From: a bacterium | Lineage (GTDB): Bacteria; Desulfobacterota; Binatia; UBA12015 | DNA length: 55,367 bases | Direction of reading: 5' to 3' | NCBI GenBank assembly: GCA_030430245.1 | Contig: JAUIFY010000006.1 | Span: 1 to 55,367 of the forward strand | Shown here: positions 1 through 55,367 of the stretch, one piece after another | How positions within the stretch are numbered: position 1 is the stretch's first letter | Layout of the letters: every line of letters starts with the position of its first letter | Translations under genes and position numbers: made by a program | Notes under the pieces: model-generated | Databases searched by the model: none | Seen by the model: the letters and a program-made list of their open reading frames with translations, nothing else | What the model was told of the DNA's origin: nothing

Positions 1-249
1 CACCTCGGCGGAGAGGTACGTCGTGCCGAACCGCTCGGCTTGCTTGCGGAACAAGTCGACCATCTCCGGTCCCATGACGCCGTCGGGGAAGCCCGGGTAG
101 TTCTCGACGTCCGTCGTGATCGTGAGCTGACCACCGGGCTGGCCACCCTCGACGACGACCGGGCTCAGGTTGGCGCGAGCCGCGTAGAGCGCGGCGGTGA
201 GACCTGCGGGGCCCGACCCGAGGATGAGAACCTTGTGCGTTTCCGACAT
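1..249 (-). CDS. trxB: Thioredoxin reductase, N-terminal part (cut by window start)
   Basis: Only the first 83 codons lie in the window; the C-terminal end runs off the left edge. The ATG at 249 opens a protein with the FAD-binding Rossmann motif GSGPAG at residues 11-16, then GGQPGGQL (35-42) and ENYPGFPDG (49-57), which are hallmarks of bacterial thioredoxin reductases. The enzyme passes electrons from NADPH to thioredoxin through FAD and a CxxC pair; that pair falls outside the window, so activity cannot be judged. It is the last gene of a minus-strand run gcdH-mltB-cysC-nitroreductase-trxB and starts 32 nt after the nitroreductase stop. A flavin-dependent nitroreductase and PAPS supply next to trxB suggest a redox or sulfur theme, but this is inference. 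Confidence 0.93.
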
Positions 250-281
250 TCCGAGTGCTTAACCACGGAATCGGGGGTGTG

Positions 282-953
282 CTACCCCGAGAACCGCTCG
301 AAGTGCAGACAATCGTCGACGCTCTTTCGAACGGGACGGCGATGCTTCACCTTCGGCCAGCCGATCGGGATCATCGCGCAGGTCGGGGTGTCTTTCGGGA
401 GGCCGAGGTAGGCGTCGAGCTCCTCCTGAAAGGCCTGCTGCAGGGTGGTGAGCGAGGCGCCGAGTCCGACGGCCCGGCACGCGAGCAGGATGTTCTCGAT
501 CGCGGGGAACAGAGCCTGGATCTGTGGCTGCCCGCGTCGCTTCCAGCCCGCGACGAAGAGGTGCACGGGTGCTTCGTGCATGTGCTCGGCCAGGTGGATC
601 GCGCCGTCCATGATCTTCCGCTTCGCCGCGGGGAAGTCGGGATCCTTCGCGCGCTCGCGCGCCGGGGCGATGTACGGAAGGAAGACGGCGCGATAGCGCT
701 CGGCGAACCACGCGCGGCGCTCTGGATCGGTCACCGCGATGAAGGTCCAGGGCTGGCGGTTGCCGCCGCTCGGAGCGAACGTGCCTGCCTCACAGACTTT
801 GCGGATGAGGGCGCGGGGAACGGGATCCGGTTTGAGGCGCCGGACGGCGCAGGAGGTCCGGATGCCCTCCAGGAGGGGAACGTCCTCCCCGATCGTTTCG
901 ATGTCGATCTCCGGATCGATCGCACCGGTCGGGGAGGGCGGGTCCTCGTTCAT
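282..953 (-). CDS. Nitroreductase-family flavoprotein
   Basis: 223 residues, the usual size for FMN-dependent nitroreductase-fold oxidoreductases. The N-terminal region has the FMN-contacting arginine stretch [15 protein letters not shown] (32-46) and the motif [10 protein letters not shown] (60-69), which binds flavin phosphate in this family. The family reduces nitroaromatics, quinones or enones with NAD(P)H; some members act on other substrates (BluB, iodotyrosine deiodinase), so the substrate is unknown. The ATG at 953 overlaps the cysC stop in an ATGA arrangement, implying translational coupling and the same transcript. It is cytosolic, with no signal peptide. Confidence 0.88.
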
Positions 954-1564
954 TTCTTGTCGATGTAGCCGTTGCTTTCGAGGTAGGCGATCAGCTCGGC
1001 GACGCTCTCCTCGAGCGTGTTGTCGCCGGTCTTGAGTGTGACCTCGGGATTGTGCGGCTCCTCGTACGGAGCCGAGATCCCGGTGAACTCGGGGATCTTC
1101 CCCTCGCGCGCCTTCGCGTAGAGCCCTTTCACGTCGCGCGACTCGCAGACCTCGAGTGGGCAGTCGATGTAGATCTCGATGAAGTCGCCCTTCTCGTTCA
1201 TCTCGCGAACGGCGTCGCGGTCGGCGCGGTACGGGGAGATGAACGCCGTCAGGTTGACCACGCCGGCGTCCGTGAAGAGCTTCGAGACCTCACCGATGCG
1301 GCGGATGTTCTCGGTGCGATCCTCCGGCGAGAAGCCGAGGTCCTTGTTCAGACCGTGGCGAACGTTGTCGCCATCGAGGATGTAGGAGCAGATGCCCCGG
1401 TCCCACAGCGCCTTCTCCAGGGCGACCGCGACGGTGGACTTGCCCGAGCCGGAGAGGCCGGTGAACCACATCGTGCAGCCCTTGTGTCCCAGGATGCGCT
1501 TGCGATCTTCCCGGCTGACGTCACCGGGGTGCCATACAATGTTGGTTGCCTTCTGTTCAGCCAT
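950..1564 (-). CDS. cysC: Adenylylsulfate (APS) kinase
   Basis: 204 residues, a complete stand-alone APS kinase. Walker A is GLSGSGKS (36-43) and the family motif [10 protein letters not shown] (64-73) follows; the APS-binding region and the [11 protein letters not shown] segment near the C-terminus also match. The enzyme phosphorylates adenosine 5'-phosphosulfate with ATP to give PAPS, the sulfuryl donor for sulfotransferases and a sulfate-assimilation intermediate. No sulfate adenylyltransferase (CysN/CysD or Sat) is in view, so that step must be encoded elsewhere. It starts 31 nt after the mltB stop and overlaps the nitroreductase start by 4 nt. Confidence 0.96.
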
Positions 1565-1595
1565 CCCGGTTGGGTACGGGTCCCGGGAAACCGTG

Positions 1596-2519
1596 TCAAT
1601 TTCGAGTCTTCCGGATTTGCTCGGACAGGAAGAGGATCGTGTCGATGTAGGCGTCGCTGCGGTTGTAGTTCCAGAGGACCGCCCGCTTCTGCTGGGTGGA
1701 GATCCCGGCGCGCCAGCCGTTGTTCAGGAGGAAGTTGGCCGCCGAGTAGGCCGCATCGGCCGGTTCGTGCAGGCTCACGGTGCCGTTTCCGTTCCCGTCT
1801 AGCGCAAACCGCATGTAGCTCGTCGGGAGGAACTGCGGGATTCCGAACGCGCCGGCCTTCGAGCCGATGATGCCGAGAGGGTCGATCCCGAGCTTCTGGC
1901 CGATCCGGAATCCGGCGAGGACCTCCGGATAGAAGGTGTCTTCGAGGTATTTGCCTCGCTCGCGGGTGCGCGCCTCGATCTGGGGCCACTTCGAGCGGGG
2001 CTGGCCTCGCTGGTGGCGCCTGATGTTCCGGACCACGTTGGTGGGCTCGTTCGCCATCGCGAGCCGGGCGAGGCGGTACACCGCCACGTCCTTCCCCTTG
2101 TTCTCCCCGCAGCGGGTCTCCACGTGGAAGATCGAGGCGAGGATGCTGGCGGGGACTCCGAATCGCTTCTCGGCGCGCTCGAACTCGCGTGCGTACCTGG
2201 CGTGGCAGCGGCGCGCACCCGCGACGCTCGAGCGGCGGCGGAAGCCCTGGTACAGGCGCGACGATTCCTGCGGGTACAGTCCGAAGTCGAGATGGGAGTG
2301 CGGCCGCATCCGTGGATCGCGGAAGACCTTCTGGACCTGCGACCGCGGAATCCCATCGGCCTCGAGCTTCTTCATCAGATAGGTCCACCCCCGGACGTCC
2401 GCCGGCGCGGGGTCGGGCCAGGCGGCGATCGCGGCGAGCGCGACCGCGACCAGGGTCGCGGTCCGTCGTGCGAGCCGTCGCTCGGGCCGGGGAGATGGCA
2501 CGTCGGAGTCCCGAGTCAC
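1596..2519 (-). CDS. MltB-type lytic murein transglycosylase
   Basis: Assigned from a GTG at 2519 that shares GTGA with the stop of the upstream acyl-CoA dehydrogenase; this gives 307 residues and a signal-like N-terminus (a long basic stretch, then a hydrophobic run at about 20-34, then PAPA-D). The SLT_2/MltB fold is clear: the predicted catalytic Glu134 lies in [12 protein letters not shown] (131-142), and [20 protein letters not shown] (222-241) is the substrate-groove motif. [10 protein letters not shown] (241-250) matches the calcium-binding loop of MltB. The family cleaves the peptidoglycan MurNAc-GlcNAc bond to give 1,6-anhydro products in the periplasm. No lipobox cysteine is evident, so it is probably soluble or membrane-anchored rather than a lipoprotein. 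Confidence 0.88.
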
Positions 2520-3697
2520 TCGAAGGCGTTCAGTCCGGTGAGGGCCCGCCCCAGGGTCAGGCGGTGAATGTCCTCGGTGCCCTCGTAGGTGTTGACGGTC
2601 TCGAGGTTCATCATGTGGCGCATGATCGGGTAATCGTCCGTGATGCCGTTCGCACCGAGGATGTCGCGTGCGGTTCGCGCGATGCCGAGCGCCTGCGACA
2701 CGTTGTTCATCTTCGCGAGCGAGACCTGCTCGGGCGTCATCCGGCCTTCGTCCTTCAGGCGGCCGAGACGCCAGGACAGCAGCTGGGCCTTCGTGATCTC
2801 CGCCATCATGCCGACGAGCTTCGACTGCACCAGCTGATAGCCGCCGATCGGGCGCGAGAACATCACGCGTGATTTCGAGTAGTCGAGCGCACACTCGTAG
2901 CACGCCAGGGCCGCGCCGATCGCGCCCCACGAGATGCCGTAGCGAGCTTGCGTGAGGCACATGAGCGGAGACTTGAGGTTCCCGGATTTCGGGAGCAGGT
3001 TCTCCTCGGGAATCCAGCAGTCTTCGAGGATCAGCTCCGAGGTGATGGAGGCGCGTAGGCTCCACTTGCCGTGCATGAGAGGTCGCTCGAAGCCCTCGCG
3101 CTCCTTCTCGACGAGGAAGCCGCGGATCACGTCCCTTCCGTCTTCGTCGGGGAGCTTCGCCCACACGATCGCGACGTCGGCGATGCTGCCGTTGGTGATC
3201 CATCGCTTCGTCCCGTTCAGGACGAAGCCGTCTCGCTCGCGGCGCGCCCGCGTGATCATCCCGCCCGGGTTCGAGCCGTAGTCGGGCTCGGTGAGCCCGA
3301 AGCAGCCGACGGCCGTGCCCCTGGCCATCTCGGGCAGCCACCGGCGCTTCTGCTCCTCGGAGCCGAAGGTGAGGATCGGGTACATGACCAGCGACGACTG
3401 CACGCTCGCCGCCGATCGCAGCCCGGAGTCGCCGCGCTCGAGCTCCTGCGCCATGAGGCCGTAGCAGACGGAGCCGAGGCCCCCGCCGCCGTACTCCGTG
3501 GGCACCGTCGGTCCGAGACAGCCGAGGGCGCCCAGCTCCGGGATGAGCTCGGTGGGAAAGGTCCCGGCCTCGAAGTGCTTCCGTACCTGCGGCAGGTATT
3601 CCTCGTCCACGAACCGGCGGACGGTCTCCTGCACCTGGCGTTCCTCGGGCGACAGGAGCTCGTGCAACGCGTAGAAGTCGGTCGGATCGTTCGGCAT
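2516..3697 (-). CDS. gcdH: Glutaryl-CoA dehydrogenase-like acyl-CoA dehydrogenase
   Basis: 393 residues with the full acyl-CoA dehydrogenase fold. The segments RSAASVQSSLVMYPI near residue 95 and TYEGTEDIHRLTLGRALTGL at the C-terminus are diagnostic of the glutaryl-CoA dehydrogenase subgroup; Glu372 in YEGT is the predicted catalytic base. The enzyme oxidises and decarboxylates glutaryl-CoA to crotonyl-CoA in lysine, tryptophan and aromatic degradation, passing electrons to ETF. No other pathway gene is adjacent, and some close relatives are non-decarboxylating, so the reaction is probable rather than proven. It is the first gene of the five-gene minus-strand run; its TGA overlaps the GTG of the transglycosylase gene. 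Confidence 0.86.
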   Translation of the reverse strand: MPNDPTDFYALHELLSPEERQVQETVRRFVDEEYLPQVRKHFEAGTFPTELIPELGALGCLGPTVPTEYGGGGLGSVCYGLMAQELERGDSGLRSAASVQSSLVMYPILTFGSEEQKRRWLPEMARGTAVGCFGLTEPDYGSNPGGMITRARRERDGFVLNGTKRWITNGSIADVAIVWAKLPDEDGRDVIRGFLVEKEREGFERPLMHGKWSLRASITSELILEDCWIPEENLLPKSGNLKSPLMCLTQARYGISWGAIGAALACYECALDYSKSRVMFSRPIGGYQLVQSKLVGMMAEITKAQLLSWRLGRLKDEGRMTPEQVSLAKMNNVSQALGIARTARDILGANGITDDYPIMRHMMNLETVNTYEGTEDIHRLTLGRALTGLNAFE

Positions 3698-3906
3698 GAC
3701 GAGACGCTAGCCGCCTGCGGCGAGTCGGGCCAGTCCGGGGTGGCGGCCGCTTCCCATTTCGGGGAATGCGCCGGTGGAGGAGTCCGGATTCGGGGAATCC
3801 GTCGGTTGGGACGGGCGAAACGGCGGCGGCCGGGGTCGAGGCACGAGGCTTGCTCCCGTCTCTCTGCGAGGCGGCGAAGCGACGCCGCTCGGGGTAGAGC
3901 AAGACG

Positions 3907-4341
3907 ATGCGCGTACGCGATTTGATGCAGAAAGACGTGTTGACCCTGTCCGTCGACGCGACCCTCGACATCGCCGATGGGCTCATGCGCGTCGACCGCG
4001 TGCGGCACATCCCGATCGTTTCCGGCGCGTCGGTCGTCGGCCTGGTCTCCGAGCGGGATCTGCTTCGCGCGGCCGTCTCGAGCTTGATGAACACGAAGCC
4101 CAGGGAGGATCAGGCCTGGCTCGAAGGTATCTCCGTCGCCGAAGTCATGACGCGCGAGGTCCTCACGGCGCATCCGGACGCCGACGTTTCCGTGGCCGCG
4201 GAGATGATGCTGAGCGAGCGGATCGGGTGCCTGCCCGTGGTCGAGGACGGCGAGCTTGTCGGATTGCTGAGCGAGACCGACTGCCTGCGGCACTTCAGTC
4301 GCGTGATGCGGGACGTGGACGAGAAGATCGTGGAAGGGTAG
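3907..4341 (+). CDS. Tandem CBS-domain protein
   Basis: 144 residues made of two CBS domains only (about 1-58 and 74-132). RVRDLMQKDVLTLSVDATL opens the first and VAEVMTREVLTAHPDADVSV the second; HIPIVSG and CLPVVEDGELVGLLSETD are the usual nucleotide-pocket strands. Stand-alone CBS pairs bind adenine nucleotides such as AMP, ATP or SAM and act as energy sensors or regulators of partner proteins; the partner is not identifiable here. The gene stands 209 nt after the divergent gcdH start, and that gap holds no other supported gene. The ATG at 3907 begins directly with the CBS motif, which supports the start. Confidence 0.85.
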   Translation: MRVRDLMQKDVLTLSVDATLDIADGLMRVDRVRHIPIVSGASVVGLVSERDLLRAAVSSLMNTKPREDQAWLEGISVAEVMTREVLTAHPDADVSVAAEMMLSERIGCLPVVEDGELVGLLSETDCLRHFSRVMRDVDEKIVEG

Positions 4342-4401
4342 CCGGGCCGGCCCTCGGAGGTGGACTTGTGCCCGACCGCGGAACGGGCGCAAACTCGCGG
4401 T

Positions 4402-5109
4402 ATGGAACGGTCCGACCAGCCGAGGGACCGGCACCGTCGCGTGGTCCTCGCCTGCGCGGTCGCGGTCCTCCTCCTGGCTCCGCTCGGGGGGGCCTCCGAG
4501 GCCATCGGGGCCGAGGCGCCCGCTCGCGGCAAGCTCCTCGTCGCCGCCCGTCATCTCGACGGCCGGACGGCGTTCGCCCGCTCGGTCGTCCTGATCATCG
4601 ACCACGGTCCCGAGGGCTCGACGGGGCTGATCGTGAATCGCCCCAGCCGGATGAAGCTCGCCGAGGTCATGCCATCGCGCGAGGACGTGAAGGAGCGGGG
4701 TGACGACCTGTGGGTCGGAGGTCCGGTTCAGCCGACGCGCATCATGCTCCTGGCGCGCGCCCCCGAGCGCCTACCGGAGGCGTTTCCCGTCTTCGACGAG
4801 GTGCAGGTGATCCTCACCAAGTTCGGGATGGACCGCGCGCTCGGGCGGGGCATCCCTCCGGCCGCGGTTCGAGCGTACGCCGGATACGCGGGCTGGTCGC
4901 CGGGCCAGCTGAAGAGCGAGATCGCGGACGGCGATTGGCACGTCGTCGATGCGGACGTGAAGTCGGTGTTCTCCGAGACCCCGGACGGTGTGTGGGGGGA
5001 GCTGCTCGAGGGGATGTCGGGACGGTGGGTTCGCGCGGACGACCCGGCGGACGATCGTCGACCCGTCTCGCACACCGTCATGACGACCCGGGATGCGGTC
5101 CGTGGTTGA
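4402..5109 (+). CDS. YqgE/AlgH-family protein with a predicted signal peptide
   Basis: 235 residues from the ATG at 4402; an earlier in-frame ATG at 4360 would add 14 unlikely residues. The YqgE/AlgH domain starts near residue 43: GKLLVAARHLDGRTAFARSV, then STGLIVNRPS (73-82), and WVGGPVQPTRIMLL further on. The family has no settled biochemical role (AlgH was named for effects on alginate expression). Unusually, a basic N-terminus plus the hydrophobic run VVLACAVAVLLLAPLGGASE (14-33) precede the domain and look like a Sec signal or anchor; most YqgE proteins are cytoplasmic and begin at the domain. The SDR gene follows after 9 nt. Confidence 0.85.
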   Translation: MERSDQPRDRHRRVVLACAVAVLLLAPLGGASEAIGAEAPARGKLLVAARHLDGRTAFARSVVLIIDHGPEGSTGLIVNRPSRMKLAEVMPSREDVKERGDDLWVGGPVQPTRIMLLARAPERLPEAFPVFDEVQVILTKFGMDRALGRGIPPAAVRAYAGYAGWSPGQLKSEIADGDWHVVDADVKSVFSETPDGVWGELLEGMSGRWVRADDPADDRRPVSHTVMTTRDAVRG

Positions 5110-5118
5110 GTCCGACCG

Positions 5119-5880
5119 ATGAGCCGCCTGGCCCTGGTCACGGGAGCGTCGTCGGGCCTCGGTCGCGCGACGGCGATCGCGCTCGCGCGGTCCGGCACGT
5201 CGGTCGTCGCGGTCGCGCGTCGTCCGGAGCTCCTGGAGGGACTGGCATCCGATCCGGCACTGCCGGTCGAAGGCGTGGTCGCCGATGTCACGGTTCCCGA
5301 GGACCGGGCCCGGGTCTTCGCGGCGGTGGGCGATCGGACGCTCGCCGCTCTCGTGCACGCCGCCGGCGTATTCCCGCGGGCGCCGCTCGCCCGGATGACG
5401 CGGGAAGAGTGGGATGCCGCCATGCGGACCAACGTCGACGCGCGCTTGTGGATGACCCTCGGGCTTTGCGAACGACTTCGCGGCGGGCGTGTCCTCTTCG
5501 TCGGCTCGGACGCCGCGACGACCGCGCGCCACGGCGGCGCGGCGTACTCGGTGTCGAAGGCCGCGTCGGCCATGCTCTGGACGTGTCTCGCGGCCGAGCT
5601 CGGCGACGAGGTCGCGTTCGCGATGGCCAAGCCCGGCCTGGTCGAGACGGCCATGCTCGACGACTCCCTCGCCGCCGACCGGGAGCGCTTCGGCGCCGGA
5701 GAGGTCTATGCCGCGATGGCCGACCGCGGCGAGACCATCTCGGCGGAGAAGGTCGGCGCGTTCTTCCGGTGGCTCCTGCTGGAGGCCGGGCGTGAGGAGT
5801 TCGCCCGCGTGTGGGACATCCGGGACGCGAGCCATCACCCCGCGTGGCTCGACGGCTCGCTCTACACCGGAACGGCCTGA
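5119..5880 (+). CDS. Short-chain dehydrogenase/reductase
   Basis: 253 residues with a classical SDR core. The cofactor motif TGASSGLG is at residues 8-15, ARRPE near 33-37 hints at NADP(H) preference, and the catalytic pair is Tyr143-x3-Lys147 in YSVSK. VHAAG fills the NNAG position and KPGLVETAML the substrate-loop region. The substrate cannot be told from sequence. It lies 9 nt downstream of the YqgE/AlgH gene on the same strand, probably the same transcript, and ends 27 nt before the convergent yjbQ-type gene. Confidence 0.9.
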   Translation: MSRLALVTGASSGLGRATAIALARSGTSVVAVARRPELLEGLASDPALPVEGVVADVTVPEDRARVFAAVGDRTLAALVHAAGVFPRAPLARMTREEWDAAMRTNVDARLWMTLGLCERLRGGRVLFVGSDAATTARHGGAAYSVSKAASAMLWTCLAAELGDEVAFAMAKPGLVETAMLDDSLAADRERFGAGEVYAAMADRGETISAEKVGAFFRWLLLEAGREEFARVWDIRDASHHPAWLDGSLYTGTA

Positions 5881-5907
5881 GCACCGCCGACGCCCGGTCG
5901 CCGCCCG

Positions 5908-6330
5908 TCAGGCCGCGACGTGCAGGAGGATCTCGCGGTCGCCCCGCGCGTGGCGGTGCTCCCACAGGAAGATCCCCTGCCAGGTCCCGAGCGCGAGCCG
6001 TCCGTCGAGGCAGGGGATCGAGACCGAGGTGGCGGTCAGCGCCGCTTTGATGTGCGCCGGCATGTCGTCGGGGCCTTCTTCGGTATGGGTGTAGAGCGAG
6101 TCGTCCTCGGGGACGAGCCGGTTCAGCCAGGACTCGAGGTCGCGGCAGACGGCCGGGTCGGCGTTCTCCTGGATCGTGAGGCTCGCCGAGGTGTGCCGGA
6201 TGTAGAGCGTACAGAGGCCCTCCCGCAGCCCGGCCTCCTGGAGCGCTTCGGCGACGCTGCTCTCGACCAGCGGCGTGATCTCGTGCAGGCCCTGCCCGGA
6301 AACCCGGCACCGCAGTCGTCGCACGCTCAT
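5908..6330 (-). CDS. YjbQ/UPF0047 family protein
   Basis: 140 residues from the ATG at 6330; a 28-residue upstream extension lacks family similarity. The family signature [14 protein letters not shown] is at 46-59, followed by [12 protein letters not shown] (88-99) and [15 protein letters not shown] (112-126), the His-rich metal-pocket motifs of the YjbQ fold. E. coli YjbQ shows weak thiamine-phosphate synthase activity, but the physiological role of the family is unsettled, so no pathway is claimed. The gene lies convergent to the SDR gene and divergent from moaC. Confidence 0.92.
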
Positions 6331-6424
6331 GTCCCTTACTAACCAAGGCGCGGCCGGCTCCGAAAGTGCGGTGCGCCCACGGCCGTGGAGCCCGAGTGCG
6401 GCCGGGCGCTCCACGTGTCATTGC

Positions 6425-6916
6425 ATGGGGATGGGGCAGGACGAGTTGAGCCACGTCGATGAGCGCGGCCGGGCGGCGATGGTCGACGTGGGCGAGAAGG
6501 CGGTCACGGCCCGCGTGGCGGTGGCCCGCGGGGCCGTGCGGATGAAGCCGGGGACGGCGGCCCGGATCGCGGAGGGACAGATCGCGAAGGGCGACGTGGT
6601 CGCGACGGCGCGCATCGCCGGCGTCCTCGCCGCCAAGAAGTGCGGCGACCTGATCCCGCTCTGTCACCCGCTCCCCCTCGAGTACGTCGACGTCCGGATC
6701 GACGTCGATGCGGAGGCCGGCCGCGTTGCGCTCGAAGCCGAGGCGCGCATCACGGCGAAGACCGGCATCGAGATGGAGGCGCTCACGGCCGTGACGGTCG
6801 CGGCGCTCACGATCTACGACATGTGCAAGGCGATCGATCGCGGGATGGTGCTCGAGGACGTGTGCCTCGTCCGGAAGAGCGGCGGTCGCAGCGGGGACTG
6901 GGTACGCGACGCATGA
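6425..6916 (+). CDS. moaC: Cyclic pyranopterin monophosphate synthase
   Basis: 163 residues from the ATG at 6425, or 161 from the ATG at 6431; neither has a clear Shine-Dalgarno sequence, but both place [18 protein letters not shown] where MoaC proteins begin. Conserved blocks [20 protein letters not shown] and [20 protein letters not shown] carry the catalytic lysine/histidine region and the hexamer core, ending in [20 protein letters not shown]. MoaC turns 3',8-cH2GTP into cyclic pyranopterin monophosphate in molybdenum-cofactor synthesis. The other moa genes are not nearby. Its TGA overlaps the rlmI-type ATG (ATGA at 6913), so the two are coupled. Confidence 0.94.
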
Positions 6917-8127
6917 ATCGGCTCGGAGCAGACGGCACCGTCGAGGCGACGGTCAAGCTGAAGCGCGGGAAGGAGGGTCCGATCCGGGCGGGCCATCCGT
7001 GGATCTTCTCGGGCGCGATCGCTTCGTTCGAGGGGGCCTCGGAGCCGGGCGCGGTCGTGCGGATCGAGGGCGCGAACGGCAAGCCGATGGGCGTCGGCCT
7101 GTACAATCCGAACGGCTCGATCGCGGTGCGCGTGTTGTCCGGCCAGGCCGTCCCGTCCATGGGCGACCTCGTCGAGCGGCGGGTGGGCGATGCGATCGCT
7201 CTGCGCCGCGGCCTCGGGCGTATGAGCCCGGGCGGTGCGTACCGGCTCCTGAACGGGGAGGGTGACGGTCTTCCGGGCATCGTGGTCGACGTCTACGACC
7301 GCTTCGTCGTGGCGCAGATCCTGAACGCCGGGGCGGAACGGCTGCGCGGTCTGGTGTTCGACGCGATCCAGGCGGAGCTCTCGCCGGCCGGCATCTACGA
7401 GCGGTCGACGGGCGGTGCGCGGCGCGAAGAAGGGCTCGAGGACCGCGTCGGGCACGCGCGCGGAGAGGAGCCGCCCGAGCGGGTGAAGATCTCCGAGAAC
7501 GACGTCACCTACCTGGTCGACGTTCGCGGGGGGCAGAAGACCGGGTTCTTCCTCGATCAGCGCGACAACCGCGCTCTGGCCGCCGAGCTCGGTCGCGACA
7601 TGCGCGTGCTCGATTGCTTCTCGTACACGGGCGGGTTCGCTCTCGCCGCGGCGAAGGGCGGTGCCGAGCACGTCCGGGCCGTCGAGACCTCCGGCCCGGC
7701 CGTCGAGCTGGCGCGGGCGTCCGCGGAGGCCAGCGGCCTCGACGGCGCGCGGCTCGACTTCCGCATGTCGGACGTCTTCGACGCGCTGCAGCGGGTCGAG
7801 CCGGAGAATCGGCCGGAGATGATCATCCTCGATCCCCCGCCGTTCGCGCGTCACCGCGCCGATCGTGATCGTGCGACCCGGGCGTATCGCGATCTCAACC
7901 GGAAGGCGCTGAAGGCCGTCGCCCCCGGCGGACTCGTCATGACCTTCAGCTGCTCTCCCCACGTGACGCGGGACCTCTTCGTGCACGTCGTCGCGACGTC
8001 GGCGCCGCAGGGCCACCGCCTGCAGTTCCTCCGCGCGCTCGGCGCGCCGGCGGATCATCCGACGCTTCCCGCGCATCCCGAGGGGGAGTATCTCTGCGGC
8101 ATTTTGGTTCGCTGTCTGCCGGACTGA
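6913..8127 (+). CDS. RlmI-type class I rRNA large-subunit methyltransferase
   Basis: 404 residues. An N-terminal PUA-like RNA-binding region (about 10-85, with [15 protein letters not shown]) and a [11 protein letters not shown] link lead to the catalytic domain: [17 protein letters not shown], then [12 protein letters not shown] as the SAM-binding motif, and LDPPPFA near residue 306 as the catalytic DPP motif, followed by MTFSCSPHV. This matches the RlmI family, which makes 5-methylcytidine in 23S rRNA; target specificity is inferred. The catalytic-cysteine motif SCS is present. It starts inside the moaC stop, and a perfect palindrome begins right after its TGA. Confidence 0.9.
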
Positions 8128-8145
8128 TCGTTTCGCGCGAAACGA
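8128..8145. promoter_or_regulatory. 18-bp perfect palindrome, parS-like
   Basis: TCGTTTCGCGCGAAACGA is identical to its own reverse complement and begins one base after the rlmI stop. It matches the ParB-binding parS consensus TGTTTCACGTGAAACA at 12 of the 16 aligned positions; the four differences are the two outer bases and the two bases flanking the central CG. It has no adjoining T-run, so a standard terminator is less likely. It could be a partition-type site, a regulator's operator, or chance. Confidence 0.4.
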
Positions 8146-8220
8146 GGCGTTCCACGGGCCGCGCTCGGCGCGTCGGATTCACGGGTGGAGCCCGGGTGGC
8201 ACGTCGTCCGCTAGAGCGGC

Positions 8221-8892
8221 ATGACCGCACCGTTCGCCCTGGACGACCGTCCCCGGGAGAGACTCGAGCGCGCCGGCGTGGAGGTTCTCTCCGACGGCGA
8301 GCTGATCGCCCTCCTGCTTCGCAGCGGCGACCGGAACGCGACGGCGCGCGCCCTGGCCGAGCGCGTACGCGGGCGGTACCCGACGCTCGCGGCGCTCGCG
8401 GAGGCGAGCCCCGCCGAGCTCGCGCGGATCCCCGGCATCGGGCGCGCGCGCGCCGCGTCGATCTGCGCGGCCATCGCGCTGGGCCGGCGTGCGGATCACC
8501 CGCCGCTCGCCGCCGGCACGCCGATCACCGACTCCTCGCAGGTCTACCGGCACTTCCACGCGCGCCTCTCGGGCCTCAAGCAGGAGCGGTTCTACATCCT
8601 GCTCCTCGACGGAAAGGGCCGGCTGATGCGCGAGCTGCGCGTGTCCGAAGGGACGCTCACCGCGAGCCTCGTCCACCCGCGGGAGGTGTTCCGGTACGCG
8701 GTTCGCGAAGCCGCGGCCTCCGTCCTCCTGGCCCACAATCACCCCAGTGGCGACCCGAGTCCCTCGGCCGAGGACGAGGCGCTGACCCGACGCCTGCGCG
8801 CCGCCGGCGAGCTCCTCGGAGTGAAGGTGCTCGACCACGTCGTTCTCGGGCGCGGCCGGTGGTTGAGCTTCGTCGAGACGGGACGGATGTAG
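8221..8892 (+). CDS. radC: RadC/JAB-domain protein
   Basis: 223 residues, normal for RadC. A helix-hairpin-helix region (ARIPGIGRARAASICAAIAL, about 62-81) precedes the JAB/MPN metalloprotease-like domain, whose zinc motif HNHPSGDPSPSAEDEALT is near residues 171-188. The family is widespread and often near mobile elements, yet its role is unresolved; the early link to DNA repair was withdrawn for E. coli. The ATG at 8221 has no strong Shine-Dalgarno sequence. The gene faces ssb convergently across 143 nt, which may be coincidence. Confidence 0.93.
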   Translation: MTAPFALDDRPRERLERAGVEVLSDGELIALLLRSGDRNATARALAERVRGRYPTLAALAEASPAELARIPGIGRARAASICAAIALGRRADHPPLAAGTPITDSSQVYRHFHARLSGLKQERFYILLLDGKGRLMRELRVSEGTLTASLVHPREVFRYAVREAAASVLLAHNHPSGDPSPSAEDEALTRRLRAAGELLGVKVLDHVVLGRGRWLSFVETGRM

Positions 8893-9035
8893 CGGCCGGC
8901 CCGGGCGGGGCCATTCCACGATGTGAGGGGGGCCGGAGTCTCGACGCCGGTGCTGGGGGCCGGGATCTCGATCGCGTTCGCGGCATCCGCCGCGACGCGT
9001 TGGATCGAATCCCGGCACCGGTCGCGGTCGGGACT

Positions 9036-9449
9036 CTAGAACGGGATGTCGTCCTCGCCGGCGCCGGCGTCGTCGAAGCCGCCCGACGAGCCGCTCGGGG
9101 CGCCGAAGTCGTCGCTCGCCGAGCCGCGGCCGCCGATGAACCGGACGTCACGCGCGACGATCTCGGTGAAGTACCGCGTCGCTCCGTCCTTCTCGTACTT
9201 GCGGGTGCGGATCTCGCCCTCGATGAAGACCTCGCGGCCCTTCTTCAGGTACTTGTTGCAGTTCTCGCCCTGCTGGCCCCAGACGACGATGTTGTGCCAC
9301 TCGGTGTATTCCTTCTTGTTGCCGTCTTGGTCCTTGCCGAACCGGCTCGTGGCGACGGTGAACGTGGCGACCGCTGCTCCGCTCTGCGTGAATCGAAGTT
9401 CGGGATCCTTGCCAAGTCGTCCCAGGATGATCGCCTTGTTGACCGACAT
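9036..9449 (-). CDS. ssb: Single-stranded DNA-binding protein
   Basis: 137 residues. The OB fold opens with SVNKAIILGRLGKDPELRFT and contains ATFTVATSRFGKD and EWHNIVVWGQQGENCNKYLK; the Gly/Ser-rich linker ends in the acidic tip GEDDIPF, which recruits replication and repair proteins. The protein coats ssDNA as a tetramer during replication, recombination and repair. The start is set by a GGAGG located 7 nt before the ATG at 9449. It is divergent from rnj, and the shared 165-nt gap holds the rnj promoter. Confidence 0.95.
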   Translation of the reverse strand: MSVNKAIILGRLGKDPELRFTQSGAAVATFTVATSRFGKDQDGNKKEYTEWHNIVVWGQQGENCNKYLKKGREVFIEGEIRTRKYEKDGATRYFTEIVARDVRFIGGRGSASDDFGAPSGSSGGFDDAGAGEDDIPF

Positions 9450-9539
9450 TCGCGTCCTCCATTGCTCTGGGGCCCAGAAAGCACCTGCCAGGCTTCGCCT
9501 ACACCGCCCGCGCCCGGCGGGCAATGCGCCTCCGTACAA

Positions 9540-9568
9540 TTGACATGGTTTCCCTCGGCTCGTAGGTC
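9540..9568 (+). promoter_or_regulatory. Sigma70-like promoter for rnj
   Basis: A perfect -35 TTGACA (9540-9545), a 17-nt spacer and a -10 TAGGTC (9563-9568) lie 46 nt before the GTG of rnj. The -10 box is weak, but the spacing is ideal and the same TTGAC-N17-TAGG layout recurs at 22342 and 29916. Confidence 0.55.
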
Positions 9569-9614
9569 TCCGCCCCAGGAAGGTGCGGCCTTCCGAGGGA
9601 GGGATGAGGTAGAC

Positions 9615-11267
9615 GTGGCTGGTTCCGTACGGATCGTTCCTCTGGGCGGGCTCGGAGAGATCGGGCTCAACATGATGCTCGTCGAGTCGGAGGGAGCGGC
9701 CATCGCGATCGATTGCGGTGTCCTGTTCCCCGAGCGTCCGGGGCTCGGCATCGATCTCCTCCTCCCGGACCTGACGTATCTCCGCGAGCGGCCGGGGCTT
9801 CTGAAGGGTGTCGTCCTGACGCACGGCCACGAAGACCACATCGGAGCCCTCCCGCGGTTGCTCGAAGAGATGCCCGTCCCCGTGTTCGGACCGCGCCTGG
9901 CCGCCGCCCTCGCCGAGGCGAAGCTCCGCCGGTTCGAGATCGATCATTCCGTCGAGGTGCTCGAGCCCGGAGTCCACATCCAGCTCGGTCCGTTCGAGAT
10001 CGAGCCGATCCACATGACGCACTCGATCGCGGACGCGTGCGCGCTCGCGATCAAGACGCCCCAGGGCGTGATCCTGCATTCGGGCGACTTCAAGATCGAC
10101 CCCCATCCGGTGGACGGGCGCGCGGCGGATCTCGCGCGCGTCGCGCAGTGGGGCGACAAGGGGGTACTGCTCCTCCTCTCCGACTCGACGAACGTGGAGC
10201 ACGAAGGCGTGTGCGGCTCGGAGTCGGAGGTCGGACCGCACATCGAAGAGATCATGCGCAAGACGCCGGGCCGCGTGCTGGTGTCGACGTTCGCGTCGCA
10301 CCTCCACCGCATCCAGCAGGTCGTCGATGCCGCCGACGCGAGCGGCCGCAGTCTCGCCGTCGCCGGTCGCGGCTTCGAGGACTCGACCCGCCTCGCCGAC
10401 GAGCTGGGCTACCTGCGTGCGCCGCAAGGAGGCTTTCTCTCGGTCGACCAGGCGATGCAGCTGCCGGCGAGCGCGACGGCGCTGCTCGTCACCGGCTCGC
10501 AGGGCGAGCCGCGCGCCGCGCTCTCGCGCGCCTCGGAGGGTCGCTTCAAGTCGCTCGAGGTCGAGCCCGGCGATGGGGTGATTCTCTCGTCACGGGTCAT
10601 TCCGGGGAACGAGCGCTCGGTGCACGGGCTCCTGAACCGGTTCGCGAAGCTCGGCGCGACGATCCACCAGGGACACGACAGCCACGTCCACGTCTCCGGG
10701 CACGCCTACAAGGACGAGCTGCGCGAGATGATCAAGATCACCAAGCCCAAGTACTTCGTCCCGGTCCACGGGGAGTACCGACACCTGGCCGCCCACCGCG
10801 ACCTCGCGGCCGAGATGGGCATCCCGCTCGATCACATCTTCCTCCTCGAAGACGGCGACGTCCTCGAGTTCGACGACGTCGGTCCCAAGACCGGCGAGAA
10901 GGCGCCCGTGGGCCGCGTCCTCGTCGACGAGTCGCGCGAAGGCGAGATCGGACTCGAGGTGCTGCGCGACCGCCGCCATCTCTCGGACGGCGGCTTCGTC
11001 GTCGCGGTGATCGCCGTGAACCCGCAGACCGGCGAGATCCGAAGCGAGCCCGAGCTCGTCACGCGCGGTCTCCTGCGCGAAGGCGAGGGCGTCGAGGTCC
11101 TCGACGAAGCGCGCGACGCCATGATGGACACCCTGCGCGAGCTCACGCCGGAGTCCCGCGCCGACTTCCTCGAGGTCGAAGACGAGGTGCGCCGCGCACT
11201 GAAGCGCTACTTCTCGCGCACGCGCGGCCAGCGCCCGCTGATCGTTCCGCACATCTACGAGATGTAG
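9615..11267 (+). CDS. rnj: Ribonuclease J
   Basis: 550 residues from a GTG at 9615 with GAGG (9606-9609) placed correctly; an in-frame stop just upstream rules out an earlier ATG. The beta-CASP metallo-beta-lactamase signature LTHGHEDHIGALP is near residues 69-81, followed by HMTHSIADACALAI, LHSGDFKID, LLLLSDSTNVEHEG, and the beta-CASP stretch VTGSQGEPRAALSR. It ends in the RNase J C-terminal domain (RRALKRYFSRTRGQRPLIVP). RNase J is an endo- and 5'-3' exoribonuclease acting in mRNA decay and rRNA maturation. Its presence argues against a gammaproteobacterial host. Confidence 0.95.
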   Translation: MAGSVRIVPLGGLGEIGLNMMLVESEGAAIAIDCGVLFPERPGLGIDLLLPDLTYLRERPGLLKGVVLTHGHEDHIGALPRLLEEMPVPVFGPRLAAALAEAKLRRFEIDHSVEVLEPGVHIQLGPFEIEPIHMTHSIADACALAIKTPQGVILHSGDFKIDPHPVDGRAADLARVAQWGDKGVLLLLSDSTNVEHEGVCGSESEVGPHIEEIMRKTPGRVLVSTFASHLHRIQQVVDAADASGRSLAVAGRGFEDSTRLADELGYLRAPQGGFLSVDQAMQLPASATALLVTGSQGEPRAALSRASEGRFKSLEVEPGDGVILSSRVIPGNERSVHGLLNRFAKLGATIHQGHDSHVHVSGHAYKDELREMIKITKPKYFVPVHGEYRHLAAHRDLAAEMGIPLDHIFLLEDGDVLEFDDVGPKTGEKAPVGRVLVDESREGEIGLEVLRDRRHLSDGGFVVAVIAVNPQTGEIRSEPELVTRGLLREGEGVEVLDEARDAMMDTLRELTPESRADFLEVEDEVRRALKRYFSRTRGQRPLIVPHIYEM

Positions 11268-11280
11268 TGAGCCTGGTGGA

Positions 11281-11304
11281 CCGCTCGCTCTTCGGGGCGA
11301 GCGG
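11281..11304 (+). terminator. UUCG-loop hairpin after rnj
   Basis: CCGCTCGCTC-TTCG-GGGCGAGCGG forms a 10-bp stem (one G-T pair) closed by a UUCG tetraloop, 13 nt after the rnj stop. This is a very stable RNA hairpin. No U-tract follows (ATAGGA), so it may be an intrinsic terminator of weak type or a 3' stabilising structure. Confidence 0.55.
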
Positions 11305-11487
11305 ATAGGACGCGCGCCTGCTGCAGCGGGCGCAGTATCGTGGGACGTCGCCCGCGTCCCGAAGGCCGGTTGCGCGGGGCCGGCCCCTCCGGCAGCCTCT
11401 TCCTCAGCCAACGAACGGGTGCGTGCACCGTTCGCCCGGCGTTCATGCAGTAAGCGCGCGGTCCCGAACGTCACGAAAGCGACTCCC

Positions 11488-12960
11488 ATGATGAAATCGA
11501 TGGTGCTGGCTCTCGCGGTCCTTCTGCTCGGAACGTCTTCCGCTGCCGCGGACGCAAAGATCCTCTGCACGTCCCGGGGCGGAATCGTCCGGATCCGGGA
11601 TGCCGCGTGCCGCGCGTACGAGACTGCGGTCGACGTGCGGGAGCTCTTGGCGGCGGTGCCCGATCCCGTGCCGCTGCGGGACTGGAGCCCCGCGTCGGGT
11701 CCGTCGGCGTCGGATTCGGTCGAAGCCGGGCTCGAAGCGGTGGCGGCTGCGGGGGCGTCGAACATGTCCAACCTCACGCCCTGTCGGCTGGTCGACACGC
11801 GTCCCGGCTCGTCCTCTGCGCTCGCGGGAGACGACGTGGGTGCGCTGGCGAGCTTCGAGATTCGCACGTACACTCTCGCCGGCTTCTGCGGCGTGCCGTC
11901 GGACGCGACGGCCCTCTCGATCAATCTCGCCGTGGTGCCGGGCCCCGATTCCGGGTTCGTGTCCGTGGGGCCGTCGGGCTCGATTGCGGCCTTCCCACCC
12001 GGCCCGAACTTCGCTTCGATCAACTTCGAAGGGGCGGCGGCCCCGATCTCGAACTCGCTGATCGTGCCGCTCGACGACATGGGTCGCCTCGACGTCTACG
12101 CCGCGCGCAGCACCGACGTGATCCTCGACACGAACGGCTACTTCGCGCCGACCGGAGCCGGCACCAACACCGTCTTCGTACCGGGAACCGACGCGCCGAC
12201 CGACAATGGCACCGCATTGAAGGCGGCGGTGACGGAGATCAACGCGTCGGCCGCGGGCTCGATCTGGACGCTGGAGCTCGGCCCGGGCGTGTTCGATCTG
12301 GGCTCGACGGGGATCACGCTCGAGCGCCCGACCACGTTGGTGGGGGCGGGCCAGCACGCCACGATGGTCACGTGTGCCTGCAGCGGAGACCTCCTGACCC
12401 ATCGGGCAAATGGCATCGAGGTGCGCTCGCTGCACGTCGACAACTCGGATTCTTCGGGCAACGCCCGGGGCATCGTGCTCGACGACGTCGTCGATCAGCT
12501 GATTCAAGACACGTACGTGACGACGGCCGGGAACGACGGGATCGACACGGAATCGGGCACGGTCAACGGCCTCTTGATCGATGGCGTGATCGTGGAGGCC
12601 GAAGACGTGGCGGTCGACGCGGGCATCAACGACACGTTCGTCATCCGGAACAGCGATCTTCACTCGGCGGGGTTCGACGTCGTCCAGCTCTCCGGCGGCG
12701 GCACCCTCACGATCGAGAACTCGACCCTCGAGACCTCGAGCGGGACCCAGCCGGGGATCCACATCTTCGGAGGCGACGCGATCGTGCGCCACTCCCGGAT
12801 CATCACGGGCGGCTCCCCCTATGCGCAGGGAACGTCGGGCAGCCTGCTGATGACCCACACCTTCGTCGATGCGGGGAGTGAGAACATGACGGGAACGTCG
12901 GTCGAGACGTGCCTCGGGACGACGACTCCGTCGACCTCGCACGGGCTCGGCTGCCCCTGA
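11488..12960 (+). CDS. Secreted VDTR-domain and parallel beta-helix protein
   Basis: 490 residues from the ATG at 11488 (or 489 from the adjacent ATG). A signal peptide (KSMVLALAVLLLGTSSAAA) is followed near residue 100 by a domain opening PCRLVDTRPG and closing DVILDTNGYFAP, a module often seen in exported proteins of GC-rich bacteria. The rest, from about residue 230, is a pectate-lyase-like right-handed beta-helix with short repeating rungs (VRSLHVDNSDSSG, LLIDGVIVEAEDV, FVIRNSDLHSAGF, LTIENSTLETSSG). No catalytic Asp/Lys set of a known lyase is recognisable. It may bind or cut polysaccharide at the cell surface; substrate unknown. Its fold resembles the giant protein at 36737-44140, without the repeated opening motif. 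Confidence 0.75.
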   Translation: MMKSMVLALAVLLLGTSSAAADAKILCTSRGGIVRIRDAACRAYETAVDVRELLAAVPDPVPLRDWSPASGPSASDSVEAGLEAVAAAGASNMSNLTPCRLVDTRPGSSSALAGDDVGALASFEIRTYTLAGFCGVPSDATALSINLAVVPGPDSGFVSVGPSGSIAAFPPGPNFASINFEGAAAPISNSLIVPLDDMGRLDVYAARSTDVILDTNGYFAPTGAGTNTVFVPGTDAPTDNGTALKAAVTEINASAAGSIWTLELGPGVFDLGSTGITLERPTTLVGAGQHATMVTCACSGDLLTHRANGIEVRSLHVDNSDSSGNARGIVLDDVVDQLIQDTYVTTAGNDGIDTESGTVNGLLIDGVIVEAEDVAVDAGINDTFVIRNSDLHSAGFDVVQLSGGGTLTIENSTLETSSGTQPGIHIFGGDAIVRHSRIITGGSPYAQGTSGSLLMTHTFVDAGSENMTGTSVETCLGTTTPSTSHGLGCP

Positions 12961-12979
12961 GCTCCGAAGCCGAGGCACG

Positions 12980-13001
12980 GCCGGTCCCTTTCGGGCCCGG
13001 C
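12980..13001. terminator. Bidirectional hairpin between convergent genes
   Basis: GCCGGTCCC-TTTC-GGGCCCGGC gives a nine-position stem with a single internal mismatch and a 4-nt loop, placed exactly between two converging genes (stops at 12960 and 13003). No clear T-run flanks it, so the terminator call rests on position and stem strength. Confidence 0.45.
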
Positions 13002-13002
13002 G

Positions 13003-13545
13003 TCACTTCTTGCCGAGGGAGCTCTTGAACGCCTGGTCCATGCGGGCCGCGATCTCCTCGGCGCGGTCGGCGGCGCGCTCCGCGGCGGCGGCGCGCGCTT
13101 CCGCTTCGGTGGCCGCCCGGTCCGGGTCCATCTCGGCGGACGCCCCGTCCGGAGGGCCGATCGTGGCGGCCGGCCCCGGGCCGGCACCGGCCGGCGCCGG
13201 GACGACGCGCTCGGCGGGCGGGATCGGCCCCTGGTAGCGGAGGATCGAGACGTTCCCGCCCGAGAGGTCCGCCCGGGTGAACACGAGCAGCTCGCCGACG
13301 CGGTCGTAGTACGCCCGGAGCTCGTACCCGAGCCACGGCGAGCCGACGTCGAGCGGCACGACCTCCGCGCGGTCCGGGAGACCGATGCGGGCCGTGACCT
13401 GACGCACCGCCGCGTCGCTCGCGAAGACGGGATCGAACGTGGGAAGCGCGACGGGAAGCGATTCCGCCAGTGCCGGCCCAGGCGCCAGGGCGGTCGCCAG
13501 GGCGACCGCCAGGGCTCTCCGGACGCCGATGCGCGCGAGGGTCAC
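13003..13545 (-). CDS. Exported hypothetical protein with acidic/alanine-rich tail
   Basis: 180 residues, not recognised. A signal peptide is visible: basic start, hydrophobic ALAVALATALAPGPALA, then cleavage near residue 27. The mature part (28-105) has a compact mixed sequence (VRQVTARIGLPDRAEVVPLD, YELRAYYDRVGELLVFTRAD). A Pro/Gly/Ala linker (about 108-135) follows, and a charged, probably helical tail rich in Ala, Glu and Arg (about 139-170) may form a coiled coil. It lies convergent to the beta-helix gene and divergent from the DUF4326 gene. It could be periplasmic or surface-associated. Confidence 0.65.
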   Translation of the reverse strand: MTLARIGVRRALAVALATALAPGPALAESLPVALPTFDPVFASDAAVRQVTARIGLPDRAEVVPLDVGSPWLGYELRAYYDRVGELLVFTRADLSGGNVSILRYQGPIPPAERVVPAPAGAGPGPAATIGPPDGASAEMDPDRAATEAEARAAAAERAADRAEEIAARMDQAFKSSLGKK

Positions 13546-13705
13546 ATCCCATGGTCGGACGCTCGCGCACGAACCTGTAGCCCGGAATCCGTCGACGGCT
13601 GCGGGGCGCGGGTGGTGACCGAGACGCCGCGTGTCGGGTACGGTAGGCCGAGGGTGCCCCGAGCCGTGTCGACGAGCCGACGACGGGCGTCCGAAGAGAG
13701 CCCGC

Positions 13706-14056
13706 GTGACCTCCGAAGAAGAAGCCCTGTACCGCCGCTATCGCGCGGGGGAGACCGTGGTTGCCAACGTTCGCAAGGGCGTGCATCCGGGCCTGATCGC
13801 GGCGGTGGGCGACGACGCCGTGTACATCGGGCGTCCGGCGCGCGGTCGACGCGGCTCGAAGTGGGCGAACCCGTTCCGGCTGAAGGATCCAAAGGATCGA
13901 CGCGAGCGCGCACGCATGATCGAGAAGTACCGTCGCTACCTCGCGGGAACCGACCTCGACCCTGGCGAGCTGCGCGGGAAGGTCCTGCTCTGTTGGTGCC
14001 GCCCCGAGCTCGCGTGCCACGGCGACGTCCTGGCCGAGCTCGCGAACGCCGACTGA
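13706..14056 (+). CDS. DUF4326-type small protein
   Basis: 116 residues from the GTG at 13706, chosen because GAGAG lies 6 nt upstream and the residues before it are low-complexity. The region YIGRPARGRRGSKWANPFRL, the helix ERARMIEKYRRYL and the ending VLLCWCRPELACHGDVLAEL match DUF4326, a family common in phages and GC-rich genomes. The pattern CWCRPELACHGD with its Cys/His set suggests metal or nucleotide binding, but the function is unknown. It is a single gene between a divergent and a convergent neighbour, so it may be acquired cargo. Confidence 0.75.
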   Translation: MTSEEEALYRRYRAGETVVANVRKGVHPGLIAAVGDDAVYIGRPARGRRGSKWANPFRLKDPKDRRERARMIEKYRRYLAGTDLDPGELRGKVLLCWCRPELACHGDVLAELANAD

Positions 14057-14122
14057 CGGGACCGCGACGAGACCGCTCGATGTGACGCGCGGCGCACGGA
14101 CGGCCCGGCCGGCGACCGCGCC

Positions 14123-15244
14123 TCAGAACGCTCGCTCGTAGTAGAGGTAGCTGATCAGCAGGCCGGCGAAGTAGACGATCGGAAACACCCACTGCGCGAT
14201 CAGGTCGACGCGCTCGGCCATGGGTTTGTGGCCGGCGCGGTACATCGAGTAGACGGCCAGGCTCTCGAAGATCGCCACGCACATGATGACGAACGAGTAG
14301 AGCAGCACGGCATCGGTGAACGTGAAGTACGAGATTCTCGGCATCGTTCCGTCGATCAGGAACTGGTAGGCGACGATCGTCAGGACGCCGATGAACGCCA
14401 GGTTCAGGCGCTCCGACAGGTCGTCCACCTCCAGCCAGAACACCGCCCACATCAGCAGGACGAGGACGATGAGGGGGAAGATCACCTTCCAGATGAAGTT
14501 GCTCGATTGGCGGGTGAGAGAGATGTCGAGGTGGATCTCGGAGATGTCGGTGCGCGGGCCGTCGTACCGCAAGTCGGTCGTGCGGCTCGTCAGGTCGAGG
14601 TTCTCGAAGTGCCACTGCGCGATGTTCACCTGCTGGTTCTTCTCGGCGTACTCCTCCGTCGCCCCGAGCATCTGTTGGTCGACTTCCAGGACGACCTGAT
14701 CGGTGGAGTTGCCGAAGGCGATGAGGTCCGCCTCGAGCGTCTGCTCGTCGAACGGGAAACGATGCAGCTTCATCGGCGTCTCGAGGGTCACGTTGCGTTG
14801 CTCCAGGTAGCGCACCCGTCCGTCGGCGTGGACGACGATCCGGATCGCGTTCGTATCGCCCTTGCCGATCTCGTTGACGATCACGAGCTGGGGCCACCAG
14901 CCGGAGTAGACCTCGTCGAACTGGAACGGGCCCTGGAAGAGCTTCTCCTCGGTGCCCGCCTCCGCGGGATCGAACGCCAGGCGGGGATCCACCCACCGCG
15001 CGCCGATGACGAACTCCGCCTCGAAGGTTTCGTTCACCTCGTCGAGGCTGATGATGTCCGCCAGGAAGATCCCGACCTTCACGATGGTCGGAGAAGCCGG
15101 GGGGTTGGGCATCCCGGCATCCAGGGCCGCGGCGCGCCACGGGAGGGCCAGCACGAGGAGCACGGCGGCGATCGGCGCGAGCGGAACGATCCAGGGAGGC
15201 TTCCGAGGCCCTGAGTGACCAAGACTCCGTTTCATGCGAGACAC
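14123..15244 (-). CDS. Pentameric ligand-gated ion channel (Cys-loop superfamily homologue)
   Basis: 373 residues: signal peptide (to about 40), a roughly 205-residue extracellular domain, then four membrane segments. Superfamily marks: RWVDPRL (83-89; the loop-D W-x-D-x-R-L), YSGWWPQLVIVNE (113-125), FPFDEQ (163-168, equivalent to FPMDVQ in the Cys-loop), the conserved Pro in M1 (KVIFPLIVLVLL), and M2 from DLSERLNLAF to VAYQFL (275-296), close to the ELIC motif SERL...VAYAF. M3 (305-334) and M4 (346-368) follow. The loop cysteines are absent, as in other prokaryotic members; the only cysteine is in M3. Ligand and ion selectivity are unknown; an SERL start to M2 suggests cation channels like ELIC (inference). 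No paired solute-binding or signalling gene is adjacent. Confidence 0.92.
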   Translation of the reverse strand: MSRMKRSLGHSGPRKPPWIVPLAPIAAVLLVLALPWRAAALDAGMPNPPASPTIVKVGIFLADIISLDEVNETFEAEFVIGARWVDPRLAFDPAEAGTEEKLFQGPFQFDEVYSGWWPQLVIVNEIGKGDTNAIRIVVHADGRVRYLEQRNVTLETPMKLHRFPFDEQTLEADLIAFGNSTDQVVLEVDQQMLGATEEYAEKNQQVNIAQWHFENLDLTSRTTDLRYDGPRTDISEIHLDISLTRQSSNFIWKVIFPLIVLVLLMWAVFWLEVDDLSERLNLAFIGVLTIVAYQFLIDGTMPRISYFTFTDAVLLYSFVIMCVAIFESLAVYSMYRAGHKPMAERVDLIAQWVFPIVYFAGLLISYLYYERAF

Positions 15245-15303
15245 CTCTTCGCCTCAATCCGGGGGCGCTTGCAAGAGGGGGCGCTGGCGGGCCGCGCGCG
15301 CGA

Positions 15304-15972
15304 ATGGCAAGGGGGGGCATGCGTCACGACGAACGCCGTCGGCTGCTCGACCCCACGGGGCTCGCCTTCGAGAGCGGGGTCGAGCGGCTCGAGGACGGCG
15401 TCGCGCACGTGGCCGTCCTGACCCACATGCCGAACGTGCGCGCCGAGATGATCGCGTGGTGGTTCGGCACGTACATGAACACGACCGAGCACTACCGGCG
15501 GTGGCATCCTCGCGACCACGTCTGGATGGACTGGGAGGACAAGCGAGCCGGCACGCACGTCGGCGCGCACCACCTCGTGCACGAGTACATCGGCGGCCAG
15601 CTGCAGAAGCTCCGCATCTCGTTCCACGATCCGGTCGAGCAGCTCGGGGAGGCGGCCGCCGCGCCCGGCCGCCTCTTGGTGTGCGCCACCGTGGGCCTGC
15701 TCGCGCGTCCCGAGGTGAAGATCGCGCGGATGGTGCACGCGGCCCACGACACCGCGTGGGGCTGCGAGCTCCGAAGCCACTTCTGGATGGGCCACGTCGA
15801 GACGCCGATGCTCGGCGGGCTCGTCCAGGCGCTCGCGAACACGCGCTTCGTCCGGCGACGAGGGGCTTCGCTCACGGCGGCACGGGCGCTCGAAGCGCAC
15901 TGCCACGAGGAGATGACGTTCTTGTCGCGCTTCCTGCCGGCGCTGTATGCCGAGAGCCGCGCGCCGGCCTGA
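15304..15972 (+). CDS. DAPG hydrolase (PhlG)-like protein
   Basis: 222 residues from the ATG at 15304; the ATG at 15319 is also possible. The region AEMIAWWFGTYMNTTEHYRR, then WHPRDHVWMDW (67-77), HHLVHEYIGG (89-98) and AHCHEEMTFL (199-207) recalls the 2,4-diacetylphloroglucinol hydrolase family, whose Zn ligands are two His and two Glu; His201-x-x-x or His199/Glu202-type pairs near the C-terminus would fit the final ligand set. The family cleaves a C-C bond in acylated phloroglucinols. At 222 residues it is shorter than PhlG (about 290), so the substrate may differ. Its TGA abuts the stop of the convergent acetyltransferase gene. Confidence 0.7.
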   Translation: MARGGMRHDERRRLLDPTGLAFESGVERLEDGVAHVAVLTHMPNVRAEMIAWWFGTYMNTTEHYRRWHPRDHVWMDWEDKRAGTHVGAHHLVHEYIGGQLQKLRISFHDPVEQLGEAAAAPGRLLVCATVGLLARPEVKIARMVHAAHDTAWGCELRSHFWMGHVETPMLGGLVQALANTRFVRRRGASLTAARALEAHCHEEMTFLSRFLPALYAESRAPA

Positions 15973-16476
15973 TCAGTCCTCGCGGAGCGGGCTCGGGGCG
16001 AGGCGCTTGCCGACGAGGACCGCGAGCGTTTCGTAGCCCTCGCGTTCGTAGAAGCGATGGGCCCTGTCGTTGCGCCCGTGGTGCCCGATGCGGATCGAGG
16101 GGGCGCCGGCATCGCGGGCGTGCGCCTCGGCGATCGCGAGCAGGCGGGCGCCGAGTCCATCGCCCCGGTAGGCCGCGTCGAGCGTGATCTCGCTCACCTC
16201 GGCGTGCAGCGCGTCGGGATCGTCCGGGTCGCTGCGGGGCACCCGAGCCAGGACGCACACGAAGCCCACGACCCGTCCCCCGTCGTCGGCGACCCACCGT
16301 CGGCCGTCGTGTTCGGCGACGCGGCGATCGATCCAGGCGAGGTACTCGTCCGCGATGTCCTCGCCGCGCGGGTTCTCGGGGTAGAGCGCGTGCTCTTCGT
16401 CTTGCAGCTCGACGAAGCAGGCCCGGACGCCGTCGCGGTCCCGGGCGGCGTCGTAGTCCCGGATCGCCACGGCCAT
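15973..16476 (-). CDS. GNAT-family N-acetyltransferase
   Basis: 167 residues. The GNAT fold shows EVSEITLDAAYRGDGLGARL (93-111), where R/G-x-G-x-G/A is the acetyl-CoA phosphate-binding loop, and NDRAHRFYEREGYE (136-149), the usual motif B. The family transfers an acetyl group from acetyl-CoA to an amine or small molecule; the acceptor cannot be deduced. The ATG at 16476 begins the first strand (VAIRDYDAARD). It is convergent with the DAPG-hydrolase-like gene (stops adjoin) and divergent from ftsK. Confidence 0.85.
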   Translation of the reverse strand: MAVAIRDYDAARDRDGVRACFVELQDEEHALYPENPRGEDIADEYLAWIDRRVAEHDGRRWVADDGGRVVGFVCVLARVPRSDPDDPDALHAEVSEITLDAAYRGDGLGARLLAIAEAHARDAGAPSIRIGHHGRNDRAHRFYEREGYETLAVLVGKRLAPSPLRED

Positions 16477-16648
16477 CGCGCGAGCGTAGGGCGTTGCGGT
16501 GGGGAACGGAACCCCCGGGACGGGCACACGCGAGGCCCACGCGTCGGTACCTCGACGGGGTGTGGATGCGGAGCCGGCACGCCCCCGGAGGGAGGGGACG
16601 GGTTCGGCGGGGTTTTCGCGGCGCGAACGTGCGGACCGGGGCGCTGAT

Positions 16649-16677
16649 TTGAGCGGCCCGCGCCGCCCTGATAGCTT
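16649..16677 (+). promoter_or_regulatory. Candidate sigma70-like promoter for ftsK
   Basis: TTGAGC (16649-16654), a 17-nt spacer and TAGCTT (16672-16677) stand 45 nt before the GTG of ftsK, within a 246-nt divergent gap that otherwise holds nothing I can name. Both boxes are imperfect. Confidence 0.35.
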
Positions 16678-16722
16678 CGGAGCGACGCAGGCGGGGCAGG
16701 GGCTCCGCGGTAGGGAGGGGTT

Positions 16723-18996
16723 GTGGCGACGCGGGGACAGGCGGCGCGGAGGGCGGCGCGGACGGCACCGGTGGAGTTGGAGGACGAGGTGCGCTCCTTC
16801 GGCCGCGAGGCGATCTCGATCTGCCTCGGCCTGGCCGGGGGCTTGCTCGTCGCCGCGATCGCGACCTATTCGCCCGACTCGACCGACAACGCGTTCGGTC
16901 CCCTGGGGGCGGTCCTGGCCGACATCCTCGTATTGTCGCTGGGCCTCGCGTCGCTTCTCGTTCCGGCCTCGCTCTTCGGGCTCGCGTTCTCGGTCTACAC
17001 CGGCGCGCACCCGCGGATCGACATGCCGCGTGTCCTGGCCGCGCTGGGCGCCCTCGTCTCCTTCGCCGTCCTGGCGGAGCTTCTCGTGGGGCCCGTCGAC
17101 CGCTGGGAAGGTCGGCCCGCCGGCGGGATCATCGGCGGATTCACGGCGACGGCGCTGCACGACGCGACCGGCCCGACCGGCGCGTGGGTGACCGCACTCG
17201 CGAGCTTCCTTCTCCTCGCCGCGTTCGCGAGCGGACAGTCCCTCTTCGGTCTCGCGCGGGCCGGCGGCCGTGGAACCATCGGCGCGTTTCGGAAGGGAGG
17301 GGACCGGCTGCGCGACTGGGCGGCCCGGCCGGCCGAAGATCCGGCCGTGGAGCCGATCATCCTGGGCCACGAAGCCGTCGTGCCCGGGCGCGCCGGAGCC
17401 GTGCGCCCGACCGAGCGCGAGCGTCGGGCCCCGGTCATCTCCACGCCCAAGCCTCCAGAGGCCGCGGACGGATCGCGTCGCCGGCAGGTCGAGATGCCGT
17501 TCTCGGACGGGACGTCCTACTGCCTGCCCGACGTTTCGCTGCTCGATCCGCCGGTCGAGGGCGAGGTCGAGATCGACCACGAGGCGCTGATCGCGAGCTC
17601 CCGCGTTCTCGAGGCGAAGCTCCACACGTTCAACGTTCAGGGCACCGTGCAGGGGATCCATCCAGGGCCGGTGATCACCACGTACGAGTTCGAGCCGGCG
17701 GCCGGGATCAAGGTGAACCGCGTGACCGCGCTCGCCGACGATCTGGCGATGGCGATGCAGGCGATGAGCGTGCGCATCCTCGCGCCGATCCCGGGCAAGT
17801 CCGTGGTGGGAATCGAGGTCGCGAATCCGCGACGCGAGACCGTGTCGCTGCGCGAGATCATCTCGTCGGACGCCTTCCAGCAGTCGAAGTCGACCCTCGC
17901 GCTCGCTCTCGGCAAGGACACGACGGGGAGCCCCGCCGCGGGCGATCTCGCGCGGATGCCCCATCTGCTGGTCGCCGGCGCGACGGGCGCCGGCAAGTCC
18001 GTCTTCCTGAACACGCTTCTCCTGAGCATCCTCATGCGGGCGAGCCCCCGCGACGTGCAGCTCGTGCTCGTCGATCCGAAGATGCTCGAGCTCGCGACGT
18101 ACGAGGAGATCCCGCACCTGCTCGTTCCGGTCATCACCGAGGCCAAGCCGGCGGTCGCGGTGCTCGAGAATCTCGTGAAGGAGATGAACGAGCGCTACAA
18201 GCTCATGAAGGAGAAGGGGGTCCGCAACATCGACTCCTACAACAGGGTCGTCGCCGAGGGGTCGAAGAACGGCAAGGTGATCGAGCTCGACGAAGACGAG
18301 CGGGAGGACGGCGAAGACGACCCGATCGTCCATCAGCACCTCCCGCGGATCGTCGTCATCATCGACGAGCTCGCGGACCTCATGATGACCCGGCGCGATT
18401 GCGAGGAGCCGATCACCCGGCTGGCGCAGAAGGCGCGCGCCGCGGGCATTCACATGGTGATCGCGACCCAGCGGCCGTCGGTCGACGTGATCACGGGTCT
18501 GATCAAGGCGAACTTTCCGTCCCGAATCTCGTTCCAGGTCGCGGGAAAGGTCGACTCGCGCACGATTCTCGACACGATGGGGGCGGAGCGCCTGCTCGGC
18601 ATGGGCGACATGCTGTTCCTGCCGCCGGGCACGTCGCGACTGCAGCGTCTGCACGGTGCCTACGTGTCCGACGACGAGATTCAGAAGGTCACGGACTTCG
18701 TTCGCTCTCAGCAGAAGCCGCGATATCGGATGGAGCTCTTCGAAGACGACTCCGTCGAGGACGACGCGGGCGGCGCCGAGCGCGGCGAAGAGCAGTATGA
18801 CGCGATGTACGACGAGGCCGTGGCGATCGTCACGGAGACCGGCAAGGCCTCGATCTCGTACGTGCAACGCCGGCTACAGGTGGGCTACAATCGAGCGGCG
18901 CGCATGATCGAGTGCATGGAGCGGGAAGGAGTCGTGAGTCAGGCGGACCACCGTGGGACACGGGAGGTGTTGGCTCGCGCCGGGTACGACGAGTAG
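16723..18996 (+). CDS. ftsK: DNA translocase FtsK
   Basis: 757 residues from a GTG preceded by GGGAGGGG. About four hydrophobic segments lie in residues 30-185. A short linker leads to the motor: FSDGTSYCLPDVSLLDPP, Walker A GATGAGKS near residue 420, LVLVDPKMLELATY, Walker B IVVIIDELADLMM near 544, and ATQRPSVDVITGLIKANFP. The C-terminal winged-helix gamma domain is present (YDEAVAIVTETGKASISYVQ... and YNRAARMIECMEREGVV), which in other species reads KOPS sites. FtsK pumps chromosome DNA at the septum and activates dif recombination. Its TAG shares one base with the GTG of lolA. Confidence 0.97.
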   Translation: MATRGQAARRAARTAPVELEDEVRSFGREAISICLGLAGGLLVAAIATYSPDSTDNAFGPLGAVLADILVLSLGLASLLVPASLFGLAFSVYTGAHPRIDMPRVLAALGALVSFAVLAELLVGPVDRWEGRPAGGIIGGFTATALHDATGPTGAWVTALASFLLLAAFASGQSLFGLARAGGRGTIGAFRKGGDRLRDWAARPAEDPAVEPIILGHEAVVPGRAGAVRPTERERRAPVISTPKPPEAADGSRRRQVEMPFSDGTSYCLPDVSLLDPPVEGEVEIDHEALIASSRVLEAKLHTFNVQGTVQGIHPGPVITTYEFEPAAGIKVNRVTALADDLAMAMQAMSVRILAPIPGKSVVGIEVANPRRETVSLREIISSDAFQQSKSTLALALGKDTTGSPAAGDLARMPHLLVAGATGAGKSVFLNTLLLSILMRASPRDVQLVLVDPKMLELATYEEIPHLLVPVITEAKPAVAVLENLVKEMNERYKLMKEKGVRNIDSYNRVVAEGSKNGKVIELDEDEREDGEDDPIVHQHLPRIVVIIDELADLMMTRRDCEEPITRLAQKARAAGIHMVIATQRPSVDVITGLIKANFPSRISFQVAGKVDSRTILDTMGAERLLGMGDMLFLPPGTSRLQRLHGAYVSDDEIQKVTDFVRSQQKPRYRMELFEDDSVEDDAGGAERGEEQYDAMYDEAVAIVTETGKASISYVQRRLQVGYNRAARMIECMEREGVVSQADHRGTREVLARAGYDE

Positions 18997-19670
18997 TGCC
19001 GCGCGGCCGTCTCCCGATTGCGCTCCGGGCGCCTCTCTGTGCGGCGGTGCTCGTGGTCGCCGGCGCGCCCGTGGGTGCCGACGATGCCGCCGGCATCGCC
19101 GGTCGGGTGCAGTCGCGCTACGACGAAACGAAGGACCTCACGGCCGCGTTCACGCAGGAGATGACGATCCAGGCGGGCGGCCACGTGCTCCGGTCGAAGG
19201 GCCGGATGTACTTCGAGAAGCCCGGCCTGATGCGTTGGGAGTACGAGTCTCCGGAGCCCCAGACGATCGTCGCAGACGGAAAGCACCTCTGGATCCATCA
19301 GCCCGAAGATCGGCAGGTGCTCCGGGCGCCGCTCGAGCAGGCCTTCCAATCTCAGACCCCGGTCTCGTTCCTCTTCGGCGTGGCGCGGATCGGACGGGAT
19401 TTCGTGCCGAAGCTCCTCGACGAGGCCGACGACGGCGGGATCCGCCTCGAGCTCGAGCCCAAGGCCGAGGAGGGGGGGGCGCTCGGCCTCCTCGTCCTCG
19501 AGGTGGATCCCGAGACCTACGACCTTCGGGCGGCTACCGTGAGAGACCCGCTGGGCAACGTGACCGAGGTCCGCCTGGTCGACCCCGTGCGAAACGGCGG
19601 CGTCGCCCCGGAGCGGTTCCGCTTCGTCCGTCCCCCCGGCACCGACGTCATCGAAGCGCCGGGCTCCTGA
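18996..19670 (+). CDS. lolA: Outer-membrane lipoprotein carrier LolA
   Basis: 224 residues from the GTG at 18996, which overlaps the ftsK stop by one base; the ftsK-lolA order is common. The signal peptide LPIALRAPLCAAVLVVAGAP precedes the mature domain: LTAAFTQEMTIQAGGHVLRS, KGRMYFEKPGLMRWEYESPE, and ADGKHLWIHQPEDRQVL match the LolA beta-sheet. LolA ferries lipoproteins from LolCDE to the outer membrane through the periplasm. Its presence is direct evidence for an outer membrane. No LolB was seen in the window. Confidence 0.94.
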   Translation: MPRGRLPIALRAPLCAAVLVVAGAPVGADDAAGIAGRVQSRYDETKDLTAAFTQEMTIQAGGHVLRSKGRMYFEKPGLMRWEYESPEPQTIVADGKHLWIHQPEDRQVLRAPLEQAFQSQTPVSFLFGVARIGRDFVPKLLDEADDGGIRLELEPKAEEGGALGLLVLEVDPETYDLRAATVRDPLGNVTEVRLVDPVRNGGVAPERFRFVRPPGTDVIEAPGS

Positions 19671-19707
19671 CGGCCGGTCCCGCGCGTCGGGCGACTTCGG
19701 ATCTTGC

Positions 19708-19757
19708 AACTTTCTCCCGGGATGTTTGGGTCGGGGCGAGAAAGTTTGGGACGTCCC
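19708..19757. repeat. Inverted repeat plus GGGACGTCCC palindrome
   Basis: AACTTTCTC (19708-19716) pairs with GAGAAAGTT (19738-19746) across a 21-nt loop, and the 10-bp palindrome GGGACGTCCC follows at 19748-19757. GTTTGGG appears twice, 20 bp apart. This lies between lolA and yajQ and may be a dispersed palindromic element or an mRNA structure. Confidence 0.4.
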
Positions 19758-19791
19758 GGAAGACCGCGACGGACGTCTCGGAGGAGGAGCC

Positions 19792-20280
19792 GTGCCGTCA
19801 TTCGATGTCGTTTCGGAGGTGGACATTCCCGAGGTCGAGAACGCCCTCGATCAGACCCGTCGGGAGGTGGGGCAGCGCTACGATTTCAAGGGCTCGAAGA
19901 CCACGATCGAGTTCCCCGAGCAGAAGGCCATCCAGGTCGTCTCGGATGACGAATACAAGGTGAACGCCGTCGTCGAGATGCTTCAGGGAAAGCTCGCGAA
20001 GCGCAAGGTCAGTCTGAAGGCGCTCGAGTACGGCAAGGTCGAGCCGGCGGCCGGCGGTCTGGCCAAGCAGACGATCACCGTGCACCAGGGGCTCGAGAAC
20101 GACGATGCCAAGGAGCTCGTCAAGATGATCAAGGCCAGCAAGATCAAGGTGCAGGCCCAGGTCCAGGACACCCAGGTCCGGATCTCCGGGAAGAAGCGGG
20201 ATGACCTGCAGGCCGTGATCCAGCTGCTCCGCGACGCCGACTACAAGCGTCCGCTCCAGTACGTAAACATGCGCGATTGA
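19792..20280 (+). CDS. YajQ/UPF0234 nucleotide-binding family protein
   Basis: 162 residues from the GTG at 19792, which has GGAGGAG just upstream and gives the typical start PSFDVVSEVDIPEVENALDQ. Other family blocks: QRYDFKGSKTTIEF, ALEYGKVEPAAGGLAKQTIT, KIKVQAQVQDTQVRISGKKR, DDLQAVIQLLRD and the ending PLQYVNMRD. Some YajQ proteins bind cyclic di-GMP (Xanthomonas) or RNA, but the role is not general. It is 121 nt after lolA, in the same direction, with the hairpin elements between them. Confidence 0.93.
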   Translation: MPSFDVVSEVDIPEVENALDQTRREVGQRYDFKGSKTTIEFPEQKAIQVVSDDEYKVNAVVEMLQGKLAKRKVSLKALEYGKVEPAAGGLAKQTITVHQGLENDDAKELVKMIKASKIKVQAQVQDTQVRISGKKRDDLQAVIQLLRDADYKRPLQYVNMRD

Positions 20281-20321
20281 AGGGGAATCGACCCCTACAC
20301 GCGGTGCGGTGTCGGCTCTGC

Positions 20322-20337
20322 CGAGGCGTCCGCCTCG
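20322..20337 (+). terminator. GC hairpin downstream of yajQ
   Basis: CGAGGC-GTCC-GCCTCG forms a 6-bp stem with a tetraloop (20323-20337 region), 42 nt after the yajQ stop, followed by CCCTTCC. A smaller hairpin AGGGG-AATCGA-CCCCT directly follows the stop (20281-20296). No long T-run, so this is a weak terminator candidate. Confidence 0.3.
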
Positions 20338-20362
20338 CCCTTCCACGGGCGTAGGCTCGCCG

Positions 20363-20391
20363 TTGACACAGGTCGACCCCGTCCTTACCCT
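20363..20391 (+). promoter_or_regulatory. Sigma70-like promoter for the dksA-family gene
   Basis: TTGACA (20363-20368), a 17-nt spacer and TACCCT (20386-20391) lie 54 nt before the dksA ATG. The -35 box is perfect; the -10 box keeps the TA and final T. Confidence 0.5.
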
Positions 20392-20445
20392 TCGCGGGCC
20401 GGATTCTTGCATCCGGCCCACCGCAAAGGACTCGGACCCAGAATC

Positions 20446-20871
20446 ATGCGTAAAGCGTTCCTCAAGAATGCCCAGGAATCCCTTCTGAAGATGCGCGAGC
20501 AGGTGCTCGCGGACATCGAGAGCGACACCAAGTCGAGCCGCGATGGTCACAAGGACGAAGGGATGGACACGTACGACATCGCGAGTGAAGAGCGCGATCG
20601 CGACATCAGCATGATTCTCTCGGATCGCGACCGCCGGAAGCTCCAGCAGGTCGACGAGGCCCTGACCCGCATCAAGGCGGGCACCTACGGAATCTGCGAT
20701 GAGTGCGAGCTCGACATCGCGGAGGAGCGCCTGAAGGCGCTGCCGTTCACGCGGCTGTGCGTGATCTGCCAGGCCGATCTCGAGAAAGAGGCGCGGCAGA
20801 CCCGCCAGGGTGACGACGATCGCGCGATTCGACGGTTCGCCGTCGGGGACGACGGCGGCGACGACTCCTGA
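20446..20871 (+). CDS. dksA: DksA/TraR-family zinc-finger transcription factor
   Basis: 141 residues from the ATG at 20446. A coiled-coil arm carries the tip motif D41-T-Y-D44-I-A46, matching the DxxDxA that DksA inserts into the RNA polymerase secondary channel. The zinc finger uses Cys84, Cys87, Cys105 and Cys108 (GICDECELD, TRLCVICQ). DksA works with ppGpp to retune rRNA and amino-acid promoters. The gene has its own likely promoter and is followed after 53 nt by the glycerate kinase gene. The C-terminus ends in an acidic run (GDDGGDDS), which is unusual but harmless. Confidence 0.88.
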   Translation: MRKAFLKNAQESLLKMREQVLADIESDTKSSRDGHKDEGMDTYDIASEERDRDISMILSDRDRRKLQQVDEALTRIKAGTYGICDECELDIAEERLKALPFTRLCVICQADLEKEARQTRQGDDDRAIRRFAVGDDGGDDS

Positions 20872-20924
20872 GTCTCGCCGTCCCCGGCGTTCGAACCCCC
20901 GGTGCCACGTGATACTGGGGAGGG

Positions 20925-22280
20925 GTGGCGAGCGGTCTGCGCGCGGGGCTCGCCGTCCCCTCTCGTAGGCGGCGGCGCGCCGACCTCGAGTCGATCTATC
21001 GGGCCGCGGTCGCGGCCGTCGAGCCGGGGCGGCTGGTCGCTCACCACGTCCGCCGACGGGGCGAGGCCGTGGCCGTCGATCTGGGGGACCGTGTCTACGA
21101 GGTGCCGGCGCGTCGACTCTGGATCGCCGGTGCGGGAAAGGCCGCCGTCGCGATGGCGGGGGCGATCGCGCGCGTCGTTCCCGAGGCGAGGGGGACCGTC
21201 GTGGCGCCGCGCGGTCGCGGGCTGCCGCGCCGCTGTGGACGGATCGACGTACTCCCCGGGGCCCACCCGATTCCGGACCGGGCGAGCTTCGAGTCGGCGG
21301 CGCGGCTTCTCGCGCGCCTTCGCCGACGTCCTCGCGACGAGACCGTCCTGTTCCTGCTCAGCGGCGGAGCGTCGGCGCTCCTCGCGCTCCCGGCGCCCCC
21401 CGTCACCTCGGCCGACAAGCGGCGGCTGGGTCGTCTCCTGCTGCGGTGCGGCGCGGACATCGAGCTCACGAACGCGGTCCGCAAGCACGTCTCCCGGGTG
21501 AAGGGGGGAGGGCTCCTGCGCGCGGCCGCGCCTCGCGAGGTCTGGACGCTCGCCCTGTCCGACGTGATCGGCGACCGCCTCTCGACCATCGGGTCGGGGC
21601 CGACCGTGCCCGACCCGTCGACCTATCAGGATGCGTGGGACGGTCTCGCGAGGCTCGGGGCGCTCGACGATCTCCCGGAGCGCGTGCGGCGGCGCCTCTT
21701 GGCGGGGCTCGCCGGACGCCGGTCGGCCCCGGAGACGGTCGCGCCTGGCTCGGCCGACGCACGCCGGGCGCGCGCTTGCGTCATCGGCTCGAACCGCCTG
21801 GCGCTCCGCGCGGCCGCACGCGAGGCGCGCCGGCTGGGCTACGCCGTCCACACCCGACGTGCGCCGCTCCAGGGAGAGGCGTCGGAGGCCGCACGGGCCC
21901 TCGTCCGGAGCCTCCCCGCGCCGAGCGGTCCCACCTGCTTTCTGGCAGGCGGAGAGACCACGGTGAGCGTCGGTGCCGCCAGCGGGGTGGGCGGGCGGAG
22001 CCAGGAGTTGGCGCTCGCCGCGGTGCCGGAGCTCGCCGGAGGCGACTGGAGCCTTCTCGCGGCGGGTACGGACGGCATCGACGGTCCGACGCGAGCGGCC
22101 GGCGGATTCGCCGATGGGGCGTCCCTGCGCCGAGGCGGCGCGCGCGCGGTCCGCCGTGCGCTCGAGGACCACGACGCCGGGACCCTCCTGGACCGGCTCG
22201 GAGACGCGTTCGTCACCGGCCCGACGGGGACCAACGTGATGGATCTCGTCGTCGTCCTGGGTGGCGACCGACGAAAATAG
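20925..22280 (+). CDS. gckA: Glycerate 2-kinase (MOFRL/DUF4147 family)
   Basis: 451 residues from a GTG preceded by GGGGAGG. Family motifs: LWIAGAGKAAVAMAGA (about 65-80), LFLLSGGASALLALP (about 140-154), IELTNAVRKHVSRVKGG, LALSDVIGDRLSTIGSGPTV, and the MOFRL part FLAGGETTVSV...GGRSQELAL...AGTDGIDGPTRAAGGFADG. These enzymes phosphorylate D-glycerate to 2-phosphoglycerate, feeding glycolysis from serine or glyoxylate. The TAG at the end is part of the first GTTTTG repeat that leads into the next gene's control region. serA lies about 4.7 kb downstream, but no operon link is seen. Confidence 0.9.
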   Translation: MASGLRAGLAVPSRRRRRADLESIYRAAVAAVEPGRLVAHHVRRRGEAVAVDLGDRVYEVPARRLWIAGAGKAAVAMAGAIARVVPEARGTVVAPRGRGLPRRCGRIDVLPGAHPIPDRASFESAARLLARLRRRPRDETVLFLLSGGASALLALPAPPVTSADKRRLGRLLLRCGADIELTNAVRKHVSRVKGGGLLRAAAPREVWTLALSDVIGDRLSTIGSGPTVPDPSTYQDAWDGLARLGALDDLPERVRRRLLAGLAGRRSAPETVAPGSADARRARACVIGSNRLALRAAAREARRLGYAVHTRRAPLQGEASEAARALVRSLPAPSGPTCFLAGGETTVSVGAASGVGGRSQELALAAVPELAGGDWSLLAAGTDGIDGPTRAAGGFADGASLRRGGARAVRRALEDHDAGTLLDRLGDAFVTGPTGTNVMDLVVVLGGDRRK

Positions 22281-22392
22281 TTTTGGGGTGCAAAACGGCG
22301 ATGTAGGTCGCACGGGGCGGCGCTCCATGAGCGGACCGATATTGACAGTTTTGCTTCACTCTCCTAGGTACCGAAGGGGCACAAAACAAAAC
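22280..22392 (+). promoter_or_regulatory. Cluster of five GTTTTG/CAAAAC half-sites
   Basis: GTTTTG-GGGTG-CAAAAC (22280-22296) forms a dyad; another GTTTTG sits in the promoter spacer (22348-22353), and two tandem CAAAAC copies (22382-22387 and 22387-22392) follow the -10 box. Five copies of an AT-rich hexamer in 113 bp of such GC-rich DNA suggest binding sites for a repressor or activator of the gene at 22483. Confidence 0.4.
22342..22370 (+). promoter_or_regulatory. Sigma70-like promoter upstream of the kinase-like gene
   Basis: TTGACA (22342-22347), 17-nt spacer, TAGGTA (22365-22370). It lies 112 nt before the ATG at 22483 and is embedded in the GTTTTG/CAAAAC cluster. Confidence 0.5.
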
Positions 22393-22482
22393 GTCATGTC
22401 ATCGTAGTGGGCGCTTCGGCCAATAGCGGAAGCCCCGGCCGTTCGTTACCGAACCGCTACAGAGGCGCGAGGGGGTGAGTGG

Positions 22483-23634
22483 ATGCTGCAGGCGGGAGCC
22501 GAACGATCGCGGGCTTGCCCGGACGGATCACCGATGACCGAGGCTTCACTGGACAAGAGGCAGATCGTGGGCCTCGCCGAGGAGTACGGTCTCGGCAAGG
22601 TGCAAGGCGTGGCGCCCGCTCCGCGGGGATGGTCGCGTCCGTCGAACCATCAGAAGAACTTCCTGCTCGACATCGGCCGGAGCAAGGTGATCTTCCGGTT
22701 CGACGGCAACCGGGGCGAGTTGGATCTCAAGCGGGAGACGGACCTGTTCCTATACCTGCGCAAGCACGGGTTCCCGTGCCCGCAGCCGATCCCCGACCGC
22801 AAGAGCCGTCACTACCGCGACGTGGGTGGGGCGCGCCTCACGGCGTACAAGAACATCGACGGCAAGCGCCCGGACGTCGCCGACATGAGCGGCAACCAGA
22901 TCGAGGGCGTCGGACGCGCGCTCGGTGAGCTCCACCTGATCGGCAAGGGGTACAAGAAGGGGATCGAGAACCGCTTCAGCTTCGAGCGCGTCGCCGACCT
23001 CTACGCCGAGATCCGGCCCAAGCTCCCGAGCTACTTCAAGCGCATCACGCGAACCCTCGACGAAGAGGTCGACTACCTCGGCAGCTACCTCGAGACGAAG
23101 CTGCCGAAGGGCGTCATCTACGGCGATCTTCTTTCGGAGAACGTGCTGCTGAAGGGCGACAAGCTCGTCGGCATCGTGAGCTTCGAGGCGGCCTGTCGCG
23201 GCAAGTTCATCTTCGATCTCGCGACCGCGGTGAACGCGCTGTGCTTCACGGAGGGCAGCTACGACCTGAAGCGCTTCGAGACGGTCATCGCGGGGTACGA
23301 GACGATGCGGACGCTGTCTCTGGCCGAGTGGGATGCGTTCCCGAACGAGCTGCGCTTCTCGGCCTTCCGTTTCACCGTCACGAAGCTGCGCGACATCGTC
23401 GCGCTTCCGGATGCGGCGGCCTGTCTCGCGACGATCACCGAGGAGCGCCTGCCGGAGCCGTCGGACGACCCGCGGGTCGCGGCGATTCGCGGCTTCCAGG
23501 AGTTCTACGATCGTCTCGCGATTCTTCGCCGCGAGCGCGACGGCGGGATGGAGCCCATGCTCCTCGCCATGGCCACGGGATACGACTACCGGAAGTATCA
23601 GAAGGTCAAGGCGGTCGAGCGCAAGGGCAAGTAG
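22483..23634 (+). CDS. Homoserine-kinase-II/APH-fold protein with altered active-site residues
   Basis: 383 residues from the ATG at 22483 behind GAGGGGG; an ATG at 22534 is an alternative. The N-lobe ([20 protein letters not shown]) and C-lobe ([30 protein letters not shown]) resemble type II homoserine kinase (ThrB) and aminoglycoside phosphotransferases. Two conserved positions are changed: the catalytic loop reads YGDLLSEN (213-220), with Tyr for the usual His but Asp215 and Asn220 kept, and the metal-binding motif reads VSFE (232-235), where the family has I-D-F/Y, so the Mg-binding Asp is Ser233. It may be a pseudokinase, a weak kinase, or active on another substrate. Its stop codon overlaps the Shine-Dalgarno sequence of folE, so the two are probably co-transcribed. 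Confidence 0.78.
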
Positions 23635-23642
23635 GAGTCGAT

Positions 23643-24194
23643 TTGGAGAAGTACTTCGAGGGGATTCTCGCGGCGATCGGGGAGGATCCGGAGCGCGAGG
23701 GCCTGCTCAAGACCCCCGCGCGGTGCGCGCGTGCCCTCACGGAGATGACGCGCGGCTACACCCAGGACCCCGAGGCGATCATCAACGGAGCCCTCTTCAC
23801 CGAGGACTACTCCGAGATGATCATCATGAAGGACATCGACTTCTTCTCGATGTGCGAGCACCACATGCTCCCGTTCTTCGGGAAGGTGCACATGGCCTAT
23901 CTCCCGAGCGGCAAGATCGTGGGCATCTCGAAGATGGCCCGCCTGGTCGACGTCTTCGCGCGCCGCCTCCAGGTCCAGGAGCGCATGACCACCCAGATCG
24001 CCTCGCTCCTCATGGAGAAGCTCGGCGCCGAAGGGGTGGCCGTCGTCGCCGAGGCCGAGCACCTCTGCATGCGCATGCGCGGCGTCGAGAAGCAGAACTC
24101 GTACGTGGTCACGAGCGCCATGCTCGGCGTCTTCCGCGAGAATCAAGACACCCGCAACGAGTTCATGAACCTGATCGGCCACACCCGCTCCTGA
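23643..24194 (+). CDS. folE: GTP cyclohydrolase I
   Basis: 183 residues from a TTG at 23643 with AGGAG about 7 nt upstream; no in-frame ATG fits. The zinc site is Cys71, His74 (in CEHHMLPF) and Cys142 (in [11 protein letters not shown]). Other blocks: [51 protein letters not shown]. The enzyme converts GTP to dihydroneopterin triphosphate for folate, queuosine or tetrahydropterin synthesis. No other folate gene is adjacent. It lies 8 nt after the kinase-like gene, whose stop overlaps the AGGAG. Confidence 0.96.
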
Positions 24195-24200
24195 GGGGAG

Positions 24201-24316
24201 GGGGACGTTCGTTACCTTTTCGGGAGTTGTTACCTTTTTCCCGGGGGCCGACGGGTGCTCCGACTCCTGTGAGGGCGAAAAAAGGTAACAAAGCGAAAAA
24301 GGTAACGAACGTCCCC
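24201..24316. repeat. Nested inverted repeat (REP/MITE-like element)
   Basis: The outer arms are a perfect 20-bp match: GGGGACGTTCGTTACCTTTT (24201-24220) against its complement at 24297-24316. Inside lies a perfect 13-bp pair, TTGTTACCTTTTT (24227-24239) and AAAAAGGTAACAA (24279-24291). Each arm therefore holds two copies of GTTACCTTTT. The 116-bp element sits 6 nt after the folE stop, is AT-rich compared with its surroundings and encodes nothing. It may be a dispersed palindromic repeat or a non-autonomous transposon relic; it would also work as a terminator hairpin for folE. Confidence 0.7.
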
Positions 24317-24362
24317 TCTCTCGTTTGAACGAGTGTATCGCGAATGCTGCAGAAAGTGGGTT

Positions 24363-24428
24363 CCGCGCGAGTACGCGGTGTGGGAGGGTTTTCCGCGTAG
24401 CAGGTCGCTTGGCCTGCGTAGTTCTACG
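24363..24428 (+). other. Structured stretch with mutually exclusive hairpins
   Basis: CCGCG/CGCGG (24363-24367 and 24374-24378) can form one hairpin, while TACGCGG (24372-24378) is also a perfect 7-bp match to CCGCGTA (24393-24399), so the two cannot both form. GCAGG/CCTGC (24400-24404, 24413-24417) and CGTAG-TT-CTACG (24417-24428) follow. It precedes the small ORF at 24450 and could be a leader RNA; this is inference. Confidence 0.25.
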
Positions 24429-24449
24429 TATCAGCCGCGGGAGACCTTC

Positions 24450-24545
24450 ATGACCGACCTCCTCGATCCCCTCACCGTCTTCTACTTCGGCCTCGTCGGC
24501 GGCTTTGCTGTCGGACTATTCGCGCTCCGGCCGCGGCGGGTCTGA
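24450..24545 (+). CDS. Possible 31-residue membrane peptide
   Basis: A short ORF beginning TDLLDPLTVFYFGLVGGFAV after the initiator Met, with a single hydrophobic segment (about 8-25) and a basic end (ALRPRRV). GGGAGA lies 6 nt before the ATG at 24450. The N-out/C-in layout with positive C-terminal residues fits a small inner-membrane protein. It overlaps the 3' end of the opposite mutT by 30 nt, and no family is recognised, so it may be a chance ORF. Confidence 0.35.
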   Translation: MTDLLDPLTVFYFGLVGGFAVGLFALRPRRV

Positions 24546-24950
24546 CCCGCGGAGGCGAGCGGCCACTCGGGGGGCGAGCGGGACGTCTGCCGGGGCCCAG
24601 TCGAGGTACTCGAGCGCGTCGGGGGCCGCCCAGCGAAGCGCACGGTGCTCCCGGGCGCGGGGTTCGCCGGTGACCAGCACCGCCTCGAACACGTCGAGGC
24701 GAACGTGGGCGTGAGGAGTCTCCGCGCGCCCCGTCCCGAGCCGCGGGCCGACCCGGATCGCGCAGCCGAGCTCTTCCTCCACCTCGCGGACGAGCGCGTC
24801 CTCGGGGGATTCCCCCGGCTCGATCTTGCCGCCCGGGAACTCCCACCGTCCCGGCTCGCTCATGCCGTCGCCGCGCTGCGCGACGAGGCACCGTCCGCCG
24901 CGGAGGATCGCGGCCCCGACGACGTGAAGCTCCTTCAGAAGGTCGCCCAC
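24516..24950 (-). CDS. mutT: MutT-type Nudix hydrolase (8-oxo-dGTP diphosphatase)
   Basis: 144 residues from a GTG at 24950, which overlaps the end of the tolC gene by 16 nt. A start about 5 residues later would need a CTG. The Nudix box GGKIEPGESPEDALVREVEE (40-59), completed by ELG, fits G-x5-E-x7-REVxEELG exactly, and WEFPGGK before it is typical of MutT. The start region ELHVVGAAILRGGRCLVAQR also fits. The enzyme removes oxidised GTP from the nucleotide pool. Being coupled to tolC is unusual for a housekeeping sanitiser. Confidence 0.88.
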   Translation of the reverse strand: MGDLLKELHVVGAAILRGGRCLVAQRGDGMSEPGRWEFPGGKIEPGESPEDALVREVEEELGCAIRVGPRLGTGRAETPHAHVRLDVFEAVLVTGEPRAREHRALRWAAPDALEYLDWAPADVPLAPRVAARLRGSDPPRPERE

Positions 24951-26707
24951 CAGGGCGTGTCGGTCTCGCCGCGGGGCTCGATCGTGACGTTGAAGCGCGA
25001 CAGCAGGGTGCCCTGGGCGCGGTCCAGCTCGGCGCGCGAGATGTTGAACTCGATCAACGCCTGAATGTGAGCGACCTGTGCCGCCGCGAGGTCGTTCTGG
25101 AACTGGAGCAGGTCGGTGGTCGTGACCATGCCCACCTCGTAGCGCTTCGTCTGGTTGCGGAGGTTCTGCTCCGACAGCTCGCGCGCGACGCGGGTCGTCT
25201 CGATCCGCTCCTGGTCGGACAGCACGTCTGCAACGGCGCGCCCGACCTCGAGGCTCACGTCGGATACGGTCTGACGGTAGCGCGTGAACGACTGCTGCTC
25301 TTCGACGCGCGCCCGCGTCGCGCGAGCGCGCGCGCCGGCGTTGCCGATCGGGATCTCGATGCGGACGCCGGCCGAGTACGAGTAGAAGCGGCCGTCGACC
25401 AGGCGGTTCAGGGAGTCGCCGTAGTTGCCCTCGTAGAGGGGCGTCGTGTCTTCCGGCGGGGGGATGTCCCGGCCCGCGAGCCCGTTGACGCCCAGGCTGC
25501 CCACGAAATCGAAAGCGGGAAGAGTCTGGTTCTCCGCGAAGGCGGTGTTCAGCTCGCTCCCCTTGATGGTGAGCTTCGCGGCGCGGATCTCCGGGCGCCG
25601 GTCCATCGCGATCCGGAGCGCGTCCTCCACGGTCACTTCGATGCGATCGGCGCTGGGTCGATCGACGGGCTGGACCGCCTGCGGGAGAAACGGGTTCTCG
25701 CTGTCGAGGTAGACCTGTTGGCGGAGCTGCAATCGGGCCTGCGCCAGATCGTTGGTGGCGACGATGACGTCCTCTTTGCGCCGCGCCGCCTCGGCCTCGC
25801 TCTCCAGCACCGCGACCGGCGGCAGGACGCCCACGTCGACGCGGGTGCGATTGTCGCGGACGGTCTTCTCGGCCAGCTCGAGGGAGCCCTTCAGGACCTC
25901 GACGCGCTCCTCGAGACCGACCACCGCCCAGTAGTTGGTGATGACGGCACGAATGAAGTCGGCGACGGCCCCGCGATACGTCTCCAGTGCGGCATCCGTC
26001 GTCGTCTCGGCCAGGCGGATCCTGAGGCTCGTGAAGTAGAGGCCGAAGCCGCGCAGGAGAGGTTGGCTCAGGGACGCGACCGCCGTGGGCTGGTACTGCG
26101 GGTTCAACAAGAGGAAGGGGAGGCTCTCGTTGGCGCGCTGGTTCGTCCAGTTGAGGCCCAGGCTTCCGCCCGATCGGAACTGCTTCGCGATCGAGAAGTC
26201 CCACGTGCCGTTGTTGACCCGGTAGGTGGGAGTCTGGTCGAGCAGCCCGGCCTGCAAGGTGTTCGCCGTCGGCGCCACCAGGCGATCGATCCCGAGATCG
26301 GCCCCGAAAATCGGGTCGAACTGGGCCTGCGCCTCGAGGATGCCCGTTTCCTGCGCGAGCGGCGTCAGCGACGCGGCGATCACGGCCGGGTTGTTCTGGA
26401 CGGCGGTGAGAACGGCGTCGCGGAGGGTGACGTGGACGGGGGCGTCGCGGAGGCCGCTGATGAAGGGGTTCTGCGGCTGCGTCGTCGGCAGCGCGTACTG
26501 TGCGCTCAGCACCTGCCAGATCGATGGCTCTTCGACGAGCTCCTCGCGCAGCTCGAGCGTCGCGCCCGCTTCCGGCGACGATCCCGCCGCCGCATCCACC
26601 GCCTCCTCCGCGTGAGCGCTCGCAGCCGTCCCTACGAAGCAGGCGACGGCGGCGACCCATACCCATGCGCGGAGCCCGGAGTGTCCCAAACAGGTCTCCT
26701 GCACCAA
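24935..26707 (-). CDS. TolC-family outer-membrane channel protein
   Basis: 590 residues. A signal peptide (AWVWVAAVACFVGTAASAHA) leads to a TolC/OEP barrel-plus-helix protein with two halves: LRDAVLTAVQNNPAVIAASL and VEDALRIAMDRRPEIRAAKL are the paired repeat starts, and the coiled-coil stretches GSLELAEKTVRDNRTRVDVG and ARELSEQNLRNQTKRYEVGM complete the tunnel. The family forms trimeric exit ducts for type I secretion and efflux. No adaptor or pump is adjacent: the next upstream gene is divergent serA. It is longer than E. coli TolC (493) because of an N-terminal extension of about 60 residues. Confidence 0.9.
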   Translation of the reverse strand: MVQETCLGHSGLRAWVWVAAVACFVGTAASAHAEEAVDAAAGSSPEAGATLELREELVEEPSIWQVLSAQYALPTTQPQNPFISGLRDAPVHVTLRDAVLTAVQNNPAVIAASLTPLAQETGILEAQAQFDPIFGADLGIDRLVAPTANTLQAGLLDQTPTYRVNNGTWDFSIAKQFRSGGSLGLNWTNQRANESLPFLLLNPQYQPTAVASLSQPLLRGFGLYFTSLRIRLAETTTDAALETYRGAVADFIRAVITNYWAVVGLEERVEVLKGSLELAEKTVRDNRTRVDVGVLPPVAVLESEAEAARRKEDVIVATNDLAQARLQLRQQVYLDSENPFLPQAVQPVDRPSADRIEVTVEDALRIAMDRRPEIRAAKLTIKGSELNTAFAENQTLPAFDFVGSLGVNGLAGRDIPPPEDTTPLYEGNYGDSLNRLVDGRFYSYSAGVRIEIPIGNAGARARATRARVEEQQSFTRYRQTVSDVSLEVGRAVADVLSDQERIETTRVARELSEQNLRNQTKRYEVGMVTTTDLLQFQNDLAAAQVAHIQALIEFNISRAELDRAQGTLLSRFNVTIEPRGETDTPWWATF

Positions 26708-26992
26708 TCCATCCGGTATCGGCGGACCTCCGGGTTGTCAACGCAAGCACCGGGTTGCGCCCTCCGTACGGACGTAAAATGCCAGCTCGCGCCGGCGTCT
26801 TGATTGCCCCAGGGGCCTTCGCTAGCCACCTGGGTTGCCGTCCCGGAGCGTGCCTTCGGGGCCGCCCACCGAAGCGATGACGGACGCGCCTCCAAACGAG
26901 TACCCGCCCCGGCCCGGAACCCCCCGGGACGGCTCGGTACGGGCAGGCGCGCGCGTCGCTTGACGGGCACGGGCAGGAGGGAGTCGCAAGCG

Positions 26993-29906
<2,914 letters not shown>

Positions 29907-29915
29907 GACCGTCGA

Positions 29916-29944
29916 TTGACGCGCCGATCGGCTCCCGGTAGGCG
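29916..29944 (+). promoter_or_regulatory. Possible promoter for the ABC/MlaC/TolC cassette
   Basis: TTGACG (29916-29921), a 17-nt spacer and TAGGCG (29939-29944) precede the ATG at 29955 by 10 nt. No Shine-Dalgarno sequence is visible, so the mRNA could be nearly leaderless. Read-through from purA is the alternative. Confidence 0.3.
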
Positions 29945-29954
29945 ACTCGAGTAG

Positions 29955-30887
29955 ATGCCCGCGGCCCTCGTGACCAAGAACCTTCGGCGCTCATACGACG
30001 AGCGCGAGGCGGTTCGGGGGATCTCGCTCGAGGTGGCGGAGGGCGAGATCTTCGGCCTGCTGGGCCCGAACGGCGCCGGCAAGACCACGACGCTCTCCAT
30101 GATCTCCACGCGGATCTGGCCCACGTCGGGCGACGCGTGGGTCTTCGGAAAGCACGTGGTTCGCGACGTGCACGCGGCTCGTCGTCTCCTGAACGTCGCG
30201 CCGCAGGAAGAGGCCCTGTACCCCGACCTCACCGGGCAGGAGAATCTCGAGTTCTTCGCCCGCCTCTGGGGGGTGCCGAGCGCCGATCGGCCGGCGCGGG
30301 TGGAGGAGGCGCTCGAGGCGGTCGAGCTCTCGGGACGTCGCCACGATCCGGTGCGCGCCTACTCGGGCGGAATGCGCCGCCGCCTGAACCTGGGCTGCGC
30401 GCTCGTGAGCGCGCCCCGGTTGATCCTGCTCGACGAGCCCACGGTGGGCGTCGACCCGCAGTCGCGCGTCCACATCTTCCAGGCGGTTCGCAAGCTTCGC
30501 GAGCAGGGCGTCACCATCCTCTACACGACCCACTACCTGCAGGAAGCCGAAGACCTCTGCGACCGCATCGCGATCATGGACGAGGGGCAGGTGGTCGCGC
30601 TCGGAACGCTCTCGGAGCTTCTTGGGCTCTCGCAGGCGACCGAGGTCATCGAGCTCCGCTTCGCCGAGCCGCTCCAGGCGGAGGCCTCCCTGGCGGCGCT
30701 CGCAGGCGTCCAGCGGGTCGAGTCGAGCGGGTCGCTCGTGCGCCTCTTCGCGTCGCACGCCGAGCCGGTGCTGGCCGCAGTGTGCGGGGGCGGCGTGGTC
30801 GAGCAACCGATCGTGCAGATTCGTGTTACGCCGGTCTCGCTCGAGACCATCTTCATCGAATTGACGGGAAAGGAGCTGCGCGACTGA
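29955..30887 (+). CDS. ABC-2-type exporter ATPase subunit
   Basis: 310 residues. Walker A GPNGAGKTT is at 37-45, the signature YSGGM at 136-140, and Walker B LILLDEPTVGVDPQ near 157-170, followed by the H-loop TTHYLQEAE. This is the drug/lipid/polysaccharide export class of ABC ATPases (CcmA/NodI/DrrA type). A C-terminal extension of about 80 residues follows. It is the first gene of a four-gene cassette; its TGA overlaps the ATG of the MlaC-like gene (TGATG at 30885). It starts 48 nt after purA with a possible own promoter. Confidence 0.94.
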   Translation: MPAALVTKNLRRSYDEREAVRGISLEVAEGEIFGLLGPNGAGKTTTLSMISTRIWPTSGDAWVFGKHVVRDVHAARRLLNVAPQEEALYPDLTGQENLEFFARLWGVPSADRPARVEEALEAVELSGRRHDPVRAYSGGMRRRLNLGCALVSAPRLILLDEPTVGVDPQSRVHIFQAVRKLREQGVTILYTTHYLQEAEDLCDRIAIMDEGQVVALGTLSELLGLSQATEVIELRFAEPLQAEASLAALAGVQRVESSGSLVRLFASHAEPVLAAVCGGGVVEQPIVQIRVTPVSLETIFIELTGKELRD

Positions 30888-31495
30888 TGCGGGTATGGGC
30901 GGTGGTGCTGACGTTGGTCGCGCTCGTCGCAACGGCGCGCGACGTTCGCGCGTACGTGGCGGGCGGTCCGATGCAGACGACGCAGAAGATCCTCCGCGCG
31001 TCGAACGGGATCGTGACGGGGCCCGGAGATCGGGACGCGAAGCTCGAGAAGTTGAAGGATCTCCTGCGGGACTTCCTCGACACGGACGCGCTCGGCCGGC
31101 AGTCGATGGGCAAGCATCTCGAGGGCAAGACCGACGAGCAGCAGGCGCGGTTCTACCAGCTCTTCCGCGATCTGTTCGTGCGCACGTACGTGCAACGCCT
31201 CCTGTTGTTCGACGCCCCCGACTTCGCCTACGCCGAGGAGGAGATCGATGGCGACTCCGCACACATCAGCACCCAGATCGTCACGCCGCGCGACCGCTTC
31301 GAGGTGGACTACGACCTGCAGAAGACCGACCAAGGGTGGCAGGCGACCGACATCTTCATCGAAGACGTGAGTCTCTCGGCCAACTTCCAGGCGCAGTTCG
31401 GAAAGGCCCTCAAGAAGAGCTCCTTCGACGACCTGATGGATCGCCTGGAGCGCAAGCTCCACGGGAAGAAGAAGGCGACGTCGCCCGCGGACTGA
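30887..31495 (+). CDS. MlaC/Ttg2D-family periplasmic lipid-binding protein
   Basis: 202 residues with a signal peptide (VWAVVLTLVALVATARDVRA). The mature part matches MlaC: LLRDFLDTDALGRQSMGKHL, then EQQARFYQLFRDLFVRTYVQ, a beta-sheet region with TQIVTPRDRFEVDYDLQK, and the closing IFIEDVSLSANFQAQFGKAL followed by FDDLMDRLERKL. MlaC proteins carry phospholipids across the periplasm, normally with the MlaFEDB importer. Here it lies between an export ATPase and an ABC-2 permease: it overlaps the ATPase stop and ends 3 nt before the permease start, so it is an integral part of the cassette. HpnM-type hopanoid carriers are a related alternative. Confidence 0.88.
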   Translation: MRVWAVVLTLVALVATARDVRAYVAGGPMQTTQKILRASNGIVTGPGDRDAKLEKLKDLLRDFLDTDALGRQSMGKHLEGKTDEQQARFYQLFRDLFVRTYVQRLLLFDAPDFAYAEEEIDGDSAHISTQIVTPRDRFEVDYDLQKTDQGWQATDIFIEDVSLSANFQAQFGKALKKSSFDDLMDRLERKLHGKKKATSPAD

Positions 31496-31498
31496 GGC

Positions 31499-32596
31499 AT
31501 GGTCGCCGTCTTCCTGAAGGACCTGCGACTGATCCTGCGAGACCGTTCCGCGCTCGTCCTGGCGATGGTCGTCCCGATCATCGTGATCAGCTTGATCGCG
31601 GGTGCGCTGCTCGACAACGCGGACCGAACGCGGCTCCTCCTGCCGGTCGTCGACGAAGACGAGGGACCGGTCGCGACCGCGTTCACGAAGCTCCTGTCCG
31701 AGCACGCCGACGTCCGCACGATGGATCGGGCGGAGGCGGAGCGCCTGGTTCGCGATGAGAACGACGCGGCCGCCGCACTCGTCTTCCCGGAGGGGCTGAG
31801 TCGTGCGTACCTCCGAGGCGACACGGGCGGAATCGAGCTGCTGACCGACCCGGCCCAGGCGCACGCGTTGCAAGCGATGCGCGTGCTCCTGCTGCTGATG
31901 GATCAGGAGGCACAGGCGCTCGCCGATCCGCTCTCGGAGGATCTGATCGTCGTCGAGAAGACCAGCCTCACCGGGTCTCGCGAGGAGGTGGACTCGTTCG
32001 ACGAGAACGTGCCGGGCTTCGCCCTCCTTTTCGTGCTGATCGTGGTGGTCTTCGGAACGTCGATGGCGCTGCACGACGAACGTGACTGGGGAACCCTGCC
32101 ACGCCTCCTCGTGGCCCCGGCCGGCTTCACCTGGATGTTGCTCGGCAAGCTCGGAGCGCGCTTCCTCCTCGGCCTCGCCCAGATGCTCCTGCTCTTTCTT
32201 TGGGCACACTGGTTCTTCGGAGTCTCGCTCGGGCCATCGCCCGTCGCGCTCGTGGTCCTTTCGTCCGCGATGGTGTTCACGACGGTCGCCGTCGGCCTCC
32301 TGGTCGCGGGGTTCGCGAAGACCCGGGAGCAGACGCAGCCGCTGAGCCTCGCGGTCGTGATGCTGATCTCGCTTCTCGGCGGCCTCTGGTTTCCACCCGA
32401 GTTCGTCCCCGAGTGGATGCGCGAGCTCCAGCCGGCGGTCTATACGAGCTGGGCGATGCGCGGGATGAACGATCTTGTGCTACGAGACCGGGGGTTGGAG
32501 GCGATCCAGGGGGCGGTGACCGTGCTCTTCGGGTACGGGGTCGTGACGCTGGTGATCGGCATCCGGCTGTTTCGCGCGCGACACAGCGCGCGCTGA
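31499..32596 (+). CDS. ABC-2-type transporter permease
   Basis: 365 residues. One membrane helix (about 17-38, LVLAMVVPIIVISLIAGALL) is followed by a periplasmic region of roughly 135 residues, then five helices from FALLFVLIVVVFGTSMAL (about 175) to VTLVIGIRL. The motif HDERDWGTLPRLLVAPA before the third helix is the usual ABC-2 E-R/K-GTL coupling sequence, and GGLWFPPEFVPEWMRELQPA is a conserved late segment. With its ATPase it would form a homodimeric exporter of the YhgE/YbhFSR class. The TolC-family gene follows after 32 nt. No HlyD/YbhG-type adaptor is encoded. Confidence 0.92.
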   Translation: MVAVFLKDLRLILRDRSALVLAMVVPIIVISLIAGALLDNADRTRLLLPVVDEDEGPVATAFTKLLSEHADVRTMDRAEAERLVRDENDAAAALVFPEGLSRAYLRGDTGGIELLTDPAQAHALQAMRVLLLLMDQEAQALADPLSEDLIVVEKTSLTGSREEVDSFDENVPGFALLFVLIVVVFGTSMALHDERDWGTLPRLLVAPAGFTWMLLGKLGARFLLGLAQMLLLFLWAHWFFGVSLGPSPVALVVLSSAMVFTTVAVGLLVAGFAKTREQTQPLSLAVVMLISLLGGLWFPPEFVPEWMRELQPAVYTSWAMRGMNDLVLRDRGLEAIQGAVTVLFGYGVVTLVIGIRLFRARHSAR

Positions 32597-32628
32597 GGGG
32601 AACGGAAGGAAGAGGGACGCAGTCGGCG

Positions 32629-34140
32629 ATGGCACGGGCAGCGGCACGCGGGGCGACCGTCCTCGCCACGGCGATCCTGCTGTCGGGGCTCCTCACCGGA
32701 CCCGCTTCCGGGATCGACGACGAGGCCGTCCGCGGCGCCGGTCCGGCCGCGGGCGCGAAGCCGGCCGGGCGAGCGGTCGGGCCCACGATGGAGGTGCTCG
32801 ACCTCGACGGGTTCGTCTCCCGGGCGATCGAGGCGGCCCCCGAGCTCGACGTCGCCCGCTGGGCGGTCGCCAGCCAGGAGGCGGATCTCCAGCAGGCGAT
32901 GGCGTCGTCCTTCCTCCCGGAGTTCACCGCGACGAACATGTTCGGGTTCGCTCGTCGTGCGCGTGGGGACGTGCTGGAGTCGCCCGACACGGTCGACACG
33001 CGCGCGTTCGGGCCGTTCAACCGCGTCGAGATCGAGCTGGTCCAACCGCTGTACACCTGGGGCAAGATCACCTCGGGCATCGAGGCGGCGACGCACGCGG
33101 TCGGCGTCAAGATCGCCGAGCAGGACGGGCTCGAGGCGACGGTCGTCGAGCAGACGAAGACCCTCTACTACAACATCGTCCTCGCGCGCTCCGTCCGCGG
33201 GATCCTGGAAGAGGCTCGCGACGGGTTCGACGACGCGCTCGAGACCGCGCGCGAACGACGCGAGGACGGCGACGTCGACATCACGGAGCTCGACATCCTC
33301 TATCTCCGGGTCGGTCGGGCGGAGACGGCGAAAGAGATCCCGAAGCTCGTGGCCGGCGAGAAGGCGGCGCTCGAAGCGCTTCGCGTTCTCGCCGGCGGCG
33401 AGCCGCGCTCGGCCCTCGACGTGCGCGACCGTCTCCTCGACCCGGAGCCGGCGGTGCTCGAGCCCCTCGAGCACTACCTCGCCGAACTCTACGACCTGAG
33501 CCCCCGCTGGCGGCAGATCGAGCAGGGCGTCGAGGCGCAGCAGAGCGAGCTCTCGCGCACCGAGGCCGAGTATTTTCCGGATCTCCTGTTCACCGGGTAC
33601 TTCGGTTACTCGTACGCTCCCGATCGCGATCGGCAGCTGAACCCCTTCGCGTGGGACCAGTTCAACTTCTTGCGCGGCCCGGGCGGCTTCCTCACGGTAC
33701 GTTGGCCGCTCAACTTCCACATCACGGCGACCAAAGTGCAGAAGGCTCGTGCCGAGCTGGGGCACCTGCAGGCGCAGCGACGTCAGGCCCGGAGCGGCCT
33801 CGCCGTCGAGCTCGCGAGCTCGTACGAGCGGGTCGTCGAGAACAGAAAGGCCGTCACCGATCTCGACGACGGTCGTCGGGCGGGGCGCGCGATCCTCACG
33901 TTGGCCGTGACGAACTTCGATCTCGCGATCGGAGATGCGAGCGAGATCCTGAACGCGCTGGGCAACTACGCGCGCGTGTCCAGCAGCTACTACGAGGCGG
34001 TTCGCGACTACAACGTGTCCCTGGCGACCCTGGCTCGCGTGCTCGGCCAGGAGGAGATCGGGACGGGGGCGCTCAGGGCTCCTCCGGTGGCTCCGGACGA
34101 GGGCGCGGCTGGTCCCGTGTCGCCTCCGCCCACGCGTTGA
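32629..34140 (+). CDS. TolC-family outer-membrane protein of the ABC/MlaC cassette
   Basis: 503 residues with a signal peptide (AARGATVLATAILLSGLLTG). Two TolC repeat starts are seen (LDLDGFVSRAIEAAPELDVA and LAELYDLSPRWRQIEQGVEA), with the barrel/helix blocks VEIELVQPLYTWGKITSGIE and RWPLNFHITATKVQKARAEL and the ending DASEILNALGNYARVSSSYY. The YTWGK segment is typical of outer-membrane efflux proteins. The last 20 residues are Pro/Ala-rich and overlap an opposite small ORF. It is the last gene of the cassette and presumably its outer-membrane exit. Confidence 0.9.
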   Translation: MARAAARGATVLATAILLSGLLTGPASGIDDEAVRGAGPAAGAKPAGRAVGPTMEVLDLDGFVSRAIEAAPELDVARWAVASQEADLQQAMASSFLPEFTATNMFGFARRARGDVLESPDTVDTRAFGPFNRVEIELVQPLYTWGKITSGIEAATHAVGVKIAEQDGLEATVVEQTKTLYYNIVLARSVRGILEEARDGFDDALETARERREDGDVDITELDILYLRVGRAETAKEIPKLVAGEKAALEALRVLAGGEPRSALDVRDRLLDPEPAVLEPLEHYLAELYDLSPRWRQIEQGVEAQQSELSRTEAEYFPDLLFTGYFGYSYAPDRDRQLNPFAWDQFNFLRGPGGFLTVRWPLNFHITATKVQKARAELGHLQAQRRQARSGLAVELASSYERVVENRKAVTDLDDGRRAGRAILTLAVTNFDLAIGDASEILNALGNYARVSSSYYEAVRDYNVSLATLARVLGQEEIGTGALRAPPVAPDEGAAGPVSPPPTR

Positions 34141-34201
34141 GCTTCCACATGCCTGCGACGCCGATCGCGGCCGTCACCACCAGAAGGACGATCGGCCCCA
34201 T
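34073..34201 (-). CDS. 42-residue membrane protein coupled to fabI
   Basis: The fabI stop and this ATG share one base (TGATG in the minus-strand reading, base 34201), so coupled translation is likely. The protein has one hydrophobic helix (GPIVLLVVTAAIGVAGMWKL, residues 2-21) and a Pro/Arg/Glu tail ending PEPPEEP. No family is recognised. It overlaps the Pro-rich 3' end of the opposite TolC gene by 68 nt, which lowers confidence. Confidence 0.4.
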   Translation of the reverse strand: MGPIVLLVVTAAIGVAGMWKLNAWAEATRDQPRPRPEPPEEP

Positions 34202-34971
34202 CACACCCCCAGCACGCTCAGCCCGGCGTCCGCGTACAGCACCTGGCCGGTGATCCCGCGTCCGGCGGCGCCGCACAGGGCCGCCGCCAGCTGCCCGACG
34301 TCGTCGGTCGTCACGTTGCGTCGCAGGGGCGCACGTTCTTCGGCGACGTGGAGCATGTCGCGGATGTTGCGGATCCCGGCCGAGGAGAGCGTCTTGATCG
34401 GGCCCGCGCTGATCGCGTTCACCCGAACGCCATCGGGACCCACGTCGTTCGCCAGGTAGCGGACCGCCGACTCGAGGGCCGCCTTGGCGACGCCCATCAC
34501 GTTGTAGTTCGGGAAGACGCGCTCGCTCCCGGCGAACGAGAGCGTCAGCACGGAGCCCTGCTGGGCGGCGAGCAGCGGAAGTGCGGCGCGGGTGAGGGCG
34601 ACGAGCGAGTACGCGCTCACGTCGAGCGCCAGCCGGAACCCCTCGCGGCTCGTGTCGACGAAGCGACCCGTCAGGTCCTCGCGCTGCGCGAACGCGATCG
34701 CGTGGACGAGCACGTCCAGCTGACCCCACTGGTCGGCCACGTCGGCGAAGAGTCGTTCGATCTGCGCGTCGTCCGTCACGTCACACCCGCCCAGGACGTC
34801 GGCGCCGATCTTGGCCGCGAGCGGGCGCACGCGCCGCTCGAGGCTGTCCCCGACGTAGGTGAGGCCGACGTGAGCGCCCTCGGCCGACAGCGCCTGGGCG
34901 ATGCCCCACGCGATGCTGCGCTCGTTCGCGACGCCGAGGACGAGCGCTCGCTTGCCCGAGAGAGAGCCCAT
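34201..34971 (-). CDS. fabI: Enoyl-[acyl-carrier-protein] reductase (NADH)
   Basis: 256 residues from the ATG at 34971; a longer ORF start 13 codons earlier adds CISASLCHKRR, which is unlikely. The start GSLSGKRALVLGVANERSIA has the FabI nucleotide loop, VHAIAFAQRED is the typical HSIAFA block, and the catalytic Tyr-x6-Lys is in NYNVMGVAK. The end TGQVLYADAGLSVLG is also diagnostic. FabI does the last reduction of each fatty-acid elongation cycle and is the triclosan/isoniazid-type target. Divergent from the MFS gene. Confidence 0.96.
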   Translation of the reverse strand: MGSLSGKRALVLGVANERSIAWGIAQALSAEGAHVGLTYVGDSLERRVRPLAAKIGADVLGGCDVTDDAQIERLFADVADQWGQLDVLVHAIAFAQREDLTGRFVDTSREGFRLALDVSAYSLVALTRAALPLLAAQQGSVLTLSFAGSERVFPNYNVMGVAKAALESAVRYLANDVGPDGVRVNAISAGPIKTLSSAGIRNIRDMLHVAEERAPLRRNVTTDDVGQLAAALCGAAGRGITGQVLYADAGLSVLGV

Positions 34972-35053
34972 CCGGCGCTTATGGCACAGCGAGGCGGAGA
35001 TGCAATTCACTCCTCGCGTCGCACTCCGGCGCGATTGCAGCTAGCCTCGCCGC

Positions 35054-36352
35054 GTGGCCGAGGACTCTTCAGCGCAGCGTAGCTCTCATCGGCCATGGTG
35101 GCTTCCGCCCTTCTTGGGATCGGTGCCCGATCTCGCCCCGGGGCACTTCCGTCTGCTCGGGTTCGTTTCGTTCGCCCTGTTCTTCGAGAACTACGACTTC
35201 TCGCTCCTGACGGCGGCCTTGCCCTTCATCGCCGAGAGCCTCGAGCTCTCGGAGACCGACCTCGGCGGGTTCACCGGCCTGATCCGCCTCGGCGCGCTGC
35301 CGGCGTTCCTCGTCGTTCCATTCGCCGATCGCCTGGGACGACGTCGCGTGTTCCTGGCGTCGGTCGTCGCGCTGAGTCTCGGGACGTTCTTCACCGGGAT
35401 GTCGCAGAACGCGACGCATTTCGTGATCCTCCAGCTCTTCACCCGTACCTTCATGCTCACCGCCGCGACGATCGCCTTCGTGATGGTGTCCGAGGAGCTT
35501 CCCGCCGCCCATCGGGGCTGGGGGATCGGAATCCTCGGGGCGCTCTCCTCGTTGGGCCACGGGTTCAGCGCCATCATCTTCGCCGGGGTCGAGTACCTTC
35601 CGTACGGATGGCGCGCCCTCTACTTCCTCGGCGCCCTGCCGATCCTCCTCCTGCCGAGCTTTCGGCGCGGGGTGCCCGAGACGCGCCGGTTCGAGGCTCG
35701 GGAGACGGGCGTGTCCGCCGCGGCATCGGGCACGTTCTCGGGCTACGTCGAGCCCTTCCGGCTCCTGGTGCAGCGGTTCCCCGGTCGCGCGATCGGGATC
35801 GCCCTCCTGGGCATCCTGACGGCGGCGTCGATGGGTGCCTGCTACCAGTTCACGGCGCAGTTCCTTCTGGTCCATCGCGGATGGGAGCCGGGGCAGTACT
35901 CGCTGCTCGTTCTGACGGCGGGTGCCCTGGGGGTTCTCGGCAACATCCTCGCCGGCCGGCTCGGCGATCAGATCGGACGGCGTGTGGTCGGTTGCGTGTT
36001 CGTGGGTGTCTTCCCGTTCTGGGCGTGGGGGTTCTTCCAGACCGACGGGGCGTTCATCGTCGCGTCGTGGAGCCTGCTCGTGCTCTCACTGACCGCAAGC
36101 ACGACGATCCTGCGAGCGTTCGCGACGGAGCTCTTCCCGACCGCGTATCGGGGCACCTCGACCGGGCTCCAGACCGTCACGGAGACGCTCGGCGCCGCAG
36201 GCGGGCTCGCGCTCGCGACGGTCGGCATGCAGGCCGGACTCGCGCTCACGACGGTTCTTCCGCTCGTGAGCCTGCTGGCGCCGCTCGGCGTGATCGTGAT
36301 CCTCACCTTCCCCGAGACGCGAGGGCGTGAGCTCGAGTCGATCAGCGAGTGA
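35054..36352 (+). CDS. Major facilitator superfamily transporter
   Basis: 432 residues from a GTG at 35054, about 12 membrane segments. The loop 2-3 signature FADRLGRRRVFLAS and its second-half copy AGRLGDQIGRRVVG are present, and the end FPETRGRELESISE is the sugar-porter/AAHS-like C-terminal motif (PETRG). The opening LGFVSFALFFENYDFSLLTA resembles the first helix of sugar- and aromatic-acid-type porters. The substrate is unknown; sugars, sugar acids and aromatic acids are all possible. No Shine-Dalgarno sequence is obvious before the GTG. Confidence 0.9.
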   Translation: MAEDSSAQRSSHRPWWLPPFLGSVPDLAPGHFRLLGFVSFALFFENYDFSLLTAALPFIAESLELSETDLGGFTGLIRLGALPAFLVVPFADRLGRRRVFLASVVALSLGTFFTGMSQNATHFVILQLFTRTFMLTAATIAFVMVSEELPAAHRGWGIGILGALSSLGHGFSAIIFAGVEYLPYGWRALYFLGALPILLLPSFRRGVPETRRFEARETGVSAAASGTFSGYVEPFRLLVQRFPGRAIGIALLGILTAASMGACYQFTAQFLLVHRGWEPGQYSLLVLTAGALGVLGNILAGRLGDQIGRRVVGCVFVGVFPFWAWGFFQTDGAFIVASWSLLVLSLTASTTILRAFATELFPTAYRGTSTGLQTVTETLGAAGGLALATVGMQAGLALTTVLPLVSLLAPLGVIVILTFPETRGRELESISE

Positions 36353-36362
36353 CCGCGGGGCT

Positions 36363-36740
36363 CTAGCGCTGTTTGGCGTTCGGGTGCGGGATCTTGACGC
36401 GCTCGACCCGTCGCTTCGGGTTTCCGCCGACGCGGATCTGCTTCGGCTTCTCGTAGTAGTACTTCCCGCGCTTGCTGTACGCGCTGCCGCCCTTGGCCTG
36501 CTTCTCCGGATTGGGGATGAGCGCCCGACGGCGCGCGGGCTGGCGCGCGGTCGACGGTCCCTTGCGCGGGTCGCGCTGGATGCGTCCCCCCCGAGGGCGC
36601 TCGGCGCGGGTCCGAAGGCGCTTCGGATTGTAGATCCGACCGCCGCGGCGCCCCTGGGCGCTCGCGTCCTCGGGCAGACTGGTCACGACCAGAGCGCCCA
36701 GGAAGACGGCGAGGACGGCGACGACCGAGAGGCGCTTCAT
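36363..36740 (-). CDS. Small, strongly basic exported protein
   Basis: 125 residues with a signal peptide (VVAVLAVFLGALVVTSLPED, cleavage near 28). The mature part is packed with Arg, Lys, Gly and Pro and has a repeated motif: GGRIYNPKRLR and GGRIQRDPRKG, then ALIPNPEKQAKGGSAYSKRG and HPNAKQR at the end. No family is recognised. Its ATG overlaps the stop of the giant beta-helix gene (ATGA at 36737-36740), so the two are translationally coupled. The giant protein is rich in Asp, so charge-based binding between them, or to surface polysaccharide or DNA, is a testable idea. Confidence 0.7.
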   Translation of the reverse strand: MKRLSVVAVLAVFLGALVVTSLPEDASAQGRRGGRIYNPKRLRTRAERPRGGRIQRDPRKGPSTARQPARRRALIPNPEKQAKGGSAYSKRGKYYYEKPKQIRVGGNPKRRVERVKIPHPNAKQR

Positions 36741-39700
36741 CGATGGGCCCCCAGGTCGGCGAGGTCCCCATCGGGCGGACCGCCGGTCGCGGAGCCCGTG
36801 ACGCCGAGATTCGTCGCGAGGTCGGAGCCGGCGTCGATCGCAGGGCTCGATCCCATCAGGTGGAGGAAATCGTCCTGCCAGGATTCGCCTCCGAGAACGT
36901 CGTCCGCCCCGTCGGGATCGACGAGAAGGGGGTCCTCCTTCGTCTGGACGCCGGTGCCGTTCTGCAGCGAGGACGGGAAGGCGTCGCCGCGCTCGTTCAG
37001 CCCGAAGAGGGTGTAGTCCAGGGTGATCGCGTCGTCCGAGCGCGCGCGGAAGCCGTAGCGGGAGCTCCCGGCCAGGATCGAGTCACGCACCGTGAGGGTG
37101 CTCCTCGCGGAGCGAATCCCGTCGCGGTTCCCGAAGATCGTGACGAACGTGATCGTGCCGTCGGAGCGGGAGATGCGGAGCCCACCGCGGTCGTTCGCGT
37201 AGACGTCGCAGTCCCGGATCTGGAATCCGGTGGCCTTGCGCACGTAGACACCATAGCGCCGGTTCCCGGTTACGATAACCCCCGAAAGCGAGATGCCGTC
37301 CGCATTGCCCATGACGATGCCGTCCCGGTCGGAGCTGGTCACGACGACGTCCTCGATGGAGAGGTCGTCGGATGTGCCCTGGGAGACGATTCCCCGGCGG
37401 CCCCCGGCGATCCACAGCTTTTCGATGCTCACGCCGGTCGCCCGGACCCGGATGCCGTCGCGACGCTTGTCGCGACGGCCGAGGTCCTCGACGGGGCCGC
37501 CGTTTGGATGGAGCCGGACCGAGCTCCGGTCGGGCCCGTTGCCGCGGATGGTGACGTTCGCGACGTCGATCCGCACCGACTCCTCGTACGTTCCCGGTTG
37601 AATCAAGACCGTGTCGCCCTCGACGAGTTGGTCGAGCGCGTGCTGCAGGGTCTGCCAGGGCGTGGACGGGGAGTTCGCCACGTCGCGCGTGCGCGCGTCG
37701 TCGCCGAGCGCCGCGTCGACGTAGAACACGTCCGTCGGAAGCGGGTCGTAGCCGGGCGATGGCAGGGCCGTCGCCGATGAGTCGTAGTGATAGCCGACGT
37801 CGACGATGCCGTCGTCCTCGACGCCCGTCGTCGCGGTGCTGCCTCCGACGCCGAGGCTGGAGACGAGGTCGGAGCCGAAGCCCACCGCGTCGCTCTCGAC
37901 GGCCTGCCCGGCCGCGATCTGCGAGAGGCGGAAATCGTCGTCTTCCCAGTCGGCGCCACCGAGAATTCCGTCCGTCCCGGCCGGGTCGACGAAGTGGGGC
38001 ACGACGGTCTCGTTCGCGATGCAGCTTCCGCAGAAGAGATAGCCCTCGGGATCCAGCGGCGTCGCGTTGGCGTGGAAGCCGTTGTGCTCGAGCAGCGCGC
38101 CCGCGGTGTCGATTCGCAGGCCGGTGCCGCTCGTGTCCGTGAAGAGATTGTCGCGAATCGTCCCGACCGCGTTCAGAAAGCGCGCGTTGCCGAGCCCGTT
38201 CATCGAGATCGTGCTGTGCGCCAGGAGGTTGCCCGTCGAGAGCGGCTCGGTGTCCGGCGTGTTGTCGATGTTCACGCCCCACTCGCCGTTGGCGTACGAG
38301 AGGACGTTGCGGAGGGTCGCATTGGACGTTCGGCGCAGGGTGATTCCGGAGAAGAGGGCGCCGGTCGCGATCGTGTTGTCGATCGTCACGCCGTCCACCT
38401 CGGTGATCCGGATGCCGTCGGTCGACTGGTCCACGGTCGCGCAGTTCGTGATGTGGAGGTCGGGGAACTCGCCGCTGATACCGGTGCTCCCGCCGCGCAC
38501 GACGAGTCCGTCCAGAGTGACGCCCTCGGCGTTGGCCACGATGCCGGTCTCGAACGCGGGCAGAATCAGGGCGGTGCCGGGATCCTCGGCGCGCAAGGTG
38601 AGGCCGGGAACGTCGACGACGATCTGGCCGAGGTACTCGCCCGGAAGCAGCACGATCGTGTCGTCCTCGTCGGCACGGCTGAGAGCGTGGACGATCGTCT
38701 CCCACGGGGTGGTGGGATTGGTCGCGGTGTTGTCCGAGCGGGCGTCGTCGCCGATCGTCGGGCTGACGTAGTAGGTCTCCGACAGGTCGGTGGGCGGCGA
38801 GGCCCAGGCCGGAGCCGCGACGGCGGCCGGGGCACCGTAGTGGAAGCCGACGTCGGCCGTGCCGCCGTCGAGCGTACCCAACGTGACCGTGCTCCCTCCG
38901 ATGTCGAGCGCGCCGACGAGGTTCGAGCCGGCGTCGATCATGGTGCTATCGAAGTTCTCGCCGGCCGCGAGCTGCTGCAGGCGGAAGTCGTCGTCTCGCC
39001 AGCCGAGCCCGCCCAGGATCCCGTCCGGACCCGCAGGGTCGACGTAGCGCGGACTCTTCCCGAGGACGTTCCACACGGAGATGAGCGCCGCGTAGTCGGT
39101 GTCGCGGTCCCGGTCTCGCCCGTTGGTCGCGAAGTTGTTGTGGTGGGCGGCGATGAACGGGCCGGACAGATACAGCCCGAGGTCGACGTGGCCGGTGATG
39201 TTGTTGTCGCGAACCTCGGCGCTCGTCTCGAGCAGGCGGATGCCGTCCTGGTTCTGGTGAACCGTGTTGAAGGCCACCACGTTGGAGAACGAGAAGCCGG
39301 GGCCGGCGGAGTGGTCGAGCGAGATGCCCCACCCACCGTTCGCGTAGACCAGGTTGTTGCGAATGTAGAGACCGCTCGAGCCCTCGAGCTTGATGCCGGT
39401 GCCGCCCGCGCCGGAGACGCGGCAGCTGTCGACGAACGCTCCGGCCGTGTCGACGAGATGGATGCCGTCGGTCGACGGTCCCGCGACGGCGACGTTCGTC
39501 ACGCGGATTCCGTCGGCGCGCACCGCCCGGAGCCCTTTCGCGCCCCCTTCGACGACGAGGTTCTCGATGCGCGTCTCCAGGACGTCTTCGACGGAGATGC
39601 CGAGCCCGGCCACCGGAGGCACGATCACGACGTCTCCCAGTGGCCCGTCGCCGACGAGCGAGATCGCGTTGTCCGTGACCTCGACCTCTTCCGGGTACGT

Positions 39701-42700
39701 CCCGGGAAGAAGGCGAATCACGTCGCCCGGCGAGGACTGGGCGAGCGCGTGGTTGATCGTCTTCCACGGGCTGTCGGGGGATTGGGCGTCTCCGTGACCG
39801 TTGGCGTTGTCGCCGGACACCGGATCGACGTAGAACGTGCTGCCGCTCCCCGGCGCGGGGACGGGGTCCGTCTGCGGCGGGGGCGCGCCGGCGCTGACAC
39901 TCGCGCCGGCGTGCCATCCGGCGTCGGCCTGGCCCGTGTCGGCGACGGCGTCGGTACGGGTCGAGCCCGAGATGTCGGCGGCGGCCACGACGGCCGAGCC
40001 GCGATCGACCGCGGGGCTGTCGACTCCCTGGCCGGCGGCCGTCTGCTGGAGAGCGAAATCGTCGGACGACGGATCGTTGAAGAGGGGGTTGGCGACCAGG
40101 TTCGACCAGAGCGTCGGCTCCTGACCCGTCTCGGTGTCGAACGTCGTCGCACTGCCGAAGAGGATGTTGTGATGGCCGAACACCGGCGCGGTGTCGGTCT
40201 TGAGGGCGACGTTCGTGTTGTGGGAGAGGATGTTGTCTCGAACCTCGCCGGTCGCGTTCTCGAAACGCACCCCGCCGGCCGCGAGCACGCGGCCGCCGCC
40301 GTAGACCGTGTTGAACGCGACGACGTTGTCCGTCGCGACACCGATGCCGCCGGCGATGCCGAGATGGATGCCCCATTCGCCCGCGTCGACCACGAGGTTG
40401 TTGCGGACGTAGACCGTGTCGGTCTGGTCGAGCAGGATGGCCGTGCCGCCCGCGTCGTACGACATGTTGTCGTCGAGAATGACGCCGCTGGTCGTCACGA
40501 CGCGGATCGCGTTGCCGGTCTGGGTCTCGAAGGTGCACCCCTGGATCAGCAGATCGTCGGCGTTCGTGGCGCGGACGCCGTGCACGCCGCCCTGGAACGC
40601 GAAGCCGAGGACGCTCACCCCGGTATGGGCGACGCGCAGGCCGACGTTTCCGGCGCCGGGCATCAGGATCGCCGCTCCGGTTGCCTGGAGGGTCACGTTG
40701 GGCGCGTTCGTTTCGGGCTCGCCCGTGTAGGTCCCGGCCGCGACCAGGACGGTGTCGCCGTCGGCCGCCGCTCCCGCCTCGAGGGCGCGCTCGATCGACT
40801 GCCAGGGGCTGCTCGGGTCCTGCGCGTCGTAGACGCTCAGGGAGTCGTCGCCCGTGTTCGCGTCGACGTAGTACGTGTAGGGCCCGGCGCCGCCCGGTGG
40901 CGGCTGCATGGCCGGGACGCCCGTCGAGGCCCCCGCGCCGGCGTGGTACCCGAGGTTCGCCGTGCCGGTGTCGGCCGCCGCGTCGGTGCGGGTCGAGCCC
41001 GAGATGTCGAGGTTCGCCACGTCGTCGGAGCCGGCATCGACCGCCGGGCTGTCGGCGCCGTGGCCCGTGGCGAGTTCCGAAAGCTGGAAGTCGCCGGTGA
41101 TCAAGACGGGGTCGTGGACGTTGTCCCAGGTCGCCGGCTCCTGGCCGGTCTGGGTGTCGAACCGGGCTCCGTTTCCGACGATGCCGTTGTGGTGCACGTA
41201 GACGGGCGCCGTGTCCGTCTTGACGCCGATGCCGGCGTTGTCGATCGAAAGGTTGTCGCGGATCTCGCCCGTGACGGTCTGGAAACGGATCCCATCGCCG
41301 TTGTTCGCCACCGTGTTGAACGCCACGACGTGCCCGCTCGACGGGCTGGTGCCGTTCACGTTGTCGAGGTGGATGCCCCACCCGGCGTTGCCCTCGATCA
41401 AGTTGTTTCGCACGTAGGCGTTCTGCGCGCGCCGGAGGTGGAGTCCGCGGCTCGCCCCGTCCGAGATCCTGCAGTTCTCGACGACGCCATCGTTGACGTC
41501 TCGCAGCGTGACGGCATCGGAAGAGATCGAGGCGGCGACGGGAGCATGAATCTGCAGTCCCCGGAGAGTGACTCCCTCGATGGCCGGGGCGTTGCTGGTC
41601 GGAGGAGCGACCAGGACACCGCGCTGGTCCGTTTCGATGACGAAGCCCTCGAGAGTGATGTCGTTCGCCTGCAGATCGAACGTCGTCGACCCCGACGGCA
41701 CGGTCACCGTCGTGCCGCCCGGGCTGGCCGCGCGGAGGACGGTCCCATCGCGTCGGATCTCGACCGTCTGCGCTTCGTTGCACGTGCCGGCGGCGACCTC
41801 GACGACCTCGCCCGCGTTCGCCTCGGAGAGCGCGTGGATGATCGTGAGCCAGGGCGTCCCGGGGTTCTGCGCCTCGTGGTCGGTGCGGGTGTCGCTGCCG
41901 GCCGCGCAGTCCACATAGTAGGTCGTGATGTCCGGCGTCGGCGTCGGCGTGGGGGTCGGCGTCGGGGTGGGCGTGGGGATCGGCGTCGGCGTCGGCGTCG
42001 GGGCGGGCGCGGGAGCTCCGGTCGAGTCGCTCGCCGTGGGGTGATAGCCCATGTCGGCCGTGCCGGTGTCCGGGGCTTCGCTCGCGAGCGTGCTCCCCGA
42101 GATGTCGACGTCGGCGGGCGCGCCCGAGCCGGCGTCGATGGCGGGGCTGCTCGGCTGCAGACGCAGGTCGGCGCCGCTCACGAAGAGGGGGTCGGCCGCG
42201 AGATTCGCCCACAGGACCGGCGGGCTGTCGCCCTCGGTATCGTAGTCGGTGGTGCTGCCGAACACGTCGTTGTGGTGGATCGTGGTCGGCGCCGTGTCGA
42301 CCTTGATGCCGACGTTGTCGTTCCCCGAGACGATGTTGTCGCGGATCTCGCCCACCGCCTCCTGGAATCGGATCCCGCCGGAGCTCGTCGCCCCGCCACC
42401 GATGGCGCCCGCCCCGCTCGTCGCCACGGTGTTGAACGCGACCACGTTGCCCGTCGACGTCGGCCCACCGTCGTTCTTGAAGTGGATGCCCCAGTCGTAG
42501 GCGTTCGTGACGAGATTGTTACGAACGTAGATCTGGTCCGAGTGGTCCAGCAGGATGCCGCGGCTCCCGGAGGCGTCGACCGCGTTCGAGTCGAGGATGG
42601 CGCCCGTCGTGTCGACGACCATCACTCCGTTCTGCGAGGCGCCGGTCACCGTGAGGCGTCGGAGGAGAACGCCGTCGGCGTTCGTGGCCTTCACGCCGTG

Positions 42701-44035
42701 TTTTCCGCCGTTCGTCGCGCAGTCGATCTCGAACCCTTCGACCAGCACGCCGGTGTGATCGATCGCGACCGCCGTGGCGTCGAAGGGCGGCTGGATGATG
42801 GCGCCCTCGGTCGTTCGCAGGGTGAAGCTCGAGGTGCTGGTCGAGACGGCCTCGGTGTAGGTGCCGCTCGCGACCAGGATGGTGTCACCCGGGGCGAGCC
42901 CGGAGCTCAGGGCCTTGCCGATCGTCGCCCACGGCGTGAGCGGCGACTGCGCCACGAGGCGGCTTCGATCGTCGTCGCCGCTGGTGGCGACGTAGTAGGT
43001 GGCCGGGCCGGAGGTCGTCGGCGGAACGCCGGTCGACGCGCTGGCGCCCGCGTGGAAGCCGACATCGGCGGTGCCCGCGTCGGCGACGAGGTCCGCTCGG
43101 GTGCTGCCGTCGATGTCCCGTTCGGTCGTGAGGCCCGAGCCGCCGTCGACCGCCGGGCCGGCGATCGCGACGGCGAAGGAGTCGTCCTCGTAGCCCGCGA
43201 TGGTCCCGAGGAGGGCGTCGGTCCCGTCCGGGTCGACGTACGCCGGGTCGAGCGCGATCATGCCGGGGCCGAGCGCGTAGTCGGCGGGATCGAGCGGCAC
43301 GGTGTTCGCGAAGACCAGGTTGTGGTGCAGTGAGGCGTTCGGCGCGTCGATGCGCAGTCCGATCCCCGTGTTGTGCGTGACGACGTTGTCGCGGATCTCG
43401 CCCGTCGCGTTCTTGAGCCGGATGCCGCCCGCACCGTTGTACGCGCTCGTGTTGAAGGCGACGACGTTGCCCGTGGCGACGGGCGGCTGGGGGTCGGAAT
43501 CGTTCGAGTTGTCGAGGTCGATGCCCTGATCCCCGCTGTCGTAGACGAGGTTGTTGCGGACGTAGGCCTGGGACGTGTGGTCGAGCAGGATCCCGCGGCT
43601 GCCGCTGGAGATGGCGCGTGAGCCCTCGATCGTGACCCCGGTGGTTGCCTCGATGCGGAATCCGTCGAAGGCCGCCTCGACGACCGTGCAGTCGCGCACG
43701 ACGAGGCCGTTGGCGCCGATCGCCCGGAGGCCGTGGGACCCGCCGTGGATCTCGATGTCCTGCACCAGGACGTCCGGGTGAGAGATCTCGAGACCGGGAT
43801 CCAGAGCCCCCGGTGCGATGATCACGCGTCCCGGAGATCCGTTCGCGAGGATCTCGACGTTTCCGAAGGACGTCTCGGGCGATTCCGCGTACGTTCCGGG
43901 CGCGACGAGAATGCGGTGGCGGCCCACGGTGGTGTCGACCGTGGCCAGCGCCTTGCCGATCGTGGCCCACGGTGTCGCCTGCGATTGTGCGAGCAGGGCC
44001 GACCGGGCGTCGTCTCCGGTCGCGGCATCGACGTG
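36737..44035 (-). repeat. Seven-unit tandem protein repeat, period about 1045 bp
   Basis: The second residue of the Y-Y/F-Y/F-H pair that opens each unit ends at 44035, 42994, 41917, 40870, 39832, 38770 and 37723. The steps are 347, 359, 349, 346, 354 and 349 codons, all in frame. DNA identity between units is low by eye, so this is an old duplication. Confidence 0.85.
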
Positions 44036-44140
44036 AAAGTCTAAGGCCGATGCGGGGTCGCCGCCGAGAAGCAGGCTGCCGATCGTGGAAACAAAGAGCG
44101 CGACCAGACCGGCGCGCCGGCATCTCGAAAGCGTGTGCAC
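36737..44140 (-). CDS. Giant secreted protein of seven tandem beta-helix units
   Basis: 2467 codons from a GTG at 44140; the ORF is open to an ATG at 44410, but the residues before the GTG are not family-like, while AGLVALFVSTIGSLLLGGDP after it is a good signal peptide. AGGA is only 2-3 nt before the GTG, so the start is uncertain. Seven units follow, each opening with a motif like TYYVDANTGDD, then TPW.TI..AL, GDTVLVA.GTY.E, a right-handed parallel beta-helix of short rungs (repeated YVRNNLV..., TGEIRDN), and closing with DSPAVDAGS... DIGYH-type sequence. A (TP)n linker lies between units 2 and 3. No lyase active site, LPXTG, autotransporter barrel, type IX signal or C-terminal anchor is visible. 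A surface adhesin, a polysaccharide-binding or a lyase-like protein are possible; the repeat-unit name is not known to me. Confidence 0.85.
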   Translation of the reverse strand: MHTLSRCRRAGLVALFVSTIGSLLLGGDPASALDFHVDAATGDDARSALLAQSQATPWATIGKALATVDTTVGRHRILVAPGTYAESPETSFGNVEILANGSPGRVIIAPGALDPGLEISHPDVLVQDIEIHGGSHGLRAIGANGLVVRDCTVVEAAFDGFRIEATTGVTIEGSRAISSGSRGILLDHTSQAYVRNNLVYDSGDQGIDLDNSNDSDPQPPVATGNVVAFNTSAYNGAGGIRLKNATGEIRDNVVTHNTGIGLRIDAPNASLHHNLVFANTVPLDPADYALGPGMIALDPAYVDPDGTDALLGTIAGYEDDSFAVAIAGPAVDGGSGLTTERDIDGSTRADLVADAGTADVGFHAGASASTGVPPTTSGPATYYVATSGDDDRSRLVAQSPLTPWATIGKALSSGLAPGDTILVASGTYTEAVSTSTSSFTLRTTEGAIIQPPFDATAVAIDHTGVLVEGFEIDCATNGGKHGVKATNADGVLLRRLTVTGASQNGVMVVDTTGAILDSNAVDASGSRGILLDHSDQIYVRNNLVTNAYDWGIHFKNDGGPTSTGNVVAFNTVATSGAGAIGGGATSSGGIRFQEAVGEIRDNIVSGNDNVGIKVDTAPTTIHHNDVFGSTTDYDTEGDSPPVLWANLAADPLFVSGADLRLQPSSPAIDAGSGAPADVDISGSTLASEAPDTGTADMGYHPTASDSTGAPAPAPTPTPTPIPTPTPTPTPTPTPTPDITTYYVDCAAGSDTRTDHEAQNPGTPWLTIIHALSEANAGEVVEVAAGTCNEAQTVEIRRDGTVLRAASPGGTTVTVPSGSTTFDLQANDITLEGFVIETDQRGVLVAPPTSNAPAIEGVTLRGLQIHAPVAASISSDAVTLRDVNDGVVENCRISDGASRGLHLRRAQNAYVRNNLIEGNAGWGIHLDNVNGTSPSSGHVVAFNTVANNGDGIRFQTVTGEIRDNLSIDNAGIGVKTDTAPVYVHHNGIVGNGARFDTQTGQEPATWDNVHDPVLITGDFQLSELATGHGADSPAVDAGSDDVANLDISGSTRTDAAADTGTANLGYHAGAGASTGVPAMQPPPGGAGPYTYYVDANTGDDSLSVYDAQDPSSPWQSIERALEAGAAADGDTVLVAAGTYTGEPETNAPNVTLQATGAAILMPGAGNVGLRVAHTGVSVLGFAFQGGVHGVRATNADDLLIQGCTFETQTGNAIRVVTTSGVILDDNMSYDAGGTAILLDQTDTVYVRNNLVVDAGEWGIHLGIAGGIGVATDNVVAFNTVYGGGRVLAAGGVRFENATGEVRDNILSHNTNVALKTDTAPVFGHHNILFGSATTFDTETGQEPTLWSNLVANPLFNDPSSDDFALQQTAAGQGVDSPAVDRGSAVVAAADISGSTRTDAVADTGQADAGWHAGASVSAGAPPPQTDPVPAPGSGSTFYVDPVSGDNANGHGDAQSPDSPWKTINHALAQSSPGDVIRLLPGTYPEEVEVTDNAISLVGDGPLGDVVIVPPVAGLGISVEDVLETRIENLVVEGGAKGLRAVRADGIRVTNVAVAGPSTDGIHLVDTAGAFVDSCRVSGAGGTGIKLEGSSGLYIRNNLVYANGGWGISLDHSAGPGFSFSNVVAFNTVHQNQDGIRLLETSAEVRDNNITGHVDLGLYLSGPFIAAHHNNFATNGRDRDRDTDYAALISVWNVLGKSPRYVDPAGPDGILGGLGWRDDDFRLQQLAAGENFDSTMIDAGSNLVGALDIGGSTVTLGTLDGGTADVGFHYGAPAAVAAPAWASPPTDLSETYYVSPTIGDDARSDNTATNPTTPWETIVHALSRADEDDTIVLLPGEYLGQIVVDVPGLTLRAEDPGTALILPAFETGIVANAEGVTLDGLVVRGGSTGISGEFPDLHITNCATVDQSTDGIRITEVDGVTIDNTIATGALFSGITLRRTSNATLRNVLSYANGEWGVNIDNTPDTEPLSTGNLLAHSTISMNGLGNARFLNAVGTIRDNLFTDTSGTGLRIDTAGALLEHNGFHANATPLDPEGYLFCGSCIANETVVPHFVDPAGTDGILGGADWEDDDFRLSQIAAGQAVESDAVGFGSDLVSSLGVGGSTATTGVEDDGIVDVGYHYDSSATALPSPGYDPLPTDVFYVDAALGDDARTRDVANSPSTPWQTLQHALDQLVEGDTVLIQPGTYEESVRIDVANVTIRGNGPDRSSVRLHPNGGPVEDLGRRDKRRDGIRVRATGVSIEKLWIAGGRRGIVSQGTSDDLSIEDVVVTSSDRDGIVMGNADGISLSGVIVTGNRRYGVYVRKATGFQIRDCDVYANDRGGLRISRSDGTITFVTIFGNRDGIRSARSTLTVRDSILAGSSRYGFRARSDDAITLDYTLFGLNERGDAFPSSLQNGTGVQTKEDPLLVDPDGADDVLGGESWQDDFLHLMGSSPAIDAGSDLATNLGVTGSATGGPPDGDLADLGAHR
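41930..42012 (-). repeat. Hexamer-type repeat encoding a Pro/Thr-rich linker
   Basis: GTCGGC and GTGGGC-type hexamers encode alternating Thr-Pro with some Ala and Ile (PAPTPTPTPIPTPTP then further TP). Changes in copy number would keep the frame. It separates units 2 and 3 of the giant protein. Confidence 0.75.
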
Positions 44141-44542
44141 TGTCCTGTTTGGGGGATGGCTTCGGTGGGGGTGGAACGTGGTTGGGGTGTAGCGTAGGCG
44201 GCTTCGCCGAACTGTGCAGCCGGGTTTGCCGCGAGGCCCGGAGGCCTGGACGAGAGGCGGCAGGCTCGAACGTGGCACTGCCGCCTCTCGAGAAGCTGTC
44301 TTCCGCGGGGCGTTGGGGCCGGTCGTTCCGCCCACGTCGCGACCGGCTCTCGCGCGACACCGTGCCGTACCCTGATCCACGGATGTCGCTGCCATTCTGG
44401 CGAACCTCACATTGGAGATCTCGCGCCCACTTTGATCCGCAGGCCGCTACCGGACGGCCGCCCGCGAAAGCCCATCATCGGCTCTCCAGCGGGTATCGGA
44501 TTGCACCCGGGTCGCGAGGTCTCCCCCTGTGGGTTCGGCAGC
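44141..44542. other. 402-bp gap without a gene
   Basis: No supported coding sequence lies here. It holds the start region of the giant gene (minus strand) and the 13-bp inverted repeat at 44251-44290. I saw no convincing promoter boxes on either strand. Confidence 0.6.
44251..44290. promoter_or_regulatory. Perfect 13-bp inverted repeat upstream of the giant gene
   Basis: CGAGAGGCGGCAG (44251-44263) and CTGCCGCCTCTCG (44278-44290) are exact complements around a 14-nt loop. It lies 111 nt upstream of the GTG of the giant gene, so it could be in its 5' leader. It may be an operator, a leader hairpin, or a terminator for the minus-strand transcript coming from 44543. Confidence 0.55.
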
Positions 44543-44875
44543 TCAGCCGGGTCGGATGAGGGGATCGGGGGGAGGGCTACGTAGATCCGGCAGCCGTACG
44601 GCCGGCCGGAAGTCCCTGGGAGCTCCGTTGCGGAGCTCGAGGGAGACGTTGACCGTCATCAGGGGGGAGAACGTCTTTCCCGTGAGGACGGAGTCCACGA
44701 ACGGGGGAGATTCACTGACGTTTCCGGTATCGGGGACGGAGAGCTCCGCGAAGCCGGGAACATCGCCGCCGCCGGTGCGTGCGTCGTGCTCGGGCATCGG
44801 CTGGACGAACGCGAAGCACACCATCGCCATGATGGTGGCCACGGTGGCCCAGGCTCGTACGAAGGATCGACTCAT
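44543..44875 (-). CDS. Exported hypothetical protein
   Basis: 110 residues from the ATG at 44875. The hydrophobic run FVRAWATVATIMAMVCFAFV (5-24) looks like a signal peptide or anchor. The rest has low complexity and is rich in Pro, Ser and Arg, ending PPPDPLIRPG. No family is recognised. A 29-residue longer version starts at 44962 but weakens the signal. It lies on the same strand as the giant gene, 402 nt upstream. The Shine-Dalgarno is weak (TGGG). Confidence 0.5.
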   Translation of the reverse strand: MSRSFVRAWATVATIMAMVCFAFVQPMPEHDARTGGGDVPGFAELSVPDTGNVSESPPFVDSVLTGKTFSPLMTVNVSLELRNGAPRDFRPAVRLPDLRSPPPDPLIRPG

Positions 44876-45117
44876 CCCAGGGGCCGCAATCTGCAAGTGT
44901 AGAGCCACCCCGACGAGCGAAATAGGGGCTTTTTGGGCGTTCCGGGTCGTGCAACGACGCACGATCGGGCGAGCCTGCCATGGAACGAGCGTACGTTTGG
45001 GCCCCGACGCGGATCCGGGACGCCACCCTATGGCGTCCGGAGGGTTGGGGAAGGGGCGGGTTTTCCTGAGGACACCGGATGGCCGAGACCTCCCCCGTGC
45101 TCTATGAGAGGGGCATC

Positions 45118-46038
45118 ATGATTGCGACACGATTCATCAGATCGCCAGGGTGGACGGCGGCGGCCGTCGGGGCCCTCGCCGGAGTCCTTCTCCTCCTCCC
45201 GGCGCGAGCGGGGGCCGGTGTCTTCGAGGCGTTCGGGCCGAACTCGGACTTTCCGGACAACAACCTCGTCATGCCGTTCGCCGCCGAGGGATCGCGTCTG
45301 GGCTTCTTCTCGATCTCGAACCTCGGGTTCAGCGGGCCGGGGGGCACGCCCGTACCGGTCACGTGGGAGTTCTACGACCAGAGCGGGGAGCTTCTCGTCT
45401 CGGTCCAGCGCTACGTCCTCGGAGAGGGCGGCACCGACATCGTCGACATCACCCAGGTGCGGAGCAAGGCGGCCGACGGCACCGAGGGGCCGGCGACGAA
45501 CCTCGCCGGCCGGAACGGCTTCGTGGTGGTCTCCAAGGACGATGGCGAGCCCGACCTCGTCGGCAACTGGACGATCGCGAACACGGCTTCGAACGCGGGG
45601 TTCGGCGCGAACGCGGGCGGGCTCGGCTTCGTCGGCATCCTCGCGACGAATAGCTTCCTGTTCGGAACGAGCTTCGCCCCGACGAGTCTGGGCGACAACC
45701 TGCTCATGATCCTTGGCATTGACGACTTCGGCACGACGCCGACGTCGCTCACGCAAGGCGATCCTCCGGCTCCGGGCGCTACGATCTTCACCGTGGAGAT
45801 CAGCCTCCACTCGAACGATGCGCCTTCGGGCGTCATCGGCACGGTTCAGGTGCCGGTGAACGGCTCGGCCCTCTTCACGTCCCTGCAGGAGCTGTTTCCG
45901 GGCTTCGATCTCGGCTCGTCGGTGACGATCGTCGCGACCCCCGTGACCGAGGGCGTGTCGATCATGGGCTACTACGGACAGGCGGTCGGGCAGTTCGGCG
46001 CGGGCCAGTCCCTCCGGACCGACCTGCCCATCGGGTGA
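45118..46038 (+). CDS. Exported hypothetical protein (possible beta-sandwich)
   Basis: 306 residues from the ATG at 45118, with GAGAGGGG as Shine-Dalgarno. The signal peptide (TAAAVGALAGVLLLLPARAG) is clear. The mature part is rich in Gly, Asn, Thr and Phe with alternating hydrophobic strands (LGFFSISNLGFSGPGGTPVP; VTWEFYDQSGELLVSVQRYV; TIFTVEISLHSN), like a secreted beta-rich surface or extracellular protein. No known family. Its TGA overlaps the GTG of thiD (GTGA at 46035), an odd coupling of a secreted protein with a vitamin kinase. Confidence 0.7.
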   Translation: MIATRFIRSPGWTAAAVGALAGVLLLLPARAGAGVFEAFGPNSDFPDNNLVMPFAAEGSRLGFFSISNLGFSGPGGTPVPVTWEFYDQSGELLVSVQRYVLGEGGTDIVDITQVRSKAADGTEGPATNLAGRNGFVVVSKDDGEPDLVGNWTIANTASNAGFGANAGGLGFVGILATNSFLFGTSFAPTSLGDNLLMILGIDDFGTTPTSLTQGDPPAPGATIFTVEISLHSNDAPSGVIGTVQVPVNGSALFTSLQELFPGFDLGSSVTIVATPVTEGVSIMGYYGQAVGQFGAGQSLRTDLPIG

Positions 46039-46835
46039 CCTCGTCTGGCCCGCCGCCGGTCGCGTTGAGCATCGCCGGCTCGGACTCGGGCGGGGGCGCG
46101 GGGCTTCAGGCCGATCTCAAGACCTGGGAAGCGTTCGGGGTCTTCGGGGCGACGGTCGTCACGAGCGTGACTGCGCAGAACACGCGGGGGGTCCGGGGCA
46201 TTGCGCCGACGAGGGCGGGCGACGTGCGCGCGCAGCTCCGGGCGGTCTTCGAGGACCTGCCCATCGCGGCCGTGAAGACGGGCCTCCTTCCGTCGGCCGC
46301 CGTCGTTCGGGAGGTCGCCCTCGCGTTGCGCGGTCGGGGGGGCCTGCCGTTGGTGGTCGATCCGGTGCTCGTCGCGACGAGCGGCGACGTGCTCGCCGGA
46401 GGCGGCGTGGCGTCGGCGTTGCTCGAACGGCTCCTGCCGCTGTCGATCCTCGTCACCCCCAACCTCGACGAAGCCGAGGCTCTGACCGGCCGCCGCGTGC
46501 GGACGCTCGGAGAGATGCGCGACGCGGCGTCGGCCCTCGTCGAGCGCGGTGCGTCCGCGGTCCTGGTGAAGGGCGGGCACCTCGAAGGCGCCGCGGTCGA
46601 CGTGCTTCTCGACGCGGCCGGCTTCGAGGACTTCACAGCGGAGCGGCTCGACGTCGGGCCGGTGCACGGTACCGGCTGCACCCTCTCGGCCGCGATCGCG
46701 GCCGGACTCGCCCGCGGCGCGTCGCTGCGCGACGCCGTGGCCGCCGCGAAGCGGTACGTCCACGACGCGCTTCGCGCGTCGTTCGCCGTCGGCGGCGGCG
46801 CGCGGGTTCTGCGGCACGCGCGGCCGCGCCCCTGA
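46035..46835 (+). CDS. thiD: Hydroxymethylpyrimidine/phosphomethylpyrimidine kinase
   Basis: 266 residues from a GTG at 46035. ThiD blocks: VALSIAGSDSGGGAGLQADL (9-28, the HMP-binding start), TVVTSVTAQNTRGV, AVKTGLLPS, LVVDPVLVATSGDVL, LVTPNLDEAEALTG, VLVKGGHLEG, and the anion-hole motif GTGCTLSAAIAAGLARG. The enzyme phosphorylates HMP and HMP-P in thiamine synthesis. The other thi genes are not nearby. The protein ends with the convergent aroC 7 nt away. Confidence 0.93.
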   Translation: MTSSGPPPVALSIAGSDSGGGAGLQADLKTWEAFGVFGATVVTSVTAQNTRGVRGIAPTRAGDVRAQLRAVFEDLPIAAVKTGLLPSAAVVREVALALRGRGGLPLVVDPVLVATSGDVLAGGGVASALLERLLPLSILVTPNLDEAEALTGRRVRTLGEMRDAASALVERGASAVLVKGGHLEGAAVDVLLDAAGFEDFTAERLDVGPVHGTGCTLSAAIAAGLARGASLRDAVAAAKRYVHDALRASFAVGGGARVLRHARPRP

Positions 46836-46842
46836 CCCGGCG

Positions 46843-47925
46843 CTACACGGAGCGCTGCGCCCTCTGGCGCAGCGTGTGGTCGCACAACACCAGGGCCACC
46901 ATGGCCTCGACCATCGGAACCGCGCGAGGGAGCACGCAGGGGTCGTGGCGTCCCTCCGCTTCGAGCGTGACCGACTCGCCTTTGGTATTGACGGTCTCCT
47001 GCGCCTTGTGGATCGTCGCGGTCGGCTTGAACGCCGCTCGCACGACGATCGTCTCGCCGTTCGAGATGCCGCCCTGGACGCCCCCGGAGTGATTCGTGCG
47101 CGTCCGGACCCGATCTCCGTCCCGGTAGAACGCGTCGTTGTGTTGGATTCCCGTGAGGCGCGTGCCGGCGAAGCCGGAGCCGATCTCGAACCCCTTGCAG
47201 GCCGGAAGCGAGAGGAGGGCGGCCGCGAGGTCGGCTTCGAGCTTGCCGAAGACGGGCTCCCCCAGCCCCGGGGGCACGCCGCGGGCGATGCAGGTGACGA
47301 CGCCGCCGAGGGAGTCGCCGTCGCGGCGGGCGGCGTCGATGCGCTGGATCATCTCCTCGGAGGCCGCCGCGTCCGGGCATCGGGTGATCTGGGATTCGAC
47401 CTGGTCGCGGGTCACCGAGTCCACGTCGACCTCGGCGGCGACGTCGTGGACCCGGCTCACCCAGCCGACGATGTCGTCGCCGCCGGAGCGAGCGAGAACC
47501 TGGCGGGCGATTGCGCCGCCCGCGACCCGGCCGATGGTCTCGCGCGCGCTCGCGCGGCCACCGCCCTGCCAGTTCCGGACGCCGTACTTCGCCTCGTAGG
47601 TGTAGTCGGCGTGCGACGGTCGATACAGGTCGCGCATGTGCTCGTAGGCCTGAGGACGCGGGTCCTTGTTGCGCACCAGCATCGCGATCGGCGTCCCGAG
47701 GGTCCGACCCTCGAAGATCCCCGACAGGATCTCCACCCGGTCGGCCTCCTGGCGGGGGGTGGTGAGCTTGCTCTGGCCGGGACGGCGACGGTCGAGCTCG
47801 ATCTGGATCGCGGTCGCGTCGACGTCGAGACCCGGCGGGCAGCCGTCGACCACGACGCCCACGCCGCCGCCGTGCGATTCGCCGAACGTCGTGATGCGGA
47901 ACAGCTTTCCGAACGAGGAGCCCAC
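46843..47925 (-). CDS. aroC: Chorismate synthase
   Basis: 360 residues. The start [20 protein letters not shown] and blocks [55 protein letters not shown] and [12 protein letters not shown]-type loop (here [20 protein letters not shown]) match Aro[21 protein letters not shown] follows. It converts EPSP to chorismate with reduced FMN in the last shikimate step. Stands alone, between convergent thiD and the divergent M16 peptidase. Confidence 0.96.
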
Positions 47926-48008
47926 CCCCGGAGTCTATCGGTCGCGCCCCAGGGTCGCACGTGGGCGTCCCTTGCGCGGCGCGGCCGCAACGGCTTCCTC
48001 CTCCGGGA

Positions 48009-49220
48009 ATGTCGGAGGCTTCGAGCGTGCGCCGGTTCCGCTTCCGCGGAATGAGGGTGGTCTACGAACCGTCGCCCGGACCGATCACCGCGATCGTCCT
48101 GAGCGTCCGCGGCGGCTCGCGGTTCGATGGTTCCAGCCCGGGCCTCGCCCACATGACCGAGCACATGCTCTTCCAGGGGACGGAGCGCTACGACCAGCTC
48201 GAGCTCAACCGGCTCGCGGCCGAGTGCGGCGGGCAGCACAACGCCGAGACCGGCTACGAGAGTCTGGAGATCACCTTCGAGGTCTTCAACGAGGACCTCG
48301 ACGCTGCGCTGGGGCTCCTCGCGGAGCAGTTCTATCGCACGCGCATCGACCCCAAGCGGTTCGCGAAGGAGCGGCGGGTCGTTCTGGACGAGATCCGGAG
48401 CTATCACGACGACCCCCTCGACTACCTGCACGAGAGAGGGTGGCGCGCCTTCTACGACGATCCGATCGGGCGACCGATCTGCGGGACGACGCGCTCGCTG
48501 CGCGCCATGCGGCCCCGCGACGTCGAGCGCTTCCTGCGCGGGTTCTTCGTGAACCGCAACGCGGTGCTCTGCGGGGTCGGCGGCGCCTCCGAGGAGGACC
48601 TCCGCGGGTCGCTGCGTCGGCACGTGGACCCCGAGCGGACCGGTGCGTCGCGCGACGGGAGCGGCGCCCGGGGGAGGCGGGCCGGGGCGATGCGGGTGGG
48701 AGGAGGGCCGAAGGGGCAGGGCTTCGTCGCGCGCTTTCTCGAGCTCGACCCCGCCGTCGAGAACCTGCTCGCGGTGGGCGTCGCGCTGGACCTGGTCGGG
48801 GCCGATGCGGACGGGCAGCTATTCCAGGCGGTGCGCGAGGAGCACGGTCTCGGGTACGAGGTCTCCGCGGATCTGGAGTTCGGCGTGGGCTGGGGCGCCG
48901 CCGTGCTGTCGGCGAGCGTCCGTCCCGGCCAGACCGATCGGCTCGCGGGCGTGATCGACCGCGTCCTGCGCGACTCGGTCGAGCAGGGCTTCGACCCGTC
49001 CGATCTGGCTCGCGCGCGCAAGAAGCGTCGCTACACCCACGTCTCCGCGGGCGAGCGGCGGATCGACCGCGCGATGGCGCTGGCCGACGCCGTCGTGACC
49101 GGCTTCCCGCTACCCGAAGAGGCCGAGCGCATCGTCGACGCCCTGGACGACGACGCCGTCGTGGCCGCCTGGCGCCGAGCCGTGGGGGGGCGCTCGCTCG
49201 TCGCCGTTCTTCCTGGTTGA
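48009..49220 (+). CDS. M16-family zinc metallopeptidase (pitrilysin type)
   Basis: 403 residues from the ATG at 48009; the earlier ATG at 47961 adds an arginine/proline-rich stretch that is not family-like. The inverted zinc motif HxxEH is His48-Met-Thr-Glu51-His52, with Glu128 (VVLDEIR) as the expected third ligand, and NAETGYESLEITFE follows. The second M16 half (GQLFQAVREEHGLGYEVSAD; R/Y pair for substrate) is present. M16 proteins cleave peptides or mitochondrial-type presequences; in bacteria roles vary (PqqF-like, processing peptidases). No signal peptide was found. Divergent from aroC, 100 nt before the NYN gene. Confidence 0.88.
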   Translation: MSEASSVRRFRFRGMRVVYEPSPGPITAIVLSVRGGSRFDGSSPGLAHMTEHMLFQGTERYDQLELNRLAAECGGQHNAETGYESLEITFEVFNEDLDAALGLLAEQFYRTRIDPKRFAKERRVVLDEIRSYHDDPLDYLHERGWRAFYDDPIGRPICGTTRSLRAMRPRDVERFLRGFFVNRNAVLCGVGGASEEDLRGSLRRHVDPERTGASRDGSGARGRRAGAMRVGGGPKGQGFVARFLELDPAVENLLAVGVALDLVGADADGQLFQAVREEHGLGYEVSADLEFGVGWGAAVLSASVRPGQTDRLAGVIDRVLRDSVEQGFDPSDLARARKKRRYTHVSAGERRIDRAMALADAVVTGFPLPEEAERIVDALDDDAVVAAWRRAVGGRSLVAVLPG

Positions 49221-49323
49221 ACGCCGGGCGGGGGGCGGGGCTCGAGACTTCGGCCCGATGCGGGCACATTCCTGGCCCGAAGGCCCCTCGGATGCTTTAA
49301 TCCCACGCGGGGAGAGGTGGAAT

Positions 49324-50757
49324 TTGGAAGAGGAACGCTTGCAGCTAGCCGTATTCATCGACTTCGACAACATCGAGATCGGCGTCAAGACGACGCTTCA
49401 TCAGGAGCTGGATCTCGCCCTGGTCCTCGACGCGCTCCGCGAGCGCGGCGAGGTCGTCGCGAAGAGCGCCTACGGGGATTGGGGGCGCGCCGGGAGTCAT
49501 TCCCGGACGCTGACCGAGCACGCGGTGCACATGGTGCAGCGCAACGTCACACCCCGGGGCGACAAGAACGGCGGTGACATCAACCTCGTCGTGGACGCCC
49601 TCGAGATGGCGTTCACGCGACCGCACATCAACGCGTTCGCGATCGTCGGCGGCGACTCGGACTTCATGTCGCTCGTCGAGAAGCTGAAGCAGTTCGGCAA
49701 GCGCGTGCTCGTCGTGGGCGGCCGCTCGTTCACGAGCGGGATCCTTCAGCGCAACTGCCACGAGTTCATCGCGTACGAGAACCTGCTGTCCGGAGGCCGC
49801 AAGTCGAAGCGCAGCGGCAGCAGTGGCTCGGGCAGCCGCCTGTCGCTCGCCGAGGGCTTCAAGAAAGTTCAGCGCGCGCTCAAGGTGCTGAACGATCGCG
49901 GCGTGCAGCCGCAGCTCGGGCCGCTGAAGAGCACGCTCTTGCAGCTCGACGCGACGTTCAGCGAGCGGGACTACGGCACGTCGTCGTTCCGCGACTTCAT
50001 CTCGAAGCTCGAGAGCAAGCACAAGCTCACGATGACCCGCATCGACCAGGGCTACCTGGTCGAGCTCACCGGGGATGCCGGAACGAACGGGGCGGGTTCG
50101 TCCGACGACGCCGGTGCCGACGAGGCCGAGGTCGAGACCGAGGCGAGCGACGCGGCGGCGACGAAGTCCTCCGACGAGGCCATGGAGCTCCTGCGTCAGG
50201 CCGTCGGCAAGCTCCAGGACCTGCGGCCCGGAAAGCCCACCTACGTGCGCCACATGGCGCAGGCGATCCGGGGGGTGGACCCCGAGTTCGACGAGGCCGA
50301 CTACGGCTTCCGAACCCTCACCGAGCTCATGCACATGGGGGAGCGCGAAGGCATCGTGAAGATGCAGCGTGATCGGCAGGGCGCGTGGCGCGTCACGCCG
50401 ATGGACGGCGGGGACGCGACGAACGGGGGGGCGAGTGACGGCCCGGTGGCCGATCCCGAAGCGGAAGCGGCCCTCGCCGCGGCGACCGCGGCGGCCGCCG
50501 CGGCCCTGAGTGGAGACGCCGATCCGGAGGCCGACGGTCCGGCCGACGAGGACGCGGAGTCCACGAAGGCCGAGCCCAAAGCCAAGAAGAAGGCTGCGCC
50601 GCGGAAGAAGAAGGCCGCCGCCAAAAAGAAGACCGCGGCCAAGAAGACCGCCAAGGCGAGCACGAAGAAGACCACGGCCAAGAAGACCGCGAAGAAGAAG
50701 ACCGCGAAGAAGGCTGCCAGCAAGGAGCCGGTCGCGGAGGCCTCGGCGGCCGAATAG
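49324..50757 (+). CDS. NYN-domain nuclease-like protein with two OST-HTH/LOTUS-like domains and an H1-like tail
   Basis: 477 residues from a TTG at 49324 after GGAGAGGTGG; the ATG at 49258 would add 22 poor residues. Residues 8-155 are a NYN/DUF88 domain: FIDFDN (11-16), GGDINLVVDAL (83-93) and GGDSDF (109-114) hold the acidic residues Asp13, Asp85, Asp111 and Asp113 of the PIN-like RNase site. Two OST-HTH/LOTUS-like domains follow, at 176-248 (KVQRALKVLNDRGVQPQLGP and DYGTSSFRDFI) and 285-358 (AVGKLQDLRPGKP and DYGFRTLTELM). The C-terminus (417-471) is Lys/Ala-rich like bacterial histone-H1 proteins. NYN and LOTUS domains act on RNA; the tail suggests nucleic-acid binding. Convergent with the SNF2 gene, 36 nt apart. 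Confidence 0.88.
   Translation: MEEERLQLAVFIDFDNIEIGVKTTLHQELDLALVLDALRERGEVVAKSAYGDWGRAGSHSRTLTEHAVHMVQRNVTPRGDKNGGDINLVVDALEMAFTRPHINAFAIVGGDSDFMSLVEKLKQFGKRVLVVGGRSFTSGILQRNCHEFIAYENLLSGGRKSKRSGSSGSGSRLSLAEGFKKVQRALKVLNDRGVQPQLGPLKSTLLQLDATFSERDYGTSSFRDFISKLESKHKLTMTRIDQGYLVELTGDAGTNGAGSSDDAGADEAEVETEASDAAATKSSDEAMELLRQAVGKLQDLRPGKPTYVRHMAQAIRGVDPEFDEADYGFRTLTELMHMGEREGIVKMQRDRQGAWRVTPMDGGDATNGGASDGPVADPEAEAALAAATAAAAAALSGDADPEADGPADEDAESTKAEPKAKKKAAPRKKKAAAKKKTAAKKTAKASTKKTTAKKTAKKKTAKKAASKEPVAEASAAE
50574..50738 (+). repeat. Lys/Ala repeat coding region (H1-like tail)
   Basis: Short AAGAAG/ACCGC-type units encode AKKKAAPRKKKAAAKKKTA and more of the same, an H1-like tail of the NYN protein. 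It may be prone to in-frame length change. Confidence 0.7.
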
Positions 50758-50793
50758 GACCGAACGGCTTGCGCGACGGCTCGGGGACGGAGC

Positions 50794-53700
50794 CTACGAC
50801 GGGTCGTCTCCGAGTCGAAGCAGGTCGGCCACGTCGTCCTCGGTGAGGCCGCGGGGAAGACCGGCGTCGCCGTCCCCGATGACGGCACGGGCGAGGGCGC
50901 GCTTGCGCTCCTTCAGGCGGAGGATTCCTTCCTCGATCGTGCCGGCCGCGACGATCCGGTAGACGGAGACCGTCTTGCGCTGCCCGATGCGATGCGCGCG
51001 GTCCGTCGCCTGGTCCTCGACGGCCGGGTTCCACCAGGGGTCGAGGTGGATCACCACGTCCGCCGCGGAGAGGTTGATGCCGGTGCCGCCGGCGCGAAGA
51101 CTGAGGAGGAACACGGGCATCGTTCCGTCGACGAACTCGTCGATGGCCGCCTCCCGGTCGCGGGTGCGTCCGTCGAGGTAGGCGTAGGGAATCTTCTGCT
51201 CGTCGAGATCCTGACGAAGCAGCGTCAGAAGCTGCACGAACTGGCTGAACACGAGAGCGCGGCGGCCGCTCGCGATCACCTCGGAGACGAGCTCCCGGAA
51301 CGCTCCGAGCTTGGCCGAGTCGTCCGCCTGGTGCCGCGGGTCGACGAGCCGGGGGTCGCACGCCATCTGCCGCAGTCGCAGGAGGGCGGTGAGGATCACC
51401 ATGCGGTTCTTCTCGAACCCCTCGGCTTCCATGCGCTTGCCCAGATCCTCGCGCGTCGCTGCCGCGAGGGCCGCGTAGGCGCGCCGCTGCGCCGGCGTGA
51501 GGTCGACGACGACGTCGGTCTCGATCTTGGGCGGCAGATCCCGTTGCACCTCCGCCTTCCTCCGTCGCAGCAGGAACGGCCGGATCCGGGCCCGGAGGCT
51601 CGCGGCTTCGGCCCCCCCGCTCGTCGCCGGGAGCTCCGCCGGCACCGTGGCGCCCGCCTCGACGGCGGCGGCCCGATCGCCGATCGCGTCTTCCACGGGC
51701 CGCTCCCATCGACGGCTGAACTCGCGCCAAGTGCCGAGCATTCCGGGGTTCACGAAGTCGACGATCGACCACAGCTCGAGCAGGCGGTTCTCGAGCGGAG
51801 TGCCGGTCAGTGCGAGTCGGCACTCGGCGTCGAGCGACCGCGCCGCCGCGGTGGTCGCCGCGGTGTGGTTCTTGATGTGCTGCGCTTCGTCGAGGATCAC
51901 GTAGCGGAAGCGCACGTCCTTGAGCTTCTGGATGTCGCGGCGCAAGAGCGCGTAGGTCGTGACGACGACGTCGCTGTCCGCCACCTGATCGTAGCGCTCG
52001 TGGCGCGCGCTGCCGTGCAGAAGAAGTGTCTTCAGGTCGGGCACGAAGCGGGCGGCCTCACGAATCCAGTTCGGAGCGACCGACGTGGGAGCGACGACGA
52101 GGGAGGGCGCGGCGCCATCGCGCTCGCGCCGCCACGCCAGCGCCGCGAGGGCCTGTACGGTCTTCCCGAGCCCCATGTCGTCCGCCAGGATGCCGCCGAC
52201 GCCGAGGTCCGCCAGGAATTGGAGCCAGGCGAGCCCGACCTCCTGGTAGCCGCGCAGGTCGGCCCGCAGCCCCCCCACCGGCTCGGGCTTCGCGGCGACG
52301 TCCAGGGCCCGCAGGCGGTCCGTCCAGCCGCGGACCGTGTCGTCGATCGCGACCTCGTCCGCGAGCTCTCCCCAGAGCTTCGCCTCGCCGAGGGAGTGGC
52401 GTTCGAGCTCGGCTCGACCCTCGTCTCCCAGAGTGCCGCCGGAGGCGGCCGCGAGCTCGGCCACGCGCCCGGAGAGCGTCGCGATGCTCCCGTCGGTCAG
52501 CTTGACCCAGCGCCGCTTCGCATCCATGGCGGCGCGGATCTCGTCGATGTCGGCGCGGACGCCTTCGGCCGAGAACGCGAGGGCCACGTCCATGAGGCCG
52601 CTCTTGTTGGCGCGAGCCTCGAGGCGTGAGCGAACGGGCTCGCGGACCGCGACGTTGCGAAGCTCGGCCGGTACCGTGACCTCGTCGATCGGGCCGCCGC
52701 GTCCCGCGCGGGCGACGATCTCGGGGAGCTCCTTGGTCCAGAACGTGACCGCGCGTTCGCCTTCGGCCCGGTACACCGGCCCGGTGTCGGCGTCCGCGGC
52801 CGCCCGGCCGCGGCGGCGGCCCGGTCGCGTTCCGAGCCGGACGGAAGTCGCGATCACCGCATCGACCGCCGCGCGCTCGGCGTCGCCGTCGCGCTCGTCG
52901 TTCCACACGTCGGCGCACGAATCCGGGTCCAGCGGGAACCGCTCGCCCTCGTAGCGAGCCTCGAGTCGCGCCTCGACGGAGAAGACCGACCCACCGACGC
53001 GCAGCACGATTCGCGGCTTCGGCAACGGGGGCAGGCCGAGTGCATCGCGCCGGGGGAGGTGGATGCCCTCGCGCAGGAAATGCTCCGACAGCATCGCCGG
53101 CAGCCGAGCGACGTCGTCGCGCGAGAGAACGATCGATGGGTGCTCGAGGAGGCGGGCGAGCGCGATCGGGCCGACATCCGGCGCCACGCGAGCGAAGGTG
53201 CGGCTCTGTCGGAGGAACACCCAGGTGGTCGGGCCGCGGAACACGACGCTGTCTTCGAGGGACGCGGGCAGGGGCAGGTAGCTGGGCGCCCCTTCGGGAT
53301 CGGCCGCGGTCCAGTGGGCCTCGAGGACCTTCAGCTCCTCCGCCGACGGTGGCGGCTCCGCCTCGGTCACGCCGACGAGCTCGAAGAAGCGCTTCTCCTC
53401 GATCGACTCGACGATCGCGGTGTAGGCGACCCAGGCCTCGTGGAGCTCGCGCTCGTGCCGACGGCGCTCGGCCGCATCCTCGGCCACGATCCGGTGGGCG
53501 GAGAGCTCTCCGCGACGGGCGTCCCGCAGATCGAGCGAGGGACGCAGGGCCGCGGTCGTGATCGCGGCGACGGAGTCCGGCCCATCGCCCGTCAGCGTGA
53601 GGCCGGCTTCGGCGGCGCGGGCGAGGAACGTGCACGCGCTGACGCCCGAGGCGGTGAACTCGCGCGTGCCCGATGGGGAGTGTGCGAGCGGCTCGAGGAT

Positions 53701-54390
53701 GCGCCACTCGGTCGCGGGAAGACGCCGTGACTCGAGCTCGTCCGGGCTGAATGGCTTGCGCGAGCCCTCGGGCATCACGCGCACGCGGATCTTCGGCGGC
53801 TCTTCGAGGTCGGCGGGATCGTTCTCGACGTCGATCGAGTAGCGCGCCGGTCCGATCGGACGTACGGCGCCGCGGCGACGCCAGGCGTCGAACGTCATGT
53901 CGAGCAGCTGCGGCGTGCCGAAGCTGCGCTGCACGCTCTCGACGTCGATGCCGCGACGGCGCACGAGCTCGCGCACGTCGGCGCGGCGCTTCGCTTCGCG
54001 CGCCGGATCCTCTTCGCCGTCGTCCTCGGTGCGGATGCCGCCGGCGAGACGGTCTCGCAACACCGGGTCGCCCGCGAGCGCGAGCAGGAGTCCGGCGACG
54101 TGTCCGCAGGGCGGGTCCTTCGAGAAGCCGTCACAGTCGCACAGGCATGCGAGCGCGCCCTCGGTACCCATCCCGACGTTGACCGAGCATGTGTTGCCGT
54201 CGTCGTCGGTCATCGTCGCGCGGACGAGCTTGCCGCCCATCGCGCGGGGCTTGCCGTCGATGCGCTCGGCGTTGGCGTGTGCCCGCGCCCAGGCGCGCGC
54301 ACCCGTCAGGTCGAGGATCCTCGCGGCGGCCAGCGTCGGGAGCCAGGCCGTCAGCGGTTGAAGAGGGACATGCGTCTCGGCAACCGACAC
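50794..54390 (-). CDS. SWIM zinc-finger SNF2-family ATPase/helicase
   Basis: 1198 residues from a GTG at 54390 with GAAGG upstream. A SWIM-type zinc finger CLCDC...PCGH (Cys82, Cys84, Cys86, Cys95, His97) is near the N-terminus. A large middle region (about 100-690) is not recognised. The SNF2 motor is C-terminal: Walker A DDMGLGKT near 735, VVAPTSVAPNWIREA, DEAQH near 832, GTPLENRLLELWSI, then the RecA2 part with VFSQFVQLLTLLRQDLDEQK, LRAGGTGINLSAADVVIHLD and RAHRIGQRKTVSVYRIVA. Such bacterial SNF2 proteins act on DNA or on RNA polymerase (HepA/RapA group). Convergent with the NYN gene; its last codon overlaps a hairpin. Confidence 0.93.
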   Translation of the reverse strand: MSVAETHVPLQPLTAWLPTLAAARILDLTGARAWARAHANAERIDGKPRAMGGKLVRATMTDDDGNTCSVNVGMGTEGALACLCDCDGFSKDPPCGHVAGLLLALAGDPVLRDRLAGGIRTEDDGEEDPAREAKRRADVRELVRRRGIDVESVQRSFGTPQLLDMTFDAWRRRGAVRPIGPARYSIDVENDPADLEEPPKIRVRVMPEGSRKPFSPDELESRRLPATEWRILEPLAHSPSGTREFTASGVSACTFLARAAEAGLTLTGDGPDSVAAITTAALRPSLDLRDARRGELSAHRIVAEDAAERRRHERELHEAWVAYTAIVESIEEKRFFELVGVTEAEPPPSAEELKVLEAHWTAADPEGAPSYLPLPASLEDSVVFRGPTTWVFLRQSRTFARVAPDVGPIALARLLEHPSIVLSRDDVARLPAMLSEHFLREGIHLPRRDALGLPPLPKPRIVLRVGGSVFSVEARLEARYEGERFPLDPDSCADVWNDERDGDAERAAVDAVIATSVRLGTRPGRRRGRAAADADTGPVYRAEGERAVTFWTKELPEIVARAGRGGPIDEVTVPAELRNVAVREPVRSRLEARANKSGLMDVALAFSAEGVRADIDEIRAAMDAKRRWVKLTDGSIATLSGRVAELAAASGGTLGDEGRAELERHSLGEAKLWGELADEVAIDDTVRGWTDRLRALDVAAKPEPVGGLRADLRGYQEVGLAWLQFLADLGVGGILADDMGLGKTVQALAALAWRRERDGAAPSLVVAPTSVAPNWIREAARFVPDLKTLLLHGSARHERYDQVADSDVVVTTYALLRRDIQKLKDVRFRYVILDEAQHIKNHTAATTAAARSLDAECRLALTGTPLENRLLELWSIVDFVNPGMLGTWREFSRRWERPVEDAIGDRAAAVEAGATVPAELPATSGGAEAASLRARIRPFLLRRRKAEVQRDLPPKIETDVVVDLTPAQRRAYAALAAATREDLGKRMEAEGFEKNRMVILTALLRLRQMACDPRLVDPRHQADDSAKLGAFRELVSEVIASGRRALVFSQFVQLLTLLRQDLDEQKIPYAYLDGRTRDREAAIDEFVDGTMPVFLLSLRAGGTGINLSAADVVIHLDPWWNPAVEDQATDRAHRIGQRKTVSVYRIVAAGTIEEGILRLKERKRALARAVIGDGDAGLPRGLTEDDVADLLRLGDDPS

Positions 54391-54561
54391 TGAACCTTCA
54401 AGGCTACCCGCGGCCTCGAGCCCAAGCAAAGGCCTTCTCCCAAAACGTCTCACGGAGCGGCCCTGCGGCCGGCTTGCCGCCGCCCCTCTCAAACAGCAAA
54501 GTCGACGGACAATCGCAGTAGGGCCCGCTCGACGGGCGCAAATCGCACAGGAGTGAAAGGG

Positions 54562-55038
54562 ATGCAGGAGATCCAGTTCGACGACCTCGAGACCCTGAAC
54601 GGGATGATCACGGACGAGTACGGCGACTACGGGCCACCGAAGACCGTCACCCAGGAGATGATCAACCAGTTCGCGGAGCTCACGGGCGACCGCCAGTGGA
54701 TCCACGTGGACGTCGAGCGGTGCAAGAAGGAGAGTCCCTTCGGCGGGCCGATCGCGCACGGATTCCTCACGCTGAGCCTGCTTCCGGCGCTGCGCTCCGT
54801 CGAGTCGTATCGCCTCACCGGGTACGGAAATGCGGTGAACTACGGCGCCAACAAGCTGCGCTTCCTGGCACCCGTTCCGGCGGGCGCCCAGATCAAGTCG
54901 CGCTCCCGCCTGAAGGCCGTCGAGGCCAAGCCGAAGGGCACGATGGTGACGAACGAGATCGAGGTCGGGATCGAGGGCTCCAAGACCCCGGCCCTGATCT
55001 ACGAGATGATGATCATGTACAACCCGAAGCGCTCCTGA
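54562..55038 (+). CDS. MaoC-like acyl-CoA dehydratase/hydratase
   Basis: 158 residues from the ATG at 54562, with AGGAG 9 nt upstream. The hot-dog fold motif is TGDRQWIHVD (41-50), where Asp43 and His48 are the expected catalytic pair, followed by SPFGGPIAHGFLTLSLLP (58-75). This is the (R)-specific enoyl-CoA hydratase/NodN-like family. It could act in fatty-acid or polyhydroxyalkanoate metabolism; the substrate is unknown. It is divergent from the SNF2 gene (171-nt gap). Confidence 0.92.
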   Translation: MQEIQFDDLETLNGMITDEYGDYGPPKTVTQEMINQFAELTGDRQWIHVDVERCKKESPFGGPIAHGFLTLSLLPALRSVESYRLTGYGNAVNYGANKLRFLAPVPAGAQIKSRSRLKAVEAKPKGTMVTNEIEVGIEGSKTPALIYEMMIMYNPKRS

Positions 55039-55089
55039 CCGCGTTCGCGGTCCGGTTGCACGGTCTCCGCGGTTTCCTCAAACAGGGAG

Positions 55090-55116
55090 GGGGGACGGAC
55101 CGGTGGTTCGTCCCCC
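55090..55116 (+). terminator. Hairpin between the maoC-like gene and the next gene
   Basis: GGGGGACG (55090-55097) and CGTCCCCC (55109-55116) are an exact 8-bp match around an 11-nt loop, 51 nt after the maoC-like stop. No T-run follows, so the terminator call is weak. It shares the GGGACG stem with the elements at 19748 and 24201. Confidence 0.4.
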
Positions 55117-55133
55117 GACACAGGGAGATGGTC

Positions 55134-55367
55134 ATGAAGATTCGATCGCAACGGTGGAGAACCCTCGCAGTGACTCTGGCGGCCCTGGTGCTGCTCGTCG
55201 TCTCGACGCGCGCCTCGGCGGAGCCATTGCAGCGCGTGCAGCCCGTGCGGGTCTGCATGGTGAACAACACCGTGTTCGAGAAGGACCAGATTCCCGTCGA
55301 GGTCGACGGCAAGACCTACTTCGGCTGTTGCGAGATGTGCAAGGGCCGGCTCGCGAAGGATGCGGCC
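55134..55367 (+). CDS. Exported Cys-rich metal-binding (TRASH/YHS-like) protein, 5' part
   Basis: Cut by the right window edge after 78 codons. The ATG at 55134 has CAGGGAG 7 nt upstream. A signal peptide (TLAVTLAALVLLVVSTRASA) precedes VRVCMVNNTVFEKDQIPVEV and then GKTYFGCCEMCKGRLAKD, a pattern of Cys-x(n)-Cys-Cys-x2-Cys seen in TRASH and YHS metal-binding domains. It may bind copper or another metal in the periplasm; this is inference. Confidence 0.75.
   Translation, partial: MKIRSQRWRTLAVTLAALVLLVVSTRASAEPLQRVQPVRVCMVNNTVFEKDQIPVEVDGKTYFGCCEMCKGRLAKDAA

Follow-up and report, generated by a model that had tools for sequence, protein, structure and literature searches.

The window (the whole stretch of DNA analysed, 55,367 nucleotides, from a 445-contig assembly) encodes on its minus strand a giant protein of 2,466 amino acids (36737..44137), which is apparently exported. 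Its reading frame runs from a GTG start at 44137 to a TGA stop ending at 36737, has a GC3 of 0.90 and comprises the 2,467 codons of the original prediction once the stop is counted. A putative Sec-type signal peptide (residues 1–33; 44039..44137), read from the sequence and arranged alike in relatives, is followed directly by unit 1 (ASA-LDFHVD), as in every relative with the N-terminus read. Behind it lie, all on the same strand, unit 1 (residues 34–380; 42998..44038), unit 2 with a (TP)n linker (residues 381–739; 41921..42997), unit 3 (residues 740–1088; 40874..41920), unit 4 (residues 1089–1434; 39836..40873), unit 5 (residues 1435–1788; 38774..39835), unit 6 (residues 1789–2137; 37727..38773) and a terminal unit 7, or U7, of divergent type (residues 2138–2466; 36740..37726). 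The spacings of 347, 359, 349, 346, 354 and 349 residues agree with the proposed seven units at 346–359 codons, the last unit being 329 residues long. Each unit opens with the motif [FY][HY]V...GDDxRS..A..P.TPW.TI..AL and closes with the motif DxGS....DIxGSTxT...DxGxADxGxH; pairwise identities are 28–50%, and U7 diverges from all the others. The linker after unit 2 and the lack of a visible anchor had likewise been described correctly, as the chain stops one residue past the closing motif of unit 7. A promoter and terminator scan upstream of the giant gave no signal.

The stop codon of the giant overlaps the start of the next gene in an ATGA (36737..36740, minus strand). The product of this second gene (36363..36740, minus strand) is a small basic protein of 125 amino acids and pI 11.9, with a Sec-type signal peptide from which export is predicted, a mature net charge of about +27 and two GGRI motifs, in keeping with the highly basic secreted protein with GGRI repeats that had been expected behind the overlap. 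Searches of Pfam, NCBIfam, PHROGs and PDB sequences returned no match to it beyond chance. A second P0002 match in the same genome (L002) was rejected as a wrong-frame chance match. An AF2 model made from a four-row alignment reached a mean pLDDT of 57 and contained a short predicted hairpin only, with no confident fold; the best reading of this model is a protein that is probably mostly disordered.

The giant itself matched the Pfam model PF13229 (Beta_helix) with 292.6 bits against a cut-off of 25.9, in seven stretches, which places it among the beta-helix proteins; this model, PF05048 (NosD) and PF07602 (DUF1565) all exceeded their cut-offs, with six to eight matching stretches. A 354-position array profile, built from the matched units themselves, recognised each unit with E-values of 4e-122 to 2e-153, and since the Pfam models match independently of it in six to eight stretches, a chance repeat is excluded. 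Elsewhere in the window, a further apparently exported protein (11419–12960, plus strand) gave a weak beta-helix match (E 8e-7). The product of 14123–15244 (minus strand) is likely a bacterial pentameric ligand-gated ion channel (E 5e-23 with Neur_chan_LBD; 444.9 bits with NCBIfam LGIC_1, versus a cut-off of 500), and 49258–50757 (plus strand) encodes a protein with an NYN domain and an OST-HTH/LOTUS domain.

For units 5–7, AF2 predicted from a six-row alignment three separate beta-helix rods of ~240 residues each, mostly with pLDDT 80–90, and after each rod ~80–100 low-confidence residues that include the closing motif; with a pTM of 0.39, the relative arrangement of the rods is not fixed by the model. 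Of the structure prediction proposed for single units and for the pair, the part on the giant yielded beta-helix rods, and the basic protein was modelled alone. The closest solved folds, by Foldseek and by PDB sequence, were PL6 alginate lyases and mannuronan C5-epimerases, and unit 7 has tail-spike-like PHROG matches. Both observations would suit a giant that binds or degrades polysaccharide, with one glycan site per unit and with the basic protein binding anionic glycans or eDNA beside it. Assignment of the units to a known lyase family with a full active site would have spoken against the original prediction; however, the units showed no active site of a lyase or an epimerase. The column of the catalytic Arg241 of the PL6 lyase AlyGC, located through the R241A mutant entry and read from a profile alignment that is weak there, holds D, K, D, G, D, D and S in units 1–7. 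DPHE, the active-site motif of mannuronan C5-epimerases, is absent as a string from all giants read, which sets them apart from the epimerases, and a conserved catalytic Lys/Glu column sought across 80 units was not found, save for an E at 77%. Judged from these residues, PL6-type or epimerase catalysis by the units is unlikely, and we consider the wider polysaccharide role improbable, although binding without catalysis is conceivable.

Scans in which a capped number of candidates was scored for each genome detected the basic protein in 10 of the family's 14 genomes. They found it in none of 134 further genomes of the class, nor in any genome from outside the family in a phylum-wide sample; the collection scan used a five-row subset of an alignment too divergent to be used in full. 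Giant arrays are present in all 14 family genomes; outside the family, the class contains five single weaker array matches only, and the phylum sample none at the same cut-off. An ATGA-overlapping basic gene lies behind the giant at each of the nine loci, from five genera, in which a U7-bearing giant is assembled through to its 3' end (G000, G001, G002, G003, G005, G007, G008, G010 and G012). The question of whether the basic gene follows beta-helix giants in other genomes is thus answered positively, with the same overlap throughout, and the coupling of the two genes is conserved. In genus g1 both are under purifying selection (omega 0.17–0.31 for the basic gene and 0.26–0.45 for units 6 and 7). 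The named records are metagenome assemblies labelled 'Deltaproteobacteria bacterium', and a literature search found no matching description.

In a tree of 80 units, position in the chain rather than genome of origin determined the grouping (U1 99/96, U5 100/98, U6 100/100 and U7 100/100), which indicates that the layout is older than the genera. U7 was seen only in giants with a basic gene behind them; unit and adjacent gene occur together in nine of nine cases and are both missing in four of four. In the giants of genus g2 (G004, G009 and G013), and likewise in a second giant of G005, the last unit is of the U6 type and no basic gene follows. Homologues lacking the basic gene had been named in advance as a ground for rejecting the pair, and here the outcome was divided: all nine U7-bearing giants have the gene, but the g2 giants and the second G005 giant are without an adjacent one. 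The joint occurrence points to U7 as a possible partner-binding place; however, as U7 and the basic gene are contiguous, it may reflect one deletion or insertion and is suggestive rather than proof of interaction. Pieces of the second G005 array, with its U6-type end, were located at the end of one contig and the start of another (L028, G005:C4; L029, G005:C5), and the g2 giant of G004 (L021, G004:C17; giant frame 2069–11476) contains long beta-helix-like stretches without unit caps.

The whole block, consisting of the DFPD gene, the giant, the basic gene, fabI, OEP/ABC genes and purA, is syntenic across the family, so that adjacency by itself is weak evidence. The DFPD gene, the divergent neighbour of the giant (45079..46038, plus strand), encodes an exported orphan with a GPNSDFPD motif, for which no Pfam, NCBIfam or PDB sequence match was obtained; it has paralogues in most family genomes and is possibly a third component. 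The fabI of the locus was found in exactly the ten genomes with the basic gene, and because it is also missing from G006, G009, G011 and G013, the lack of the basic gene in these four genomes may be due to gaps in the assemblies. The basic gene of G004 occupies the syntenic locus between the DFPD gene and fabI, with no giant there and another giant elsewhere in the genome; its product has kept the signal peptide but is more diverged, and less basic, than any other copy. Persistence of the basic protein without a U7-type giant at its locus is therefore possible; the rpoB tree leaves genus g2 unplaced, and both loss and original absence of the giant at this locus fit.

These findings bear on two other explanations of the pair. 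Two exported proteins with separate roles might simply share one operon, as the synteny of the whole block and the joint presence of the basic gene and fabI in G004 without the giant would allow; against this, the 4-base overlap is kept at nine of nine loci, while the spacing between the basic gene and fabI varies, with an MFS gene between them in three g1 genomes, and we regard such plain neighbourhood as quite improbable. The basic protein might instead be a periplasmic helper that shields the acidic giant or guides it outward and is absent from the final structure. Its own signal peptide, small size, lack of a confident fold and translational coupling fit a dedicated helper, but such proteins are usually folded and often conserved past one family, neither of which applies here, and G004 keeps the gene without an adjacent giant, though another giant is present in that genome. 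A helper role thus appears unlikely.

The isoelectric comparison foreseen for an Asp-rich fibre and its basic partner gave a pI of about 4.3 for the whole giant versus 11.9 for the basic protein. The units of the giant in the window carry charges of -14 to -37, and the basic proteins about +10 to +27 past their first 30 residues. However, in five of the six giants that allow a comparison with neighbouring units (G000, G001, G002, G005 and G008), no unit is less acidic than U7, which lies beside the basic gene; the exception is G010, in which U7 has a charge of -18 versus -10 and -12 in its neighbours. The charge argument is consequently weak and does not single out U7, although a pairing of charges is plausible at the level of the entire fibre.

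The pair is best read as a two-part exported structure, given that the basic gene follows the giant at nine of nine loci and that no lyase site was found in the units. The original suggestion of a two-part extracellular structure gains from both of these points and loses from the unpaired giants, the solitary basic gene of G004 and the weak charge argument. Tentatively, and at somewhat less than an even chance, we propose that the basic protein binds the giant and that the pair has a structural or adhesive role, for example as a fibrous coat or adhesin; its location outside the outer membrane, the physical binding and the role itself are all inferred. The giant would leave through Sec as seven rigid, acidic right-handed beta-helix rods on short linkers. 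Through the ATGA coupling, the basic gene would be translated right after U7, and a cationic, mostly disordered product would be made along with the giant. It would then bind the giant, possibly on U7 or close to it, and tie it to other giants or to an anionic outer surface. The gspD-type secretin matches in all 14 family genomes offer a possible way across the outer membrane. A more specific version, a two-component outer coat of one family in which the terminal bead of a polyanionic bead chain is paired with a disordered, lineage-specific polycation that holds a lattice or surface together, is conceivable but rather doubtful. Whatever the case, the analysis defines a conserved module, one gene of which encodes an orphan partner protein, in bacteria seen here solely as metagenome assemblies, and it makes the pairing of an acidic repeat fibre and a disordered cationic protein open to concrete tests.

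Among known systems, the proteins matched by PF13229, PF05048 and PF07602 share with the giant a right-handed parallel beta-helix domain per unit; in the giant, by contrast, seven complete units are strung together in a single exported chain that ends in a specialised unit, and a basic gene is coupled to it. Its best NCBIfam match, NF047854, models a beta-helix-type surface protein of Leptospira (LIC10774/LIC10365), but the giant scores 150.6 bits versus a cut-off of 380, which leaves it outside this family, and the match falls into several distinct parts of the array. The closing motif of the units resembles the choice-of-anchor Q domain (NF041518), with a sub-cut-off score (E 0.0067; 16.6 versus 25 bits) and no terminal anchor after the units of the giant. 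AlyGC (5gkd) and AlgE4/AlgE6 have the same beta-helix fold and are the top Foldseek and PDB sequence matches, whereas neither the PL6 catalytic Arg nor DPHE was found in the giant and the whole-chain TM-score is low (0.18, query). In two-partner secretion (TpsA/TpsB), two genes encode a giant beta-helix exoprotein and an outer-membrane barrel partner. The locus in the window is alike in its two genes and giant beta-helix exoprotein, but it falls outside that system in that the partner is a basic soluble protein of 125 amino acids and not an outer-membrane barrel.
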